This document shows positions 1-64,000 of a stretch of DNA of 64,000 nucleotides, piece after piece; the stretch's first letter is position 1, and each line of letters opens with the position of its first letter. Below the pieces are notes generated by a model. The model did not search any database, was not told the origin of the DNA, and saw only the letters and a list, made by a program, of their open reading frames with translations. The DNA is from Bacteroidales bacterium (GTDB lineage: Bacteria > Bacteroidota > Bacteroidia > Bacteroidales > Marinilabiliaceae), in NCBI GenBank assembly GCA_024401335.1, contig JAKSLH010000005.1, forward strand, positions 62,001-126,000. Direction: 5' to 3'. Made by a program: the position numbers and the translations under genes.

Positions 1-1458
1 ACCCATTTCGGAACTATTTCGGCAAGCCACATCACCTGCCTCACCATGCTTATATACGCCCAACAATGCAGCTTCAGCAACAGAATAACCTTGAGCCAGC
101 AAAGCTGTCAACACGCCTGTCAACACATCACCACTCCCCCCCGTAGCCATACCCGCATTACCAGTCGGATTAAAGATCACTCTGCCATCAGGCATGCATA
201 TTGTTGTATAAGCCCCTTTAAGTACCACTACACATTGTTTCGCCACAGCCACGCCACTAGCTCTATCTATTCTTGACATACGTGTATCATGTGGTTCTGT
301 CAGCCTATCAAACTCCGCTTCATGAGGCGTGATCACCGCATGAGTTGGGAAATCATATATGTCATCTATTTTACCTAACAGAAACAACGCATCGGCATCA
401 ATAACCATAGGGGTATCCTTAAACGACTCGATAAACTTCATCACAAAGTCCTTCTGATTATGTCCGCGACCAAGTCCAGGTCCGATACCGACCGCATTAT
501 AGCGGCCACGCATTAGCTCGTCATTCCATTCCACCTCGTCTACGCCACAAACCATAGCCATAGCCTCTGGAACACCTGTCTGTATTATCTGACACCCCAC
601 CTCTGGGATAGCCATTGTCAACAGCCCCACCCCACTTCTCATACATCCATTGGCAGCAAGTTGAGCAGCCCCCATCATACCTTTAGAACCAGCGACAATC
701 ATTGCACGTCCTGCGCTACCTTTATGAGCATATCTGCTTCTTGGCTTGACAAGCGATGCCACAGATTCCGCATCGGTCATATAATATCGGCTCTCGATAT
801 CCGACATAGCAGATTCATCAAGTCCAATATCCGTAACAATCAGCTTACCCACATAAGGCTCCGACTCAGGCATCAAGAATGATATTTTAGGCATCTGAAA
901 AGTAACTGTATAGTCGGCTTTGACAACCTCACCCGACATCATACACTTCATCATCTCCTCATCACCCATTCCTGAGGGCATATCAATACTCACAACCGTA
1001 GATTCAGAAGAATTTATACATCGTATCGCATCAGCAACACGACCATCTTCAACTGGCCTAGTCAATCCTGTACCGAGCAACGCATCAACGACAAGATCAC
1101 AGTCAGACAAGTCGATATCTTCAGCATCAACGATCAACTCGACCGATGCTGGCAGCCTTTTGACATTGGATTCACAATCGTCAGAACGACGCCCTTCCCT
1201 CCCAGTGAAAGAGAACACTCGAACACTGCAGCCAATCATAGCCAAATGGCGAGCCACAACCATACCATCACCTCCATTGTTCCCCGGTCCGGCCAACACC
1301 GACACCTTATTGCCCACAGAAGTACACACGTTGCGCATCAGCCATTCACTGACTGTTATCGCAGCCCTCTCCATCAGGTCGAGTGACGAAATTCCCTGCC
1401 TGCTTATTGTCATCTGATCAATAAGTCGAATATCCTTTTGAACAAATATCTTTTGCAT
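1..1458 (-). CDS. nnr: Bifunctional NAD(P)HX epimerase/dehydratase Nnr (3' end outside window)
   Basis: Repairs hydrated NADH/NADPH: the N-terminal YjeF_N domain epimerises R/S-NAD(P)HX and the C-terminal ribokinase-like domain dehydrates the S form using ADP or ATP. Reading leftward from the ATG at 1458, the frame stays open for 486 codons to base 1, so only the last few tens of residues are missing. Visible motifs are GPGNNGGDG near residue 60 (epimerase nucleotide site) and NPTGNAGMATGGSGDVLTG near residue 430 (dehydratase active site). The family is usually about 500 residues, so the protein looks full length. It is divergent from the hydrolase gene at 1568. No frameshift is seen. Confidence 0.93.
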   Translation of the reverse strand, partial: MQKIFVQKDIRLIDQMTISRQGISSLDLMERAAITVSEWLMRNVCTSVGNKVSVLAGPGNNGGDGMVVARHLAMIGCSVRVFSFTGREGRRSDDCESNVKRLPASVELIVDAEDIDLSDCDLVVDALLGTGLTRPVEDGRVADAIRCINSSESTVVSIDMPSGMGDEEMMKCMMSGEVVKADYTVTFQMPKISFLMPESEPYVGKLIVTDIGLDESAMSDIESRYYMTDAESVASLVKPRSRYAHKGSAGRAMIVAGSKGMMGAAQLAANGCMRSGVGLLTMAIPEVGCQIIQTGVPEAMAMVCGVDEVEWNDELMRGRYNAVGIGPGLGRGHNQKDFVMKFIESFKDTPMVIDADALFLLGKIDDIYDFPTHAVITPHEAEFDRLTEPHDTRMSRIDRASGVAVAKQCVVVLKGAYTTICMPDGRVIFNPTGNAGMATGGSGDVLTGVLTALLAQGYSVAEAALLGVYKHGEAGDVACRNSSEMG

Positions 1459-1535
1459 AATACACAGAAATTGGTCGAACTGTCATTTTACCAACAAATT
1501 AACCGACTACATCAATGCAAAAATATAAAAATTAT

Positions 1536-1543
1536 TACCTTTG
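1536..1543 (+). promoter_or_regulatory. Candidate -7 element for the S15 hydrolase gene
   Basis: TACCTTTG fits the Bacteroidota -7 consensus TAnnTTTG and lies 24 nt before the ATG at 1568. No clear -33 TTG is seen at the expected distance, so this is a weak call. Confidence 0.3.
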
Positions 1544-1567
1544 TTAATTATAATTTATTTGAGTCGT

Positions 1568-3487
1568 ATGAAAAAGCTCACCCTAGTAATAATAGCTACC
1601 ATAACAATTCTTACGTCATGCAAAAAAGCAACGACAGATAACGACTGGCTAATAAAGAATTACACAAAAAGAGAGGTTCAGATTCCGATGCGTGACGGGG
1701 TGAAACTTTTCACAGCAATATATGAGCCAAAGGACAACTCTACCAAGCATCCTATTCTTCTCAACCGCACCTGTTATTCTATCGCTCCATACGGTCCCGA
1801 CTTTGCTCCATTGATGTATGAAGGAGACAAGGAATACATTAAGAACAAATATATCATCGTCTATCAAGATGTCAGAGGGAAGAATCACAGTGAGGGCATA
1901 TTCGCGGACATCCGTCCCTTCATAAGTGACAAGACCGACGGGAACGGCAATATAGACCCATCAAAAACAGATGAGGCGTCTGACGCATACGACACTGCAG
2001 AATGGCTGATCAACAACACCAACAACAATGGCAACATAGGTGTCCATGGCATATCATATCCGGGTTTTTATTCCACAATGGCAGCTCTAAGCGGGCATCC
2101 TGCCATTAAAGCGGTATCACCACAGGCGCCGGTGACCGACTGGTTCCGAGGAGACGACGTTCACCACAACGGTGCACTCTTTCTCGCAGACATGTTCGGC
2201 TTCGACTTCTGGTTTCAATATTTGCAGACTGATGACATACGTAATGGAGAAGTTAGTTCTTCAGACATACCTAATCCATCAAGTGTACTTCATACAGATC
2301 AATACAGCGACTTCCTACGTATAGGATGCGTAAAGAATTTCACTGAGTTGATGGGTGACAGTGTTACCATGTGGAATAATGTCATTGAGCATCCTGACCT
2401 TGACGACTGGTGGGAGGAAAGAAACGTCGCATATCATTTGAAAGATATAAAGCCTGCCATACTTGTCGTTGGAGGTCTTTTCGATGCAGAAGACTGCTAT
2501 GGTACATTCGAAACATACAAAACCATCCGCAGAGACTCACCATCTACAGAAGCCTATCTTGTAGAAGGACCATGGGCACATGGAGCATGGAGAGCAGGAC
2601 AAACACCATTCTTCGGGGATATTTACTTCGGAAACGAGATAGTCACCGAATACTACTCTAAGAACATTGAATATCCGTTCTTTGCATACTATCTTGAGGG
2701 GAAAGGAGAAAAGCCATCTTATAGAGCCAAGGTTTTTGATACAGGCAGTTGCCAATGGGAAACATACGACAACGAATGGCCAATGGAAGCCACAACTCCA
2801 GTTCCTTTCTATCTCTCAAGCAACGGTAGCATAACAACAGAAAACAACGATGCTGTTGTATCGGCAAAATACACCTCTGACCCATCTCATCCTGTACCTT
2901 ACCAGATGGTACCGAGAGCTTCACGAGAGACCCAATATATGCTGGAGGATCAACGCTTTGCCTCACAGCGACCTGATGTGGCAACATTTCAGACAGAAGC
3001 ACTTGAAGACATGCTAAAAGTTTCTGGCGAGATCGTAGTAAACCTAAACACATCAATATCGACTACAGACGCCGACTTCATAGTAAAGATAATAGATGTA
3101 TTCCCTGACGACTTTGAATATCCTGACAGCTTATATACATACGACAACGGGTTTTATGAGTATACCATACCTCCAATGGCGGGATATCAGATGCTTGTGC
3201 GTGGTGATGTGATAAGAGGCAAATATCGCGACGATTTAAGGACTCCAAAACCTTTCACACCTAATCAGAAAACCACTGTATCGTTCAAGATGCCTGATAT
3301 AAACCATACGTTCTTACCTGGTCATAAACTTATGATTCAGGTACAATCAACATGGTTCCCACTCGTAGATCGCAATCCTCAGAAATTCTGCAACATCTAC
3401 AAGTGCTCAGACGACGACTTCCAAAAAGCGGACATAACGATATACAGCACATCGAATGTTGTACTGCCAGTAGTAAATAACAATTGA
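1568..3487 (+). CDS. CocE/NonD (peptidase S15-like) alpha/beta-hydrolase lipoprotein
   Basis: Predicted secreted serine hydrolase of the X-Pro dipeptidyl-peptidase/cocaine-esterase family, acting on peptides or acyl esters outside the cytoplasm; the substrate is unknown. The ATG at 1568 is chosen because it begins a lipoprotein signal (MKKLTLVI... ending LTSC, Cys around residue 20). An in-frame ATG at 1541 would add a non-signal extension. The catalytic triad is readable: Ser163 in GISYPG, Asp306 in GGLFDAED and His338 in GPWAHGAW. A C-terminal jelly-roll part (about 400-640) with VSFKMPDINHTFLPGH is typical of the family. It is convergent with rsgA, with 7 nt between the stops. It may be surface exposed or periplasmic. 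Confidence 0.85.
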   Translation: MKKLTLVIIATITILTSCKKATTDNDWLIKNYTKREVQIPMRDGVKLFTAIYEPKDNSTKHPILLNRTCYSIAPYGPDFAPLMYEGDKEYIKNKYIIVYQDVRGKNHSEGIFADIRPFISDKTDGNGNIDPSKTDEASDAYDTAEWLINNTNNNGNIGVHGISYPGFYSTMAALSGHPAIKAVSPQAPVTDWFRGDDVHHNGALFLADMFGFDFWFQYLQTDDIRNGEVSSSDIPNPSSVLHTDQYSDFLRIGCVKNFTELMGDSVTMWNNVIEHPDLDDWWEERNVAYHLKDIKPAILVVGGLFDAEDCYGTFETYKTIRRDSPSTEAYLVEGPWAHGAWRAGQTPFFGDIYFGNEIVTEYYSKNIEYPFFAYYLEGKGEKPSYRAKVFDTGSCQWETYDNEWPMEATTPVPFYLSSNGSITTENNDAVVSAKYTSDPSHPVPYQMVPRASRETQYMLEDQRFASQRPDVATFQTEALEDMLKVSGEIVVNLNTSISTTDADFIVKIIDVFPDDFEYPDSLYTYDNGFYEYTIPPMAGYQMLVRGDVIRGKYRDDLRTPKPFTPNQKTTVSFKMPDINHTFLPGHKLMIQVQSTWFPLVDRNPQKFCNIYKCSDDDFQKADITIYSTSNVVLPVVNNN

Positions 3488-3494
3488 TTTTTGA

Positions 3495-4433
3495 TTATCT
3501 GTACTTTGATGTACTAGATTCGAAGATGTTGACATAGCTCTGGTAACGGCTCAATGCCAAACGTCCTTCCTCGACGGCCAGCTTCACTGCACATCCTGGC
3601 TCATGAAGATGAGTGCAGTTGCCATACTGGCAATCTGATGACACCTTGAAAATATCACGGAAATAGTGGGCTATCTCCTCTTTTTCTATGTTTGCTATGC
3701 CGAAACCTCTGATGCCTGGGGTATCGATGACATAGCCACCAAAACTGAACTTATGCATCTCTGCATGAGTTGTAGTGTGCTTTCCGCTATTATTTATTTC
3801 GCTTATGTCATCTGTCTTAAGGTTCAAGCCAGGCTCTATTCGGTTTATAAGAGTAGACTTGCCGACGCCAGAATGTCCTGCTACGACACTCACCTTGTCC
3901 TTTAGTACTTCCTTGACCTTATCAAGACCTATCTCTTTCTTGGCGCATACTTCGATGACCGTATAACCCATTGACTCATACAGTGCCCTATATGTTTCAA
4001 GCTCCTCAAGATTATTGCCCGTATATCTGTCAATCTTATTGAAAACAATAACTACAGGAACGCCATAAGCCTCAGCTGAAGCCAAGAATCTGTCAATAAA
4101 TACAGGAGTTGTAACAGGGAAATTAACTGTGACTACAAGAAGAGCCTGGTCAACATTGGCAGCGAGTACATGTGTCTGCTTAGATAGATTGGTCGATTTT
4201 CTGACAACATAGTTCTTTCTCTCCAAAAGCTCTGTTATCGACCCATCTTCATCCTCATTAGATACAGCAGAATCCTCGAACATCACATAGTCACCAACAG
4301 CCACTGGATTTGTACTCTTTATATCATCCAGACGCATCTTGCCCTTTATTCTACACGTATGCAATGAACCATCTTCAGCACGAACCACATACTGACTACC
4401 TGTTGACTTGATGACTGTTCCCTTTTCTGCCAT
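3495..4433 (-). CDS. rsgA: Ribosome small-subunit biogenesis GTPase RsgA
   Basis: Circularly permuted GTPase that checks late 30S maturation (YjeQ family). The 312-residue protein has an N-terminal OB fold (about 1-70), then the permuted G motifs: FNKID (G4) before the P-loop GHSGVGKST around residue 185, then DTPGIRGFG (G3). It ends with a zinc site, CQYGNCTHLHEPGC, in the C-terminal helical domain. Length and order match the family. It is transcribed leftward, downstream of the TonB receptor but separated from it by a terminator, so probably on its own promoter. Confidence 0.96.
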   Translation of the reverse strand: MAEKGTVIKSTGSQYVVRAEDGSLHTCRIKGKMRLDDIKSTNPVAVGDYVMFEDSAVSNEDEDGSITELLERKNYVVRKSTNLSKQTHVLAANVDQALLVVTVNFPVTTPVFIDRFLASAEAYGVPVVIVFNKIDRYTGNNLEELETYRALYESMGYTVIEVCAKKEIGLDKVKEVLKDKVSVVAGHSGVGKSTLINRIEPGLNLKTDDISEINNSGKHTTTHAEMHKFSFGGYVIDTPGIRGFGIANIEKEEIAHYFRDIFKVSSDCQYGNCTHLHEPGCAVKLAVEEGRLALSRYQSYVNIFESSTSKYR

Positions 4434-4450
4434 AACACATTTGTTTATGC

Positions 4451-4458
4451 AAATTTAG
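4451..4458 (-). promoter_or_regulatory. Candidate -7 element of rsgA
   Basis: On the minus strand TAAATTTG matches TAnnTTTG and lies 17 nt upstream of the rsgA ATG. A TTTG lies 23 nt further upstream, slightly too far for the usual -33 spacing. Confidence 0.35.
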
Positions 4459-4480
4459 ATGTTTTATTTTAATGCATAAA

Positions 4481-4512
4481 CAAAAAGGACAGCCATTTAC
4501 ATGACTGTCCTC
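4481..4512 (-). terminator. Terminator after the TonB-dependent receptor
   Basis: On the minus strand AGGACAG (4506-4512) pairs with CTGTCCT (4487-4493), followed by a T-rich run (TTTTTGT). It lies 29 nt past the receptor stop. Confidence 0.75.
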
Positions 4513-4541
4513 AATAATATCACTTTTAACTATTTATCATG

Positions 4542-7532
4542 TTAGAAGTTGAATGCAGCACCAACGGTGTACAATCCACCAATCTTGTCATTCATTACCG
4601 CCTCACGTTCCTTGCTATTGAACAAGTTGTGTGCATTAATGAATATCTCAAAACCGTTAGTAGGCTTATATCCCACCTTCATGTTAAGAGTGCAACGCTG
4701 CTTCATGTCGAATGAGCCATAGGCAAGTCTGTAAACTCGCTTACCCATCATATTAAGGTAAGCTGACACCTCAAGTTTTTCTATTGGCTTATAGATAAGA
4801 CCAATCATACCATAGAAACTTGGAGTACCCTTATGCTTATATCCATTGCGCTTTGTCTGTGGATGCTCATCACGGATATCTTTACCATATACCTGGCCGA
4901 TCTCATTCACACCAGTCTCGCGGTTGTAAGATGGGCCGAATGTATGTTGCGCTGCAGTCTGCATTGCTTCGTAATCGCTCATACCATTCTCCACAACATT
5001 CTGACGCCATTCCTTCAAGAGATTATTAAGCAAATTAGGCAATTCACCTGTCATCTCGTAATTCTTGAAGATATAGTTCATCATAGGATCGGTCACAAAC
5101 ATATCGAGCATAGCAGACTCTTCATCAGTAAATGATGGCTTGCTATAGCTCACAGCATTATTCTGCGAGCTAGTCAACATAGCCTTAATGTCGTTGATCT
5201 GCTGATATTCATAGTAGTTGTCAATGGTAGTCTTCTGAGTATTAACATTGAGTTTTGCAATAAGCTTGCTAGATATGATATAGTCCATGTTGACAGATAT
5301 ACCCATCTGATGAACCTCGTAAGGGAGCATTGAATACTTGACATCAGCATAAGGACGGAACACGCTACCCATATCAACCTTCTGTGCAAGATTCAGGAAG
5401 ATATAGTTGGACATGTAGTTGATGAACTTGTCATTAGAGAACATCAGACTCTGTATGCCATCAGGCATGCTATTTACGCCCTCTTGGATGCCGAGAAGGA
5501 TATGAGCAAAACGTTCAGAAGAAACCTGCATCGCACCATAGTTAGCCATCATTGCACCATAGTCCTTGCTGATTGAATAGAAGGCCTCAGCATCTACGAG
5601 TATGTTCATGATAGGTCTCCAACGATAGCCCACCTCAAAGTTGTCAATGTGCATGAGAGTAAGATCATCATTGCCACCAATGTGGAGTCGGCTTGGGTAG
5701 AACATATTGCTACGAAGCCATGTATAGTCGGCACATGAGTTAACAAGGTTAGCACCTCTGTTGGCACGGCCATATACAAAACGCACAAAGTTGTTTCCGT
5801 TAATAGAATAGCTAGCACCAAACTGCCAAGAGTGGCTCCACTTATCTGGGTTAGAAGTCTTGTCGGCACGATATGCACCAATGAGTCGGAGACCATCATG
5901 CACATAATTGACACGTACACTTGGCGCAATAGTATTGATATCTTTCTCACCGGTGAAAAGACCAGTCAGCATATTGTAACCGCTGTATGCCTTTATCGTT
6001 TCATTCCACTCTGGTTTAAATCCGTGACTTGGATCCTCGTAATGCCACTTATAGTTATAACGGAATCCCGGTTCACTAAGATCAAGGCCATAATTCCCTG
6101 GCATAGCCTTATCTGCTATTGATGCATTCAAAGGATCTTGTTCATCCCATACTGGCACATAGTCATCAGCGCAAGAGTGCTGGAAGAAGAATCCAGGGCG
6201 AACAGAAAAACCATTATCCATCTTGAAATCATATTCGGCCGAGATGTTGATATTGTTGATATTCATCTTATAACCAGGCACACCTACAACATACTCCTGT
6301 ATACCATTCATGTAATTGGCAACAAAACGCAAGTCTTTGATGTTGGCATCAAGATTAATATATGCAGTCTCTGACTTACGGCCATTGAGCGACACGATAT
6401 CTTCGTTGGCTGGTGAACCATTAACGTGTGACTTCTGATAACCACCAGAAAGGAATATATTCATCTTTTCAGCAGGTGTCCAGCACAGGTATCCATTGAC
6501 ACCCATTGTCTCACGGCTAAGTTTTGGGTCAGGGAACATTGATGTAAGCGGAGTCTCTGGCTCTGTGCCATCGAACAGGCGATAATCGCCATCTGCCATA
6601 ACATAAAGCTGCTTCATGCTTTGTATCTCCTCGAGCGAGAATTCACCACCATTAGATGCATCGATCATTGTTCCAAGAACAGAAAGGTCGGTGAGCTTGT
6701 CGCCTGGCGCAGGAAGTTCAGGTGTGCTACGTGTTGGAATATACTGTCCTGGATTTGGCAAAAGATAGAGCTTATCTGTATTACGCTCACGCTTCTGTAT
6801 GTTGGCAGTGATACCAAGAGCTATCTTATCGGTGAAAGCGCGACGGAGGCCAAGTTCACCTATCATTGTATTGTTGTTTCCCACCTGTACGTTACCGCTG
6901 GCAATGCTAGAAACAACACTTGGACGCTCAGTGATGATGTTGATAACGCCATTTACAGCGTTGGCACCATAGAGGGCACTACATGCACCACGGACAACCT
7001 CGATACGCTCGACATCTTCAATACCGATAGGAAGCATATCGAAATTGATAGCACCCATAACGTTGTTCTGCACAGGTCGACCATCAATCATGAGGAGCGT
7101 GTTGGCATTCTCCGTATAAAGGTATGTGTTATAATCAGGTATGTTGTTAAGACCACGCATATGGATATCGTAAATACCGTTGGTCTTTTCGCTTACTATC
7201 ATACCTGGAATCAGACGAAACGCCTCTTCGATGGTAGTCACACCATAAGTGCGCATCTCTCGGCGTGTGATAACAGTTGTTGACAATGGAGAGGTGAACG
7301 AATCCTCATCTTCTTTTGATGCAGAAGAGACATTCTTGTTCATGATAAGAGCAAAAAGCTCGTCTGGATTACTAACACCAACTGCCTTGATCGCTTCTGC
7401 GAAATCTTCCATAGAAAGATCCATAAGCTGATCTTCAGTCATATTGAGAACCTGTTCACGCGTATACTTATTCTGAGCACTCATGCCAACGAACACAAAA
7501 AGCATGAGCATTGAAACGAATAATTTTTTCAT
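4542..7532 (-). CDS. TonB-dependent outer-membrane receptor
   Basis: A 996-residue outer-membrane active transporter; the ligand is unknown. Start at 7532 is chosen because it begins a clean Sec signal peptide (MKKLFVSMLMLF... ending GMSAQ); longer frames upstream have no signal. A short acidic helical segment follows (about 22-65), then the plug (about 75-200) with VITRREMRTYGV, the LMIDGRPV strand, ERIEVVRGACSALYG and GVINIITERP. The rest is a 22-strand-type barrel that ends in an aromatic residue (AAFNF). It lacks the carboxypeptidase-like N-terminal domain of SusC and has no SusD neighbour, so it is more like a siderophore/vitamin/metal-type receptor. It lies 32 nt after the YfiR-like gene and probably shares its transcript. 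Confidence 0.92.
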   Translation of the reverse strand: MKKLFVSMLMLFVFVGMSAQNKYTREQVLNMTEDQLMDLSMEDFAEAIKAVGVSNPDELFALIMNKNVSSASKEDEDSFTSPLSTTVITRREMRTYGVTTIEEAFRLIPGMIVSEKTNGIYDIHMRGLNNIPDYNTYLYTENANTLLMIDGRPVQNNVMGAINFDMLPIGIEDVERIEVVRGACSALYGANAVNGVINIITERPSVVSSIASGNVQVGNNNTMIGELGLRRAFTDKIALGITANIQKRERNTDKLYLLPNPGQYIPTRSTPELPAPGDKLTDLSVLGTMIDASNGGEFSLEEIQSMKQLYVMADGDYRLFDGTEPETPLTSMFPDPKLSRETMGVNGYLCWTPAEKMNIFLSGGYQKSHVNGSPANEDIVSLNGRKSETAYINLDANIKDLRFVANYMNGIQEYVVGVPGYKMNINNINISAEYDFKMDNGFSVRPGFFFQHSCADDYVPVWDEQDPLNASIADKAMPGNYGLDLSEPGFRYNYKWHYEDPSHGFKPEWNETIKAYSGYNMLTGLFTGEKDINTIAPSVRVNYVHDGLRLIGAYRADKTSNPDKWSHSWQFGASYSINGNNFVRFVYGRANRGANLVNSCADYTWLRSNMFYPSRLHIGGNDDLTLMHIDNFEVGYRWRPIMNILVDAEAFYSISKDYGAMMANYGAMQVSSERFAHILLGIQEGVNSMPDGIQSLMFSNDKFINYMSNYIFLNLAQKVDMGSVFRPYADVKYSMLPYEVHQMGISVNMDYIISSKLIAKLNVNTQKTTIDNYYEYQQINDIKAMLTSSQNNAVSYSKPSFTDEESAMLDMFVTDPMMNYIFKNYEMTGELPNLLNNLLKEWRQNVVENGMSDYEAMQTAAQHTFGPSYNRETGVNEIGQVYGKDIRDEHPQTKRNGYKHKGTPSFYGMIGLIYKPIEKLEVSAYLNMMGKRVYRLAYGSFDMKQRCTLNMKVGYKPTNGFEIFINAHNLFNSKEREAVMNDKIGGLYTVGAAFNF

Positions 7533-7564
7533 AAAATTAGAAATTACTATATAACTGATTAATA

Positions 7565-8083
7565 CTAATCGACATTTGTACCAGAACGGAGTAGCTCCTG
7601 AGAGCATGTCAAGCCATAAGACTGAAGATTCTTACTTGACACCTCATAGGCTAGGGCACCATTTTTATTTACAAATGATATACCTGCTCCGTGTTCACAA
7701 AAACCGCCCTTGCCCGACACAATAAGCACGTTATTACCCTTCTGCGACTCAACGAGCTTCTGAATCTGATCACTCTTTGATTCACCCAAGAACACTACAT
7801 CGGACTTCTGGATCTGCGCGATAGTTGAAGCTTCAAGGACAACAATGCTTCGACTACCAATCTTACGGGATGCAACACTTTTCTTTAGTGCAGACGCCAT
7901 TTCGTTGTCACCTACAATTGTAATCACAAAATCTGAATTGGACGCCGCCGAGTTTGGCCAAGAGACTCCCTTTGCAAACTTGTAAAGATACATGGCCTTA
8001 AATTGAGCTGCTTGACCTGCCGATTTAACACTTGGAATAATCAATACAAGCAGCGCAATGATCATTTTTAGACATAACCTCAT
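7565..8083 (-). CDS. YfiR-like (DUF4154) exported protein, copy 1
   Basis: A 172-residue protein with a signal peptide (to about residue 25, ...SVKSAGQA) followed by a single DUF4154/YfiR-like domain: the FKAMYLYKFAKGVSWP strand-helix near the start, VITIVGDNEMASALKK, then VLIVSGKGGFCEHGAGISF and the closing LRSGTNVD. In Pseudomonas YfiR is a periplasmic repressor of a diguanylate cyclase; that role is not transferable here without a partner. It is nearly identical in its mature part to the next gene upstream (8312-8827), so the pair is a tandem duplication. It sits 32 nt before the TonB receptor, which suggests a shared periplasmic or receptor-linked role. Confidence 0.82.
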   Translation of the reverse strand: MRLCLKMIIALLVLIIPSVKSAGQAAQFKAMYLYKFAKGVSWPNSAASNSDFVITIVGDNEMASALKKSVASRKIGSRSIVVLEASTIAQIQKSDVVFLGESKSDQIQKLVESQKGNNVLIVSGKGGFCEHGAGISFVNKNGALAYEVSSKNLQSYGLTCSQELLRSGTNVD

Positions 8084-8311
8084 AGCTGTATTTTTTGATA
8101 GAACTAACCAAATTTGTAAAACAATTTTTACATTTCAAAACAGAAAAAATCATTTATTGGCACAATATCTAACATGTCACAAAGAATAATCAGATTTGAC
8201 CAAAAACTAATTTATCTGACGAAAGAACAACAAAAAACAAGACTACTGAAAGCTATTCAACATATTTTAGCTAAAAACAGGGCTATATCATCGGGACAAT
8301 AACACGGTGAA

Positions 8312-8827
8312 TTAATCGACATTTGTTCCCGAGCGCAAAATCTCCTGAGAGCAAGACAGACCGAATTTTTGTAGATTCTTGCTAGAGACTTCATAAGCTA
8401 ATGCACCATTCTTATTTACGAAGGATATACCTGCGCCATATTCGCACCATCCACCCTTACCAGAAACGATAAGCACATTGTTACCATTTTGCGACTCTAT
8501 AAGCTTCTGTATCTGATCACTCTTAGACTCACCAAGGAAAATCATATCCGACTTCTGTACCTGTGTTATTGTAGAGGCCTCAAGGACTACGATTCCACGA
8601 CTACCAATCTTACGGGATGCGACACTTTTCTTTAGCGCAGTTGCCATCTCGTTATCACCAACTATTGTTATTACAAAGTCACCACTGGAACTTGCGCCAG
8701 GCCAAGACACTCCCTTCGCAAACTTATAAAGGTACATAGCTTTGAATTGGGCTGCCTGACCAAAGGACTTGATGCATGGCAATGATATCAGCACAAGCAT
8801 CAGGATTGATCTGATAAATATTTTCAT
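8312..8827 (-). CDS. YfiR-like (DUF4154) exported protein, copy 2
   Basis: Paralogue of the gene at 7565-8083. The start at 8827 gives a 171-residue protein with a signal peptide (MKIFIRSILML... ending KSFGQ); the earlier in-frame ATG at 8878 lies upstream of the promoter and is unlikely. The mature parts share long identical stretches (for example FKAMYLYKFAKGVSWP, ESKSDQIQKL, VNKNGALAYEVSSKNL) and differ by scattered conservative changes. A 228-nt spacer separates the copies. No catalytic residues are recognisable; the fold is a small alpha/beta domain. Together with the TonB receptor downstream it makes a three-gene leftward unit. Confidence 0.82.
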   Translation of the reverse strand: MKIFIRSILMLVLISLPCIKSFGQAAQFKAMYLYKFAKGVSWPGASSSGDFVITIVGDNEMATALKKSVASRKIGSRGIVVLEASTITQVQKSDMIFLGESKSDQIQKLIESQNGNNVLIVSGKGGWCEYGAGISFVNKNGALAYEVSSKNLQKFGLSCSQEILRSGTNVD

Positions 8828-8848
8828 ATACGTTAGATTTATTGCTAA

Positions 8849-8879
8849 CAAATATGGAATAATTTTTTGATATAACAAA
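8849..8879 (-). promoter_or_regulatory. Promoter of the YfiR-like/TonB receptor unit
   Basis: Minus strand: TTTG (8876-8879), 19 nt, CATATTTG (8849-8856), one mismatch from TAnnTTTG. It lies 21 nt before the ATG at 8827. Confidence 0.55.
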
Positions 8880-8924
8880 TAGTTTTAGACCTTTTTTACA
8901 TTTATCGACTTGATACAAGCCTAA

Positions 8925-9260
8925 TTACAAAGAAACGAACTTTGCTCCGACGCCATCGAATTTATTGATATCAAAGGAGCATACAAGCATTAACTGTACT
9001 TTATTTCCTACTGACAAGGTTGCCTGCGAAGACCTCAGTTGAAACTGACATTGATTGATGAAGTCCTCTTTGGATGAAAATGTAAAAGGATTAACCTTTG
9101 GGATTATAACACCTGCAAAAAAACGGGTTGACGCCATCTCGTGGAGAGTATCTCCACACTCACATATGGAGACTATTTTACCCTCTGAATCAAGTTCAAT
9201 TATCGGATACCGACCTAAAGAGCCATCAGTACGCAAATAAAGGTGGGAGGAGTATCTCAT
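8925..9260 (-). CDS. Small conserved protein, resembles the N-terminal part of amidohydrolases
   Basis: A 111-residue protein without signal peptide or membrane segment; I do not recognise a named family. The first 55 residues (HLYLRTDGSLGRYPIIELD, then GKIVSI and FFAGVIIP) resemble the beta-sandwich start of cytosine-deaminase-like amidohydrolases, where the metal-binding HxH would come next. Here that region reads KVNPFTFSS and the metal site and barrel are absent. Its ATG overlaps the end of the DUF4296 gene by 35 nt in another frame, which implies translational coupling and supports it as a real gene. It is either a stand-alone derived domain or a decayed enzyme. Confidence 0.6.
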   Translation of the reverse strand: MRYSSHLYLRTDGSLGRYPIIELDSEGKIVSICECGDTLHEMASTRFFAGVIIPKVNPFTFSSKEDFINQCQFQLRSSQATLSVGNKVQLMLVCSFDINKFDGVGAKFVSL

Positions 9261-10089
9261 CGAACTGAATACTGTCGGTTATTTGATATGGCATATATGT
9301 AATAGACACATTTGACAATGTCGCCTTTGTCTTTTTAAACTCAGACGACTTCATCAGGTCAACCTTCATCTTTGTAGCGCAAAGAGTATCACGCACAGCA
9401 TACTCTAACTCAGCCTTATGCTGTAGATGTGACAAATCAAGAGAGACAGTAGCCGTATCAGAAATTGTGTCATTATAAACAACTATCATCTCCATCAATG
9501 GTCGCTCTTTGGCCTCATTATCACGAAGGAATGTATAGTTCATCGAGAAACTCACCTTGCCTCCGCGAATCGAATCAAGGTCATACTCAAACCTCAGATC
9601 CTTCCCTTTGACAGAGTCTGCTGGTATTATAGGAACATGCAAATGTTTCTGTCCTTGCCAGAAAGAGACACGAAGTGAATCGTTAAGATGGGTAATAAGT
9701 TTAGCTATAGAATCTCGCTTATCGATTATTACAGAATAGTCACTTTCTCTCTGAGTAAGTATATTTACAAGTATCTCATAAACCTTGGCATATTTGTCTG
9801 GATGTGCAGAATACCATGAAATAGCAGAATCATATTCAGCCTTATTGAGGCCATATCTATCAAGTATCGTGTGATACGCGCTTTCTGGGCCCTTGTCGTT
9901 CTTACCTGTCGCTGAATAGAGATTACCCTTTACCTGAATCAATGCATCAGCAATATATACGTCAGCCATCATCTGAGCCATGCGTCTCTCCGACGGAACC
10001 ACATTGCGAGACCGCTGTATAAGGACATACGCGCCGACAATCAGCACTAGCAAGGCTATGGATGCAATTGTAAGGGTTCTTTTGTTCAT
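9226..10089 (-). CDS. DUF4296 domain-containing membrane-anchored protein
   Basis: Bacteroidota-specific family of unknown function. The start at 10089 (MNKRTLTIASIALL) is chosen because it lies 4 nt after the sugar-transferase stop and directly precedes the single transmembrane helix (about residues 5-23); in-frame ATGs at 10104 and 10110 would overlap the upstream gene. The helical DUF4296 motif follows (VPSERRMAQMMADVYIADAL, about 30-50), with a region rich in Tyr, Asp and Ser; the C-terminal half looks beta-rich. It sits in the polysaccharide operon between the sugar transferase and the small protein, so a role in envelope assembly is an inference from position. Confidence 0.75.
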   Translation of the reverse strand: MNKRTLTIASIALLVLIVGAYVLIQRSRNVVPSERRMAQMMADVYIADALIQVKGNLYSATGKNDKGPESAYHTILDRYGLNKAEYDSAISWYSAHPDKYAKVYEILVNILTQRESDYSVIIDKRDSIAKLITHLNDSLRVSFWQGQKHLHVPIIPADSVKGKDLRFEYDLDSIRGGKVSFSMNYTFLRDNEAKERPLMEMIVVYNDTISDTATVSLDLSHLQHKAELEYAVRDTLCATKMKVDLMKSSEFKKTKATLSNVSITYMPYQITDSIQFDEILLPPLFAY

Positions 10090-10093
10090 AGAT

Positions 10094-11518
10094 TTATTTG
10101 CCATCTGCACGGAACACAGTGCGAATAGTCTTAAAGATAATGACCATATCGAGAGACAACGACCAGTTGTCTATGTATTCCATATCCATGTTCATCCACT
10201 CTTCGAAAGTGATCTTGTTACGCTCACGAGCCACCTGCCACAAGCAAGTGATACCTGGTTGCATGGCAAGACGACGCAACTGCCAACGTTCGTACTGTTC
10301 GACCTCCTTTGGCAGTGGTGGACGAGGACCAACAATCGACATGTCGCCTATAAATACATTAATGAACTGTGGGAACTCATCGATACCGGTCTTGCGCAGC
10401 AAACGACCAACACGAGTGATACGAGGGTCGTTGGCCATTTTAAACACAGGGCCATCCATCTCATTCTGCGACATGAGCTTCTCTTTGAGCTCTTCCGCAT
10501 TTATGACCATTGTTCGGAACTTATACACATCGAACACACGGCCCTTAAGACCCGAACGCTTCTGCTTAAAGAAGATCGGCCCCTTTGAGTCAAGCTTGAT
10601 AAGTAGCGCTATGATAATAAAGAATGGTAATCCGCACAATATCACACAAGACGAGAATAATATGTCGAACATACGCTTGAAAAGCATAGCGACATAATTT
10701 GTCGGTGTATTGGTTATTGTAATTACAGCATTTGTATCGAAATAACGCAACTGAGTGTTCTTTGACAATCGGTTAAGGAACTGAGAATAGAGTCGGAATG
10801 TAACACCTAGCTCATTACACAAGTCAAGGTAACGAGATATCTCCTGTGAACTGTCATAGCCCTTGGCATAGATAAGCTCATCAACATCCTGTGTTATAAC
10901 ACTATCTACATCGACCTCAGACGAGTCGTAGACAGGGAACACACCATCATACTTCTTGACTATATATGAATCACCTATAGCGCCAACGACCTTGTAGCCC
11001 CACTCGTAACGTTTATGAAGAAGACTCAAAAGCGAATCACCTCCCTTGTCACATATAAAGAACACCTTTCGGTTGTTATAGCCTTTTTTACGAGCCTTAC
11101 GCAAGCCCCAATAGAAAAGCAGCTTAAATGTAAGAGAACTAATAGTACTGAGTGCGCCAAAGAGCAGAAGCATATGGCGTCCGTAATTAGTAAGTCCTAA
11201 GATAACCGATGTAAATGTTATGAGCATAATGCCCAAAACATTCTCTACAATATGGAACAAGACAATATAACCATAGGAACGGCTACGATATACCTCATTA
11301 AGCTTCAACCACGTATCAAGAGTTGCCCAATAGAGAGCAATAAATACGCATGTTATAATAAAGTCAGGATTCAATATATGTAATATGCTAGCATAGCTGC
11401 TACCATAAACGACAGCAACAGATATAAAGTATGACACAATAGCCATGAAAACTGTTGCGACAGTCAGCATGACCATCACAAATCTGGCTCTATTGCTAAG
11501 TGTATCCTCTAGATTCAT
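10094..11518 (-). CDS. Undecaprenyl-phosphate sugar phosphotransferase (WcaJ/WbaP type)
   Basis: Starts a polysaccharide repeat unit by moving a sugar-1-phosphate from a nucleotide sugar to undecaprenyl phosphate at the inner membrane. The 474-residue protein has four to five N-terminal membrane helices (about 10-130), a soluble Rossmann-like central part (about 140-270) and the catalytic bacterial sugar transferase domain from about 275. That domain starts with the membrane helix after KRMFDILFSS and holds the conserved KFRTM, RRTGIDEFPQ-like (here LRKTGIDEFPQFINV), SIVGPRPP and QPGITCLWQV motifs. It lies 47 nt downstream of manC, so the starting sugar may be made from GDP-mannose, but the sugar cannot be told from sequence. 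Confidence 0.92.
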   Translation of the reverse strand: MNLEDTLSNRARFVMVMLTVATVFMAIVSYFISVAVVYGSSYASILHILNPDFIITCVFIALYWATLDTWLKLNEVYRSRSYGYIVLFHIVENVLGIMLITFTSVILGLTNYGRHMLLLFGALSTISSLTFKLLFYWGLRKARKKGYNNRKVFFICDKGGDSLLSLLHKRYEWGYKVVGAIGDSYIVKKYDGVFPVYDSSEVDVDSVITQDVDELIYAKGYDSSQEISRYLDLCNELGVTFRLYSQFLNRLSKNTQLRYFDTNAVITITNTPTNYVAMLFKRMFDILFSSCVILCGLPFFIIIALLIKLDSKGPIFFKQKRSGLKGRVFDVYKFRTMVINAEELKEKLMSQNEMDGPVFKMANDPRITRVGRLLRKTGIDEFPQFINVFIGDMSIVGPRPPLPKEVEQYERWQLRRLAMQPGITCLWQVARERNKITFEEWMNMDMEYIDNWSLSLDMVIIFKTIRTVFRADGK

Positions 11519-11565
11519 ATATATCTAAATGTTTTCTTACTTATACTGCAAATAACAGAGATAGG

Positions 11566-12657
11566 TTACTTGTCTAAACTCGCGCTAAATTCTTTTATGC
11601 GCTGCTCCTGATCTTTCTTACATACCAAAAGTGTTCCATTGTCATCAGCGACAATATATCCTTCAAGGCCCTGAAGTACCATCTTAATGTCTCCAGAAGC
11701 TCTAACAATGCAATCGCTACTTTCAATGACAGACACATTGTTAGCGCCAATTATTGCATTCTGAGCGCTATCCTTAGGGGTCTGAACATAAAGCGAGCCC
11801 CATGTCCCAAGGTCAGACCAGCCGAAATCAGCAGGGAGGACAAACACACCCGACTCTTTACCATTGAGTGTAATAGATTTACCCGCCAAACGCTCCATAA
11901 CAGCATAGTCAATTGATATCTTGTTGCAATTAGGGAATAATTCGTTGACAACAGACTGCTCATTGGCAGAATAGAAACTGTCGTTAATCTTATCGAAGAT
12001 AGCAGCCATCTCTGGTTCAAACTGACGCAATGCGGCTTCTGCTGTAGCTGCATCCCACATGAATATGCCAGCATTCCAGTTATAGCTTGCATCCTTGTAG
12101 TATGTAACAGCAGTCTCATAGTTAGGCTTCTCTCGGAACGCCTTTACCTGAAGAATATCAGAGCCATCAACCTGTAAACCAGACTGAATATAACCATAAC
12201 CGGTATCTGGACGCGAAGGCTTCATGCCAAGAGTAAGAACACGCGATGTCCCCTTAACGAAATCAAGGCCCATAGATATGCAACGGCGGAACTCCTGCTG
12301 GTCAACCACAAAATGGTCAGCTGGCGAAACAACCAACGTTGCGTCTGGATACTTCTTACGTATCTTCCACGCTACATAACCGATACATGGAGCGGTATTA
12401 CGCATGCATGGTTCAAGAAGTATATTTTCAACAGGAACATTAGGGAGCTGCTCACGAACCTTTGAAAGATAGGCTGCAGAAGTCACAATCCATATATGTT
12501 CTGGCGCGAATGCGCTACCAAAGCGATCTACTGTAAGCTGGAGCAAAGTACGTCCTACACCAAGCACATCGATAAACTGCTTTGGGTTTTCAGGACGACT
12601 CATAGGCCAGAAACGGCTTCCGACACCGCCCGCCATTATCACCAAATGATTGCTCAT
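11566..12657 (-). CDS. manC: Mannose-1-phosphate guanylyltransferase (copy 1)
   Basis: Makes GDP-mannose from mannose-1-phosphate and GTP for surface glycan synthesis. The 363-residue protein opens with the nucleotidyltransferase signature IMAGGVGSRFWPMSRP, followed by PKQFIDVLG and QLTVDRF. The FREKP motif (AFREKPNYETA, sugar binding) and WNAGIFMW are in place, and the C-terminal GWSDLGTW is typical. It is a single-function short form without the isomerase domain of AlgA. It lies 6 nt after the thioesterase-like gene and 47 nt before the sugar transferase. A second copy lies at 29916-30995. Confidence 0.95.
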   Translation of the reverse strand: MSNHLVIMAGGVGSRFWPMSRPENPKQFIDVLGVGRTLLQLTVDRFGSAFAPEHIWIVTSAAYLSKVREQLPNVPVENILLEPCMRNTAPCIGYVAWKIRKKYPDATLVVSPADHFVVDQQEFRRCISMGLDFVKGTSRVLTLGMKPSRPDTGYGYIQSGLQVDGSDILQVKAFREKPNYETAVTYYKDASYNWNAGIFMWDAATAEAALRQFEPEMAAIFDKINDSFYSANEQSVVNELFPNCNKISIDYAVMERLAGKSITLNGKESGVFVLPADFGWSDLGTWGSLYVQTPKDSAQNAIIGANNVSVIESSDCIVRASGDIKMVLQGLEGYIVADDNGTLLVCKKDQEQRIKEFSASLDK

Positions 12658-12663
12658 AATAAT

Positions 12664-13047
12664 CTAGTTGCCGTTATTGTTCAATTTTGAAAGGAATCTA
12701 TCACGAGTGACAATAAATCTATCGTGAGTTGCTTCACCGATAAGCTCCTGTCCCTCGAACGCAGATATTTTGAACGAGATCTTTCGTCCATCTATTGCAA
12801 CTATCTCAGCGGTGGCATATACCTTAGCACCAATAGCGCTTGCCTTGACATGTGTTGTGTTCATCATTATTCCAACCGTAGTCTGACCATCTTCAAGGTC
12901 ATCTGCTACGCACTTCATCGCCGCATTCTCCATCATAGCCACCATCGCTGGTGTAGCAAGGACTGGCATATCACCCGAGCCCATCTTTTCCGCAGAGAGT
13001 TCTGATGTGACAAATAGTTCTGTCGTATATTTATCTCCTATTCCCAT
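12664..13047 (-). CDS. Hot-dog thioesterase-like protein (FlK type)
   Basis: A 127-residue hot-dog fold protein resembling fluoroacetyl-CoA thioesterase-like enzymes, presumably acting on a small acyl-CoA. The ATG at 13047 (MGIGDKYTTEL) follows a near-consensus promoter by 23 nt; longer frames upstream run through the promoter. Visible features are ATPAMVAMMENAAM (the long central helix, with the Glu of the active site), GIMMNTTHVKASAIG and the last strands with ATHDRFIV. It is the first gene of the leftward operon with manC and the sugar transferase, although its metabolic link to glycan synthesis is not evident. Confidence 0.8.
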   Translation of the reverse strand: MGIGDKYTTELFVTSELSAEKMGSGDMPVLATPAMVAMMENAAMKCVADDLEDGQTTVGIMMNTTHVKASAIGAKVYATAEIVAIDGRKISFKISAFEGQELIGEATHDRFIVTRDRFLSKLNNNGN

Positions 13048-13070
13048 ATAACGCTTCTTTACACGAAACG

Positions 13071-13101
13071 CAAAGATAATCGTTTTTTGGAGAGTTGACA
13101 A
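13071..13101 (-). promoter_or_regulatory. Promoter of the thioesterase/manC/sugar-transferase operon
   Basis: Minus strand: TTG (13099-13101), 20 nt, TATCTTTG (13071-13078), a full match to the Bacteroidota consensus, 23 nt before the ATG at 13047. Confidence 0.8.
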
Positions 13102-13379
13102 GTAAGAGCATGAAAAACGAAAAACAAAGAGTACTAAATTAAAAAAAGGATCGTATTTCGACCTGTACAATATGGATCCACTTGGCATCAATATGTACAT
13201 TGACTCAAACCCTTATAGACATTGAAACACAATTCGATAGCACTATTATTCCTCAGGCATAGTCAGCATGTCGTATTTGCGAAAGTACGTGTTTCGATAA
13301 ACTATAAAATTGCCGCGACAACCATCAAGCCGGGAAGCGACATGAACTATCAATCTCACACCGCAAATGGAGGGATTTT

Positions 13380-13411
13380 TTTGCCTAAAAGAAAAATAGT
13401 CTATATCTTTG
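13380..13411 (+). promoter_or_regulatory. Promoter of ileS
   Basis: TTTG (13380-13383), 20 nt, TATCTTTG (13404-13411), a full consensus match. It predicts a leader of about 55 nt before the ATG at 13476. Confidence 0.85.
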
Positions 13412-13427
13412 CACCGCCTTAAAGTGA

Positions 13428-13448
13428 CCCTTCTATTTTAGGGAAGGG
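13428..13448 (+). other. Hairpin in the ileS leader
   Basis: CCCTTC (13428-13433) pairs with GAAGGG (13443-13448) across a 9-nt loop, inside the predicted ileS leader. There is no T-run after it, so it is not a terminator. Function unknown. Confidence 0.4.
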
Positions 13449-13475
13449 CATCACAGACAATAATTTAACGCAAAG

Positions 13476-16400
13476 ATGAGTAAGAAATTCACCGAGTATA
13501 AGGGCCTTGACCTTTCGCAGGTCGGCAAAGACGTGCTCCAGAAGTGGACAGCAGACAAGACGTTCGAAAACAGCTTGAAGGAACGTGAAGGACATCCTAA
13601 CTACGTATTTTTCGACGGACCTCCATCAGCTAACGGTACACCAGGTATTCACCACGTCATGGCCCGTGCGATAAAGGACTGCTTCTGTCGTTACAAGACA
13701 CAGCAGGGCTTTATGGTTAAGCGTAAGGCAGGTTGGGACACACATGGTCTGCCAGTTGAGCTCGGCGTAGAGAAGATGCTCGGAATCACCAAGGAAGATA
13801 TCGGCAAGAAGATATCTGTTGACGGCTACAACGAGGCATGCCGCAAGGAGGTGATGAAATACATCGACCAGTGGACAGACCTGACCCAGAAGATGGGTTA
13901 CTGGATCGACATGAACGACCCTTATATCACATACGACAACAGATATATCGAGACATTGTGGTATCTCTTGAAGCAGCTCTACAACAAGAAGTTGCTCTAT
14001 AAGGGCTACACAATCCAGCCATATTCGCCAGCTGCAGGTACTGGTCTTTCGACACACGAGCTGAACCAGCCAGGTTGCTACCGTGACGTGAAGGACACTA
14101 CACTTACTGCACAGTTTAAGGTTGTGAAGGATGAGAAGAGCCAGTTGATATTCGACGGTGCTGAGCATCAGGTTTATTTCTTGGCTTGGACAACTACTCC
14201 TTGGACATTACCATCAAACACTGCACTTTGCGTTGGCGAGAAGATCATTTACAACAGAGTAGAGACATTCAACGCCTACACAGGTGAGGCAGTGACAGTA
14301 ATCCTCGCCAAGGATTTGATCGGAAGCTACTTTGCTAAGGAAGGCGAAGAGTTGCCAATGGAATTCAAGGTAGGTGACAAGAAATTACCATATCGCATCA
14401 CAGGCGAATATACAGGCAAGCAGCTTATCGGCATGCACTATGAGCAGCTGATGCCAATGTTGAAGCCTGCTGGCAAGGCATTCGAAGTAATCTCGGGTGA
14501 CTACGTAACAACATCAGACGGTACAGGTATCGTGCATATCGCGCCTAACTTCGGTGCAGACGATGCCAAGGTAGCAAAGAACTATGGCATCTGCGCGTTG
14601 ATGACATACGACAAGGACGGCAAGGAGATGCCTATGGTAGACCGCCAGGGTAAGTTTGCTACACTTAACGAACTCGATGCAGAATACGTTAAGAACTACG
14701 TTAACCTCGACGAATACAAGGAGTTTGAAGGCCGTTATGTGAAGAACGCATTTGACAGCACATTGACTGCTGAAGATGCAACACTTGACATTGACATCTC
14801 GGTTAAACTTAAGAAAGAGAACAAGGCGTTCCGTGTTGAGAAGCACGTACACTCTTACCCACATTGCTGGAGAACAGATAAGCCTGTACTCTACTACCCT
14901 CTCGACTCATGGTTCATCAAGACAACCGCTCTACGTGAGCGCATGATTGAGCTCAACAATACTATCCGTTGGAAGCCACAGTCGACAGGTTCAGGTCGTT
15001 TCGGCAACTGGCTCGAGAACCTTCAGGATTGGAACCTCTCTCGTTCAAGATATTGGGGCACACCACTTCCAATCTGGCGCACAGAGGATGGAAAGGAAGA
15101 AATCTGCATAGGCTCTATGGAAGAGTTGATGGCAGAGATTGACAAGGCTATCAAGGCAGGCGTAATGACAGACAACCCATACAAGAACTTCAAGGTGGGT
15201 GACATGTCGGCAGAGAACTATGATCCAAAGAACATAGACCTCCACAGACCATATATCGATAATGTGATATTGGTAAGTGCAAGCGGCAAGCCAATGCGTC
15301 GTGAAACAGACTTGATTGACGTTTGGTTTGACTCGGGAGCGATGCCATACGCACAGTATCACTTCCCATTCGAACACAAGGACGACCTTCCTTTCCCAGC
15401 TGACTTCATCGCTGAGGGTGTTGACCAGACACGTGGTTGGTTCTTCACATTGCATGCTATTGCGACAATGTGCTTCGACAATGTTGCATTCAAGAACGTA
15501 ATCTCGAATGGTCTTGTGCTTGACAAGAACGGCAACAAGATGTCTAAGCGCCTTGGTAATGCTGTCAACCCATTTGAGGTGATCGACCAGTATGGTGCTG
15601 ATGCCGTAAGATGGTATATGATCACAAACTCACAGCCATGGGATAACTTGAAGTTTGACGTGGCGGGTGTCGATGAAGTAAAGAGAAAGTTCTTCGGAAC
15701 ACTCTACAATACATACTCATTCTTTGCACTCTATGCTAACATCGACGGCTTCACAGGTCAGGAAGCAATCGTGCCATTGGAGAAGCGTCCAGAGATTGAC
15801 CGTTGGATCATCTCATTGCTCAACAGCCTTGTAGCAGAAGTTACAGACGCATTTGAGAACTATGAGCCAACACGTGCTGGACGTGCTATTCAGGACTTCG
15901 TTATGGAGAACCTCTCTAACTGGTACGTTCGTTTGAACCGTAAGCGTTTCTGGGGTGGTGAAATCAACGAAGACAAGTTGGCCGCATACCAGACATTGTA
16001 TGAGTGCTTGGAGAAGGTAGTCTTGATGAGTGCGCCAATAGCACCATTCTTGACCGACCGAATCTTCACCGACTTGAACGCAGTATCGGGCAAGCATAAC
16101 GCTACAACAGTTCATTTGGCAGAGTTCCCTAAGGCAGACACATCCCTTATCGACAAGGAGCTTGAGGAGAGAATGTACTATGCACAGGCATTGTCATCAA
16201 TGATTCTTGCACTTCGCCGCAAGAGCAACTTGAAGGTACGTCAGCCACTTAGCAAGATAATGGTTCCTATCCTCGACGACAAGTTCCAGAGCCAGATAGA
16301 GTCAATCAAGAACCTCATCCTCACAGAGGTCAACGTCAAGGAGATTGAGTTCTTGACAGATACCGACGGCGTATTGGTTAAGAAGATCAAGGCAAACTTC

Positions 16401-16907
16401 AAGACACTTGGCAAGCGCTATGGCAAGCTAATGAAGCAGCTCGCGGCACAGATAGCTCAGATGACATCACACGAGATTGCCGAATTTGAAAAGGCAGGTC
16501 AGTATAAGATGGTAATCGAAGGTCAGGACGTAGAGTTGACACTTGAGGACGTGGAAATCACATCAGAGGACATTCCAGGCTGGTTGGTTGCCAACGAAGG
16601 CAAATTGACTGTTGCACTTGACATCACAGTAACACCAGAGCTTCGTGAAGAAGGCATCGCGCGTGAATTCATCAACAGAATCCAGAACATACGTAAGGAT
16701 TCTGGCTTTGATGTGACCGACAAGATTATCGTCAAGATAGCGCCTCATGATGCAATCAACAGCGCAATCGCAAACTTCGGAAGCTATATCGGTCAGCAGA
16801 CATTGGCAAACGAGGTGAAGATTGCGGAAGGCCTTAATGATGCTAATGCGACAAAGGTTGAAATCGATGAGGAGATTGTCACATACGTAGCAGTAGAGAA
16901 GATCTAA
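13476..16907 (+). CDS. ileS: Isoleucyl-tRNA synthetase
   Basis: Charges tRNA-Ile with isoleucine. The 1143-residue class I synthetase is full length. The HIGH-type signature is PPSANGTPGIHHVMAR near residue 50, the editing domain CP1 follows (TTTPWTLPSNTAL near 240), and KMSKRLGN is near residue 688. The WYVRLNRKRFW motif marks the anticodon-binding helical domain, and the long C-terminal extension with no zinc cluster fits the eukaryote-like long form (usually about 1100 residues or more). It is monocistronic between its own promoter and a strong terminator. Confidence 0.97.
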   Translation: MSKKFTEYKGLDLSQVGKDVLQKWTADKTFENSLKEREGHPNYVFFDGPPSANGTPGIHHVMARAIKDCFCRYKTQQGFMVKRKAGWDTHGLPVELGVEKMLGITKEDIGKKISVDGYNEACRKEVMKYIDQWTDLTQKMGYWIDMNDPYITYDNRYIETLWYLLKQLYNKKLLYKGYTIQPYSPAAGTGLSTHELNQPGCYRDVKDTTLTAQFKVVKDEKSQLIFDGAEHQVYFLAWTTTPWTLPSNTALCVGEKIIYNRVETFNAYTGEAVTVILAKDLIGSYFAKEGEELPMEFKVGDKKLPYRITGEYTGKQLIGMHYEQLMPMLKPAGKAFEVISGDYVTTSDGTGIVHIAPNFGADDAKVAKNYGICALMTYDKDGKEMPMVDRQGKFATLNELDAEYVKNYVNLDEYKEFEGRYVKNAFDSTLTAEDATLDIDISVKLKKENKAFRVEKHVHSYPHCWRTDKPVLYYPLDSWFIKTTALRERMIELNNTIRWKPQSTGSGRFGNWLENLQDWNLSRSRYWGTPLPIWRTEDGKEEICIGSMEELMAEIDKAIKAGVMTDNPYKNFKVGDMSAENYDPKNIDLHRPYIDNVILVSASGKPMRRETDLIDVWFDSGAMPYAQYHFPFEHKDDLPFPADFIAEGVDQTRGWFFTLHAIATMCFDNVAFKNVISNGLVLDKNGNKMSKRLGNAVNPFEVIDQYGADAVRWYMITNSQPWDNLKFDVAGVDEVKRKFFGTLYNTYSFFALYANIDGFTGQEAIVPLEKRPEIDRWIISLLNSLVAEVTDAFENYEPTRAGRAIQDFVMENLSNWYVRLNRKRFWGGEINEDKLAAYQTLYECLEKVVLMSAPIAPFLTDRIFTDLNAVSGKHNATTVHLAEFPKADTSLIDKELEERMYYAQALSSMILALRRKSNLKVRQPLSKIMVPILDDKFQSQIESIKNLILTEVNVKEIEFLTDTDGVLVKKIKANFKTLGKRYGKLMKQLAAQIAQMTSHEIAEFEKAGQYKMVIEGQDVELTLEDVEITSEDIPGWLVANEGKLTVALDITVTPELREEGIAREFINRIQNIRKDSGFDVTDKIIVKIAPHDAINSAIANFGSYIGQQTLANEVKIAEGLNDANATKVEIDEEIVTYVAVEKI

Positions 16908-16929
16908 ATCATCAAATCATAACTAAAAC

Positions 16930-16969
16930 ATCTCCAGTTTTCGCCATGAAGACTGGAGATTTCTTTTTT
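16930..16969 (+). terminator. Terminator of ileS
   Basis: ATCTCCAGT (16930-16938) pairs perfectly with ACTGGAGAT (16952-16960), followed by TTCTTTTTT. Confidence 0.85.
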
Positions 16970-16978
16970 ATACAATTA

Positions 16979-17009
16979 TTGTTAAAATAGAAAATTGTAA
17001 GTATCTTTG
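16979..17009 (+). promoter_or_regulatory. Promoter of the dksA-like/lspA/Wzi-like operon
   Basis: TTG (16979-16981), 20 nt, TATCTTTG (17002-17009). The predicted leader is about 85 nt. Confidence 0.8.
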
Positions 17010-17099
17010 CGCAAAATTTGGAAGGCACTCATAAACAGGTGCACAAAAGAAATAAAAACATACAAGACAACTATAAACCAATAATTAAAACCGAATCCC

Positions 17100-17474
17100 A
17101 TGGCAGAAAAAGTACGCTACTCAGACGAAGAATTACAGGAGTTCAAAGAACTCATCCTCAATAAACTAGAACTCGCACAGCGAGACTATGAACTGTTCAA
17201 CGACGCCATCACCCATAATGGTGAAAATGGAACTCAAGACACATCACCTACATTCCACGCTCTTGAAGACAGTGGCGAGGACTTGAGCAAGGAAGAAGCT
17301 GGTCGCTTGGCAGCTCGTCAGTTGAAATTCATCCAGAACCTTAAAGCAGCCCTCATCCGTATCGAGAACAAGACATACGGCATTTGCCGCGAGACAGGTA
17401 AATTGATACCTAAAGAGCGCTTGATGGCTGTTCCTCATGCTACATTAAGCATAGAAGCAAAGAACAAGCAGTAA
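17100..17474 (+). CDS. DksA/TraR family protein with degenerate zinc finger
   Basis: A 124-residue protein of the DksA/TraR family, whose members bind RNA polymerase through the secondary channel. A helical hairpin covers about residues 8-90 and the C-terminal finger region reads YGICRETGKLIPKERLMAVP. Only one cysteine (Cys96) is left of the four that hold zinc in classical DksA, so zinc binding as such is unlikely; the surrounding sequence is otherwise well kept. This form precedes lspA in many Bacteroidota as far as I know. The next gene starts 43 nt downstream. A regulatory role is inferred from family only. Confidence 0.85.
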   Translation: MAEKVRYSDEELQEFKELILNKLELAQRDYELFNDAITHNGENGTQDTSPTFHALEDSGEDLSKEEAGRLAARQLKFIQNLKAALIRIENKTYGICRETGKLIPKERLMAVPHATLSIEAKNKQ

Positions 17475-17517
17475 AAACATGCACTTTTATTAGTGATTAT
17501 AAACCACCAAATACACA

Positions 17518-18156
17518 ATGACAAAAAATGCCAAGATAGCAATAGGCGTAGTCGCTGCTACACTTATCATTGACCAGATTATAAAGATATGGATCAAGAC
17601 AACAATGCATCTTGGTGAAGAGTTCAATGTATTCGGCAACTGGTTTATAATTCACTTTGTGGAAAACTACGGCATGGCTTTCGGCATGGAAATGGGAGGA
17701 AGCATCGGAAAGATATTCCTGTCAGTATTCCGTATTGTTGCCGTAGGGGCCATAATATACTACCTAGTCAAGAGATGCCAGCGAGATGGCGACGCGAACA
17801 CGTCGTATGTCACATGTATCTCGTTAGTACTTGCAGGAGCTGTAGGCAATATTATCGACTCGGTATTCTACGGCGTCATTTTCGATTCTAGCATTGGACA
17901 AGTTGCTAGCATATTCCCTCCAGATGGCGGTTATAGCACTTGGTTGCAAGGACGAGTTGTTGACATGTTCTATTTTCCATTGATAGAAGGCAGATTCCCA
18001 GATTGGTTGCCTATATGGGGAGGTGAGACATTTATTTTCTTCAGGCCTGTCTTCAATTTTGCAGACGCTGCCATATCAGTAGGCATGGCATGGCTTCTGT
18101 TGTTCCACAGAGACACTCTCAGCAACGAATTGGCTGAAGAAAAATCCGCAAAATGA
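17518..18156 (+). CDS. lspA: Lipoprotein signal peptidase LspA
   Basis: Inner-membrane aspartyl protease that cleaves the signal peptide of prolipoproteins after lipidation. The 212-residue protein has four membrane helices. The catalytic pair is Asp149 in GRVVDMFYFP and Asp183 in FNFADAAISVG, and the GNIID motif is at 110-114. An insertion of about 25 residues between GNIID and VVDM, and a longer loop before the second Asp, make it larger than the E. coli enzyme (164 residues); such insertions occur in Bacteroidota. Its stop overlaps the next start by 4 nt (ATGA), so the two are coupled. Confidence 0.95.
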   Translation: MTKNAKIAIGVVAATLIIDQIIKIWIKTTMHLGEEFNVFGNWFIIHFVENYGMAFGMEMGGSIGKIFLSVFRIVAVGAIIYYLVKRCQRDGDANTSYVTCISLVLAGAVGNIIDSVFYGVIFDSSIGQVASIFPPDGGYSTWLQGRVVDMFYFPLIEGRFPDWLPIWGGETFIFFRPVFNFADAAISVGMAWLLLFHRDTLSNELAEEKSAK

Positions 18157-19832
18157 GACCCTTAAAACAGCTTTTCTTCATATTGCTTCTTGCAATATCA
18201 GCAGCACCGGTCAACGCCGCAAGCAATTGGTGTGACACACTAAATGTCAGTGCAGAATTGTCAATTAGCGGTGCAACAAACAGCAAACTACACCCTTTAT
18301 GGAGCTATTCCCAGGAATGGGGGAAATACACTCAATATAAGCAAGGAGAGGCATTGGTTCACCTAAAAGCCGACTACAGGATTGCCAATTTCAGATATTT
18401 CACGATGCATGCAGGACTTGGCGTAGTAGGCAAGTCAGAATTAAAACGTAGTATGATTCACGAAGCATATCTTGCTGGCAAACTATTCATTTTCGATTAT
18501 ACCGCTGGCATGCAAGCTTTCTCGCCTCTTGCTCAATATGACCGCATGACATCAGGTAATTTCTTGATGTCTTCAAATGCTCGTCCAACACCACGCATCG
18601 GTGTCGGGCTGTTTGATTATTGGAGCGTACCATACACTCATGACTGGATTCAGCTAAAGGGAGGAATGTACATCGGTCGTCTTTTCAACGAAGACTACGA
18701 CAAGGAGTACACAAAGACACATACAAAAGATGTCCTCTTTCACGAAAAATTTGCTTATCTACGTTTAGGAGGGTGGTATGCGAAGCCTTATCTTGGCCTT
18801 ACCCATAGCGTAATGATGGGAGGAACGTTAGCTGACGGCACCAAACTACCTATAGACTTCTGGAGTTCTTTTGTTGCTAAAGGGTCTCAGCAATTCACAG
18901 GTAAAACAAGAGGAGAGGCAACAAACGCAGCAGGCGGACACCAAGGATTATGGGATGCCGGATTGGACATAGATTTTGACGCTATAAATGCAACAGTATA
19001 CTGCAAAAGGCCATTTACCGATGCTACAGGCAAAAAATACTTCGACGAAAGAAGCGGAGACTTTTACCTTGGTACGGTAATAACACTCCCAAAGTCAAGA
19101 TTTATCAAATCATTTTCCATAGAGTGGATGAAGACAAGCAAACAAGGTGGCGAGGGAACACCAGACCCTATTGGTCTTGATAAATATGGCAAAGAAATAC
19201 TATTATATCCAGGTGATTATCCAGAAGGGGCAGAAGCAATAACCAAGTGGATGTATGAACATTTCGACAAAGACGAATTGGATGAATGGGCTGCCAAGAA
19301 TGGTCCATATGAAGATATAGGAAAGATACAGTGGTTCCTGGAGCACAAATGGAATCACGGACTTTTCTTTGGAGGACGTTCTAACTGCCTAAGCAACTCT
19401 TACTATCCTCAAGGGTGGACAGTAGAAGGACACACCATGAGTTCTGCATACTTTCACACACAACAGACCGTTGACATTTATGGAAGTGAGTATGCTTGGC
19501 AACACCTCGTTGCTGTTCCCAATTACAGAATCAATGCAATAACAATGGCCATAAACGGCAACTGCAGCGACAAGATTTCATACTTCTTGAAGATTGGTGT
19601 AACCAAAAACCACGGCAACCTAATAGAAAAATACGATAGAGGTGCATATAGCTGGACCCTTGCGGAAAACTATTATTTCAAGACGTCAAAGAAAGAGTAT
19701 TACACTACACTATCTGTTGATTACAAATTTAATAGCGGTCTGTCTCTAAAAGCAACTTATGCAGGTGACTTCGGAGACTTATACAAATCAACAGGTCTTA
19801 GGCTAAGCGCTATATACACGCTTAACAAGTAA
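18153..19832 (+). CDS. Wzi-like/capsule-assembly type outer-membrane protein
   Basis: A 559-residue exported protein with a signal peptide (MRPLKQLFFILLL... ending VNAAS) and a beta-barrel pattern of alternating hydrophobic and aromatic residues. It resembles the Bacteroidota proteins annotated as capsule assembly Wzi family: an early HPLWSYSQEWG, RPTPRIGVGLFDYWSVPYT in the middle, and a C-terminal run of strands ending RLSAIYTLNK. Wzi in E. coli anchors group 1 capsule to the outer membrane; a comparable role here is inference. It overlaps lspA by 4 nt and is convergent with a LicD gene, and polysaccharide genes lie on both sides of this region. Confidence 0.62.
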   Translation: MRPLKQLFFILLLAISAAPVNAASNWCDTLNVSAELSISGATNSKLHPLWSYSQEWGKYTQYKQGEALVHLKADYRIANFRYFTMHAGLGVVGKSELKRSMIHEAYLAGKLFIFDYTAGMQAFSPLAQYDRMTSGNFLMSSNARPTPRIGVGLFDYWSVPYTHDWIQLKGGMYIGRLFNEDYDKEYTKTHTKDVLFHEKFAYLRLGGWYAKPYLGLTHSVMMGGTLADGTKLPIDFWSSFVAKGSQQFTGKTRGEATNAAGGHQGLWDAGLDIDFDAINATVYCKRPFTDATGKKYFDERSGDFYLGTVITLPKSRFIKSFSIEWMKTSKQGGEGTPDPIGLDKYGKEILLYPGDYPEGAEAITKWMYEHFDKDELDEWAAKNGPYEDIGKIQWFLEHKWNHGLFFGGRSNCLSNSYYPQGWTVEGHTMSSAYFHTQQTVDIYGSEYAWQHLVAVPNYRINAITMAINGNCSDKISYFLKIGVTKNHGNLIEKYDRGAYSWTLAENYYFKTSKKEYYTTLSVDYKFNSGLSLKATYAGDFGDLYKSTGLRLSAIYTLNK

Positions 19833-19835
19833 CAA

Positions 19836-20774
19836 CTAATCCGTATATAGCAAACGGACACGTTCTGTATATCTCTCAGGATATTTCTTCAGTTCTTCAG
19901 AAACCTCACCATATGGTCGAGTAGCATCCATATATTTCTGGCCATGATCTGTTGGCAAATGCAACGGAGTCATATAATCCTTACCGTAGTAACAAACTAA
20001 AGCATCATCAGTATCAGCAGGCGCAGGGAATTGAGTGTTTTCAAATGGAAGCCATATAGTCTTGTCATAAGAAGACCTGTTCCTTATATTTTTCCTATTG
20101 CTATACCTGTATGTCAGAATAGACACTCTCTTTGACTTGTCGGCATCTACTTTCCTGAAAATGCTTTCAAACAGTGCAAAGGCCTTTTTGTCAGACACAA
20201 CAGAATAAATCACGTTTGAGAACATCTTCAAAACCTTTTTGCCAAATGTCTTGTTATCACAAGGCTGTGAATAATAGCTTCTAAGTGTTTTCTTTATAAT
20301 CATTGAGGAAGTCCTTTGACAAAAACGCTTAAAGCCATTCTCCATGAACCCATCAAGAACAAATATATCAACCTCTATTCCTCTGCAATATTGACAATCC
20401 AGTTCATTCATTGACAGAGAAGAAGTACGAACATCTCTTAACTGAGCATGTCCCTTGTAATAACCTTTGTCAGAATACGCTGTCTGGAAAAAATAAGGAT
20501 ACGAAAATTCTTTGTCAGCTATCTTCAATAACTTGTCATAGTCTTTCCTTAACATGACGAAATCGATATCGTCATCCCATGGAATAAAACCCTTATGACG
20601 CACAGCACCCAGCAACGTTCCGCTATCTATCCAACATTTCAGACCATTGCGTTCACATACTTCAACAAGTTTTTCCGCCAAATTCAAACTAGTGGCCCAG
20701 ACTTGCTTCATTTCTTTGCTAATACGATAGTTCAAACGTACCTCTTCGTCATAAAAATCCTTAGGAAGTTCCAT
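19836..20774 (-). CDS. LicD family phosphotransferase (copy 1)
   Basis: LicD enzymes have a nucleotidyltransferase fold and move a phospho-substituent (phosphocholine, phosphoribitol and others) from a CDP-linked donor to a surface glycan. The 312-residue protein shows WIDSGTLLGAVRHKG (about 48-62) followed by the metal-binding FIPWDDDIDFVM (about 63-74), both diagnostic, and EVDIFVLDG around residue 133. There is no signal peptide, so it is cytoplasmic or membrane associated. It is transcribed away from the cytidylyltransferase fusion gene at 20908, and the 133-nt gap can hold divergent promoters. The substituent it moves is unknown. Confidence 0.88.
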   Translation of the reverse strand: MELPKDFYDEEVRLNYRISKEMKQVWATSLNLAEKLVEVCERNGLKCWIDSGTLLGAVRHKGFIPWDDDIDFVMLRKDYDKLLKIADKEFSYPYFFQTAYSDKGYYKGHAQLRDVRTSSLSMNELDCQYCRGIEVDIFVLDGFMENGFKRFCQRTSSMIIKKTLRSYYSQPCDNKTFGKKVLKMFSNVIYSVVSDKKAFALFESIFRKVDADKSKRVSILTYRYSNRKNIRNRSSYDKTIWLPFENTQFPAPADTDDALVCYYGKDYMTPLHLPTDHGQKYMDATRPYGEVSEELKKYPERYTERVRLLYTD

Positions 20775-20865
20775 GGTTTATCTATTTTGCCACAAAAATA
20801 GCAATGATTTTCGTTAGACCAATCATGTTGTGTTTCTTAGTTATTTCTAGTTGCCAAAATATTTC

Positions 20866-20873
20866 TATATTTG
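20866..20873 (+). promoter_or_regulatory. Candidate -7 element of the cytidylyltransferase-fusion operon
   Basis: TATATTTG matches TAnnTTTG and lies 34 nt before the ATG at 20908. A good -33 is not seen at 19-21 nt. Confidence 0.4.
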
Positions 20874-20907
20874 TCACCTGCAATTGAGCTACGCAGTTCA
20901 CTAACAA

Positions 20908-22254
20908 ATGGTAAAAGTTATTACATACGGAACATATGATTTGCTCCATCAAGGACACATCAATCTTTTAAAACGAGCCAAAGAATTGGGAGACTACCTA
21001 ATAGTTGGAGTCACGAATGATAATTTTGACCGTGACAGAGGCAAGTTGAATGTACGGAACAATGTTTTAGAGAGAGTCGAAGCCGTCAAAGCCACGGGGT
21101 TAGCAGACCAGATCATCATAGAGGATTATATCGGCCAAAAAGTTGATGATGTTCAAAAATATGACATTGACATTTTTGCCATCGGATCTGACTGGGAGGG
21201 CAAATTTGATTATCTCAACGAATTTTGCAAAGTGGTTTACCTACCACGTACCGAGGGCATCTCATCTACTATGCTTAGAGCCGAAAGCAGTCAAATTGTG
21301 AAGGTTGGTATTATCGGATGCGGACGCGTTGCCCAAAGATTCCCATCTGAGGCTAATGTTGTAAGCAGCGTATCAGTATGTGCCGCTTATGACATAGATC
21401 CTGTTGCCACCCAAAAGATAACAGACAGACATGAAGACATCAAACCATATGAAAACATCGATGACTTCTATAACGCTGTAGATGCTGTGTACATAGCGAC
21501 ACCTCACCTGTCGCATTGTGAGTACATAAAGAAGTCTATCGATAGAGGGAAACATGTCCTGTGTGAAACGCCAATGAGCCTTAACGGCAAAGAAGCGAAA
21601 GAGCTCTATTCTCTCGCCGAGAAAAAAGGCTGCATACTGATGGAAGCCAACAAAACAGCTCATTGCCCTGCATTCAACCATTTGATCGCTATGATCAAAT
21701 CGGGTATGATAGGTGATGTGGTAGATATCGAAGCATCACTATCTCAACTACTTTCCAACAAAGACGGCAGAGAATTTGACCCTCTCCAGGCCGGAGGTTC
21801 ACTATACGAGGAAGGCAGCTATCCATTATTGCCAATACTGAAACTAATGGGCATAAATTATGACGAGCTACATTTATACTCTCGAATGGAGAATGGCATA
21901 GATATATATACCAAAGGACTATTCAAATATCCCAAAGCGACGTGTTCATTTAAGGTAGGACTAGGCGTAAAAACAGAAGGAGATCTGGTCATTTCTGGCA
22001 CGAAAGGATATGCTTATGTTCCTGCTCCTTGGTGGAAAACTGATTATTTTGAATTCAGATACGAAAACCCCAACGACAACAAAAAATTCTTTTACAAGTG
22101 GGACGAGTTCGGACTTAGATACGAAATACAAGAATTCATCTCATGTATCTGCAACCACCGTTTCTCATCAGCAAGATTACGCAGAAGAGAAAGCATCTGT
22201 ATGGCAGAGATAATGCATCAATTTACCGAACGGAAAAACTTTTTCGAGATATGA
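20908..22254 (+). CDS. Fused cytidylyltransferase (TagD-like) and Gfo/Idh/MocA-like oxidoreductase
   Basis: A 448-residue two-domain protein. Residues 1-130 form a glycerol-3-phosphate-type cytidylyltransferase: [12 protein letters not shown] with the HxGH at 14-17, [16 protein letters not shown] and [11 protein letters not shown] at 114-124. This part should couple CMP to a small alcohol phosphate. Residues 131-448 are a Gfo/Idh/MocA-like Rossmann protein: [13 protein letters not shown] at 133-145 and [11 protein letters not shown] at 193-203. The usual EKP motif reads CETPMSL (Glu220-Thr221-Pro222), so the catalytic or cofactor-binding lysine is replaced by threonine. The stop overlaps the aminotransferase start by 4 nt. 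Likely role: making a CDP-linked donor for LicD; the exact compound is not deducible. Confidence 0.85.
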
Positions 22255-23339
22255 AAAGCAAGGAAATGATAAACTTCACTGTTGGTCCAGTTCAATCCAG
22301 TGAGGCAGTTAGATCAATAGGAGCAGAACAAGTACCATATTTTCGCACACAGGAATTCTCTCAATTGATGCTTGAGAATGAATCACTGATTAAAAAATTC
22401 GCCAAGGCAACGGATGATTCTCGTGTCGCATTCATTACCGGCTCTGGTTCAGCTGGCATGGAAACAGCCATAATGAACACATTGACGTCAAAAGACAAGG
22501 CATTAGTCATAAACGGAGGAAGCTTTGGAGCTCGATTTGTAGAACTGTTAGACTTACACGAAATTCCATATTCTGAAATAAAACTCGAGCCAGGCAAATC
22601 ACTCAAGAAAGAGCATCTTACGCCATATGAGGGACAAGGATACACTACTTTTCTTGTAAACAAACACGAGACTTCTACTGGTGTCCACTATGACATGCAG
22701 TTGATAAGTGAATTCTGCAAACGCAACAACCTGTTTCTAATCGTTGACTGCATAAGCACATTCCTAGCTGACCCATTTAATATGGCAGAGTTGGCCGCTG
22801 ACGTAATGATCACAGGGTCACAGAAAGCACTTGCTTGTCCTCCAGGCATTGCCGTAATGTGTTTGTCACCCAATGCAATCTCACGTATTGAAAGTACAAA
22901 ATGCAAATGCCAATACCTAGATCTCAAGCTAGCGTTGAAAAATGCCGAGAGAGGTCAAACGCCATGGACTCCTGCAGTTTCAATATTACGCCAAATCAAT
23001 GTAAGACTAAAAGAGATTGACAACAATGGTGGTGTTGAGGCAGAGATAGAAAGAACAAAAAATCTGGCAGACTATTTCAGAAACAAGATCAAAGAACTGC
23101 CTTTTGAAATATACTCTGAATCATTATCTAACGCAGTCACACCATTACATCCAACGACGGCATCGGCGTATGATATCTTTTTGAAGATAAAAGATGAGTA
23201 TGACATGTGGATATGTCCCAACGGAGGCAATATGAAAGACACAGTTTTCCGTGTAGGGCATATAGGAGCATTAACTACCAACGACTACGACAAACTCATT
23301 TCTGCATTTAATGACCTTAAAAACAAAGGGTTTATATAA
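22251..23339 (+). CDS. PLP-dependent class V aminotransferase (PhnW/serine-pyruvate type)
   Basis: A 362-residue fold-type I enzyme. The ATG at 22251 is preferred: it overlaps the upstream stop (ATGA) and opens with [15 protein letters not shown], the usual N-terminus of alanine-glyoxylate/2-aminoethylphosphonate aminotransferases. [14 protein letters not shown] (about 61-74) binds the cofactor phosphate, Asp166 in LIVDCIST contacts the pyridine ring and Lys192 in [12 protein letters not shown] is the PLP lysine. The substrate is unknown; PhnW-type enzymes act on aminophosphonates, and others of this family act on small amino acids. The context (CDP-transfer fusion before, LicD after) suggests it makes an amino group on the LicD substituent, or a phosphonate precursor. 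Confidence 0.87.
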
Positions 23340-23340
23340 C

Positions 23341-24159
23341 ATGAAAGAACTACAGCTAAGAGAGATACAGCAGATGGGACTAAAAGTATTGAAACATGTA
23401 CACTCCTTCTGCGATGAACATAGCATAAAATACTCTTTAGCATACGGAACATTAATCGGCGCGGTACGCCATAGGGGTTTTATACCTTGGGATGATGACA
23501 TTGACATCGTAATGCCACGTCCTGAATTTGACCGATTCTGTCAGACGTTCACATCAAACGATGAATATAAACTAATAGCGCCAAAGGACAGTTATCTACA
23601 GTTTGCCAGAGTATGTGACATAAAACACACAATAGCAAAAACCACACTCCCTTGGTCTAACCAGACAACCGGTGTTTGGATTGACATATTCCCTTTGGAT
23701 GGTGTAGCAGAATCGAAAGAAGACTTTCTGAAGGAAATCGAACCACTATACAACATAGCCAAAATCAAGCGACGCATCAGAAGAGGGCGTTTCCAGAAAC
23801 TATCGTTGTCACTAGGTTTCAAAGAGATTTTCAACTGCCTGTCGAAGAGATTCAATTACAGGAGATACGATTTCGATGAAATCAACCTACAACATGAAAA
23901 AATAATGAAAAAACACCCCTTTGATGGCAGCACATACATCGGTCAATTATCTTGTCTAGATGATCCCGCATCAGAACATCACCTAGCAAGTGACTTTAGT
24001 ACATATACGAAACTGACATTTGAAGACTCAGAATTCATGTCAATAGCCGGTTACGACAATTTCTTGACCAATTGCTATGGTGACTATATGCAACTTCCTC
24101 CTGAAGACAAAAGAGTGCCCAATGGAGAATCAAAGATAAAGTTCTACTGGAAAGAATGA
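23341..24159 (+). CDS. LicD family phosphotransferase (copy 2)
   Basis: A 272-residue LicD protein starting 1 nt after the aminotransferase stop, so the three genes from 20908 form one operon. SLAYGTLIGAVRHRG (about 32-46) and FIPWDDDIDIVMP (about 47-59) give the nucleotidyltransferase-type active site with its Asp cluster. WIDIFPLDG follows near residue 117 and the family C-terminal region is present. It is shorter than copy 1 and clearly diverged from it. It is the best candidate for the enzyme that transfers the substituent made by the two upstream genes to a glycan. Confidence 0.9.
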   Translation: MKELQLREIQQMGLKVLKHVHSFCDEHSIKYSLAYGTLIGAVRHRGFIPWDDDIDIVMPRPEFDRFCQTFTSNDEYKLIAPKDSYLQFARVCDIKHTIAKTTLPWSNQTTGVWIDIFPLDGVAESKEDFLKEIEPLYNIAKIKRRIRRGRFQKLSLSLGFKEIFNCLSKRFNYRRYDFDEINLQHEKIMKKHPFDGSTYIGQLSCLDDPASEHHLASDFSTYTKLTFEDSEFMSIAGYDNFLTNCYGDYMQLPPEDKRVPNGESKIKFYWKE

Positions 24160-24163
24160 ACAA

Positions 24164-24203
24164 AAAAAAGGCCCTTACAAATAAACTGTAAGAGCCTTTT
24201 TTA
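24164..24203. terminator. Bidirectional terminator between LicD copy 2 and the small barrel protein
   Basis: AAAAAAGGCcCTTACA (24164-24179) pairs with TGTAAGaGCCTTTTTT (24187-24202) with one mismatch; both strands have a T-run after the stem. Confidence 0.85.
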
Positions 24204-24218
24204 TAGATAGATCGTTTT

Positions 24219-24830
24219 TTACATCTTGATAGTAACACCAATAGCAACAAATGCGAATCGGTCCCAAGTAGTCTCGAGGTTGAAACCAAATGAGTTTGAC
24301 AACATGTAACGAGCGCCTACAAAGAGACGTGGCTCAATGAAGTTAGTGTCGTTGCCGTCACCTACCTTTTCCCACTTTCCGTCTTCTTTATCCTTCCAAG
24401 TATAGTTGTCAATATCTACAAAGCAGAATGTGAGACCACCATATGTGTCGAAAGCAGGAGTAAACTGATAATGGAATACGCCACGAGTAGCAATACGAAT
24501 ACGAGTAGCGATTGTCTTGCTTTCAAAACCCATCACATCCCATGATTTACGACCGAAGCCAAGACCGAACTGACCGCCAACACCAATTGAAGCCTTGCCA
24601 TTGATCATACCATCCATAATGCCGTATTCACCCGAGAGTCCGATTGAATGCTGGAAGATATTATCATCAAAGCTATGGCCATCATAACTTGTGAAAGCAC
24701 CCATACCATAATCGAGGTTAAATGCGAGGTCACCCTTCTTGAACTGAGCATAATTCTGAGCGTCAGCTGATGCGTTAAACGCAAACATAGCAACAATTGC
24801 TGTTGCAATAGATAACAAAGTCTTTTTCAT
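24219..24830 (-). CDS. Small outer-membrane beta-barrel protein (porin-like family)
   Basis: A 203-residue protein with a clear signal peptide (MKKTLLSIATAIVAMFAFNASADA, then Q), which fixes the start at 24830; a longer frame from 24944 would put 38 residues before it. The mature part alternates hydrophobic and polar residues in the pattern of an 8-strand outer-membrane barrel (GDLAFNLDYGMG, SIGVGGQFGLGFG, RIRIATRGVFHYQ, FGFNLETTWDRF) and ends VTIKM. Function is unknown; such proteins are common, abundant envelope proteins in Bacteroidales. It is divergent from another barrel protein gene. Confidence 0.75.
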   Translation of the reverse strand: MKKTLLSIATAIVAMFAFNASADAQNYAQFKKGDLAFNLDYGMGAFTSYDGHSFDDNIFQHSIGLSGEYGIMDGMINGKASIGVGGQFGLGFGRKSWDVMGFESKTIATRIRIATRGVFHYQFTPAFDTYGGLTFCFVDIDNYTWKDKEDGKWEKVGDGNDTNFIEPRLFVGARYMLSNSFGFNLETTWDRFAFVAIGVTIKM

Positions 24831-25027
24831 ATTAAAAAATTTACGTATGCACAAATGTACACAAAAGGATAATATAGCATACATTTGTTTCACAAATATT
24901 AAACAAATAGCCCACCATAACTGTTTTTTTTGATTCATCCCCAATGAGTTCGTAAAAAAACATCTGCTATTTGCAGAAGAATTTTAGCTATTTATAGAAT
25001 ACGTTATGAAAAAGGAAAATAAATGGT

Positions 25028-25035
25028 TACATTTG
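25028..25035 (+). promoter_or_regulatory. Candidate -7 element of the barrel protein at 25068
   Basis: TACATTTG matches TAnnTTTG and lies 32 nt before the ATG; the -33 position 21 nt upstream reads TTA. Confidence 0.45.
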
Positions 25036-25067
25036 CAAACCGAAAACAAAAGGAAAATATTTATAGG

Positions 25068-25796
25068 ATGAAGAAAATAATTTTTGCCATCATCGCATTA
25101 ATGAGCTGTGCAACAATGAATGCTCAAGAGGAGGCCGTAAACACAAAAGCAATGGACTTCCAATATGGTTTTAAAGCCGGTTTGAATTTCACAACATACG
25201 ACAGTGATGCAGATGACTTTCAGGCACGTTTTGGACAGTGGGGTATTATTTGTAGATTCAAATTCAAGAACTGGGCTATTCAGCCAGAACTTCACTATGC
25301 AAAAATGGGTGTTCGTTCATTAAACTATTTCTACAGAAAAAAGAACGAGGATAGATATGACACATGGGGATACCAGGGTGGTAAGGACAGACCTGTATAT
25401 GGCAAATTCAAGCTTCACCTGTTGACTGACAACATCCAGATGCCTATCATCTTCAAGTGGTATGTACCTATTCAGATGTGGAAGGGAATCAACGTTCAGG
25501 CTGGTCCAACTCTTAGCCAGCGTTTTGACTACTCTATTTCAACATCTACCGGCAGTGGACTTGTAGGCATGAAAGAATTGAACATGCGTCGTCCAACAAT
25601 TCGCGAGTTCGCACGTGACCAGAACCAGTTCACAGTACTTGGAACATACGGTATAGGTTTTGACTCTGAAAGCGGCATCGGTGTTGACATCCGTTTTTCA
25701 CAGGGCTTTACACCAGTATTTAAGAACGAAAGACAGACTGCATTCACACATGCTCATGACCGAGTTTGGTCGTTGTCATTCACATACGTGTTCTAA
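25068..25796 (+). CDS. Outer-membrane beta-barrel protein (PorT-like/OMP_b-brl_2 type)
   Basis: A 242-residue protein starting MKKIIFAIIALMSC with a signal peptide ending MNAQ; the start at 25068 is chosen for this reason and because it follows a -7 element. The mature part has the FKAGLNFTTY and QPELHYAKMGV strands and a final WSLSFTYVF typical of the Bacteroidota outer-membrane beta-barrel family, with repeated aromatic strand ends. It is monocistronic, ended by the terminator at 25822. Function unknown. Confidence 0.78.
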   Translation: MKKIIFAIIALMSCATMNAQEEAVNTKAMDFQYGFKAGLNFTTYDSDADDFQARFGQWGIICRFKFKNWAIQPELHYAKMGVRSLNYFYRKKNEDRYDTWGYQGGKDRPVYGKFKLHLLTDNIQMPIIFKWYVPIQMWKGINVQAGPTLSQRFDYSISTSTGSGLVGMKELNMRRPTIREFARDQNQFTVLGTYGIGFDSESGIGVDIRFSQGFTPVFKNERQTAFTHAHDRVWSLSFTYVF

Positions 25797-25821
25797 AGAA
25801 CAGCTCAAAAGAACATATATT

Positions 25822-25853
25822 GGCGTAGCTCGAATTGGGTTACGCCCTTTTTT
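25822..25853 (+). terminator. Terminator of the barrel protein gene
   Basis: GGCGTA (25822-25827) pairs with TACGCC (25841-25846), followed by CTTTTTT. Confidence 0.7.
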
Positions 25854-25884
25854 GATTTAAAGAAACAAACAGAAGCTAATAAAA

Positions 25885-26985
25885 ATGGCACTACAATGTG
25901 GTATAGTCGGACTGCCAAACGTAGGCAAATCGACACTTTTCAATTGCCTGTCAAATGCCAAGGCGCAATCGGCAAACTTCCCTTTCTGCACAATAGAACC
26001 TAATGTCGGTGTCATCACCGTACCAGACAAACGTCTTGAAATACTTGACTCTATGGTTCATCCAGCAAGAGTTGTCCCAACTAATGTTGAGATTGTTGAC
26101 ATCGCAGGTCTTGTAAAAGGCGCAAGTAAAGGAGAGGGACTCGGCAACAAGTTCTTGGCCAACATTCGTGAAACCGATGCCATTATCCATGTACTCAGAT
26201 GCTTTGACGATGACAACATCACACATGTAGATGGTTCTGTAAATCCAGTAAGAGACAAGGAAGTAATAGACCTTGAGCTTCAGCTTAAGGATCTTGAGAC
26301 TGTTGACCAGCGCATTGCGAAATGCGAGAAACAGGCCATCAGCGGAAAAGATGCGGACGCTAAAAAGCAGCTTGACATTCTCAAACGATTCAAAGAGGCA
26401 CTTGAGGCAGGAAAGAGCGCAAGATCAGTTGAGCTCACAGAGCCTGAAGAACAGATTGCAAAAGGATTTTTCTTGCTCACATCTAAACCTGTGATGTATG
26501 TATGCAATGTTGATGAGGCATCTGTAGTTAACGGCAACAAATATGTAGAAGCAGTTCGCGAAGCTGTAAAAGACGAGAATGCCGAAATAATAATATTGGC
26601 AGCTCAAACAGAAGCAGAAATCAACGAGCTTGAGACATACGAGGAACGTCAGATGTTCCTTGAAGATCTAGGACTCAAAGAGTCAGGCGTAGTAAAATTG
26701 ATCCGTTCTGCCTATAGTCTGCTCAACCTTAAGACATTCTTCACTGTCGGAACAGACGAAGTAAGAGCGTGGACATTCCACAATGGATTCAAGGCTCCAC
26801 AGGCAGCCGGTGTGATCCACTCAGATTTCGAAAAAGGGTTCATCCGTGCAGAAGTCATCAAATACAACGATTTTGTCGAACTCGGTTCTGAAGCAGCATG
26901 CCGTGAAGCAGGCAAGCTTGGCATCGAGGGCAAGGATTATATCGTAGAAGACGGTGATATCATGCATTTCCGTTTCAATGTATAA
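25885..26985 (+). CDS. ychF: Redox-regulated ATPase YchF (Obg-like)
   Basis: Translation-associated P-loop ATPase of the Obg/YchF group. The 366-residue protein has GLPNVGKSTLFN (about 8-19), the NFPFCTIEPNVG switch I, DIAGLVKGASKGEGLG (G3 and switch II) and NVDEA in place of NKxD, which is the feature that makes the family prefer ATP. A coiled-coil insert lies in the middle and a TGS domain at the C-terminus (FFTVGTDEVRAWTF onward, ending YIVEDGDIMHFRFNV). Length is standard. metG follows 36 nt downstream and may be co-transcribed. Confidence 0.96.
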   Translation: MALQCGIVGLPNVGKSTLFNCLSNAKAQSANFPFCTIEPNVGVITVPDKRLEILDSMVHPARVVPTNVEIVDIAGLVKGASKGEGLGNKFLANIRETDAIIHVLRCFDDDNITHVDGSVNPVRDKEVIDLELQLKDLETVDQRIAKCEKQAISGKDADAKKQLDILKRFKEALEAGKSARSVELTEPEEQIAKGFFLLTSKPVMYVCNVDEASVVNGNKYVEAVREAVKDENAEIIILAAQTEAEINELETYEERQMFLEDLGLKESGVVKLIRSAYSLLNLKTFFTVGTDEVRAWTFHNGFKAPQAAGVIHSDFEKGFIRAEVIKYNDFVELGSEAACREAGKLGIEGKDYIVEDGDIMHFRFNV

Positions 26986-27021
26986 GTATAACACGATAAC
27001 GAACTAATAAACAGGGAAACA

Positions 27022-29088
27022 ATGAGCGAAGAAAAGAAATACAAGAGAACACTTGTGACCTCTGCACTTCCATATGCTAATGGTCCTGTGCACATTGGTC
27101 ACCTTGCTGGTGTATATGTTCCAGCAGATATATATGTACGTTACCTGCGCCTGAAGGGCGAAGATGTATTGTTCATCGGCGGTTCTGACGAACATGGTGT
27201 ACCTATCACAATTCGTGCCCGCAAAGAAGGCATCACCCCACAGGATGTAGTTGATCGTTACCATACACTTATAAAGGAATCATTCAAAGAATTCGGAATA
27301 TCATTTGATGTTTATTCACGCACATCTTCGAAGACACATCATGAAACCGCGTCTGAATTCTTCAAAAAGTTATACGACAACAACCAGTTTGTTGAACAGG
27401 AGAGTGAACAGTATTATGATGAAGAAGCCAAGACATTCTTGGCGGACCGTTATATCGTAGGTGAATGTCCACGCTGTCATGCGGAGGGTGCTTATGGCGA
27501 CCAGTGTGAGAAGTGCGGTACAGCTCTTTCACCAACAGAACTCATCAATCCAGTCAGCAAGCTTTCTGGTTCGAAGCCAGTAATGCGCAAGACCAAGCAT
27601 TGGTATTTGCCACTTGACCGTCACCAGGGATGGTTGAAGAAATGGATTCTTGAAGACCACAAGGAATGGCGTTCAAATGTCTATGGCCAATGCAAGAGCT
27701 GGCTTGACATGGATCTTCAGCCTCGTGCAGTAACACGCGACCTTGATTGGGGCATACCTGTTCCAGTAGAGGGGGCCGAGGGCAAAGTACTCTACGTATG
27801 GTTTGATGCTCCTATCGGCTATATAAGCAACACAAAAGAGATCTGTCCTGACACATGGGAGACATGGTGGAAAGACCCTGAGACACGTATGCTTCACTTC
27901 ATCGGCAAGGACAACATCGTATTCCACTGCATTGTATTCCCTGCTATGCTGAAGGCATACGGCGGATTCAACCTTCCAGAGAATGTTCCAGCAAATGAAT
28001 TCTTGAACCTTGAAGGTGGCAAGATTTCTACATCAAAGAACTGGGCTATATGGATGCACGAATACTTGCAGGATTTCCCTGGCAAACAGGATGTATTGAG
28101 ATATGTATTGACTGCTAATGCACCAGAGACAAAGGACAACGACTTTACATGGAAAGATTTCCAAGGAAGAAACAACAGCGAGCTAGTTGCTATATTTGGA
28201 AACTTTGTAAACCGTGCTATAGTACTTACTCACAAGTATTTTGGTGGCAAGCTTCCTAAGCGTGGAGAATTGACCGATTACGACAAGGAAACTATCAAAG
28301 AATTCGTTGACGTAAAGAAGCAGGTAGAGAGCTATCTCGACGTATTCCGCTTCCGAGATGCACAGAAAGAGGCAATGAACCTTGCAAGAATCGGAAACAA
28401 ATACCTTGCAGATACTGAACCATGGAAGGTTGCAAAAACCGATCTTGATCGAGTAGCAACAATCTTGAACCTCTCATTGCAGATTGCTGCAAACCTTGCC
28501 ATTGCATTTGAACCATTCTTGCCATTCAGTGCAGCTAAATTGCGCGGTATGCTCAATATGTCAGAATGCAAGTGGGACGAGTTAGGTTCTGTTGACCTTC
28601 TCGCCGAAGGCCATGAGATTCGCCCAGCAGAACTGCTCTTCGAGAAGATAGAAGATGATGTCATTGACGCACAACTTCAGAGACTTGAACGTATCAAGAA
28701 AGAGAACGAAGAGGCACAGAAGGCTGCAGAAGCAGCTAATTGGAAGCCAGAAGAAGTAGGTGCACCAGTAGACTTCGAGACATTCGAGAAACTCGACATA
28801 CGATGCGGCAAGATACTTGACTGCCAAAAAGTACCTAAGGCAGACAAGCTTCTTCAGTTCAAGATTGATGATGGTATGGGTGGCAGAACTATTGTCAGCG
28901 GCATAGCAGCCTACTACAAGCCAGAAGATCTCATCGGCATGGAAGTATGCTTCATAGCCAATTTCCCAACACGTAAACTAAAGGGTGTGGAGAGCCAGGG
29001 AATGATACTATCAGCAGTTGACAAGGATGGCAAACTTGTAGTCATCTCGCCAAGCAAAGATGTCGCTCCTGGTAGCAAAGTTGGCTAA
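27022..29088 (+). CDS. metG: Methionyl-tRNA synthetase
   Basis: Charges initiator and elongator tRNA-Met. The 688-residue class I synthetase has [17 protein letters not shown] (HIGH) near residue 14, a zinc-binding [18 protein letters not shown] near 149-166, and KISTSKNWA as the KMSKS-type loop near residue 337. The anticodon-binding helical domain follows. The C-terminal 110 residues are a tRNA-binding OB fold ([14 protein letters not shown] to [14 protein letters not shown]), which usually also dimerises the enzyme. Start and length agree with the family. Confidence 0.96.
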
Positions 29089-29155
29089 TAGCACTAGAAC
29101 ATACCATTACAAGAGACCTTCCAATTATTAAAAAACAAAAAAAGATTGAAAGGTA

Positions 29156-29186
29156 TTGCGTAGGAAAGAAAAACAAACTATCTTTG
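29156..29186 (+). promoter_or_regulatory. Promoter of the tRNA-Glu/rpsT/tRNA-Glu transcript
   Basis: TTG (29156-29158), 20 nt, TATCTTTG (29179-29186). It lies 38 nt before the first tRNA; no other promoter is obvious before rpsT. Confidence 0.75.
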
Positions 29187-29222
29187 CACCGCAAATGGAG
29201 AAAATCCACTTGTAATAATAAG

Positions 29223-29297
29223 GCGGCCCGTTCGTCTATCGGTTAGGACGAGAGATTTTCATTCTCTAAAGAGCAGTTCGATTCTGCTACGGGCTAC
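29223..29297 (+). repeat. 75-bp direct repeat, first copy (holds tRNA-Glu)
   Basis: Identical to 29661-29735. The identity extends only 2 nt before and 1 nt after the tRNA, so the repeat is essentially the tRNA gene itself. Confidence 0.9.
29225..29296 (+). tRNA. tRNA-Glu (anticodon TTC), copy 1
   Basis: The acceptor stem GGCCCGT pairs with ACGGGCT (a G-T wobble at the first pair), discriminator A at 29296. The anticodon stem AGAGA/TCTCT encloses the loop TTTTCAT, giving anticodon TTC, and GTTCGATTC forms the T loop. CCA is not encoded. It lies 64 nt before rpsT. Confidence 0.95.
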
Positions 29298-29360
29298 AAC
29301 GAGACAAAAGTCGGAAGACAAAGTTTCGAAGATATTTATTAGATTAATAAAGTTAGAAAA

Positions 29361-29615
29361 ATGGCAAACCATCAATCTGCAATCAAGAGAACTCGTCAGA
29401 TCGAGAAGCGCAGACTTCACAATCGCTACTATGCGAAGACTGCTCGTAACGCTGTGAAGGCTCTTCGTCAGACAACTGACAAGGCTGCAGCTACTGAGTT
29501 GCTGCCAAAGGTTTCTTCAATGTTGGACAAGCTCGCAAAGCGCAACATCATCCACAAGAACAAGGCTGCAAACTTGAAGTCAAAGCTTGCAAAGCATATC
29601 AATAAGCTCGCCTAA
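29361..29615 (+). CDS. rpsT: 30S ribosomal protein S20
   Basis: A basic 84-residue protein that binds 16S rRNA early in 30S assembly. It opens [22 protein letters not shown], of which the MANxxSAxKR and RN(R) stretches are the family signature, followed by [11 protein letters not shown] and a C-terminal [17 protein letters not shown]. Length is standard. It lies between two identical tRNA-Glu genes and is probably processed from one transcript that begins at 29186 and stops at 29776. Confidence 0.97.
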
Positions 29616-29660
29616 TTCTACGGAATTAGATAGCAATTGACAGGTAAAACGATATTATTC

Positions 29661-29735
29661 GCGGCCCGTTCGTCTATCGGTTAGGACGAGAGATTTTCAT
29701 TCTCTAAAGAGCAGTTCGATTCTGCTACGGGCTAC
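29661..29735 (+). repeat. 75-bp direct repeat, second copy (holds tRNA-Glu)
   Basis: Identical to 29223-29297; the copies are 438 nt apart and flank rpsT. Confidence 0.9.
29663..29734 (+). tRNA. tRNA-Glu (anticodon TTC), copy 2
   Basis: Every base is the same as in the first copy; same anticodon TTC and no encoded CCA. It starts 47 nt after the rpsT stop and is followed within 6 nt by a strong terminator. Confidence 0.95.
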
Positions 29736-29739
29736 CTGA

Positions 29740-29776
29740 GCAGTTCTCCGAAAAGGAGGACTGCTTTTGCTTTTTT
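29740..29776 (+). terminator. Terminator of the tRNA-Glu/rpsT unit
   Basis: GCAGTTCTCC (29740-29749) pairs with GGAGGACTGC (29755-29764) with one G-T pair and a short GAAAA loop, followed by TTTTGCTTTTTT. Confidence 0.88.
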
Positions 29777-29828
29777 ATAGACATGCTTTTTAGCAACAGC
29801 ATTCTTATACTTAATAGCCGTACATAAG

Positions 29829-29872
29829 ACAAAAAAAACGATGCCAAATTCTATTGTAAGAACATGGCATCG
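29829..29872 (-). terminator. Terminator of the second manC
   Basis: On the minus strand CGATGCCA (29865-29872) pairs with TGGCATCG (29839-29846), followed by a run of eight T. Confidence 0.85.
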
Positions 29873-29915
29873 ACAATTATTTCATTATGGAGTACTACTC
29901 CGCTGTCGTCATAAA

Positions 29916-30995
29916 CTATTTCTCGATTGCGGCATCAATATCGGCAGCATAGGTAGAGACAAGACGTCCGTTAGAACGTTGACAAATCAACAAGATACCG
30001 TTGTTTTCCACTACCATATAGTCCTTAAGTCCTTCAACGATACATACCTTCGATTCTGGCAAGCTAACAAGACAACCTTCAGATTCCTTAAAAATGGTTC
30101 GGCCTCCAGTAATGGCATTTGCCTTATTATCCTTCTGAGCCTGTTCGTATATGGCATCCCATCCACCAAGGTCGCTCCATGACGCATCAGTCTGCTCCAA
30201 ATAGACGTTAGTAGCTCTTTCGAGGACCGCATAGTCAATAGAGATATTATCACATTCGTCATAAACCTGACGTATGGCTTCTTTAGTCCAATATGTAAAA
30301 GGCATAGAATCCAAATGATCGAACTGACTCTGAACGCTAGGAAGATATTTGCTCAAAGCCATTTCTATCGCCTTGACATTCCACACAAAGACGCCCGAGT
30401 TCCAACAGAACTCCCCACACTCATAGAATATCTGTGCCATCTCTTGATTTGGCTTCTCAGTAAACGTCTTAACCTTAAACAAAGATGGAGCACTAGGGTC
30501 AACTACATCACCAAACTGAATATATCCAAATGAGGTCTCAGGCTTGTATGCCTTGACACCGATAGTGACAAGAGCGTCATTGTTTTCAGCGAACTTGATG
30601 GCATTTCTAACACTATTTACGAAAACATTATTGTCAAGAATAAGGTGATCGGAAGGAGTGACTACTGTTACAGCCTCAGAGTCGTGTTGCTTAACAAAAG
30701 TATTGGCGTAAGCTATACATGTCGCTGTATTTCTACGGAATGGTTCACTTAATATATTCTGTTCAGGCAGTTCAGGCAATTGCTTACGCACAAGATGTGC
30801 ATATTCATCGTTTGTTACAACCACAAAATGGTCGGGTTCGCAGATAGAACAGAAACGATCATAAGTAAGCTGAAGCATGGTACGGCCGACGCCGACCAAA
30901 TCTATAAACTGTTTAGGAGCAGAAGGTTGACTCATTGGCCATAGACGACTGCCCTGACCTCCAGCCATTATAATGCAATATATATTAGGTTTCAT
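29916..30995 (-). CDS. manC: Mannose-1-phosphate guanylyltransferase (copy 2)
   Basis: A 359-residue short-form GDP-mannose pyrophosphorylase. The start at 30995 (MKPNIYCIIMAGGQGSRLWP) places the signature at the usual distance; the frame open to 31085 adds 30 hydrophobic residues upstream without match to the family. PKQFIDLVG, QLTYDRF, the FTEKPNQEMAQ motif, CWNSGVFVW and WSDLGGWDAIY are all present. It is clearly diverged from the copy at 11566 (for example GGQGSRLW against GGVGSRFW). It is monocistronic. Two copies may serve different glycans, or different growth conditions. Confidence 0.94.
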   Translation of the reverse strand: MKPNIYCIIMAGGQGSRLWPMSQPSAPKQFIDLVGVGRTMLQLTYDRFCSICEPDHFVVVTNDEYAHLVRKQLPELPEQNILSEPFRRNTATCIAYANTFVKQHDSEAVTVVTPSDHLILDNNVFVNSVRNAIKFAENNDALVTIGVKAYKPETSFGYIQFGDVVDPSAPSLFKVKTFTEKPNQEMAQIFYECGEFCWNSGVFVWNVKAIEMALSKYLPSVQSQFDHLDSMPFTYWTKEAIRQVYDECDNISIDYAVLERATNVYLEQTDASWSDLGGWDAIYEQAQKDNKANAITGGRTIFKESEGCLVSLPESKVCIVEGLKDYMVVENNGILLICQRSNGRLVSTYAADIDAAIEK

Positions 30996-31091
30996 AATGA
31001 CATTAGAAAATGTGTTCAATAAAAGTATATCTTTAAAGATATGCCAATATAAGACAATTTTTGTATTTTTGGCATAACATATCAAAATAAA

Positions 31092-31841
31092 ATGTTCCTA
31101 GCTTCAACTTTCGCACATATAGGTAAGTATTGTCTCTTTCTTGGTCAAACATGCCGGAAACCAGAGAAGTGGCGAGTGTTTTTAAGAAACATACTCGTTG
31201 AGATTGACAAAGTTGGAGTTGATTCAATGGGTATTGTAACCATCATCTCATTATTCGTTGGTGCCGTCATCACAATACAGACAGCCAACAACCTAGACAA
31301 TCCGTTCATACCGACCTACACAGTAGGATTCGCAGCACGAGAATGTATTATACTTGAATTCTCGCCTACAATCATCTGTCTTGTATTGGCAGGCAAAGTC
31401 GGTTCAAACATATCATCCGAAATAGGAACTATGCGCATTACAGAGCAGATAGACGCCCTAGACATTATGGGGATAAACTCTGCAGGCTACCTTGCTGCGC
31501 CAAAGATCATAGCGATGCTCGTCAGTGTACCACTGCTTGTTATATACAGTATTGCGATAGGCATATACGGCGGATATCTTGCAGGCAAATACACCGGGCT
31601 TGTTCCTCCTGATGACTTTATCTATGGTATTCATTTCTCGTTAAAGCCTCATTACATACCATATTCATTGTTCAAGTCAACAATATTTGGCTTTATCATT
31701 GCGTCGATATCATCGTATTGTGGATACTACACACATGGAGGTGCGCTTGAAGTCGGAAAGTCGAGTACAAAGGCTGTTGTCATCAGCAGCATCGTTGTCT
31801 TGATGTTTAACCTTATAATCACCGAATTGCTATTGTCATGA
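31092..31841 (+). CDS. mlaE: MlaE-family ABC transporter permease
   Basis: Inner-membrane permease of the Mla-type lipid transport system, which moves phospholipids between the membranes. The 249-residue protein has about five to six membrane helices and the conserved core SMGIVTIISLFVGAVITIQ, AARECIILEFSPTI, AGKVGSNISSEIGTMRITEQ (coupling region) and DALDIMGIN. It overlaps the ATPase gene by 4 nt. The MCE protein MlaD, which usually completes the complex, is not encoded here and must be elsewhere. Confidence 0.93.
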   Translation: MFLASTFAHIGKYCLFLGQTCRKPEKWRVFLRNILVEIDKVGVDSMGIVTIISLFVGAVITIQTANNLDNPFIPTYTVGFAARECIILEFSPTIICLVLAGKVGSNISSEIGTMRITEQIDALDIMGINSAGYLAAPKIIAMLVSVPLLVIYSIAIGIYGGYLAGKYTGLVPPDDFIYGIHFSLKPHYIPYSLFKSTIFGFIIASISSYCGYYTHGGALEVGKSSTKAVVISSIVVLMFNLIITELLLS

Positions 31842-32581
31842 TAGAAGCGAAGAATGTTGTCAAGGTATTTGGAGAGAGAACAATTCTCCATGGCATTGAT
31901 GCGGTATTTGAAACAGGCAAGACGAATCTCATCATTGGCAAAAGCGGTTCGGGAAAGACAGTGCTGCTCAAATCGCTGGTCGGATTGTACGACATTGATT
32001 CTGGTGACATATTATATGATGGTCGCAGCACCAAGACGATGGACAGGAAACAGAAGAACTCAATCCGCCAGGAGATAGGAATGCTATTTCAGGGGTCGGC
32101 ACTCTTCGACTCGTTGACTGTCGAAGAAAACGTCAGATTTCCATTGGACATGTTTACCGACATGTCGTTAGAGGAACGTCAAGAAAGGGCAAATTTCTGC
32201 CTGAAAAGGGTCAATATAATCAATTCAAACCATCTTTATCCTTCAGAGATAAGTGGTGGCATGCAAAAACGAGTAGCGATAGCCAGAGCTATAGCCCTTA
32301 ATCCGAAATATCTGTTCTGTGACGAGCCAAATTCCGGACTAGACCCCGTCACTGCAGCTGTCATAGACAACCTCATCAGCGAGATCACGAAAGAGTATGG
32401 GATAACGACTATCATGAATACACACGACATGAACTCTGTATTCTCGATAGGAGAGAAGATTATCTTCATCAACGAGGGTCACAAGGCGTGGGAAGGCTCG
32501 AGTGACACCATAACAAACTCAAATTGCGAGCCGCTTGATGAGTTCATCAAGACAACTCGCAATATTATATCAAAGCTATAG
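31838..32581 (+). CDS. mlaF: MlaF-like ABC transporter ATPase
   Basis: ATPase partner of the MlaE permease; 247 residues. Walker A is GKSGSGKTVLL (about 34-44), the signature SGGMQKRVAIARA lies near residue 140 and Walker B is YLFCDEPNSGLDP, followed by the H-loop NTHDM. It overlaps mlaE by 4 nt (ATGA) and ends 12 nt before the convergent GH67 gene. No mlaD or mlaB is present next to it. Confidence 0.93.
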   Translation: MIEAKNVVKVFGERTILHGIDAVFETGKTNLIIGKSGSGKTVLLKSLVGLYDIDSGDILYDGRSTKTMDRKQKNSIRQEIGMLFQGSALFDSLTVEENVRFPLDMFTDMSLEERQERANFCLKRVNIINSNHLYPSEISGGMQKRVAIARAIALNPKYLFCDEPNSGLDPVTAAVIDNLISEITKEYGITTIMNTHDMNSVFSIGEKIIFINEGHKAWEGSSDTITNSNCEPLDEFIKTTRNIISKL

Positions 32582-32593
32582 GACTAATCCCTA

Positions 32594-34684
32594 TTACATT
32601 TTCTCCCCTCTATAACCCTTTGAAGCACATTCATAGTTGGTGATATTGATATGATACTTCATCATGTCATCAAGTTTGTATATAGTCTTCTGAGGTATAG
32701 GCATTTTGCTATACTGCTGGAAATAAAGCAGGCATCCATCGTGCCACCAGCGAGCATCGTCGCGCTGAATGGTCAGTCTGTTGTTGACGTCTTCCCACAT
32801 AGCCTTGTCGACATAAGGTTCTATACGCTTCCATGAGGCCAAGAAATGGTCGGTCATAGTAAGTCCCTTGTCGTAATGGCGGCACAACTCATTCCACAAC
32901 GTCTGTCCATTCTTCATTCTGAAGTTCCAATCGACATGATGGAACCACAGGAGATATTTGTCAGGACATTGATTAATATCGTTATAGAGTGAACAGAGAG
33001 GTTCATTATATTGGCCTGTAGCGTTAGAACCCGTCTTGCTACGGTCAGAGCCTAAACCCTTTTCATCAGCTCTATGATAGTACTTAGGCATCCAGTCGGG
33101 ACGTGCGCCAGGGACATCGCACCAAGGTTCTGGTCCATAATGATGGCCCCAAGCAAAGATATGATGCAAGCCAAGAGGCATCATATAGTCAACCACCGCC
33201 TCATGGCTTTCGAGAAGCATATCACGGAAAGTGTTTTCGGCATGGAGAGGCAAGGAAGGCAATGTCAGGCGTATCCACTCTGTAGCAAGACTGTCGGGAG
33301 TCATATCGGCATTCCATGCAAGACGTCCGAAAGCATACCAATTGGCCTGAGCCAAAGGATGGGCACACCAGTTAGGTTCGTCACCGATATTAGAAACGCC
33401 CGCAATAGCCGTATATTTAGCACCGGCAATCTTTTGGCTTGTCAGCTTAGTAATTGTAGAGCCAGCACCATCACGATATGTATCAGCGTTCATAGTCTCG
33501 CACCACATAGAAGGCAAGAAACAAACATGGTTGCTTGCACCCGTATATTCCTGTGTGATCTGAAGTTCGACAGCCATCTGAGTGTTGTGGAGAGCACCGA
33601 ACAACGGACTGAAAGGTTCACGTGGCTGGAAATCGATAGGACCGTTCTTGATCTGGATAATCACATTATCAGCAAACTCACCGTCGAGAGGTTTGAACTC
33701 AAGATAGGCCTGTTTTGCTCTGTCGGCGTCGGAAGGAGAATAAACGAAAGCTCTCCAGACAACGACACCACCGTATAGATTAAGAGCCTCGGCGAGCATG
33801 TTGGCACCTTCGGAATGAGATCGGCCATAGTCAAGCGGGCCAGGCAGTCCCTCGCTATTAGCCTTTACCAAGAAACCGCCGAAATCAGGAATATGGGCAT
33901 ATATCTCTTGAGCCTTATCCTGCCACCAATGGCGCACATGAGGGTTTAGCGGATCAGCGTTCAACAGACCGCTAAGATTCATTGGAGAGGAGAAATTAAC
34001 CGACAAGAAAACCTTTATACCATAAGGTCGAAGGATGTCGGCAATCATAGCTACCTTAGGGAGGTTGTTGCCCGACAAAATTTCAGGTGAAGCATTGACG
34101 TTGTTAAGGACAACAGCATTAATGCCGACAGAGGCATTAGCACGAGCATAGGCCTTATAACGGACAACATCTTCGTCGGTTATCTCATCCCAATGCCATA
34201 GAGATTTTCCGGCATATCCGCGTTCTACTGTACCATCCATATTATCCCAATGGTTGAGCATACGCAAGTCGTATGAAGGGATCTGGCGAGAAGGCGAAAT
34301 GGCATTCGCATCAACGTTCTGCTGTCGCATAATATCGAAAGCCGCATAAAGCAAAGCCACGTCTGTTCTGCCATGAACGGAAACCGTCTTACCGCTAACC
34401 GACAATTCGTATCCATCATTGCCAAGGATAGAATCGCCATCGAGCGAAAACTCTACCGTATCGGCCAAATTCAGATAGGCCAATTCTTCACGAATAAGGC
34501 CAAGAGTTGGAGTTGAATCCTCCAACAAAACAACAGCAGACCCTTTACTAGAGTTCAGTTCATTCTGAAACCATAGCATTGAACCATCATAATTAGACAC
34601 AACAGGATCTGCACAGCATGCAAACATACTCACGGACGTCACAAGTCCTACTCCGATTTTTACTTTTTCAATTAAATTGTGCAT
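32594..34684 (-). CDS. Alpha-glucuronidase (GH67) lipoprotein
   Basis: Removes (4-O-methyl-)glucuronic acid from the non-reducing end of glucurono-xylooligosaccharides. The 696-residue protein has an N-terminal hydrophobic segment with a possible lipobox (FACCADP), an N-terminal beta/alpha domain (about 30-130) and a TIM barrel. Signature stretches are YDLRMLNHWDNMDGTVERGY, GFLVKANSEGLPGP (Glu, the general acid), and IQIKNGPIDFQPREP (the Asp and Glu of the base pair). Length matches the family (about 700). It follows the GH5 gene with 2 nt between stop and start, so the two are one operon. There is no SusC/SusD pair or regulator beside them. Confidence 0.9.
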   Translation of the reverse strand: MHNLIEKVKIGVGLVTSVSMFACCADPVVSNYDGSMLWFQNELNSSKGSAVVLLEDSTPTLGLIREELAYLNLADTVEFSLDGDSILGNDGYELSVSGKTVSVHGRTDVALLYAAFDIMRQQNVDANAISPSRQIPSYDLRMLNHWDNMDGTVERGYAGKSLWHWDEITDEDVVRYKAYARANASVGINAVVLNNVNASPEILSGNNLPKVAMIADILRPYGIKVFLSVNFSSPMNLSGLLNADPLNPHVRHWWQDKAQEIYAHIPDFGGFLVKANSEGLPGPLDYGRSHSEGANMLAEALNLYGGVVVWRAFVYSPSDADRAKQAYLEFKPLDGEFADNVIIQIKNGPIDFQPREPFSPLFGALHNTQMAVELQITQEYTGASNHVCFLPSMWCETMNADTYRDGAGSTITKLTSQKIAGAKYTAIAGVSNIGDEPNWCAHPLAQANWYAFGRLAWNADMTPDSLATEWIRLTLPSLPLHAENTFRDMLLESHEAVVDYMMPLGLHHIFAWGHHYGPEPWCDVPGARPDWMPKYYHRADEKGLGSDRSKTGSNATGQYNEPLCSLYNDINQCPDKYLLWFHHVDWNFRMKNGQTLWNELCRHYDKGLTMTDHFLASWKRIEPYVDKAMWEDVNNRLTIQRDDARWWHDGCLLYFQQYSKMPIPQKTIYKLDDMMKYHINITNYECASKGYRGEKM

Positions 34685-34686
34685 TG

Positions 34687-36009
34687 TTATTGCAATGTAT
34701 TAGAAATCTTAGCGTTAGCCTCACGTATAATGCGGATGGTACTATCAGTAGAGAAGACAGAGTTAAGTCCCTGTTCCTCTTGAGCCGGATCGCCCGTATA
34801 GTCATCGCCGACCTGCCAGAAGACGTGGTCGGACGAAGGCTGTGCGTCGCCGCCCCATGCCCAGAAATTGCAGCCCGCAAAGCATCCACGTGAAGCAGCC
34901 TGTTCAGCTATATAATCAAATATAAATTCATAGTATGAGTCGCGAGAGAGTGTAGAGCTCTCACGAGAAAACTTCATATCGTCACGAGGGTAGCCAAACT
35001 CTTCGAGAACCAGTGGCTTGCTATATTTTTGAGCCAAAGCCTGGTGCAGTTCGATATAAGCCATAGTGTTTTTCTTAGCACGCTGGAGGTTGTCGGCCAA
35101 GCTATCTTTCTTAGTCCAATCCCAGTTGTATGGCCATATATGAATATTCAGGTAGTCCATGTTCTTGTCGGCATGAATCTCCTCGTATATATCAATGTCT
35201 TGTTCACAGCCATGCTTACCCTCGCTACCAGACGAGACAAGATGATTATTGTCGATACTCTTGATAAGAGCAGTCACACTTTGCATCCAATCGACAAAAG
35301 CCTCCTTATTATCATCAGAGAAGCAACGAGGTTCGTTACCGACCTGCCATGTCATGATTGTAGGGTCATTGACATAAGCCACGTTAGTATAACGATTAGT
35401 GCGTCCCATGATAAAGCGGACATGGTTGGCAAACATCTCCTGAGCCTCGGGGCATCTCATATATTGCTTGACGTAATCCATATAAGTAGGCCAACCGTCG
35501 ATGCTTGGGATAGGAGCCCTACCCTTGCCACACCACTGGAGATAGACAGAATAACCGCCTGACCATTCCCATGCGTTATTAAGATAGAGGACCGCCTTCA
35601 TATCGCGCTTGCCCATTTCAGCCAAAAGGAAATCGAGGCCAGCAAGGATGGTGTCGTTGTATACACCAGGAGCAGTCTGAAGAGTAGGCTGAACTCTAGA
35701 AGGCAAGCCGTTTTCTCCATCGGCGCCTACCAAGATACGCAGGTTGTCAACACCTATATTGCAGAGAGAGTCGAGTTCAGATATGAGTCGAGCCCTGTTG
35801 CCGCCTTGACCTTCAGAGCCAAGAATTGCACCATACCAGAAATTAGCGCCGACGTAATAGTAAGGCTTTCCGTTCTTTACGAAATGGCCATCTTCGATAG
35901 ACACGAAGTCGGTCTTGTCAGCCATGCTAGTATCCTGTTGCTGGCTACAAGCCATCAAAGCAACAGACAAGAAAGATGAAAGAACAATATCTTTTAATAC
36001 TCTACTCAT
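34687..36009 (-). CDS. GH5 (subfamily 7-like) endo-beta-mannanase lipoprotein
   Basis: Endo-acting glycoside hydrolase of clan A, most like GH5_7 beta-mannanases. The 440-residue protein has a lipoprotein signal (VALMACSQQQ, Cys near residue 22), then the barrel with GANFWYGAILGS, DNLRILVGADG, LNNAWEWSGG, TWQVGNEPR (the acid/base Glu) and PLVLEEFGYPRD (the nucleophile Glu). Length and motif order suit a mannanase; cleavage of mannan, glucomannan or a related polymer is inferred. Promoter -7 at 36037. It is operonic with the GH67 gene, an unusual pairing because GH67 acts on xylan-type side chains. Confidence 0.86.
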   Translation of the reverse strand: MSRVLKDIVLSSFLSVALMACSQQQDTSMADKTDFVSIEDGHFVKNGKPYYYVGANFWYGAILGSEGQGGNRARLISELDSLCNIGVDNLRILVGADGENGLPSRVQPTLQTAPGVYNDTILAGLDFLLAEMGKRDMKAVLYLNNAWEWSGGYSVYLQWCGKGRAPIPSIDGWPTYMDYVKQYMRCPEAQEMFANHVRFIMGRTNRYTNVAYVNDPTIMTWQVGNEPRCFSDDNKEAFVDWMQSVTALIKSIDNNHLVSSGSEGKHGCEQDIDIYEEIHADKNMDYLNIHIWPYNWDWTKKDSLADNLQRAKKNTMAYIELHQALAQKYSKPLVLEEFGYPRDDMKFSRESSTLSRDSYYEFIFDYIAEQAASRGCFAGCNFWAWGGDAQPSSDHVFWQVGDDYTGDPAQEEQGLNSVFSTDSTIRIIREANAKISNTLQ

Positions 36010-36036
36010 TCCCGATATGTATTACTTGTTTCGTCG

Positions 36037-36044
36037 CAAAGATA
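36037..36044 (-). promoter_or_regulatory. -7 element of the GH5/GH67 operon
   Basis: Minus strand TATCTTTG, a full consensus match, 27 nt before the ATG at 36009; the nearest TTG is 16 nt upstream, a short spacing. Confidence 0.55.
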
Positions 36045-36124
36045 AAGTAATATTTGTTAACAAGTATGTACTATTATGTCATTTTATTTGCATTTTATAA
36101 CACAATAGACATATTGACGGAGCG

Positions 36125-36574
36125 CTATGGAAGCTTAACGATTTCGACTTTCACGTTGACAACACCGGCAGTCTTCATATCGAGTTTTTCAGCGGCGGCG
36201 CCTGAAACATCGACGATGCGTCCAGCCTTGAACGGTCCACGATCGTTGACACGGAGAGTAACGCTTTTGCCATTTGTGGTATTAGTAACCTTAAGCATAG
36301 TGCCGAAAGGGTAAGTCTTGTGAGCACAAGTCATAGCCCTTTTGTCGTATTTCTCACCGTTGGCCGTTGTGTTGCCATGCAGCTTGTCGGAATAGTAGGA
36401 TGCTTGTCCGGTAGTCACAGCACCCACCTTAAGGCCTCCGGTAGAACTCTTGGAGGAGACCGATGAACTGGCAGAGGACTTCTTTGCCGGAGCCGACACA
36501 GACTTTGACGAGCTGCAGGATGCCAAGCCCAAACACATGAGAAGAAGAGCCGACAGATAAGCGAAGCGTCTCAT
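36125..36574 (-). CDS. rlpA: RlpA-like septal/cell-wall lipoprotein
   Basis: A 149-residue protein with a lipobox (LGLASCSSS, Cys near residue 20), a Ser/Lys-rich linker (about 20-45) and a double-psi beta-barrel domain: GQASYYSDKLHGNTTANGE, RAMTCAHKTYPFGTML and RVNDRGPFKAGRIVDVS, the signature of RlpA. RlpA in Pseudomonas is a lytic transglycosylase that cleaves bare glycan strands; here no SPOR domain follows, so septal targeting through SPOR is absent. Its ATG overlaps the ribE stop by one base, so the two are coupled. Confidence 0.9.
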   Translation of the reverse strand: MRRFAYLSALLLMCLGLASCSSSKSVSAPAKKSSASSSVSSKSSTGGLKVGAVTTGQASYYSDKLHGNTTANGEKYDKRAMTCAHKTYPFGTMLKVTNTTNGKSVTLRVNDRGPFKAGRIVDVSGAAAEKLDMKTAGVVNVKVEIVKLP

Positions 36575-37176
36575 TACTTAATGCTAGCTATACGAGCCAG
36601 GTACTTACCGATGATGTCGAATTCGATATTGACAACACTACCCTTTTGGATCTGGCAGAAATTAGTATTATCGTGTGTATAAGGAATGATGCCCACCTGG
36701 AAACCGTCAAGCTGGCTATTAACGACAGTAAGACTAACGCCGTTAACACATACGGAGCCCTTTTCTACGGTAACATAGCCCTCTTTAGCCATATCCTTAT
36801 TAGGGACATAATGGAAAGTATAGTACCAGCTACCGCCAACCTCTTCAACATTGACACATTCGGCAGTCTGATCGACATGTCCCTGGACGATATGACCATC
36901 GAGACGGCCGTTCATAACCATAGAGCGTTCGACGTTAACCTTATCACCGACCTTAAGGAGACCGAGGTTAGATTTCTTGAGTGTTTCGGCCATAGCTGTA
37001 ACTGTATATTCGTTGCCATTAATGCTAACGACAGTAAGGCATACGCCATTATGAGCGACGCTCTGGTCGATCTTCAATTCGCTAGTAAAGGGGCATGTAA
37101 GTGTGAAATGCTTGTTGGTCTGCTCGTCTACCACACGAGTAACGACAGCCATTTCTTCTACTATTCCAGAGAACAT
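36574..37176 (-). CDS. ribE: Riboflavin synthase, alpha subunit
   Basis: Makes riboflavin by dismutation of two 6,7-dimethyl-8-ribityllumazine molecules. The 200-residue protein is two repeated barrel domains: MFSGIVEE at the start, HNGVCLTVVSI in the first and KGSVCVNGVSLTVV in the second, with GRLDGHIVQGHVD between. Length is standard. No FMN riboswitch is seen upstream. It is transcribed leftward, after an ilvE terminator, and is coupled to rlpA. Confidence 0.95.
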   Translation of the reverse strand: MFSGIVEEMAVVTRVVDEQTNKHFTLTCPFTSELKIDQSVAHNGVCLTVVSINGNEYTVTAMAETLKKSNLGLLKVGDKVNVERSMVMNGRLDGHIVQGHVDQTAECVNVEEVGGSWYYTFHYVPNKDMAKEGYVTVEKGSVCVNGVSLTVVNSQLDGFQVGIIPYTHDNTNFCQIQKGSVVNIEFDIIGKYLARIASIK

Positions 37177-37206
37177 ATTTGTTGTTATATTATTGTTTCT
37201 ATAGAC

Positions 37207-37238
37207 TCAAAAAAGGCAGTCCCCTTTCAGCGACTGCC
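37207..37238 (-). terminator. Terminator of ilvE
   Basis: Minus strand GGCAGTC (37232-37238) pairs with GACTGCC (37215-37221), followed by TTTTTTG. Confidence 0.8.
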
Positions 37239-37264
37239 CTAATAAATATTGTTGTAATATTGAA

Positions 37265-38287
37265 TTAATCAATAAACTTCACCCATCCGTGAGTATCAGG
37301 AGCGTCGCCATACTGGATAGCGCGGAGCTGATTGTAGAGCTTAGTACATACAGGTCCAGGCTTACCGTCCTTATTGTATTCGTAAGTCTTGTTCTCGTCG
37401 AGGTCATCGATGCGGCTGATAGGGCTGATAACAGCGGCTGTACCGCACTCAGCAGCCTCTTCGAATGTTGCAAGTTCTTCTTCAGGTATCTGACGCTGTT
37501 CTACTGCCATGCCGTTGTCCTTAGCGAGCTGCTGGAGGCTCATGTTGGTAATAGAAGGGAGGATAGAAGAAGACTTAGGAGTCACGTATGTATTGTTCTT
37601 AATACCGAAGAAGTTGGCTGGGCCACATTCATCGACATATTTCTTTTCCTTAGCGTCGAGGTAGAGAACGGCAGAGTAGCCCTTTTCCTTACCTATTGAG
37701 CCTGGCTTAAGGCTAGCGGCGTAGTTACCACCCACCTTGAATGTACCTGTTCCGAGAGGAGCAGCGCGGTCGTAGCCACGAAGGATAACTACAGGAGTAG
37801 CTTTGAAGCCATCCTTGAAGTATGGTCCTACAGGCATAACGAAGATCACGAAGAGATATTCTGTTGATGGATTAACGCCTACTCGTGGAGATACACCGAT
37901 GAGGAGCGGACGGATATATAGTGAACATCCTGACTCGTATGGTGGAACGAAGCGCTCGTTCAACTTGACGACTTTACGGACAGCTTCTTCGTACTTTTCA
38001 ATAGGGAGCTTAGCCATAAGAATACCGTCACAAGTCTTCTGAAGACGCTTAGCATTCTCGTCCATACGGAAGACTCGAATCTTACCATCCTTACCACGGA
38101 AAGCCTTCATGCCTTCGAAAGCCTCCTGGCCATAATGCAAGCATGTAGATGCCATGTGAATGTGTAAGTTCTCATCTGAGCTAACCTCTAGTTCGCCCCA
38201 TTTGCCATCTTTGTAATAGCAACGTACATTGTAGTCGGCAGACATATACTGAAAGCCAAGACTACTCCAATCGATACTGTTGTCCAT
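37265..38287 (-). CDS. ilvE: Branched-chain amino acid aminotransferase
   Basis: Fold-type IV PLP enzyme for the last step of Val, Leu and Ile synthesis and the first step of their breakdown. The 340-residue protein has LHYGQEAFEGMKAFRG, the catalytic lysine in GTFKVGGNYAAS, GPANFFGI (EcGPANFF-type) and TAAVISPIS near the end. It belongs to the long (type II) form, as in Bacteroidota and eukaryotes. A -7 element lies at 38358-38365, and the 11-bp tandem repeats at 38494 lie upstream of it. It is monocistronic. Confidence 0.95.
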   Translation of the reverse strand: MDNSIDWSSLGFQYMSADYNVRCYYKDGKWGELEVSSDENLHIHMASTCLHYGQEAFEGMKAFRGKDGKIRVFRMDENAKRLQKTCDGILMAKLPIEKYEEAVRKVVKLNERFVPPYESGCSLYIRPLLIGVSPRVGVNPSTEYLFVIFVMPVGPYFKDGFKATPVVILRGYDRAAPLGTGTFKVGGNYAASLKPGSIGKEKGYSAVLYLDAKEKKYVDECGPANFFGIKNNTYVTPKSSSILPSITNMSLQQLAKDNGMAVEQRQIPEEELATFEEAAECGTAAVISPISRIDDLDENKTYEYNKDGKPGPVCTKLYNQLRAIQYGDAPDTHGWVKFID

Positions 38288-38357
38288 AAACGATTATTAA
38301 TATATCCTAGTATAATTGTGACAATCGGCAGACTTACCGAAACCTCTATCACTTCTG

Positions 38358-38365
38358 CAAAAATA
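38358..38365 (-). promoter_or_regulatory. -7 element of ilvE
   Basis: Minus strand TATTTTTG matches TAnnTTTG; it predicts a leader of about 65 nt. No TTG at the normal -33 distance. Confidence 0.45.
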
Positions 38366-38493
38366 GCGATTTTTAGTTCACTATTTATCACTTTATGACG
38401 TTTTTTTTGAGATTTAAGCCAATTTGGCGTTCAGCAGAAAATTGGTACGATTGCTTACGATTTGACATTGCGTCATGTTATGGTTATCCTATC

Positions 38494-38537
38494 GTATGGG
38501 TAGCGTATAGGTAGCGTATTGTCAGCGCATGGTGAGT
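38494..38537. repeat. Imperfect 11-bp tandem repeat, four units
   Basis: Units GTATGGGTAGC (38494), GTATAGGTAGC (38505), GTATTGTCAGC (38516) and GCATGGTGAGT (38527). The first two differ at one base. It lies between the frr terminator and the ilvE promoter. Confidence 0.6.
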
Positions 38538-38579
38538 TTTTCTGATTGTAAGCGGGCGACGGCTTGTTGGTTACGGATT

Positions 38580-38622
38580 GCAAGAAACAAAGAAGCCTCG
38601 GTTGTTGGTCAACCGAGGCTTC
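38580..38622 (-). terminator. Terminator of frr
   Basis: A perfect 12-bp stem, GAAGCCTCGGTT (38592-38603) with AACCGAGGCTTC (38611-38622). In the minus direction TTTGTTTCTT follows. Confidence 0.82.
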
Positions 38623-38644
38623 TTCAATATGTGTTATAACAGTT

Positions 38645-39208
38645 TTATACTGTCATGATATCCTTTTCCTTAGCTGCATAGAGTTCATCGATTTTCTTGA
38701 TGAAAGCGTCATGGATTTTCTGAGCCTGCTCTTCAGCATCCTTCTGAGCATCTTCAGCGAGGCCATCCTTCTTCATCTTCTTGAACTCCTCGATAGCGTC
38801 GCGGCGCATATTGCGGACAGCGATACGAGAGTCTTCGCAAGCCTTCTTAGCCATTTTAGCGAGATCTCTACGGCGTTCCTCAGTAAGAACAGGCACGAGA
38901 ATACGGATCATCTCGCCATTGTTATCAGGATTCATTCCGAGGTTTGCAGCCATGATAGCGCGTTCTATAGCAGGAATCATGTTCTTCTCCCAAGGACGGA
39001 TAGCGATTGTGCGAGGATCAGGCACGGTAACGCTAGCCACCTGTGAAAGTGGGGTCGGAGTACCGAAATATTCTACACGGACATCATCCAAGACCTTTGG
39101 ATTAGCCTTACCAGCTCTAATCTTTCCAAGCTCATAGTCCAAATGTTCTATAGCTTTTCCCATCTGTTCTTTGGTGTCTTCAAGCACCAATTCAACCTCT
39201 TCTTGCAT
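38645..39208 (-). CDS. frr: Ribosome recycling factor
   Basis: Splits the post-termination ribosome together with EF-G. The 187-residue protein has the family pattern: LGKIRAGKANPKVLDDV near the start, YFGTPTPLSQVASV, then DPRTIAIRPWEKNMI and the long C-terminal helices (LTEERRRDLAKMAKK, RNMRRDAIEEFKKMKK). Length is standard. It is transcribed from a promoter inside the 3' end of the preceding unknown gene and ends at a strong terminator. Confidence 0.97.
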   Translation of the reverse strand: MQEEVELVLEDTKEQMGKAIEHLDYELGKIRAGKANPKVLDDVRVEYFGTPTPLSQVASVTVPDPRTIAIRPWEKNMIPAIERAIMAANLGMNPDNNGEMIRILVPVLTEERRRDLAKMAKKACEDSRIAVRNMRRDAIEEFKKMKKDGLAEDAQKDAEEQAQKIHDAFIKKIDELYAAKEKDIMTV

Positions 39209-39239
39209 AATAGTAAATGTCTTTCCTTAAAATTGAGCG

Positions 39240-39270
39240 CAAATATAAGTAATTGTTATCGACCCGCAAA
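39240..39270 (-). promoter_or_regulatory. Promoter of frr
   Basis: Minus strand: TTTG (39267-39270), 19 nt, TATATTTG (39240-39247), 31 nt before the frr ATG. Its -33 lies in the last codons of the gene at 39256-39960. Confidence 0.7.
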
Positions 39271-39960
39271 AAAATCCTTCTGTCTTTCTATTGGCCTATA
39301 GAAATATACGATGCCGTATTCCATGGCCAATTCTCTTTTTTCATTTGTATCGACGGTGCCGATAGAGGCTTCAACTTCGTTCCACACCTCGAGTATCAGC
39401 TGATCGGCCTTAGACCTTATCTCGTCGACCTTGGAATGGTTTTTAGCAATAGTCTGCTGAATGTCCTTGTGCTTAGCATAGGCTTCGCAGAACCTGTCGT
39501 ATTTAACCTTGACGTTGGCGATAGAGGGATTGTATATCTTGTTGCCCTGTCGTCGGCTTTCGCCGTCGATAACGGCCTTACCGATATCTAGAAGGAGCTG
39601 GTCGGATGACATGTCGGGAACAGTTGTCTCATCGGCCTCAAGTCCCAGCAGAGTGCGAGCGTCTTTCTTTATCTCACCTCTGAGGATGCACATATTGAGG
39701 ACTTGAATGAAATGGGACAGATATAGTCGTGCGTTTTTGCCAGCCTCGAGGACTTGTCTGCCTATGGAAGACTGCAGAGTTCGGCTATCAACATAACGTT
39801 TGACCTCCTGTTCGAATATGGGGGTAAACGACTTCACGTCCAGAGCCAGCTTCTGGCTGAACTTCATATTCTCTGGGCTATATTTTTCTGTCGCACTGCA
39901 TGCTGCCTTAAGAGCACGCAAACGAGCCTGGTCGGTATTGGGCAATCTGCGATATGGCAT
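39256..39960 (-). CDS. Conserved Bacteroidales protein of unknown function
   Basis: A 234-residue soluble protein without signal peptide or membrane segment; I recognise it only as a Bacteroidales-type hypothetical. It starts MPYRRLPNTDQARLRALK and is predicted nearly all helical, with SLQSS/ RLYLSHFIQVLNMCILRGEIK in the middle and a charged coiled-coil-like stretch (about 160-210). It ends IVYFYRPIERQKDFF. No enzyme motif is visible. It precedes frr in the same direction with 47 nt between, but frr has its own promoter. Confidence 0.75.
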   Translation of the reverse strand: MPYRRLPNTDQARLRALKAACSATEKYSPENMKFSQKLALDVKSFTPIFEQEVKRYVDSRTLQSSIGRQVLEAGKNARLYLSHFIQVLNMCILRGEIKKDARTLLGLEADETTVPDMSSDQLLLDIGKAVIDGESRRQGNKIYNPSIANVKVKYDRFCEAYAKHKDIQQTIAKNHSKVDEIRSKADQLILEVWNEVEASIGTVDTNEKRELAMEYGIVYFYRPIERQKDFFAGR

Positions 39961-40294
39961 AACAAGAAAATATACGGTATTCTTGACTAAAAAGACTAGA
40001 CACCAGCATCTTCCGATGCCGGCAAATGCAAGTATAATTCATTATTATGAAGAAAACAACCCATAATGACATCAAAATACCACAAAACAACCATTTTTCC
40101 TGCATTTTATGCCTGCGAAGGCCTAATATGGCAAAAAATAGGGGGTGTATTCTATGCCGTCAAGACAAATCATCAGAATAGTTGACATGGATGCGACAAG
40201 TAGTGACAGCAGAAAATGGGGTGTCATTTTGGACATATAGAATCGTATTTAGAGATAAAGTTAGTAAATTAGCACCCAAATAATTCCACAGAAT
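39961..40294. other. Divergent intergenic region, no gene seen
   Basis: A 334-nt stretch between the leftward unknown gene and the rightward Ig-like lipoprotein gene. It should hold both promoters, but no full -33/-7 pair stands out, and no repeat or RNA gene is evident. Confidence 0.5.
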
Positions 40295-42175
40295 TTGAGA
40301 CGTTCACATCTATACACATTCATATCGATAGCAGCCATTGTGGCGCTAGTCATTGGTTGTGCCAATCCTGGCACGCCTACGGGAGGTCCCAAAGACCGCA
40401 AGCCGCCCGTGCTAGTAAAATCGATTCCGGAGCAGAATGCCACCAACTTCAACGGCAGCATGGTGGTTTTGACATTTGACGAGAACATACAGCTAAAGGA
40501 CCAGGACACCAAGTTTGTCATGTCGCCACCGCTACCTATCAAGCCAAAGCTGGATGCTCACGGCAATGTGTTGCGAATACGTTTTGACAGCGACACCATT
40601 CTCATGCCAGGTACGACATACACCCTTGACTTTGCAGACTGTCTATCGGACCTCAACGAGAACAACGTATATGAGAACTTCACATTTACGTTCTCGACAG
40701 GAGAGAGTCAGGATTCAATGATGATATCGGGAAATCTGTATGATGCGCAGACAATAACGCCATTAAGCGGCATATATGTATTGCTGCAGTCGAACCTAGA
40801 GGACTCGGCATTTAACAAAGTGCCTCCAACGAGAATAGCCAAGACCGACATAGAAGGTCGATTTGCCATAAAGAACGTTCCAGCTGAGCGCAAATACAGG
40901 CTATACGCCTTAGACGACCAGAACAGAGACTTCCTCTACAACCAGCCAGGAGAGCAGATAGCATGGATAGATGAGCAGATAACGCCATCGTGGGAGATAA
41001 GGCATATAAACGACAGTGTACGAATTGATTCGCTATCTACATCGAAAGACACGACAGAGTGGGTGTATGAGCACATATTGAGGGACACGCTAGTGTATAC
41101 TCCGGACTCGCTGAAACTCTTTGCGTTCATAGAGGATGTATATGACCAATACATAGCGTCGGACAACCGCAAGAAGCAGAACGTTCTGAGCTTCACGTTT
41201 AACAAACCTATGGCAAAGAAGCCAAGGTTCAGTTTCCCAGGCCAAGACCCAGATGTAAGACATGCTTTGCCACAGTATTCGGAGAATAACGACACTGTAA
41301 GCGTATGGCTTACAGACTCACTGATATACAAGGGAGATTCGGTAGTTGTAGCTGTCACATATTCAGTATTGGACAGCCTGAAGCAAATGACCGACATGGT
41401 GGATACACTCACCATGTGGTATATTGACAAGAGTGCAAGCGTAAAGAAAGACGACAAGAAAAGCCGAAAGAACAAAGACAACAAAGAGAAGAAGGCAGAG
41501 GCGCCTACGCTCAAAATGAACATACCGACATCGGTAAGTGTGTATGGCGCGTTATCGATAACCAGCGAAACACCATTTGATACATTTGACTGGAGCAAAG
41601 TGACACTCGAGCACAAAGTGGACACTCTGTTCTACCCGGTGAATTTTGAGGAAGTCGTTGACACCATCAACATCTGTCGTAAAGCCATAAAAGCCGAATG
41701 GGAGCCAGGAGAGGAGTATGTGATACGCATAGACTCGGCGGCTGTGAGAGACATATACGGACTGCAGTGTAACAAGAAAGAGGCTAAGGTCAACGTGACC
41801 AAACTCGACAAATACGGCACACTATACATAGTTGTCAACAATGCATTTGAGAACGCCCTCCTTCAGCTCACAGACGTCAAAGGCGAGAAAGTCATCCGTC
41901 AAAACTACGTGCCTTCGAACGGCAAGATGGCCTTCAGGTATCTCAAGCCTTCAGAGTACATGATAAGAATCGTCGCAGACAACAACCGTAACGGCAAGAT
42001 GGACCTTGGCAATTACGAGAAGAAGATACAGCCAGAGACCCAAGCCTATTACATGGACAAGGTAGCTGTACGTGCCAACTGGGACATCAAGGTAGAGTTT
42101 GACGTGAACGATTACGACGTGGACAAGTTTGCCCATAAGTTCAGATTAAAGAAGAACGCCAAGAAGAAAAAATAA
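40295..42175 (+). CDS. Ig-like domain lipoprotein (Bacteroidota type)
   Basis: A 626-residue envelope lipoprotein of a family common in Bacteroidota. The start is a TTG at 40295: only this start gives the signal MRRSHLYTFISIAAIVALVIG followed by Cys22 (VIGCANPG). After the Cys come TPTGGPKDRKPP and the SbsA-type Ig-like domain (about 35-135: PEQNATNFNG, VVLTFDENIQLKD, PGTTYTLDF, ENFTFTFSTG). A carboxypeptidase-regulatory-like stretch follows (about 145-220), then beta-rich parts and a Lys-rich segment near residue 400. It ends KKNAKKKK. Function is unknown. tadA starts 7 nt downstream. Confidence 0.83.
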   Translation: MRRSHLYTFISIAAIVALVIGCANPGTPTGGPKDRKPPVLVKSIPEQNATNFNGSMVVLTFDENIQLKDQDTKFVMSPPLPIKPKLDAHGNVLRIRFDSDTILMPGTTYTLDFADCLSDLNENNVYENFTFTFSTGESQDSMMISGNLYDAQTITPLSGIYVLLQSNLEDSAFNKVPPTRIAKTDIEGRFAIKNVPAERKYRLYALDDQNRDFLYNQPGEQIAWIDEQITPSWEIRHINDSVRIDSLSTSKDTTEWVYEHILRDTLVYTPDSLKLFAFIEDVYDQYIASDNRKKQNVLSFTFNKPMAKKPRFSFPGQDPDVRHALPQYSENNDTVSVWLTDSLIYKGDSVVVAVTYSVLDSLKQMTDMVDTLTMWYIDKSASVKKDDKKSRKNKDNKEKKAEAPTLKMNIPTSVSVYGALSITSETPFDTFDWSKVTLEHKVDTLFYPVNFEEVVDTINICRKAIKAEWEPGEEYVIRIDSAAVRDIYGLQCNKKEAKVNVTKLDKYGTLYIVVNNAFENALLQLTDVKGEKVIRQNYVPSNGKMAFRYLKPSEYMIRIVADNNRNGKMDLGNYEKKIQPETQAYYMDKVAVRANWDIKVEFDVNDYDVDKFAHKFRLKKNAKKKK

Positions 42176-42182
42176 CCCACCA

Positions 42183-42623
42183 ATGGCCGAGTTGAACGAT
42201 GAATATTTCATGAAAGAGGCGCTAAAAGAGGCGCACAAAGCCCTTGAAGCAGACGAGGTGCCAATTGGTGCTGTAGTAGTCAGCAAAGGGAGGATAATCG
42301 GTCGTGGGCACAACCAGACAGAGACATTAACAGACGTCACGGCGCATGCGGAGATCATTGCGCTATCGACAGCCACACAATTTCTTGGTGGAAAATATTT
42401 GACTGACTGCACCTTGTATGTCACCGTAGAGCCATGCTGCATGTGTGCGGGTGCGTTGGCATGGGCGCAACTGACACGTCTGGTATATGGAGCCGACGAC
42501 CCCAAACGAGGATATTCACGCTGCACCCCATCATTATTACATCCCAAAACGCAAGTCACCAAAGGCATACTGAGTGACGAGTGCAGCCTGATAGTCAGCG
42601 ACTTCTTTAAGAACAAAAGATAA
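42183..42623 (+). CDS. tadA: tRNA-specific adenosine deaminase TadA
   Basis: Zinc deaminase that converts A34 of tRNA-Arg(ACG) to inosine. The 146-residue protein shows EVPIGAVVV, the zinc/catalytic motif VTAHAEIIAL and TVEPCCMCAGAL (the Cys pair), then RLVYGADDPKRG. Length is slightly short of E. coli TadA, as usual. It lies 7 nt after the Ig-like lipoprotein gene, so it is probably in that operon. Confidence 0.94.
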   Translation: MAELNDEYFMKEALKEAHKALEADEVPIGAVVVSKGRIIGRGHNQTETLTDVTAHAEIIALSTATQFLGGKYLTDCTLYVTVEPCCMCAGALAWAQLTRLVYGADDPKRGYSRCTPSLLHPKTQVTKGILSDECSLIVSDFFKNKR

Positions 42624-42690
42624 GGGCATAGAGCAGGTCCCTTTTAAAGCCACAAAAAAGACAACATTTTCATCGTGGTTATCGTAACAT

Positions 42691-44496
42691 ATGGCAAGAA
42701 CTATTACGATTATCCACATGAAAAACAATATGAGTTCAAACTCTGTATTAGGAATTGTGATGCAACCATTGATTGTTGTAGTCATAGCTCTGGTCGTGGC
42801 ATGCTTTATCGGCTACTATTCTGAGTCGTCTGTAATGGACAATTATGAGTATACTCTCTTGAATGAGAAGATAAAGTCAACAGGCATGGAGATTGATCAA
42901 GAGAGAACAAACCTAAAAGACGCGACAAACCTACTTAACGATGACTTTACAGAGCTATATGAAGCGTTAACCGAGGAAGACACAGAGACCATAACCAGTG
43001 AAATGGAATGGGTGTGCAAGGGAGCGCATCTGGGTGGCTATGTGATCACCAACCTTAACGGATCGGTCATATCATCATCATTTGACGATTTCGAGCAAGA
43101 CGAGCTCAGGAGTGTCATACAGAGCACGTTGGCCAACGGCAAACAGAACGGATGTGGCGATTTCATTGCGGACAACATCTGCGAATATGCGTCGACAGTC
43201 ATCAAAGACAATGACGACAACGACCTAGCGATAGGCATACTTGTCGGTCCGATAGCCAACAATCCATCATCGATGATGAGGAGCAAGGAGATGTATGACA
43301 TTGACATGTTTGTCTTTGCTGGAGAGAAATGCCTCAACACTACAATGGAAGGCGTTAATCCAGCCACAATCATCCCTGACCAGGCGGCAGTTGATTCGTG
43401 CTACATCAAACATACAGTATGGATGGGCAAGAGCGAGATTCTCGGCTCGAAGGAGTATGTAGCCTATATGCCATTTGTAGATCATTCGGGCGTAACAAAA
43501 GGCATGATGATGATCATAGTGAACAAGACATTACATGACACCGTCATAAACATCATTGTTATATTCCTTGTCTCAGCATTCATTGGCGTAATGCTTTTGT
43601 TCGTAGTCCTATACATGCGTATCAAGAGACGTCTGTCGGACACCATCAAGAACCTTGTCGGCGAGGTAAGTGTAATAGCGACAGGAGACCTCACGCAGCA
43701 GATTGCAACTCCTAAATATGGCGAAGAGATTATAACGCTCGCCAATATGATAAAAGAGATGCAGAACAAGATCAGAGATGTCATCGAGCCAGTAGTTGAC
43801 GCATCGGATTCGATTGTAGGTTCAATCCAGCAGCTCACGAGTGCATCGAACAACATGTCGAATTCAGCCAATAGACAGGCAGCATCGCTTGAGGAGATAT
43901 CCAGCTCAATGGAAGAGATGGGAGCCAACATACAGCAGAACACAGACAACTCAATACAAACCAACAAGCTTGCGGAAGAGATAAACGGCATGGTAGATGA
44001 GATGGGAGCCGCGACAAACAACAGCTATGAAGCCATCAGGAATATCGCCAATGACGTAGCGGCCATCAACGAGCTTGTGATGCAGACCAATATCCTAGCC
44101 CTCAACGCCTCGGTAGAAGCGGCGCGAGCAGGAGAACAAGGCAAGGGATTTGCCGTTGTTGCAAAGGAGGTAGGTAGACTAGCAGATCAGACACATGACA
44201 CAGCTGACGGCATAAATGAGACTGCAACATCTAGTATCTCGGAGGCAGAGAATGCATATAACCATGTAACAGAACTGCTACCAAAGATAGCGACCGTAGT
44301 GAACCTCATCAAAGAGATTACAGCGGCAAGTGTAGAGCAGAATGCGGGAGTAAACCAGGTCAACTCAGCCATTATGGATTTGAACAGAGTGACTCAAGAA
44401 AATGCGGCAGGAGCAGAGCAGATAGCTGCGAGTGCACAAGAGCTACAGCGCATGTTGCATGATGTGACGACAGCTATCAAAGTGTTCAAGGTATAA
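42691..44496 (+). CDS. Methyl-accepting chemotaxis-type receptor
   Basis: A transmembrane sensor of the MCP class, 601 residues (an ATG at 42718 is an equally possible start). TM1 is at about 24-42, a periplasmic sensing domain of the single-Cache type spans about 45-275, TM2 is at about 280-308, then HAMP (about 310-365) and the MCP signalling domain. The hairpin tip reads MQTNILALNASVEAARAGEQGKGFAVVAKEV, split in the family signature ALNASVEAARAG and GKGFAVVA. No che genes, flagellar genes or other motility genes lie near. The ligand and output are unknown. Confidence 0.92.
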   Translation: MARTITIIHMKNNMSSNSVLGIVMQPLIVVVIALVVACFIGYYSESSVMDNYEYTLLNEKIKSTGMEIDQERTNLKDATNLLNDDFTELYEALTEEDTETITSEMEWVCKGAHLGGYVITNLNGSVISSSFDDFEQDELRSVIQSTLANGKQNGCGDFIADNICEYASTVIKDNDDNDLAIGILVGPIANNPSSMMRSKEMYDIDMFVFAGEKCLNTTMEGVNPATIIPDQAAVDSCYIKHTVWMGKSEILGSKEYVAYMPFVDHSGVTKGMMMIIVNKTLHDTVINIIVIFLVSAFIGVMLLFVVLYMRIKRRLSDTIKNLVGEVSVIATGDLTQQIATPKYGEEIITLANMIKEMQNKIRDVIEPVVDASDSIVGSIQQLTSASNNMSNSANRQAASLEEISSSMEEMGANIQQNTDNSIQTNKLAEEINGMVDEMGAATNNSYEAIRNIANDVAAINELVMQTNILALNASVEAARAGEQGKGFAVVAKEVGRLADQTHDTADGINETATSSISEAENAYNHVTELLPKIATVVNLIKEITAASVEQNAGVNQVNSAIMDLNRVTQENAAGAEQIAASAQELQRMLHDVTTAIKVFKV

Positions 44497-44533
44497 AACA
44501 CACGCTAACCCCTTAACTGATATAAATCTCGAC

Positions 44534-44580
44534 AAGCAGGAGAAAGACAGACAAGTTTTTCTCCTGCTTATTGTTTATTT
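44534..44580 (+). terminator. Terminator of the MCP gene
   Basis: AAGCAGGAGAAA (44534-44545) pairs with TTTCTCCTGCTT (44558-44569), followed by ATTGTTTATTT. Confidence 0.78.
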
Positions 44581-44589
44581 AGGTATGTA

Positions 44590-44633
44590 GTAGAAAAAAA
44601 AGAATGGCCACAGCACGAAGCCATGAGCCATTC
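44590..44633 (-). terminator. Terminator of the cstA/epimerase/serB operon
   Basis: Minus strand GAATGGC (44627-44633) pairs with GCCATTC (44602-44608), followed by a T-run (eight T). Confidence 0.75.
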
Positions 44634-44665
44634 AACAATCATTCAAAATATATTTGGAATAATTA

Positions 44666-45901
44666 TTATTCTATTTCTCTGTCGCGGAAGCCGATAAGAT
44701 AAAGTATAGTATCAAGTCCGTTTTCAGATATCGCATGCTGAGCAGTAGCCTTAACCTTTGGTTTAGCATGGAAAGCAATACCGAGTCCGGCGAGCTGAAT
44801 CATAGGGAGGTCATTAGAGCCATCGCCCACGGCGATCACCTGCTCGAGGTGTATATCCTCCTTGAAAGCGATAAACTTAAGCATTTCAGCCTTTTTAGCA
44901 CCATCGACGATGTCGCCAACATAGTTGCCCGTAAGCTTACCATCTTTAACTTCAAGTTCATTGGCATAAACATAATCTATGTCGAGCTTACTCTTAAGAT
45001 AGTTGCCGAAATAGTTGAATCCACCAGAAAGGATAGCAGTCTTATAGCCATACTTCTTGAGAGTACGGAAGAGACGTTCAACACCCTCGGTAAGCGGAAG
45101 ATTCTCAGCTATATTCTTCATAACAGACACATCGAGACCTTTGAGGAGAGAGACACGCTTAGTGAAACTCTGCTTGAAGTCAATCTCGCCACGCATGGCA
45201 GACTCGGTTATAGCGCTAACCTCGTCGTAGACACCAGCGCAACGGGCAAGTTCATCGATCACCTCAGTCTGGATGAGAGTTGAGTCCATATCGAAGCATA
45301 CCAGACGACGGTTACGGCGGAAGATGTTATCCTCCTGGAAGGCAATATCGACACCTGTCTCCTTAGACACGGCGATGAAATCCTCCTTCAGTTTTTTGAC
45401 ATCGTTAGGGACGCCTCTAAGTGAGAATTCGATAACGCTCATCATATTGTCGCCATCGTCACCGAGAGGTCGACGGCCAGAGAGACGAGTGATAAGGTCG
45501 ATATTAAGTCCCTGTTCGGAAATAATCTTAGTAACAGCAGCAATATGTTCGCCTTTCATACGGCGAGCCATAAGAGTCAATATATTACGCTGTTTGCCCT
45601 GCTGATCCACCCAATCGTTATAGTGGTCGATAGGAATAGGGGTGAACTTAACATTCATGCCCAACTCGTAGGCCTTGAAAAGAAGATCCTTCAAAACAGG
45701 AGAAGACTGAGCTTTTTCGGAAAGGCCAAAGAGAATGCCAAGACCGAGGTCATTATGGATAGTAGCCTGACCCATATCGAGGATATCAACACTATGCTCA
45801 GCGAGAACGGCAGTTAGAGAAGCAGTCACACCGGGACGGTCTTCACCCTGCACATTCATAAGGATCAGTTCCTTTACTTTACCTTTCAAGTTCTGTTTCA
45901 T
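44666..45901 (-). CDS. serB: Phosphoserine phosphatase with N-terminal ACT domains
   Basis: Last step of serine synthesis. The 411-residue protein has two ACT-like modules first (about 10-180; the first begins ILMNVQGEDRPGVTASL, the second MARRMKGEHIAAV), then the HAD phosphatase: CFDMDSTLIQTEVIDE (nucleophile Asp), ILSGGFNYFG (motif II Ser) and VAVGDGSNDLPMI (motif IV). ACT modules suggest control by an amino acid such as serine. The ATG overlaps the epimerase stop by 4 nt. It is the last gene of a leftward operon with cstA. Confidence 0.95.
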   Translation of the reverse strand: MKQNLKGKVKELILMNVQGEDRPGVTASLTAVLAEHSVDILDMGQATIHNDLGLGILFGLSEKAQSSPVLKDLLFKAYELGMNVKFTPIPIDHYNDWVDQQGKQRNILTLMARRMKGEHIAAVTKIISEQGLNIDLITRLSGRRPLGDDGDNMMSVIEFSLRGVPNDVKKLKEDFIAVSKETGVDIAFQEDNIFRRNRRLVCFDMDSTLIQTEVIDELARCAGVYDEVSAITESAMRGEIDFKQSFTKRVSLLKGLDVSVMKNIAENLPLTEGVERLFRTLKKYGYKTAILSGGFNYFGNYLKSKLDIDYVYANELEVKDGKLTGNYVGDIVDGAKKAEMLKFIAFKEDIHLEQVIAVGDGSNDLPMIQLAGLGIAFHAKPKVKATAQHAISENGLDTILYLIGFRDREIE

Positions 45902-46917
45902 AACTTACATTTATGGAATGCAGCCATATTAGCCACACTATCTTTTAATGATATAAAATCTATATTTAATGCCTTACGCACCTTCTCTGACGAATAAGAG
46001 TTATTGCCACCCATAGAGCGAACAGACTCGTAGGTGAGAGCCGGCTTAGAGCCAACAAACAACGACTTGACAGCCAAGAGAGTAGCAGCAATATTCATGA
46101 GCATTTTAGATGCCCTATATTTAGGTCGCTCGACAGAAAACTCATCAGCGAAGAGATTCTGCACATTGCGAACAGACGAGTTCTCGCTTACAAGGACATA
46201 CCGTTCGCCAAAGAGTTCTTTTTCGACAAGCTGGACCATAGCCTTAGCCACATCGCGAGCATCGACATAACCAGTCTGTCCCTCGACATAGAACCTAGAG
46301 CCCTTTTTTGTTGCAGAAGCTATAGAGCCGCTACTACGAGACAGGAGGCAAGGACCGAGCACAACTCCAGGGTTGACAATCACAGCCTTCAGTCCCTGTT
46401 CCATAGCGCGCCACACTTCCATTTCCTGTCGGAACTTACTTTGTGAATATACCGAACGGTCGGCATCGGGCTGGAAAGGAGTTGATTCGTCGATAGGCGA
46501 GCCATCGGAAGTATGACCTACAGCGCCGATAGAGCTTACGTGGCAGAAAGCCTCAACACCACTATTCATGGCAGCCGATATGACATTGACAGTTCCGTCG
46601 ATATTGACGCGCCACAGGAGGTCATGTTCGCAACTATTGAAGGACACCATGGACGCTGTATGATAGACAACAGATATATCGGTCATAGCTGCAGACACCG
46701 ATTCGACATCGAGGAGTTCAGCGTTACGCCATTCGACAGCGTCGAAGAGTTGTTCCTTACCATAATGAGCGAAGACACGGCGAACTATTTCCTTATTGGA
46801 AGAGGGACGGCACAAAGCGCACACATCGGCCCCCTTCTCAAGCAGATAAAGGAGGACATGTGTTCCCACCAATCCTGTAGCGCCAGTAACCAGTATCTTC
46901 TTGCTATTATCCATCAA
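45898..46917 (-). CDS. NAD-dependent epimerase/dehydratase family protein (extended SDR)
   Basis: A 339-residue Rossmann enzyme. The N-terminus ILVTGATGLVGTHVLLYL holds the GxxGxxG cofactor loop (about 8-25); SSIGAVG is the catalytic Ser region and YSQSK the Tyr-Lys pair. It resembles dihydroflavonol-reductase-like/NAD-epimerase members of the extended SDR class, without a recognisable specific substrate. It overlaps serB by 4 nt and lies 12 nt after cstA. The start may be at 46917 or 46914 (two adjacent ATGs). Confidence 0.85.
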   Translation of the reverse strand: MMDNSKKILVTGATGLVGTHVLLYLLEKGADVCALCRPSSNKEIVRRVFAHYGKEQLFDAVEWRNAELLDVESVSAAMTDISVVYHTASMVSFNSCEHDLLWRVNIDGTVNVISAAMNSGVEAFCHVSSIGAVGHTSDGSPIDESTPFQPDADRSVYSQSKFRQEMEVWRAMEQGLKAVIVNPGVVLGPCLLSRSSGSIASATKKGSRFYVEGQTGYVDARDVAKAMVQLVEKELFGERYVLVSENSSVRNVQNLFADEFSVERPKYRASKMLMNIAATLLAVKSLFVGSKPALTYESVRSMGGNNSYSSEKVRKALNIDFISLKDSVANMAAFHKCKL

Positions 46918-46929
46918 GAAAGGCAGGAA

Positions 46930-48369
46930 TTACTGTTTAGTGTAAGACTTATGCCAGATGAGGAACAAGACAGCAGACACAACAGCCGAAACGGCACCCA
47001 CTATATATCCAGGAATAGTCTGGCCAGGCCACAGGCCTAGGCATTCGGGAGCCACGAAAACGTATGTTGTGCAGACAGCCGTCATGAATATGGCAGGTAT
47101 GAGAGTCACGAAGTAGTTTTTCTTGCCTATAACCAAGAAAACCGTTATAGACCAGAGAGTGAACACCGAGAGAGTCTGGTTGCACCAAGCGAAGTAGCGC
47201 CAGATGATATTAAATCCGTTTTTATCGTTAATGCTATACACGAGGACCGCGATAGTAGCTGCGAAGATAGGGAGACTAACCATGAGGCGCTTAGCGATGC
47301 TCTTCTGCTCGATATGAACATAATCGGCCACGATGAGACGAGCAGAACGTAGAGCAGTGTCGCCTGATGTGATAGGGGCCGCAACAATGCCGAGAAGAGC
47401 AAGTATGCTACCGAAAGCGCCAAGCCAGTCTTGAGAGATAGCCGTAGCCACAGATGCGCCGGTGAAAGCCTTACCAGAGACAGCGTCAACGATGCCATTT
47501 TCTCCAAAGAAACAAGTTGCCGCAGCAGCCCATACGAGAGCTACGACACCTTCAGTAACCATTGCGCCGTAGAAGACAGGGCGTCCATGCTTAATCTGAG
47601 TCATGCAACGAGCCATAAGAGGAGACTGGGTAGCATGGAAACCGCTGATAGCACCACAGGCGATGGATATGAACATCATAGGGAAAATAGGGTTGGTCTC
47701 ATATTTAGTACCGAAGCCTTCCCAAATCTCAGGGAGAGCAGGGTGCTTAACATAGAGCATCACAAGAATGCCGATAGCCATAAAGATAAGAGCAATGGCG
47801 AATAGCGGATAGACGCGGCCGATGATCTTGTCGATAGGGAGAAGAGTGGCAAGTATGTAATAGGCAAAGATTATGAGGATCCATTTGAGTGCGTCGAGGA
47901 AGTCGGGTGTCATGCCAGCGAGAAGTTCGGCAGGACCACTTACAAAGACAGCAGCCACAAGGACCATGAGTACAATTGTGAAAACGCCGAAGACAGCCTT
48001 TGTGCGTTTGCCAAGATAACGGCCGATGATCTCTGGGAGACTCTCACCGTCGTTGGAGAGAGAAATCATACCAGCGAGGAAGTCATGAACCGCACCAGCG
48101 AAGATAGTTCCAAATACAATCCACAGATAGGATGCCGTACCGAACTTAGCGCCCATGATAGCGCCGAAGATAGGCCCAAGACCTGCGATATTGAGGAATT
48201 GGATCATGAAGACCTTCCAAGTAGGCAATGGGAGGAAATCTACGCCATCAGGATGAAGGATGGCGGGAGTCTTCTGGGAATAGTTGGGAGCGAACACTCT
48301 TTCAACGAATGCGCCATAGACGAAGTATCCACAAACAAGCAACAAAAGTGCTATAGAAAAGGTAACCAT
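46930..48369 (-). CDS. cstA: Carbon starvation protein CstA-like transporter
   Basis: A 479-residue inner-membrane protein with about 13 membrane helices. E. coli CstA (about 700 residues) and its relatives carry peptides or pyruvate; this is the short form. Visible are QFLNIAGLGPIFGAIMGAKFG (near 58-78), GTIFAGAVHDFLAGMISL and the charged LPEIIGRYLGKR, conserved in the family. A -7 element lies at 48417. It is the first gene of the cstA-epimerase-serB operon, which suggests a link to amino acid or pyruvate supply, by position only. Confidence 0.9.
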   Translation of the reverse strand: MVTFSIALLLLVCGYFVYGAFVERVFAPNYSQKTPAILHPDGVDFLPLPTWKVFMIQFLNIAGLGPIFGAIMGAKFGTASYLWIVFGTIFAGAVHDFLAGMISLSNDGESLPEIIGRYLGKRTKAVFGVFTIVLMVLVAAVFVSGPAELLAGMTPDFLDALKWILIIFAYYILATLLPIDKIIGRVYPLFAIALIFMAIGILVMLYVKHPALPEIWEGFGTKYETNPIFPMMFISIACGAISGFHATQSPLMARCMTQIKHGRPVFYGAMVTEGVVALVWAAAATCFFGENGIVDAVSGKAFTGASVATAISQDWLGAFGSILALLGIVAAPITSGDTALRSARLIVADYVHIEQKSIAKRLMVSLPIFAATIAVLVYSINDKNGFNIIWRYFAWCNQTLSVFTLWSITVFLVIGKKNYFVTLIPAIFMTAVCTTYVFVAPECLGLWPGQTIPGYIVGAVSAVVSAVLFLIWHKSYTKQ

Positions 48370-48416
48370 TTTGGTAATATTTTATGCTAATAAAGCCTAA
48401 CAAGGTGAAATACGTA

Positions 48417-48424
48417 CAAAAATA
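48417..48424 (-). promoter_or_regulatory. -7 element of cstA
   Basis: Minus strand TATTTTTG, consensus match, predicted leader about 40 nt. No TTG at the right spacing. Confidence 0.45.
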
Positions 48425-48670
48425 GTGTTTTTATCAATGTAATGGAAAATGTAAAAGAGAATTTTGGGCAGACACGAATAAATATTCACCACAGGATGCA
48501 TTTATGCATATACATACAGTTCTAAAATATGACAAATCGCATATTTTAATCATAAAGGTATAGTCTGGTTAGCTTATGGTCAGCCTTTTATAGACCCGTA
48601 TATTTATACAAAGATTCTCTTTATCTGCAAATAAACAAACGCAACACACATAGTATTATATTATATTGAT

Positions 48671-48678
48671 TATTTTTG
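48671..48678 (+). promoter_or_regulatory. -7 element of purU
   Basis: TATTTTTG 21 nt before the ATG at 48700. It rules out the in-frame TTG at 48676 as start, which would lie inside the promoter. No clear -33. Confidence 0.5.
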
Positions 48679-48699
48679 CAAATAGAAACATATATAGAC

Positions 48700-49569
48700 A
48701 TGGACAAGGAAAAATCGGTAACAGCCATATTGCGCATCAACTGTCCCGACCAGAAGGGACTCATCTCACGTGTAACAGATTTCATTCAGAGAAACAACGG
48801 AAATATCGTAGCGCTTGACCAGCATACGGACAAGCTTGAGGGTCAATTCTTTATGAGAATAGAGTGGGAGCTTGAAGGATTTGAGCTCACCAAGGATCAG
48901 ATAGCTCCAGCATTTGAGCATGCGATAGCCGTACCTTGCCACATGAGATGGCAGCTTGACTTCAGCGACCAAAAGCTAAGGATGGCGATTATGGTATCGA
49001 AGTTGTCACATTGCCTATATGACCTTCTTGCAAGATATCATGGTGGTGAGCTTGATGTTGAGATACCTCTCATCATAGGCAATCACGAGGAAATGAAGAC
49101 CATAGCAGACCAGTTTGGCATACCATTCCACCTCATTAAGATAACGAAAGAGAACAAGGCAGAGCAGGAGAAGCTCCAGATGAAGCTCATAGAGGAGAAC
49201 AACATAGACTTTGTTGTTCTTGCGCGTTACATGCAGATACTCTCGACCGATTTCATCAAGGCATATCCTAACAGGATAATCAACATACACCACTCTACCC
49301 TACCAGCCTTCGTTGGCGCCAAGCCATATCACCAGGCTCATGCCAGAGGAGTGAAACTGATTGGTGCGACAAGCCATTATGTAACAGAAGATCTTGATGC
49401 AGGTCCAATAATAGAGCAAGACATAATACGTGTAACACATCGAGACACACCAGAGACACTTGTGCAGAAAGGCAAGGATGTAGAGAAGATAGTGCTCTCG
49501 AGAGCTGTTGCGGCTCATATAGCGAGACGCACGCTTGTATATGAGAACAAGACCGTTATTTTCAACTAA
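48700..49569 (+). CDS. purU: Formyltetrahydrofolate deformylase
   Basis: Releases formate from 10-formyl-tetrahydrofolate, balancing one-carbon units. The 289-residue protein has an ACT domain first (ILRINCPDQKGLISRVTDFI, about 7-26) and a formyltransferase-type catalytic domain from about 85, with VLARYMQIL and INIHHSTLPAFVGAKPYHQA (catalytic His and Asn region), then GATSHYVTEDLDAGPI (catalytic Asp). The start at 48700 follows from the -7 element. hisH lies 14 nt downstream. fhs, at 55875-57542, makes the opposite molecule from formate. Confidence 0.95.
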   Translation: MDKEKSVTAILRINCPDQKGLISRVTDFIQRNNGNIVALDQHTDKLEGQFFMRIEWELEGFELTKDQIAPAFEHAIAVPCHMRWQLDFSDQKLRMAIMVSKLSHCLYDLLARYHGGELDVEIPLIIGNHEEMKTIADQFGIPFHLIKITKENKAEQEKLQMKLIEENNIDFVVLARYMQILSTDFIKAYPNRIINIHHSTLPAFVGAKPYHQAHARGVKLIGATSHYVTEDLDAGPIIEQDIIRVTHRDTPETLVQKGKDVEKIVLSRAVAAHIARRTLVYENKTVIFN

Positions 49570-49583
49570 AAAACGATCAACCA

Positions 49584-50183
49584 ATGAAGGTAGTCATCAT
49601 AAAATATAACGCGGGCAACATACGTTCGGTAAGCAACGCATTAAAGCGACTAGGAGTCGAGGCAGAGATAACAGACGACGAGGAAAAGATCAAGAGTGCA
49701 GACAAGGTGATATTTCCAGGCGTTGGCGAGGCCAGCACGACAATGGAATATCTGAAGAAAAGTGGTCTTGACAAACTCATCTGTTCGCTCAAGCAGCCAG
49801 TGCTTGGCATCTGTCTTGGCATGCAGCTAATGTGCAGACATTCTGAAGAGGGCGATGCGGACTGCCTAAACATATTTGATGTTGAAGTGAAGCGATTCCA
49901 GCTACCAGAGGACAATATAGACAACCTCAAGATACCTCAGATGGGCTGGAACAACATAAGTGACGTGAAGACACCTCTATTCACCAGTGAGCAGGAGGGT
50001 AAGTTCGTCTATTTTGTGCATAGCTATTATGTGCCGCTCTGCGAATATACGGCAGCGACAACAACACATACTTTAAGCTACAGTTCGGCGCTACATAAGG
50101 ACAACTTCTATGCTACGCAGTTTCACCCAGAAAAAAGCGGAAGCGTAGGAGAAGCCATACTGAGAAACTTCCTTGCATTATAG
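49584..50183 (+). CDS. hisH: Imidazole glycerol phosphate synthase, glutaminase subunit HisH
   Basis: Supplies ammonia from glutamine to HisF in histidine synthesis. The 199-residue class I glutamine amidotransferase has IFPGVGEAST (oxyanion region), the catalytic Cys77 in VLGICLGMQ and His181/Glu183 in QFHPEKSG. The sequence MGWNNI is typical of HisH. It lies between purU and a mechanosensitive channel gene, 14 and 22 nt away, and no other his gene is nearby. Its partner hisF must be elsewhere. Coupling with purU may reflect the link through AICAR and formyl-folate, which is inference. Confidence 0.93.
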   Translation: MKVVIIKYNAGNIRSVSNALKRLGVEAEITDDEEKIKSADKVIFPGVGEASTTMEYLKKSGLDKLICSLKQPVLGICLGMQLMCRHSEEGDADCLNIFDVEVKRFQLPEDNIDNLKIPQMGWNNISDVKTPLFTSEQEGKFVYFVHSYYVPLCEYTAATTTHTLSYSSALHKDNFYATQFHPEKSGSVGEAILRNFLAL

Positions 50184-50205
50184 AACTCCATAAGACCTGG
50201 AACCC

Positions 50206-52788
50206 ATGAAAAAAATCCTATCTATCATTCTGCTACTCTTGATGATCACGCCTACGCAGGCCGTGCTCAATGAGAGTGACCTTGTAAAGACACTTGAAGT
50301 GTTGAGAGACGAACTGGAGCACCTTTATAAGGAGCAACAGGAGAATCTTGCCAAGTATAAGCAGTTTGACACCATGCAGCATGAGAAGATGCTGAAGATG
50401 ATACAAGAGAGCAACCAGACAGCGCTGATACTCTATTCGCAGAAACAGGACTATATCTTCAATCTCACCTATGCATGTAATGAAGCAACAAGACAGTATA
50501 GAGATTTCACAAGGCAACAGGAGCCATATTTCAAGATACTGGAAAGGATAGAGCTAGAGATCGACCGCTATGAAAAGCTGATCGATGCCCTTGTGTCGTT
50601 GCCTCCAAGATATACGAAGGATACAAACATAGGGAATGTAGCAGAGTCGGTAAGCAACAACGAGGAGAAGACAGAGATTGTAGACAGCACAAATATAGCC
50701 ATTGTCGACAGCCTTGTTGACGTTGTGGCAGAGAAGGCCAAAAGAAGCAAGTTTCTTCTAGCTCCATCACATCAGGCAGAAAGAGACTCATGTATAGAGA
50801 TAGTAAACCAGATAAGGAAATCGCTCATAGAAGTTCACGATGCGATAAAAGAGGACTATGACCAGTATATCGCCATAGGCGAGAAGATGAAGGTATTAAA
50901 TGACTATGCGCTCAACAAGTACCAATCGATACAGCAGAACATCTTCAAGAATGGAGAGACAAGTTTTATCTCGATGCTTGCTCGTCCAAAATACTACTGG
51001 AACATTGCCGTAAGGGACATAAAAGACAAATATGTTTTGACTGGAGAAGAGAGAGTGAAATCAGATTGGAAGGGACCAGTAGTCTTAATATTCACCTTCT
51101 TTGCCATATTCTATCTGGCGATAGTCATCATTTTGTGCAACATCGTCATCAGATTCCTATTATCGAACAAATTCAAAGGTGAGCTATTTGAGAAACGAAA
51201 GAATTATATCATAACAGCCTGTTCGATGGTATTATTCTCGATTGTGCTCTTCATCATGAGCTATATCATCGACGACAACTTCTTCAAAATGGCAAGCAGT
51301 CTGCTTGTAGAATTCACATTGTTGATGTCGGCCATTGTCGCGTCGTTGCTATTCAGAATAGACGCTAACAAATTGAGATACGGATACAGGCTCTATTTCC
51401 CTGTCATGGCGATGGGATTCTTCGTAATATTCGTCAGAATCATCTTCGTTCCGAACAGCGTAGTCAGCCTGCTTTTTCCACCGTTGCTTTTAATAGCGAC
51501 ATTGTTTCAGTTTGACGGAGTCAAGAAATACAGCACACAAGTTGAGTCTGCGGACCGATTCTACACATGGATCTCGTTTGCAACAATAGCGGTGTCATGC
51601 ATAGCCAGCTGGTGTGGCTTCACACTATTGGCGGTACAGATATTCATGTGGTGGATGATACAGCTCACATGCATACATGGCATAACATGCTGTTATGACG
51701 CTATGAAGATATACGAAGACAAGATATTACGAAAAAGCATAGAAGGCATGCTGGAAGACAACACACAGGTAGAAAAAGTGATGAAGTCGTATCACAAGCA
51801 AGACGGCAAGTTCTTCCAGTACACATGGATAGGCGATCTCATCAACATGACCGTCATTCCATTGCTTGCAGTATTGTCGGTTCCTGTATGTATCTATTGG
51901 GCGTCGGACATCTTTGACATGTCGGATACCTGTGCAACGATATTCTTTACAGACTTCGTGAAAGTGCCAGATGTATTTGAATTGTCGATAGCAAAGATCG
52001 TGACGGTAAGCAGCATGTATTTCATATTCAAATTCTTGAACTACATTCTCCGTTCGTCATACAACCACTATGTAGAGAAGAAGACCAAGGCCAATCAGCT
52101 TGCGAACATCACGCTTGGGAACAACTTGATATCGATTGTTGTATGGGGAGCGTTTTTCATTATATCACTCATCCTGATGAACATTCCTGGTACAGGCATC
52201 TCGATTGTAACAGCAGGTTTAGCGACCGGTGTTGGTTTCGCCATGAAAGACGTATTGAATAACTTCTTCTATGGAATGTCGCTTATGGCAGGACGAGTAA
52301 GAGTAGGAGAGATGATAGAGTGTGACGGGATACGAGGCATTGTGCATAGCATTACCTATCAGAGTACACAAATACAGACACTAGACGGTAGCATATTGGC
52401 ATTCTTGAACAGCAACCTCTTTGCCAAGAGTTTCAAGAACCTGACCAGGAACCACGACTATGAACTTGTAAAACTTCCAATAGGAGTAGCCTATGGCACA
52501 AATATAGAGCGAGTGAGAGAAGTGCTCATAGACAAGATTAGAGAGTTTATGGACAAGCAGAGTAAAGACATGCCTGACATCGACCCTTCGAAGAATATCG
52601 TGGTAGCGCTTAACGGTTTTGGTGACAGTAGTGTTGACCTGTATGTAGTATTATGGGTAAGGCTGCATACGAAACTAATGACATGCAGCAAGATAAACGA
52701 GATAATCTATAATACACTCAACGAGAACAATATTGAGATACCATTCCCTCAGAGAGACGTACATGTCAGAGATATGGTAAAACAATAA
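50206..52788 (+). CDS. MscS-family mechanosensitive ion channel (long form)
   Basis: An 860-residue channel that opens under membrane tension. A signal peptide (to about 19, LLLMITPTQA) is followed by a large extracytoplasmic helical, coiled-coil-rich region (about 25-270), then about ten membrane helices from about 290 to 665. The MscS core comes last: ISIVTAGLATGVGFAMKD is the pore-lining helix, LNNFFYGMSLMAGRVRVGEMIE the beta domain, then GIVHSITYQSTQIQT and the C-terminal alpha/beta domain. The size and the periplasmic part place it with the long MscK-like or YnaI-like channels. It is the third gene after purU and hisH. Confidence 0.92.
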   Translation: MKKILSIILLLLMITPTQAVLNESDLVKTLEVLRDELEHLYKEQQENLAKYKQFDTMQHEKMLKMIQESNQTALILYSQKQDYIFNLTYACNEATRQYRDFTRQQEPYFKILERIELEIDRYEKLIDALVSLPPRYTKDTNIGNVAESVSNNEEKTEIVDSTNIAIVDSLVDVVAEKAKRSKFLLAPSHQAERDSCIEIVNQIRKSLIEVHDAIKEDYDQYIAIGEKMKVLNDYALNKYQSIQQNIFKNGETSFISMLARPKYYWNIAVRDIKDKYVLTGEERVKSDWKGPVVLIFTFFAIFYLAIVIILCNIVIRFLLSNKFKGELFEKRKNYIITACSMVLFSIVLFIMSYIIDDNFFKMASSLLVEFTLLMSAIVASLLFRIDANKLRYGYRLYFPVMAMGFFVIFVRIIFVPNSVVSLLFPPLLLIATLFQFDGVKKYSTQVESADRFYTWISFATIAVSCIASWCGFTLLAVQIFMWWMIQLTCIHGITCCYDAMKIYEDKILRKSIEGMLEDNTQVEKVMKSYHKQDGKFFQYTWIGDLINMTVIPLLAVLSVPVCIYWASDIFDMSDTCATIFFTDFVKVPDVFELSIAKIVTVSSMYFIFKFLNYILRSSYNHYVEKKTKANQLANITLGNNLISIVVWGAFFIISLILMNIPGTGISIVTAGLATGVGFAMKDVLNNFFYGMSLMAGRVRVGEMIECDGIRGIVHSITYQSTQIQTLDGSILAFLNSNLFAKSFKNLTRNHDYELVKLPIGVAYGTNIERVREVLIDKIREFMDKQSKDMPDIDPSKNIVVALNGFGDSSVDLYVVLWVRLHTKLMTCSKINEIIYNTLNENNIEIPFPQRDVHVRDMVKQ

Positions 52789-52803
52789 TATCAGATATAT
52801 CAG

Positions 52804-52835
52804 AAGCCTACCAACATTGAGTTCGGTAGGCTTTT
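52804..52835. terminator. Bidirectional terminator between mscS and ygjP-like gene
   Basis: AAGCCTACC (52804-52812) pairs perfectly with GGTAGGCTT (52825-52833). The stem overlaps the stop codon of the leftward gene. T-runs are short on both sides. Confidence 0.55.
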
Positions 52836-53539
52836 AATTCTTTACTATGTCTTGCGGCAAGACCGCCATCGACTTTGTCGAGAAGCATATGGAACTTAGG
52901 CCCATGATTCATCTCAACAGTGTGGCACAATTCATGAAGAATCACATGGTCGATAAGATGCAAAGGCAAACGCATGAGATGAACATTGAGCTGTATGCAC
53001 CCCTTTGTCGAGCAACTGCCCCAACGCGACTTGAGGTCTTTCAATTCTACTGTCGAATATCTGAACCCGAATCGCTTGGCAAGCTCGTCCACTCGTTGTG
53101 GCAATACTTTTTGACCTTCTACTTTATAAGCAAATGCTATGCCTTTTCTTGCCAACTCTTGCACTACTTCATTCTCTGCCGGATTAACCGACGGCGGATA
53201 ACTGACCTGTATGACGCCCTGTTTCACTTGCAGATGCACTCTCGAATCCTTAGCATCGGCCGTAAGTCGCAACGTATGCTGCCTTGTAGCAAATTGTGTT
53301 TCGGGAGTGAAAACGGTCATGCTGTGGCTTTTCTTTGCCAATCTGTTTCGTGCATCCTCTATCCATTGCGACTGCTCTGCCACATACCGTCCTATCTCTT
53401 GCTGCGGAGTGCCCGGGCGCACCGTAACTCGCACTACACCGCCCTCATGAACACGCAACGACATACCACGCGCATTGATTTTCTCAAGCACTTCTATAGT
53501 ACCTAAACGTTCAAGAGCAAATGTATATGTTGCAGGCAT
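52808..53539 (-). CDS. YgjP-like (DUF45) zinc metallopeptidase
   Basis: A 243-residue intracellular protein with a C-terminal M48-type metallopeptidase domain: the LKSRWGSCSTKGCIQLN lead-in and HVILHELCHTVEMNHGPKFH, with both zinc His and the catalytic Glu, plus His at 'NHGPKFH'. The N-terminal half carries strands (VRVTVRPGTPQQEIG, TLRLTADAKDSRVHL) of the family. The start at 53539 (MPATYTFALERLG) is preferred because a -7 like element lies 21 nt upstream; a longer frame from 53602 covers it. Substrate unknown. It is convergent with mscS. Confidence 0.9.
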   Translation of the reverse strand: MPATYTFALERLGTIEVLEKINARGMSLRVHEGGVVRVTVRPGTPQQEIGRYVAEQSQWIEDARNRLAKKSHSMTVFTPETQFATRQHTLRLTADAKDSRVHLQVKQGVIQVSYPPSVNPAENEVVQELARKGIAFAYKVEGQKVLPQRVDELAKRFGFRYSTVELKDLKSRWGSCSTKGCIQLNVHLMRLPLHLIDHVILHELCHTVEMNHGPKFHMLLDKVDGGLAARHSKELKAYRTQCW

Positions 53540-53896
53540 TACGTAATATTTTTCGACTAGCAAATATATACAATTTTGACATTGATATCTGCGAACTATC
53601 AACTCTCTTCATATCTGACCACCCCAATTTTTGTGTTATGTGTTAGAAATGTGTTAGTGTCAATCCCCATCTGCCTTATTCCATTCATTAATTACAATGC
53701 TGTTTTTCTATCAAAATGACACAACTAATAACCATTAAGTAATAAGTTGTAGTTAAAAAACGTAAATATACTTTCATATTGAAATCTATTATCTATATTT
53801 GCATTGTAATCGAAAGGAAAGATATCATTTCGATTACAAATTATAAATACAAGACCTGGATAGCGGTATTGCTATCGAAATTAAAAAAACAACAGT
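53540..53896. other. Divergent intergenic region, ygjP-like and cysteine hydrolase
   Basis: A 357-nt AT-rich stretch. The leftward -7 is TATATTTG on the minus strand (53561-53568) and the rightward -7 is TATATTTG (53794-53801). No gene or repeat is recognised between them. Confidence 0.55.
53794..53801 (+). promoter_or_regulatory. -7 element of the exported cysteine hydrolase gene
   Basis: TATATTTG, consensus match. The predicted leader is about 90 nt, longer than most in this window. Confidence 0.5.
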
Positions 53897-54538
53897 ATGA
53901 AAAAGTTATTTTTCGTAATGGCATTGGTCCTCTCATCAGTAATGACCTTTGCTCAATCTAAAACAAAAACTGCCGAGACTGCAATCATCATCATCGACAT
54001 GCAGAACGACTTTGTAGATCCTAAGGGCGCTTTGTGTGTCGCTGGCGCTAAGGCTACCATTCCTGCTATCGACGATCTCGCTAAGTATGGCCGCTCAAAG
54101 GGATGGCAGGTCGTTCACATCGTTCGCGAACACAGACCAAACGGACTCGACGTTGATGAGCCACGCGTTCCTTTGTTCACTGATGGCAAGCCTGGCTACT
54201 GCGTACCTGGCACATGGGGATGCGAAATAGTTCCTGGCATCTCTATCGAACCCGAAGACATGAGAGTGGTCAAGTTCCGCAACTCTGCTTTCTTCCAGAC
54301 TCAGCTCGACATGATACTTCGCCGTATGGGCGTTAAGAGGGTTATCTTGGCTGGAACTCAGTACCCTAACTGTGTTCGTGGCACTGCCAACGATGCAATG
54401 TCTCTCAATTATGAGACCATCTGCTGCCTAGACGCTTGCTCTGCTAAGACTCCTGAAGTTGCAGAAGCTAACGTTTTCGACATGAGAAACATGGGCATCA
54501 AGTGCATCTCACTTGAAGAAATCAAGGCTAAATACTAA
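53897..54538 (+). CDS. Exported cysteine hydrolase of the isochorismatase/nicotinamidase family
   Basis: A 213-residue hydrolase. The catalytic triad of the family is complete: Asp34 in IIDMQNDFVD, Lys126 in VVKFRNSAFF and Cys159 in QYPNCVRGTANDA. The first 20 residues (MKKLFFVMALVLSSVMTFAQ) form a clear Sec signal, so the enzyme acts in the periplasm or outside; most family members are cytoplasmic. It is most like nicotinamidase or amidase-type members; the substrate is not readable. It is followed by a terminator and then a porin gene in the same direction. Confidence 0.88.
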   Translation: MKKLFFVMALVLSSVMTFAQSKTKTAETAIIIIDMQNDFVDPKGALCVAGAKATIPAIDDLAKYGRSKGWQVVHIVREHRPNGLDVDEPRVPLFTDGKPGYCVPGTWGCEIVPGISIEPEDMRVVKFRNSAFFQTQLDMILRRMGVKRVILAGTQYPNCVRGTANDAMSLNYETICCLDACSAKTPEVAEANVFDMRNMGIKCISLEEIKAKY

Positions 54539-54574
54539 GCCATACACAGGCGTCAGCTATTAGACAATACCAAC

Positions 54575-54630
54575 AAAGGACCAGAACAGCTAACTTATAT
54601 GTTGATTGTTTCTGGTCCTTTCTGTTTCTT
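54575..54630 (+). terminator. Terminator of the cysteine hydrolase gene
   Basis: AAAGGACCAGAA (54575-54586) pairs perfectly with TTCTGGTCCTTT (54610-54621), followed by CTGTTTCTT. Confidence 0.75.
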
Positions 54631-54651
54631 ACTCATCACATAGACAATAAT

Positions 54652-55797
54652 ATGAAAACAAGAATAACTCTTTTGGCAACAGCTCTTTTGACTTCGGCCT
54701 GCCTCTCGCATGGACAGATAAAGATAGCGACAGAATCGGGCGATCTGAATATAACACTTAAGGGCAGAACTCATTTCGACGCCGGAGTATACGGCGGCGA
54801 TCTAGGCAAAAACAATGGTCATTCTACCAACGTCGTAAGAATGAACGACACAAGAATCGGATTCATAGCTAATTACGGAGAATCATGGAGCACAAAGGTC
54901 GAGGTAAGGTTTACTGGGGCAGCCGCTACTTTTACCGATTTATACTTTGGATACAAAACATCCGACAAATCAAGTTTGCAACTTGGTAATTTTTGGATGC
55001 CTTTTGGTTACGAAACATTAGGCCCTGCTTACCGATTTATCCAAAACTCATCAATAGATAAGGCTGTCGACGGTATATCAAGAAAACTAGGTTTGGCCTA
55101 CAATTACAATTCTGACCCTCTAAAATTCACCATAGGTGTTTTTTCCGATGGAAATGTCAACAGCATATCTACTAATCAGGGATATAACATTGCTGCCAAA
55201 CTGATAGCACGCCCTATTCTCAGCGACAAGCAGGTACTCCATTTGGGCGTGGCACCTTTGTTTACTCACACACCTAACTCAGCAACTTTCAACACATATT
55301 CACTGACCCAAAGCAACAGCATGGTCCTCTTGGGCAAGACATTTACCAACGATGATCAGTATAGCATTTTTCGCGCTGAAACGGAAGCTATATTCATATC
55401 TGGCAAGCTATATGCCGAATGCAGATACCAGCACGCACACATAAACACTCCTGGTGACGAGAATTCGGAAGTTGGAGGTTTCTACGTTCAAGGTGGCTTC
55501 TTGCTTATCGGCGAACAGCAGAACTACAGCAAGGCTAATGGCTATGCTACAAACGTATCAGCCAAGAACCTTGAGTTATGCGCCCGCTTTGGACATGCGG
55601 CTTACAATCAAGGGAAAGATTGGCAAACTACAGAAAATGACTTCACCATCGGATTGAACTACGGTATAAACAAGTATCTTCTTGCCCGTCTAAACTATTC
55701 TCATGGCCAATCTCACGCCAAGGATGATATAACGGACAAAGCACTTGAAAACCATAACTACAATGCTGTAGAGGCTAGACTGCAGTTCGTTTTCTAA
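54652..55797 (+). CDS. Phosphate-selective porin OprO/OprP-like outer-membrane protein
   Basis: A 381-residue 16-strand-type porin. The start MKTRITLLATALLTSACLSHG gives a signal peptide ending before QIKIATESG. ITLKGRTHFDAGVYGG is the OprO/P-type first strand, RMNDTRIGFIANYGESWSTKVEVRF and LQLGNFWMPFGYE follow, and the last strand ends EARLQFVF with a terminal Phe. Such porins often carry phosphate or other anions, but selectivity cannot be read here. The terminator before it suggests its own promoter, although none is clear. Confidence 0.85.
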   Translation: MKTRITLLATALLTSACLSHGQIKIATESGDLNITLKGRTHFDAGVYGGDLGKNNGHSTNVVRMNDTRIGFIANYGESWSTKVEVRFTGAAATFTDLYFGYKTSDKSSLQLGNFWMPFGYETLGPAYRFIQNSSIDKAVDGISRKLGLAYNYNSDPLKFTIGVFSDGNVNSISTNQGYNIAAKLIARPILSDKQVLHLGVAPLFTHTPNSATFNTYSLTQSNSMVLLGKTFTNDDQYSIFRAETEAIFISGKLYAECRYQHAHINTPGDENSEVGGFYVQGGFLLIGEQQNYSKANGYATNVSAKNLELCARFGHAAYNQGKDWQTTENDFTIGLNYGINKYLLARLNYSHGQSHAKDDITDKALENHNYNAVEARLQFVF

Positions 55798-55813
55798 AAA
55801 ATGATCGCATATA

Positions 55814-55857
55814 ACAAAAGACAGGGCTTTCTGCATTTCAGAGAGCCCTGTCTTTGT
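55814..55857. terminator. Bidirectional terminator between porin and fhs
   Basis: ACAAAAGACAGGGCTTTCTG (55814-55833) pairs with CAGAGAGCCCTGTCTTTGT (55839-55857) with one bulge and one wobble; T-rich on both sides. Confidence 0.82.
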
Positions 55858-55874
55858 TTATATACTAATATCCG

Positions 55875-57542
55875 TTAGAACAATCCTGTTATCTTGCCAT
55901 TGGCATCGATATCGATGTTCTCGGCAGCAGGATGAGAAGGGAGGCCAGGCATACGCATCATTTCGCCAGTCAGCGGGATGATGAATCCAGCGCCAGCGGC
56001 CAGTTCAATGTTGCGAACTGTAATATTGAAACCAGTAGGTCGACCAATCTTCTGAGGATCGTCTGAGAGAGACTTTTGAGTCTTTGCTATACAGATAGGC
56101 AAGCCGGACATGCCAAGATCCTTGATGCGTTGAAGATCCTTCTTAGCCTGTGTAGAATATTCTACCTCATCGGCACCATATATCTCAGTAGCGATGCGAC
56201 TTATCTTCTTCTCTATTGATTCAGACCATTTATACAATGGTTCGAAATTGGCCTTGCCACTCTCGGCAGCGTTAACAACAGCCTGAGCAAGGTTTTCAGC
56301 ACCCAAGCCACCCTTTGACCATACATCGGCGACATGAGCCTCGACACCAAGTTCCTGACATCTAGCCTGAACAGCATGTATCTCGGCATCAGTATCATCA
56401 ACGAAATGGTTAATAGCAACAATAGGAGTCACCTTATACTTGCGCATATTCTCGATATGCTTCTCAAGATTAGCCATACCACGAAGCAAAGCGCTTACAT
56501 CCTCCTTTTTAAGGCTAGCTACTGGGACACCACCATGATACTTCAATGCACGGATAGTAGCCACAAGCACGACGGCACAAGGTTTAAGACCAGCTTGTAC
56601 GCACTTTATATCGAAGAACTTCTCTGCACCCAAATCGGAAGCAAAGCCCGCTTCAGTAACCACATAATCGGCAAGAGACAAGCCCATTCTGGTAGCAATT
56701 ATGGTATTAGTACCTTGAGCGATATTGGCAAAAGGACCACCATGGATGATGGCGGGCGTCTTACCGATAGTCTGAACAAGGTTAGGCTTGATAGCATCCT
56801 TAAGAAGAGCCGCCATAGCGCCCTCAGCCTTAAGGTCGCGAGCGAATATGTCTTTACCATCAAAAGTCTGACCAACATATATATTGCCCAAACGGCGCTT
56901 AAGGTCCTCCATATTATCAGAGAGGCATAATATAGCCATCACTTCAGAAGCCGCAGTAATGTCGAAGCCCGTTTCACGAGGCACTCCGTCGGAAGTGCCA
57001 CCCATACCAACCATGACATGTCGGAGAGCACGGTCGTTCATATCCATGACACGCTTCCACTTTACCGTTCTAGGATCAATGCCGAGGTTATTAGTCTTAC
57101 TCTGGAGATTATTGTCGATAAGAGCCGCGAGGAGATTATGAGCCTTTTCAATAGCATTGAAGTCGCCAGTAAAATGGAGATTGATATCCTCCATAGGCAA
57201 CACCTGAGAATAGCCTCCACCAGTTGCACCACCCTTGATACCAAACACAGGGCCAAGAGATGGCTCACGCAATACAGCAATAGTCTTCTTGCCTATTCTT
57301 GACAATCCATCAGCGAGGCCGATAGAAACAGTAGTCTTACCCTCACCAGCAGGAGTAGGAGAGATGGCCGTAACCAATATAAGCTTGCTGCTATTTATTT
57401 TACTATAATCAATAAGATCAAGAGGTAGTTTGGCCTTGTATTTGCCATACATCTCGATATCATCGTCGCTCACACCTATTTTAGCGGCAATATGAGCAAT
57501 AGGAGACATCTTGACTGAATTGGCTATTTCTATATCTGTCAT
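55875..57542 (-). CDS. fhs: Formate-tetrahydrofolate ligase
   Basis: Makes 10-formyl-tetrahydrofolate from formate, ATP and tetrahydrofolate. The 555-residue protein has TPAGEGKTTVSIGLADGL (P-loop-like, near 65), EPSLGPVFGIKGGATGGGY, MNDRALRHVMVG and the C-terminal MRMPGLPSHPAAENID, all diagnostic. The start at 57542 (MTDIEIANSV) is preferred over the in-frame ATG at 57566. A minus-strand CATCTTTG at 57564-57571 may be its -7. It is the partner of purU in one-carbon flow. It is monocistronic. Confidence 0.96.
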   Translation of the reverse strand: MTDIEIANSVKMSPIAHIAAKIGVSDDDIEMYGKYKAKLPLDLIDYSKINSSKLILVTAISPTPAGEGKTTVSIGLADGLSRIGKKTIAVLREPSLGPVFGIKGGATGGGYSQVLPMEDINLHFTGDFNAIEKAHNLLAALIDNNLQSKTNNLGIDPRTVKWKRVMDMNDRALRHVMVGMGGTSDGVPRETGFDITAASEVMAILCLSDNMEDLKRRLGNIYVGQTFDGKDIFARDLKAEGAMAALLKDAIKPNLVQTIGKTPAIIHGGPFANIAQGTNTIIATRMGLSLADYVVTEAGFASDLGAEKFFDIKCVQAGLKPCAVVLVATIRALKYHGGVPVASLKKEDVSALLRGMANLEKHIENMRKYKVTPIVAINHFVDDTDAEIHAVQARCQELGVEAHVADVWSKGGLGAENLAQAVVNAAESGKANFEPLYKWSESIEKKISRIATEIYGADEVEYSTQAKKDLQRIKDLGMSGLPICIAKTQKSLSDDPQKIGRPTGFNITVRNIELAAGAGFIIPLTGEMMRMPGLPSHPAAENIDIDANGKITGLF

Positions 57543-57664
57543 AACGCATATTAAATTACCACACAAAGATGCATATTTTTCTTTAACGAAGATATATCAT
57601 CACCCAAAATACAACACAAAAACAGTATAAAAAGTTTAAAGATACACGAATATAGTCAAAGAAG

Positions 57665-60600
57665 CTATACGCCAAGCTTTAGGCGTTCAGAGTGCAAGAG
57701 GTCCTTATCGCTACCTAATGACATGCGCATATGCCAGTAGGCTTCGACATCCTTATAGACATAGTTATGCAAGACCGCTTCCCGGTAATAAGGATTGTCA
57801 TCTATATCGTATTGCTTATTTATCTCTTCTAGTTCATTACGCATCAACTGACAGATATGCTTTGTCTGTTCAACGTAGTTCATGGTAGATAATTCATTGC
57901 GAGAAATGCGAGGCATGACCTTATTCACTATCCATCCATTCTTGAGGTTGAAAGGCTGAACCTTGGACGCCACCATACCATTTCCATAAACCACTATAGG
58001 CAAAATATCTACGGAGAGTTTTTCTGCCAAAAGGAAAGCCCCCTTATGAAATCTATGAATACGGCAGTCGGCGCTACGAGTTCCCTCAGGGAAGACAACA
58101 ATAGAGTAGCCACGATCGATGCACGACCTCATCTTGTCAATCATCTCATCACTACCCTCATCAGCATTATAGAAGTCGCAGTATTTAGTCAGAGGTCCAA
58201 AGAATGGAGAGTTGACAACCCAAGACTTAGTGATGCACACAATCTTGGGCGAGATTGAAAGCACATAGAGAAGATCGATGAAAGACTGATGGTTGGCTAC
58301 AATCACACAAGGAGAAGATATGTCGACCTTGCCAATGTTGGTGACAGGGAAGGACAATCCCATAATCCAGTAAATAGCCTTCATGCATAACCACAATATA
58401 TAATGCGCCACCGTCTTTTTATAAGCATTCTTCATTGGCAGAATGAACAGAAGGCCCAATGCTATATATGCTATAATACAACACATGAGGAAGATACCGT
58501 AATAGGCTATTGAACGCAATAGATTCTTGACAGTATATGGTTGTCCCTTCTTGGCAGGATTACTGATGAATATGCGGAACAGGATAGGCTGAACGACATA
58601 GGAGGTGAAAATCACCGCCACCAAACCGAAAATGCTGAGATATCCTATAGACTTGCAGGCAGGATGCTGTGCGAAAACCTGTACACCCAATCCTATAACG
58701 ATAGCCAGTCCAGACAGAGCAATAGCTGTCTTATGAGATAAGAACATGTCTTTTTCACCCTTATAGCGAGATAGCAGGCCATCCATGATGAAGATGCTAA
58801 AATCGTCACCTACGCCAAAGATAAATGTAGAAAGGATGATGTTAACCACATTGAACTCGACGCCGAAAAGAGCCATCATGCCAAGGATGATAACCCAACT
58901 GATGCACATCGGCAAGAATGTCATGATGAAGAGTTCGAAACGGGTGTAGGACAAGAGCAGAACAAGACCGACAAGGATTGAAGATAGGAGAAGAATATAG
59001 TTGAAATTGCTGATAATGCCAGAGGTAGCCTTACGGACAAAATATCCCATATCGGTCACCACAGTCCCCCTGCACATTGACAGTTCGTCCATTATCGCAT
59101 CCTTATTAGAATTGGATATAGATAAGTTGACATAAAGCATCAACGTGCTATCCTTCTGAGAGAGATAGTCTTCAAAAGCTGAAGGCATATCACCATTCTC
59201 AGACAAGGCCGACACCTCAGTATCTATGATATCTTTGAAACGAGAAAAAGCAGAAAGTTCAAAGCCATTAGTCAAAGCAGCCTTGTCAAGAGCCGAAAAA
59301 GTCTGCTGTCTCTTCTCTGAAGTCCAATAACTATTCCATCTATCTTCTCTATCTTGACGCACAGAGTCGCTCTGAAGGAACCAAGGAGAAAGAGAAGTAT
59401 AGCCATATATGCCAGGAATCTCATTGATAGCAGAGGTCAGAAGTTCACCATTTCTCGCCAGTTCGTCATAACTATGACCAGTCACGACCAATGTCGCGTG
59501 ATGCGAAGTGTCGTTAGGCATAACCGTTGACTCAACTACCTGCTGAGATTTTTCAACCCATTCATCGCCATGATAGTTGAGATTATTCATATCACTACTG
59601 AAGCCCACATTGTTGAAGAAACACAAGCCGACGATTACCAATAAAACTAAGACACCTACCAAGACACGATTAGAAGAGTAGTCGTAGCCAGCAAATCTCT
59701 CAATCATTCGCAGAGCGAAACTTTTCTTCTGACTAGCATTAGGGACAAGGAAATGAGGCATAAAGATAAGACAAAACAGAAGAGTTCCCACCAAAGCTGC
59801 GGCGGCGAATATTCCCAAGTCCTGCAATATCTTAGAATCTGTGAATATAAGTCCAACAAAAGCGCCAATAGTCGTTATGCTACCCACCGTCATAGGATAG
59901 GCCATTTCGCTGACAAGCTGCTCAATGCTTTCAGAATGGAGGCTATGAGTAAGCATGTGTATCGAATAACTCATAGCCAGGCCCAAGACCATAGCGCCCG
60001 TACCGACAGATATGAGAGAGAGCTGCATACCAAGCATAGAGGTGAATGCAAAGGCAAACAACGCACCATAGCATACTGGAAGTATTATGAGTAGTACTGC
60101 GCGTTTGCGCTTAAACACCATAAAAATAACGACTGCTGTAAGAGCTAGCGAGATAGTAACCGTAACCGTCTCGTCACGCTTGACCTGGCCAGAATTGCAT
60201 ACTGCTACAACGGGAGCTCCATAGGCATATATAGAGACACCCATTACATCACCAACACTTTGAGAGACATTCCTTATGCAATCAACAACCTTAGCATTGT
60301 CGCCCGTTTTAGAGAAGTCATCATGCATAGTAATGAACATCACAAGACGTCCGTCGGACATCATGAAGCCATCTTGCATAGAGATGTTATTGTCAGGCTT
60401 AATAGTCTGTAGCTTAGCCAAGGCACTCATAGCAATACCCATAGGGTCGGCAGACAGCAATCGTGCATAACCGACACCAAGAGGACCTGCGAGCAACTGA
60501 CGGTTCTCTACCATCTTAGCAGTTATGGCGTTATCGGTTGTCAGGCTGTCGACAGACAGGTAGTCGTCGGCAGTAAGAAGATAAGGCAAATGAGAATAGA

Positions 60601-60949
60601 CATAGTCAAGCAACTCATCTTCTGATTCATCGTCATAATATAGAGATAAAGACAAAGCGTCACCCACCATTCGCTCTAGTGAATCGGCAAACATCTCTGC
60701 CGCTGTGTATATATCAGAATCGCCATTAGTATCTTCGACCACGACAATAATCTTGTCCATAGCCTTCATGTTCTTCATCACGAAGTCACTCTCTTTGCTT
60801 TGTGACGGGAAGAAGCTAGATATATTTTCGTCTACACGTACATTAGCAGTGAGTAGAACCATTGTCAGTGTAGAGAACACCAATAGGATCCACATAAGCG
60901 ATTTACGCGGAGCGAGAAATGAATAAATGGACAGGAAAAGTCGTTTCAT
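57665..60949 (-). CDS. MMPL/RND-type lipid exporter fused to a PlsC-type acyltransferase
   Basis: A 1094-residue two-part membrane protein. Residues 1-800 are an MMPL/RND exporter: TM1 near 18-38, a first extracytoplasmic loop (about 40-260), a cluster of helices (about 265-420, GTGAMVLGLAMSYSIH), a second loop (about 455-640) and a second cluster with FGVGDDFSIFIMDGLL. The C-terminal part (about 865-1060) is a lysophospholipid-type acyltransferase: NHQSFIDLLYVLS near 886 (NHx4D) and FPEGTRS near 955. The exporter and the acyltransferase are therefore joined in one chain. Last gene of the operon from 63112. Substrate unknown; by analogy with aryl-polyene/flexirubin clusters, an acyl lipid is likely. 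Confidence 0.9.
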   Translation of the reverse strand: MKRLFLSIYSFLAPRKSLMWILLVFSTLTMVLLTANVRVDENISSFFPSQSKESDFVMKNMKAMDKIIVVVEDTNGDSDIYTAAEMFADSLERMVGDALSLSLYYDDESEDELLDYVYSHLPYLLTADDYLSVDSLTTDNAITAKMVENRQLLAGPLGVGYARLLSADPMGIAMSALAKLQTIKPDNNISMQDGFMMSDGRLVMFITMHDDFSKTGDNAKVVDCIRNVSQSVGDVMGVSIYAYGAPVVAVCNSGQVKRDETVTVTISLALTAVVIFMVFKRKRAVLLIILPVCYGALFAFAFTSMLGMQLSLISVGTGAMVLGLAMSYSIHMLTHSLHSESIEQLVSEMAYPMTVGSITTIGAFVGLIFTDSKILQDLGIFAAAALVGTLLFCLIFMPHFLVPNASQKKSFALRMIERFAGYDYSSNRVLVGVLVLLVIVGLCFFNNVGFSSDMNNLNYHGDEWVEKSQQVVESTVMPNDTSHHATLVVTGHSYDELARNGELLTSAINEIPGIYGYTSLSPWFLQSDSVRQDREDRWNSYWTSEKRQQTFSALDKAALTNGFELSAFSRFKDIIDTEVSALSENGDMPSAFEDYLSQKDSTLMLYVNLSISNSNKDAIMDELSMCRGTVVTDMGYFVRKATSGIISNFNYILLLSSILVGLVLLLSYTRFELFIMTFLPMCISWVIILGMMALFGVEFNVVNIILSTFIFGVGDDFSIFIMDGLLSRYKGEKDMFLSHKTAIALSGLAIVIGLGVQVFAQHPACKSIGYLSIFGLVAVIFTSYVVQPILFRIFISNPAKKGQPYTVKNLLRSIAYYGIFLMCCIIAYIALGLLFILPMKNAYKKTVAHYILWLCMKAIYWIMGLSFPVTNIGKVDISSPCVIVANHQSFIDLLYVLSISPKIVCITKSWVVNSPFFGPLTKYCDFYNADEGSDEMIDKMRSCIDRGYSIVVFPEGTRSADCRIHRFHKGAFLLAEKLSVDILPIVVYGNGMVASKVQPFNLKNGWIVNKVMPRISRNELSTMNYVEQTKHICQLMRNELEEINKQYDIDDNPYYREAVLHNYVYKDVEAYWHMRMSLGSDKDLLHSERLKLGV

Positions 60950-60987
60950 GTAGCAAAGTTACATCTTTCACGACAAAAGGGGGCATG

Positions 60988-62145
60988 TTACTTCCGGAAT
61001 ATTCGGATAATGAGATAAGAGAGCACCCCAAAAACAGAGCCGCACACAATAGAAAAGGGAACTGCGCCTACAGCATATTGTACGAATGTATCCTTCACAC
61101 TCTCAATGGTAAGACTATTGATATCGATAGCCGCATCAGAGCCAAGAATACATCCACCAATCTTCATGCTGTAATATAGCACAAACGGGATAACAGGAGG
61201 CAGACTGACATTGGAGAAAGCAAGCACGATAATCTTGTTGAGCCTAAGGAAATGAGCAGAAGCAAAAGCCACTACAGTCTGCAAGCCCCAAATAGGCATA
61301 GTGCCAATCATTGCCCCGACACCAACGGCACAAGCGAGACGAGATGCGCTCTCAGTACTATGGATAAGAGTGCGATCAATCCATCGTACAAAACACTTAG
61401 GATAAAAATAGAGCAGGGCACAGATTACGAGTACCGTATTAAGAATGCTAATACGTGTAAAGTCACGCAAAGGTCGGAAATGCGACACCCTGTCTTCGGG
61501 ATAGAGCACGTTGATAGGTACGTTCATGACCTTAACGTCGTTCCATGCCAGACGAACTATTGACTCAACCTCGAATTCATAACGAGGGGTAAAGAAATGC
61601 ATGTCCTGCATTGGCGTGAGAGGATAAAGACGATATCCGCTCTGAGTATCGGCCAGAGTCTGTAGTGTCTCAACCTTAAACCAGAAGTTAGAGAACTTAT
61701 TAGCGAAAGTATTTTTGCCAGGCATCCCGTCGGCCTGAAGGTTACGGGCACCAATTATCATAGCACCTTCATTCTGCTCCAACGCGTCAATAAAAACTGG
61801 CATGTCGGAGGCATAATGCTGTCCATCAGAATCCATTGTTACAGCGTAGCTGAAACCAGCCTCAGCAGCCTTACGAAGAGCCAGTTTCAACGCATATCCC
61901 TTGCCGTGATTCTTACCGTCAAGGTATTCAATGACGTTGAGAGTATAACCAGATGTCTGAGGTACAAGGTCGAGTAATATCTGATGAGTATCATCAGTAG
62001 AACCGTCATTGACAACAAACACGTCGGCACACCACTCCCCTACTTCGGCTATGACACGGGCAAGAGTGCCTGCATTATTGTATGTAGGAAGAATAGCACA
62101 GCAATGCAATGACTGCATTTTCTGCTTGCAAACGTCTGCTGTCAT
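60988..62145 (-). CDS. Family 2 glycosyltransferase fused to a DUF2062 membrane domain
   Basis: A 385-residue protein. Residues 10-230 are a GT2 (dolichol-phosphate-mannose synthase-like) domain: CCAILPTYNNAGTL, VFVVNDGSTDDT and TMDSDGQHYASDM (DxD), with QSGYRLYP as in polyprenyl-phosphate glycosyltransferases. A helix near 230-255 follows, then the DUF2062 domain (about 285-385) with GVGAMIGTMPIWGLQT and SLPPVIPFVLYYS. Start at 62145 is 10 nt after the FabZ-like stop; an ATG at 62118 is possible. Such fusions occur in aryl-polyene and flexirubin gene clusters, which supports a role in glycolipid making. Confidence 0.88.
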   Translation of the reverse strand: MTADVCKQKMQSLHCCAILPTYNNAGTLARVIAEVGEWCADVFVVNDGSTDDTHQILLDLVPQTSGYTLNVIEYLDGKNHGKGYALKLALRKAAEAGFSYAVTMDSDGQHYASDMPVFIDALEQNEGAMIIGARNLQADGMPGKNTFANKFSNFWFKVETLQTLADTQSGYRLYPLTPMQDMHFFTPRYEFEVESIVRLAWNDVKVMNVPINVLYPEDRVSHFRPLRDFTRISILNTVLVICALLYFYPKCFVRWIDRTLIHSTESASRLACAVGVGAMIGTMPIWGLQTVVAFASAHFLRLNKIIVLAFSNVSLPPVIPFVLYYSMKIGGCILGSDAAIDINSLTIESVKDTFVQYAVGAVPFSIVCGSVFGVLSYLIIRIFRK

Positions 62146-62155
62146 CTGGGAAAGA

Positions 62156-62497
62156 TTAAGCCAAAGTACCCTTCATCTTCATCAGAGCGATGCCCTCTGA
62201 CGACGCAATGTCGGCCGTCACTACTTTATCAGCACATGACACGTTGACAGTAAGCGGAGTTCCATCGGGGATTATTGTCTGAAGATACTTTATCTCCTTG
62301 ACTGCACCGAAATGAGTTTTGATGCCAAGTATGTCCTCAGCACATTTGCGAACTATAAGCATACTCATCACACCAGGGAGAACAGGATTGCCAGGGAAAT
62401 GACCATCGAATACACGATGCTTAGGATCGAGCATCACTGTAAATGTAGCGCCATTATCGGTTACATTTTTAGAAGCTATAGTAAAAAGAGTATTCAT
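62156..62497 (-). CDS. FabZ-like hot-dog (3-hydroxyacyl-ACP dehydratase-like) protein
   Basis: A 113-residue single hot-dog protein. VFDGHFPGNPVLPGVM (about 29-44) is the FabA/FabZ signature with the catalytic His33 in place. The glutamate that pairs with it, four residues after the PGV in E. coli FabZ (PGVLILE), is replaced by Leu47 (PGVMSML). It is therefore either a dehydratase that uses another acidic residue (Glu54 is near), or a binding or thioesterase-like member. It resembles the small dehydratase-like proteins of aryl-polyene clusters. The gene lies 6 nt after the LolA-like gene. Confidence 0.82.
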   Translation of the reverse strand: MNTLFTIASKNVTDNGATFTVMLDPKHRVFDGHFPGNPVLPGVMSMLIVRKCAEDILGIKTHFGAVKEIKYLQTIIPDGTPLTVNVSCADKVVTADIASSEGIALMKMKGTLA

Positions 62498-62503
62498 TGG
62501 CTG

Positions 62504-63112
62504 TTACTTTTTTGTTATTACCTGATTTGAATAGATATATTCTGAATAGTTGCCCGCCCCTTCATCCATCTTCATGATGCCAAGAGTATTATCGTTATTA
62601 TAGCGGAGAACTATCTGTTTGATATATTTCTTTACGCGAATGTTTTTAGGATTTATCACTATGGTGAAAAAATCAGATGTCTGGAAATACTTCACATCAC
62701 TCTTATCGGACAACGAAGCGAAGTCACCGGTTACACAAGCCTTAATCATCATGATCATCTGGCTAACTGCAGGATTCTGCTTAGCACTTACGGTGTTTGA
62801 CTTGCCTGCAGAAGTCGTTGTTATATTACTACCCGATATGATTATATCGTTGCCTAGAGGCTCTGTATAATGGAGAGACAAACAATCGTCATTCCGCCTA
62901 TAGCTCATTTCCCCTACACTCTTTTGAACATCGGCAAGCATGACACTCTTTTTATATGCGACAAAATCTGCATCAATTGTCTCTATCATGGCGTTGGCGG
63001 ACTTAAGCTCAGACAGACGACCGGATGCATCAGACAGTTCGATACCATAATCCTGTGCAACAGCAATTACCGGCATCAAGAGCAATAATATGTATATGAG
63101 TGTTTTTTTCAT
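62504..63112 (-). CDS. LolA-like outer-membrane lipoprotein carrier
   Basis: A 202-residue exported protein. The start at 63112 (MKKTLIYILLLLMPVIAVAQ) gives a signal peptide. The mature part is one LolA-type fold: ETIDADFVAYKKSVMLAD, GEMSYRRNDDCLSLHY and NPKNIRVKKYIKQIVLRYN; it is diverged from true LolA. In aryl-polyene-like clusters such a protein carries the lipid product through the periplasm. It is the first gene of the leftward four-gene operon; a minus-strand TAACTTTG (63130-63137) is a candidate -7. Confidence 0.8.
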   Translation of the reverse strand: MKKTLIYILLLLMPVIAVAQDYGIELSDASGRLSELKSANAMIETIDADFVAYKKSVMLADVQKSVGEMSYRRNDDCLSLHYTEPLGNDIIISGSNITTTSAGKSNTVSAKQNPAVSQMIMMIKACVTGDFASLSDKSDVKYFQTSDFFTIVINPKNIRVKKYIKQIVLRYNNDNTLGIMKMDEGAGNYSEYIYSNQVITKK

Positions 63113-63129
63113 TGGATGTCTACAATGCA

Positions 63130-63137
63130 CAAAGTTA
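63130..63137 (-). promoter_or_regulatory. -7 element of the LolA-like/MMPL operon
   Basis: Minus strand TAACTTTG, consensus match, 17 nt before the ATG; TTTG lies 17 nt further upstream (63155-63158), slightly closer than usual. Confidence 0.45.
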
Positions 63138-63320
63138 CGAAATAATCCTTATTTCAAAAAACACCGCACAGATCATGCCAAATAGGAGTCTTGCATACAG
63201 GCTCAAGATACAACACCACCAAATGCTAAGAGACATAGTATATACACTTTTTGAGAGATGAGACTATGCATGACAAAAGTATTTAAGAAGTAATAACATA
63301 CATTTATCGATGATATTTCT

Positions 63321-63328
63321 TAACTTTG
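63321..63328 (+). promoter_or_regulatory. -7 element of the GT2 gene
   Basis: TAACTTTG, 18 nt before the ATG at 63347. No TTG at the usual spacing. Confidence 0.45.
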
Positions 63329-63346
63329 CAACAACTTTCGTCTGAA

Positions 63347-64000
63347 ATGAGCGCATCTATGCCAATTGCCAATGACATTTCATTGGTCATAACAACATAT
63401 AACCGACCTCAATTCCTTGAGATGGTATTACGAAGTGTACTCACATTGAGAACACTTCCAGCAGAAGTTGTTATTGCAGACGACGGATCTGGCCAGGAGA
63501 CCAAAGATCTCATAGACAGATACAAATCGCTATTCCCTATACCCCTCATACATTCATGGATTGAAGACAACGGATACAGGTTGTCAAAGTCAAGAAATGT
63601 TGCCATTGCTAAAGCCAGTGGCAGCTACATAGTACAGATAGATGGGGATATTGTTCTTTCACCCTATTTCATAGAAGACCATATGGCGTTAGCCCAAAGA
63701 GGGTATTTTGTAACAGGTGACAGAGCTAGATTGTCAGAAAATGCGACAGAACGTCACACCAAGAACATGGACACTAAGTTCACTCCATTCACATGGGGAT
63801 TGGCAAGACCTTTGACAATGTTACACAGTCCGATGCTCAACAAGTTACTCAAGGGACACAAAGGATTGCACAAAATCAGAGGATGCCACATGGCCTTTTT
63901 CAAGGATGATCTTATACGTGTAAACGGATACGAAGAGAGATTCTTTGGCTGGGGAAGTGAAGATTTTGAGCTTGCTCAACGTTTCTTCCACGTAGGACTA
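63347..64000 (+). CDS. Family 2 glycosyltransferase with galactosyltransferase-type C-terminus (3' end outside window)
   Basis: The first 218 codons of a glycosyltransferase. SLVITTYNRPQFLEMVL (about 12-28), EVVIADDGSGQET and VQIDGDIVL (the DxD metal site) show the GT-A fold. GWGSEDFELAQRFF near the end is the glyco_transf_7C motif found in chondroitin-synthase-like enzymes. No membrane segment is seen in the part present. It is divergent from the LolA-like operon across a 234-nt gap. Substrate unknown; probably surface glycan synthesis. Confidence 0.9.
   Translation, partial: MSASMPIANDISLVITTYNRPQFLEMVLRSVLTLRTLPAEVVIADDGSGQETKDLIDRYKSLFPIPLIHSWIEDNGYRLSKSRNVAIAKASGSYIVQIDGDIVLSPYFIEDHMALAQRGYFVTGDRARLSENATERHTKNMDTKFTPFTWGLARPLTMLHSPMLNKLLKGHKGLHKIRGCHMAFFKDDLIRVNGYEERFFGWGSEDFELAQRFFHVGL

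Follow-up and report, generated by a model that had tools for sequence, protein, structure and literature searches.

A partner-swapping cytidylyltransferase fusion with LicD in gut-type Bacteroidales, possibly for a CDP-activated amino-alcohol phosphate

In the Lic-1 phosphocholine system, a LicD-family transferase attaches the phospho group of a cytoplasmic CDP donor; decorations of this kind, e.g., phosphocholine, play a part in mimicry of the host and in colonisation (available portion of PMC10434233). In C. jejuni, the accessible parts of two reports describe Cj1437, which converts dihydroxyacetone phosphate (DHAP) and L-glutamate to serinol phosphate (PMC12096443, PMC12409886); an ATP-dependent ligase then forms an amide before dephosphorylation, and those parts describe neither a CDP donor nor LicD. 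Human PSAT1 also makes serinol phosphate from DHAP, very slowly (excerpts of PMC9283133). Two further systems, seen in the accessible text of their sources, place a cytidylyltransferase beside a second enzyme: for the CDP-6-glucitol of C. jejuni HS:5 a dedicated carbonyl-modifying enzyme contributes to a CDP polyol (PMC10918830), and in PntC/AepZ a class V transaminase contributes to a cell-surface decoration (PMC6697681).

We analyzed a window of 64,000 nucleotides from a gut-type Bacteroidales bacterium (GCA_024401335.1, contig JAKSLH010000005.1, positions 62,001 to 126,000), in which three adjacent genes occupy 20908-24159 of the plus strand. As presented in Table 1, they encode a fusion of a TagD-like and a Gfo/Idh/MocA-like domain, a class V aminotransferase (AT) and a LicD phosphotransferase. 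This domain set, read from the sequence in a preliminary description, was borne out by Pfam matches to PF01467 (fusion residues 5-125, E 3e-19), PF01408 (131-246, 8e-22), PF22725 (258-369, 9e-8), PF00266 (AT, E 5e-19) and PF04991 (third protein, E 2e-43). The spacing given there, a 4-nt overlap of fusion and AT and a 1-nt gap before LicD, also holds with the starts that we chose: the ATG inside the ATGA overlap at 22251 for AT, whose longest ORF would begin at 22143, and 23341 for LicD, whose longest ORF runs from 23311. The operon's LicD and the divergent one both exceed the PF04991 cut-off (149.6 and 154.3 bits vs 22.6) and are the only LicD matches in their own genome (84.64% complete).

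Table 1. Features of the operon and its flanks (positions in the window).
Feature	Position	Strand	Basis or remark
Second LicD, divergent from the fusion gene	19836..20774	-	ORF call and domain match
TATTTTTG, candidate -7 box of divergent LicD	20793..20800	-	TAnnTTTG motif
TATATTTG, candidate -7 box of operon	20866..20873	+	TAnnTTTG motif
Fusion gene: TagD-like cytidylyltransferase (residues 1-126) and Gfo/Idh/MocA-like domain (128-448)	20908..22254	+	448 aa
Cytidylyltransferase domain, HxGH and RTxGxSS catalytic residues intact	20908..21285	+	alignment
Gfo/Idh/MocA-like domain	21289..22251	+	domain match, structure comparison
Thr221, replacing the EKP-motif lysine	21568..21570	+	alignment
Residues 271-310, class-telling block in main clade (Q280, E302)	21718..21837	+	alignment
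Class V aminotransferase (AT)	22251..23339	+	362 aa
LicD phosphotransferase	23341..24159	+	272 aa; domain match, LicD tree
17-pair hairpin, candidate terminator, A and T runs both sides	24164..24202	. (reported on minus)	after LicD

The pathway that we propose for the operon has a CDP donor and a LicD-family transferase in common with Lic-1, but LicA, LicB and LicC (choline kinase, choline permease) are absent among the ORFs of 19836-24159, and the amino group would come from transamination. DHAP transamination for a surface polysaccharide would be common to it and to the Cj1437 pathway. PntC/AepZ uses a MobA-type transferase and requires PEP mutase, whereas the AT falls below the PhnW-AepZ cut-off. 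Unlike the operon, the HS:5 route, in the part of the source available, has separate proteins, an SDR only and a hexose-sized substrate (PMC10918830). In the open-licence literature, we found no description of a gene set of fusion, swapped partner and LicD.

The genome scan yielded at least 593 stretches matching the pattern, among which 559 had a fusion relative at E ≤ 1e-3 (single-domain relatives may be included), and the best 80 were analyzed. Full-length fusion relatives (68-82% identity) were present at all 80 of these best loci, so the fusion is not due to chance, and each had a partner gene within 2.6 kb of the fusion. A search for the same gene order elsewhere, suggested in the preliminary description, thus recovered the fusion but a varying partner: SDR-A at 34 of the best loci, SDR-B at 29 (4 of these found by BLAST, since antisense ORFs had masked them), the class V AT at 13 and a HisC-like aminotransferase at 4. 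On the main tree of the fusions, which held 81 of the 88 rows after removal of 7 distant ones, aminating and reducing partners required 2 changes, compared to a mean of 16.4 and a minimum of 14 in 100 shuffles. SDR-A and SDR-B required 16 changes on this tree (shuffled mean 21.1, least 16). For AT and HisC, over 91 rows, we counted 6 changes for 6 HisC rows; this is about the shuffled mean (5.5), and the two aminotransferases therefore look interchangeable. Overall, partners interchange freely among the aminotransferases and almost as freely among the SDRs, whereas exchange between the aminating and reducing classes is rare. The LicD tree (68 rows) gave 14 changes between these classes, fewer than in shuffles (mean 21.7, least 17 of 100), so LicD tracks the class only partly. 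A relation between LicD count and donor count was rejected, as it held in only 5 of 7 Fibrobacter loci.

The second domain of the fusion has the PF01408 match and the fold of the Gfo/Idh/MocA family, but not its catalytic EKP lysine, which is lacking in 90 of the 91 fusions and present in the four solved relatives shown. The one fusion that keeps it (locus L029) neighbours a class I/II aminotransferase, an Ala_racemase_N protein and an AA_kinase, and no SDR, AT-V or HisC-like partner of the module's families was seen beside it. Nearly all main-clade fusions retain GxGxxA, E301 and Y305. In a deep aminating clade (L030, L123, L131 and L132), G139, A142, E301 and Y305 are lost in all four fusions, which still have AT or HisC-like partners. 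In addition, AT relatives (33-64% identical) accompany another cytidylyltransferase at L120 and L121/L125 (TagD-like) and at L124 (MobA-like), with no Gfo-like gene in the stretches read around them. Since NAD-binding and catalytic residues are lost in the deep aminating clade and AT is found without Gfo, a redox step by this domain is probably not required for amination.

We nevertheless observed that, in the main clade, the pocket of this domain follows the partner class. Position 280 is Gln in 18/18 aminating and Lys or Arg in 63/63 reducing fusions (81 main-clade rows); distant aminating fusions are without this signature (Thr or Ser at 280, Asp or Trp at 302). Recent local gene conversion behind the pocket switch of L059 and L064 was rejected, because block 271-310 shares at most 0.76 nucleotide identity with aminating rows, much like the rest of the gene; an older conversion may have taken place there.

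The partner might instead act after activation: the fusion would make a CDP-polyol, the Gfo domain would oxidise it to a CDP-ketone, and the AT would aminate or the SDR reduce this, giving a CDP-amino-polyol donor. GnnA/GnnB and WlbA/WlbE work in this way on UDP-sugars, and the structural neighbours of the fusion (compared mostly over residues 128-448) include the nucleotide-sugar enzymes KijD10, WlbA and GnnA. Aminotransferases and reductases are both carbonyl-acting and interchange beside one core, and the dehydrogenase residues kept in the main clade also speak for this order. A pocket following the partner class, as in the main clade, is more natural with a Gfo domain acting on the molecule than with an idle one. 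By contrast, the cytidylyltransferase has no class-separating residue (only site 43 of the top 22 separating sites lies in 1-126, with an overlap of 0.41), as would be expected if a single CDP product, common to all versions, were made first and the partner acted later. A CDP-ketone also has a precedent in the CDP-6-fructose of C. jejuni HS:5 (available text of PMC10918830). Against this order stand the missing EKP lysine, the four fusions that lost NAD-motif and catalytic residues beside an AT or HisC-like partner, and the AT relatives seen without a Gfo-like gene. We consider it unlikely, though a serious contender.

Concerning the AT itself, K192, D166 and R334 are present in 26/26 aligned sequences (one being the AEP-type transaminase of L120), as expected for class V; from the family, we take these to serve the Schiff base, PLP and the carboxylate, respectively. 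Its nearest solved structure, 3f0h (1.9e-148), is annotated just 'Aminotransferase'; among named families, BhcA and PhnW-AepZ come closest to it. The AT of L030 is 83% identical to that of the window, and at L119 the AT lies 4.6 kb off its fusion, not adjacent. Among viral contigs, 8 pattern matches to AT included no relative, and no characterised enzyme of the AT or fusion family was found in the open-licence literature.

We infer the chemical steps, their order and the identity of the group as follows. The AT would aminate an acetol-phosphate-type keto-phosphate, probably DHAP, which is the simplest such phosphate though others exist; the product would be serinol phosphate, a 2-amino-alkyl phosphate. 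Coupling to CMP by the TagD-like domain would then give CDP-serinol or a closely related compound, from which LicD would transfer the phospho-amino group to a surface glycan. The Gfo-derived domain would gate or position the substrate and supply no needed redox step; in sister modules, a reductase in the AT's place would lead to a polyol phosphate. HisC itself aminates an acetol phosphate, and PSAT1 is a class V enzyme. Our tentative reading, at slightly less than an even chance, is an operon for the synthesis and attachment of a CDP-activated amino-alcohol phosphate, with serinol phosphate as the best guess. A CDP-activated, possibly amino-containing substituent attached by LicD, as first suggested, is still the best reading and has gained comparative support, since two aminotransferase classes swap and LicD, N-acetyltransferase and glycerophosphotransferase neighbours recur; the identity of the donor is what we infer.

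The group might also be another small amino phosphate, with the other steps unchanged. Candidates are ethanolamine phosphate, for which glycolaldehyde phosphate or serine phosphate would be the source, and an alditol phosphate of the C4 or C5 series that has been aminated. BhcA and PhnW-AepZ have aldehyde substrates, HisC-like partners match CobD, a decarboxylase, at 138-149 bits, and the AT of L124 adjoins a MobA-like transferase. However, the HisC-like partners (3/6 scanned) score higher against HisC (226-237 bits), and the closest solved relatives of the cytidylyltransferase, 2b7l and 1coz, are of TagD, a C3 enzyme; we hold this alternative to be decidedly improbable.

The preliminary description had offered serinol- and aminoethylphosphonate-like groups as examples, of which the former is favoured and the latter disfavoured. 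An AT acting as 2-aminoethylphosphonate (AEP) transaminase would agree with its TIGR03301 (PhnW-AepZ) match, but this reaches 147.2 bits against a cut-off of 360.8. The sole PEP mutase match in its own genome (84.64% complete) is also below cut-off (30.4 vs 31.5 bits) and is a ketopantoate hydroxymethyltransferase (PanB, 375.6 bits). At L120, a PEP mutase, a TPP decarboxylase and a separate nucleotidyltransferase-transaminase fusion stand beside the AT. With no PEP mutase found in the genome and the L120 AT beside a separate AEP operon, the AEP pathway appears extremely unlikely.

The cytidylyltransferase domain belongs to the nucleotidyltransferase superfamily (CTP_transf_like) by PF01467, HxGH and RTxGxS, and H14, H17, R44, K46, R114, T115, S119 and S120 are invariant in 88/88 fusion rows. 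Fold and both motifs are common to TagD/TarD. The fusion differs in its attached Gfo-like domain, in its score for glycerol-3-phosphate cytidylyltransferase (TIGR01518, 122.2 bits, cut-off 165.4) and in having S94 (91/91 fusions) and G64 (89/91) at positions taken by Asp and Arg in the true TagD of L034 (GDDW, RYVD). Going by the TagD-like fold and LicD, the operon might make just one of the known donors (CDP-glycerol, CDP-ribitol or CDP-choline) with the AT as a bystander. This is very unlikely given the sub-cut-off score, an operon without an IspD, choline kinase or LicC gene, the stand-alone true TagD (212 bits) adjoining the fusion at L034, where AT is also present, and the co-occurrence of AT and fusion in Bacteroidota, Fibrobacterota and Bacillota. 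The original remark that the gene combination matches neither the licABC nor the ribitol nor the glycerol (TagD) pathway was upheld.

An N-acetyltransferase (GNAT) lies beside or near aminating versions at L048, L059, L064 (98-aa ORF), L122, L123, L131 and L132; it was not seen at most aminating loci, the window included. Within 3 kb we observed GNAT at 3/17 aminating and 0/63 reducing loci, a biased control as the profile was built from aminating loci, and four SDR-A loci had weak matches 4.9-7.1 kb away; the link to aminating versions is suggestive only. Proteins of the PF04464 glycerophosphotransferase family (24-86 bits, cut-off 22.1) adjoin L035, L057, L026-L028, L121 and L125, but a similar gene adjoins L081, a reducing locus, which counts against the association.

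More speculatively, these genes may belong to a modular system for CDP donors that is widespread among gut Bacteroidales, Fibrobacter and some Bacillota. The Gfo domain of its fused core, redox-dead or put to a new use, would tell amino from hydroxyl products, the aminating version (class V or HisC-like) would lead to CDP-serinol and the reducing one (either SDR) to another CDP-triol, perhaps from sn-glycerol-1-phosphate, and LicD would deliver both; we regard this whole picture as rather unlikely. The pathway proposed for the operon would add an amino-alcohol decoration from a central metabolite for gut bacteria. It would also replace imprecise annotations by a swap rule that can be read at the level of residues, so that the glycan amine of main-clade strains would be predictable. 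A domain without dehydrogenase residues, yet with a class-tracking pocket, would be a testable case of an enzyme becoming a specificity domain.

At L037 and L040, a gene after IspD was considered as a TarJ-like reductase and rejected, being an NAD-dependent epimerase/dehydratase. Terminator-like sites were not enriched in the hairpin region (3 vs 2.9 in shuffles). Finally, the gap between the fusion gene and the divergent LicD has TAnnTTTG motifs in both directions, which we matched to the Bacteroidales -7 box consensus and take as candidate -7 boxes.

The operon is real and conserved, and it adds a new version to the decoration systems that pair a CDP donor with LicD. The layout proposed in the preliminary description, a fusion of a TagD-like cytidylyltransferase and a Gfo/Idh/MocA-like domain (Gfo), followed by a class V aminotransferase (AT) and LicD, was borne out by the ORF coordinates and Pfam domains.

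Genes and signals of the fusion-AT-LicD locus in the window
Feature	Position	Strand	Basis
Fusion gene, 448 aa (CTP_transf_like and GFO_IDH_MocA)	20908-22254	+	ORF call, Pfam
AT gene (Aminotran_5)	22251-23339	+	start taken at the ATGA overlap; Pfam
LicD gene	23341-24159	+	ORF call, Pfam
Second LicD gene, divergent	19836-20774	-	ORF call, Pfam
17-pair hairpin at the end of the operon	24164-24202		

The gap separating the two divergent units holds, in each direction, the motif TAnnTTTG, which we take to be the Bacteroidales -7 box consensus. Across the whole window it was counted 66 times against 45.6 expected (1/100 shuffles as high), an excess in keeping with Bacteroidales -7 boxes. In the organism's own genome (84.64% complete), the only two LicD matches were both at this locus and the window fusion was the sole match to a fusion-protein search (E ≤ 0.001). 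Between an lspA-like gene and the divergent LicD, a 559-aa protein with a signal-like start (18153-19832) had no match in Pfam and NCBIfam scans and looks like an outer-membrane barrel. Two tRNA-Glu(ttc) genes lie 365 bases apart in the window (29225-29297 and 29663-29736).

Scanning genome contigs with the fusion, we obtained at least 593 pattern matches, of which at least 559 encode a relative at E ≤ 1e-3. From these we retained the best 80, all close to full length; they are the fusions closest to that of the window rather than a random sample. Their sources were mostly Bacteroidales MAGs, with seven loci from Fibrobacterota and one from a MAG named Clostridia. The latter is possibly misbinned: the fusions of loci L071 and L082 are near-identical (tree end branches 0.006 and 0.008), and their MAGs, labelled 'Clostridia bacterium' and 'bacterium', share an isolate prefix. 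Among 295 sampled genomes of the order, 6 carried the fusion (E ≤ 1e-80) and 5 the AT (E ≤ 1e-60). Partners were identified by neighbour clustering and by checking four loci with a gene hidden by an antisense ORF. The suggested search for the same gene order elsewhere showed that the fusion and a partner recur within 2.6 kb in 80/80 best loci, the partner type varying: the reductase families SDR-A (34) and SDR-B (29), hereafter reducing, or AT (13) and a HisC-like aminotransferase (4), hereafter aminating. Both SDRs occurred within 2.6 kb at one locus (L087), and a 4-nt overlap between partner gene and fusion was common in this set. Eleven further fusions (window, L026-L030, L119, L123, L130-L132) had AT (window, L026, L027, L028, L030, L123), HisC-like (L131, with an intervening N-acetyltransferase (GNAT), and L132) or SDR-B (L130) partners; AT was in the same locus and non-adjacent in L119, and L029 had none of the four types. 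Ruminococcus albus 7 carries the genes in the sequence LicD, AT, fusion, LicD, GNAT, LicD.

On the fusion tree, AT and HisC-like partners are wholly mixed (6 changes for 6 HisC rows; shuffled mean 5.5), and SDR-A and SDR-B nearly randomly so (16 changes; shuffled mean 21.1, least 16 of 100). In contrast, aminating and reducing classes changed twice in the 81 rows of the main clade, a count that omits seven distant rows (shuffled mean 16.4, least 14 of 100), and four times in the 91-row tree (89 rows labelled). Since types mix within a class and classes hardly do, AT and HisC-like enzymes appear isofunctional, SDR-A and SDR-B may be, and the fusion is, judging from the tree, tuned to its partner class. 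Partners move independently of the fusion. The L030 AT shares 83% identity with the window AT, against 49% for the two fusions; the HisC-like enzyme of L132 shares 82% with its main-clade kin, and the L132 fusion 46% with that of the window.

Comparing 18 aminating with 63 reducing main-clade rows (n = 81), we found the best class-separating sites in the Gfo domain. Residue 280 (window fusion numbering) is Gln in 18/18 aminating and Lys/Arg in 63/63 reducing rows, residue 302 is Gln/Glu/Asn in 18/18 and Leu/Met/Ser in 63/63, residue 287 is Gly in 17/18 and 0/63, and residue 298 is Ala in 16/18 and Ser in 62/63; the only cytidylyltransferase residue among the 22 most separating sites was residue 43 (overlap 0.41). 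Two fusions nested among reducing ones, L059 (AT) and L064 (HisC-like), are closer to the aminating class than to their reducing neighbours in block 271-310 (0.89 vs 0.74 and 0.73 vs 0.63). This block alone is aminating-like by a clear margin, L064 being roughly even in 127-200. It adjoins a motif with Tyr305, aligned with a conserved and presumably catalytic tyrosine of 2o48 and kept in 82/91 fusions (Ser in L064). Because the class-tracking sites and this block sit there, by Tyr305, a class-specific molecule probably contacts the Gfo pocket. Distant aminating fusions are without the main-clade signature (280 Thr/Ser, 302 Asp/Trp). Ile221, Arg280 and Ser302 together define a third pocket class in nine reducing rows of both SDR types (L043, L065, L077, L084, L092, L097, L098, L102, L106).

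In four fusions, all with aminating partners (L030, L123, L131, L132), Glu301, Tyr305 and the GxGxxA residues G139 and A142 are all replaced; the identity of these four to the window fusion is 0.14 in residues 127-190, 0.71 in the cytidylyltransferase and 0.69 in residues 351-410. AT relatives were found with TagD-like proteins in L120 (64% identical), L121 (38%) and Bacteroides finegoldii L125 (33%); another, in Fusobacterium L124 (53%), accompanies a MobA-like transferase. No Gfo-like gene was seen beside AT in these four loci (BLAST against clusters; L125 by annotation). In L122, an AT relative (35% identical) occurs with a GNAT, and the contig ends there. Because motif-lost fusions have aminating partners and AT relatives occur without Gfo, amination is probably independent of Gfo chemistry. 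We lean towards amination preceding activation. The order activation, oxidation, then amination is rather unlikely, and stays alive because Gfo co-varies with partner class and the cytidylyltransferase does not.

Overall, the operon probably makes a CDP-amino-alcohol phosphate that LicD would transfer, a scheme of which we infer every chemical step. The substrate of HisC is an acetol phosphate, and a HisC-like enzyme repeatedly takes the place of AT across loci; the three HisC-like partners scanned, out of six, scored 226-237 bits to HisC, under the cut-off of 276.55. DHAP, as an acetol phosphate, would yield serinol phosphate by transamination, which the TagD-like domain would then activate; such an activator suits serinol phosphate because the TagD substrate differs only by OH in place of NH2. 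Cj1437 of C. jejuni converts DHAP to serinol phosphate with L-glutamate (PMC12096443, PMC12409886) and human PSAT1 does so very slowly (PMC9283133). Glycerophosphotransferase-family genes adjoin some loci and GNATs lie near seven aminating loci (among the 80 best loci, within 3 kb in 3/17 aminating vs 0/63 reducing ones, a weak control), neighbours that would fit an amino-triol, possibly N-acetylated. Serinol is a tentative candidate for the attached group.

The CDP-activated, possibly amino-containing substituent of the preliminary description thus gains from the AT/HisC-like swap and the neighbours, and its aminoethylphosphonate example loses: searching the own genome (84.64% complete) for PEP mutase gave a single, sub-cut-off match, which is PanB. 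This pathway is also disfavoured for the window AT by L120, where PEP mutase, a TPP decarboxylase and a nucleotidyltransferase-transaminase fusion form a separate aminoethylphosphonate-type operon in addition to the AT relative. There (genome G263, 7567-13879), AT and the TagD-like gene adjoin that operon, in which a cytidylyltransferase domain is fused to PEP mutase. L125 (plasmid NZ_OY725904.1, 5348-10533) holds a teichoic-acid-like set in a Bacteroides: an LTA synthase family protein, a phosphotransferase, a CDP-glycerol glycerophosphotransferase, a class V aminotransferase and a cytidylyltransferase.

LicD and donor numbers were compared in seven Fibrobacter loci and were equal in 5/7. A single LicD accompanies the fusion-AT donor in L033 and L038. 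Two LicDs occur in L037 and L040, where an IspD-like gene with an epimerase/dehydratase is a possible second donor, and also in L039, which carries a second cytidylyltransferase-like gene. The match stops at five because L034 (a true TagD, three LicD ORFs) and L051 (two LicDs, no second donor gene seen) break it. With one donor and two LicDs, the window resembles L051. In L037 (6148-7925) and L040 (6169-7925), the IspD-like cytidylyltransferase is followed by an extended-SDR epimerase/dehydratase, an arrangement reminiscent of the CDP-6-fructose/CDP-glucitol pair in C. jejuni HS:5.
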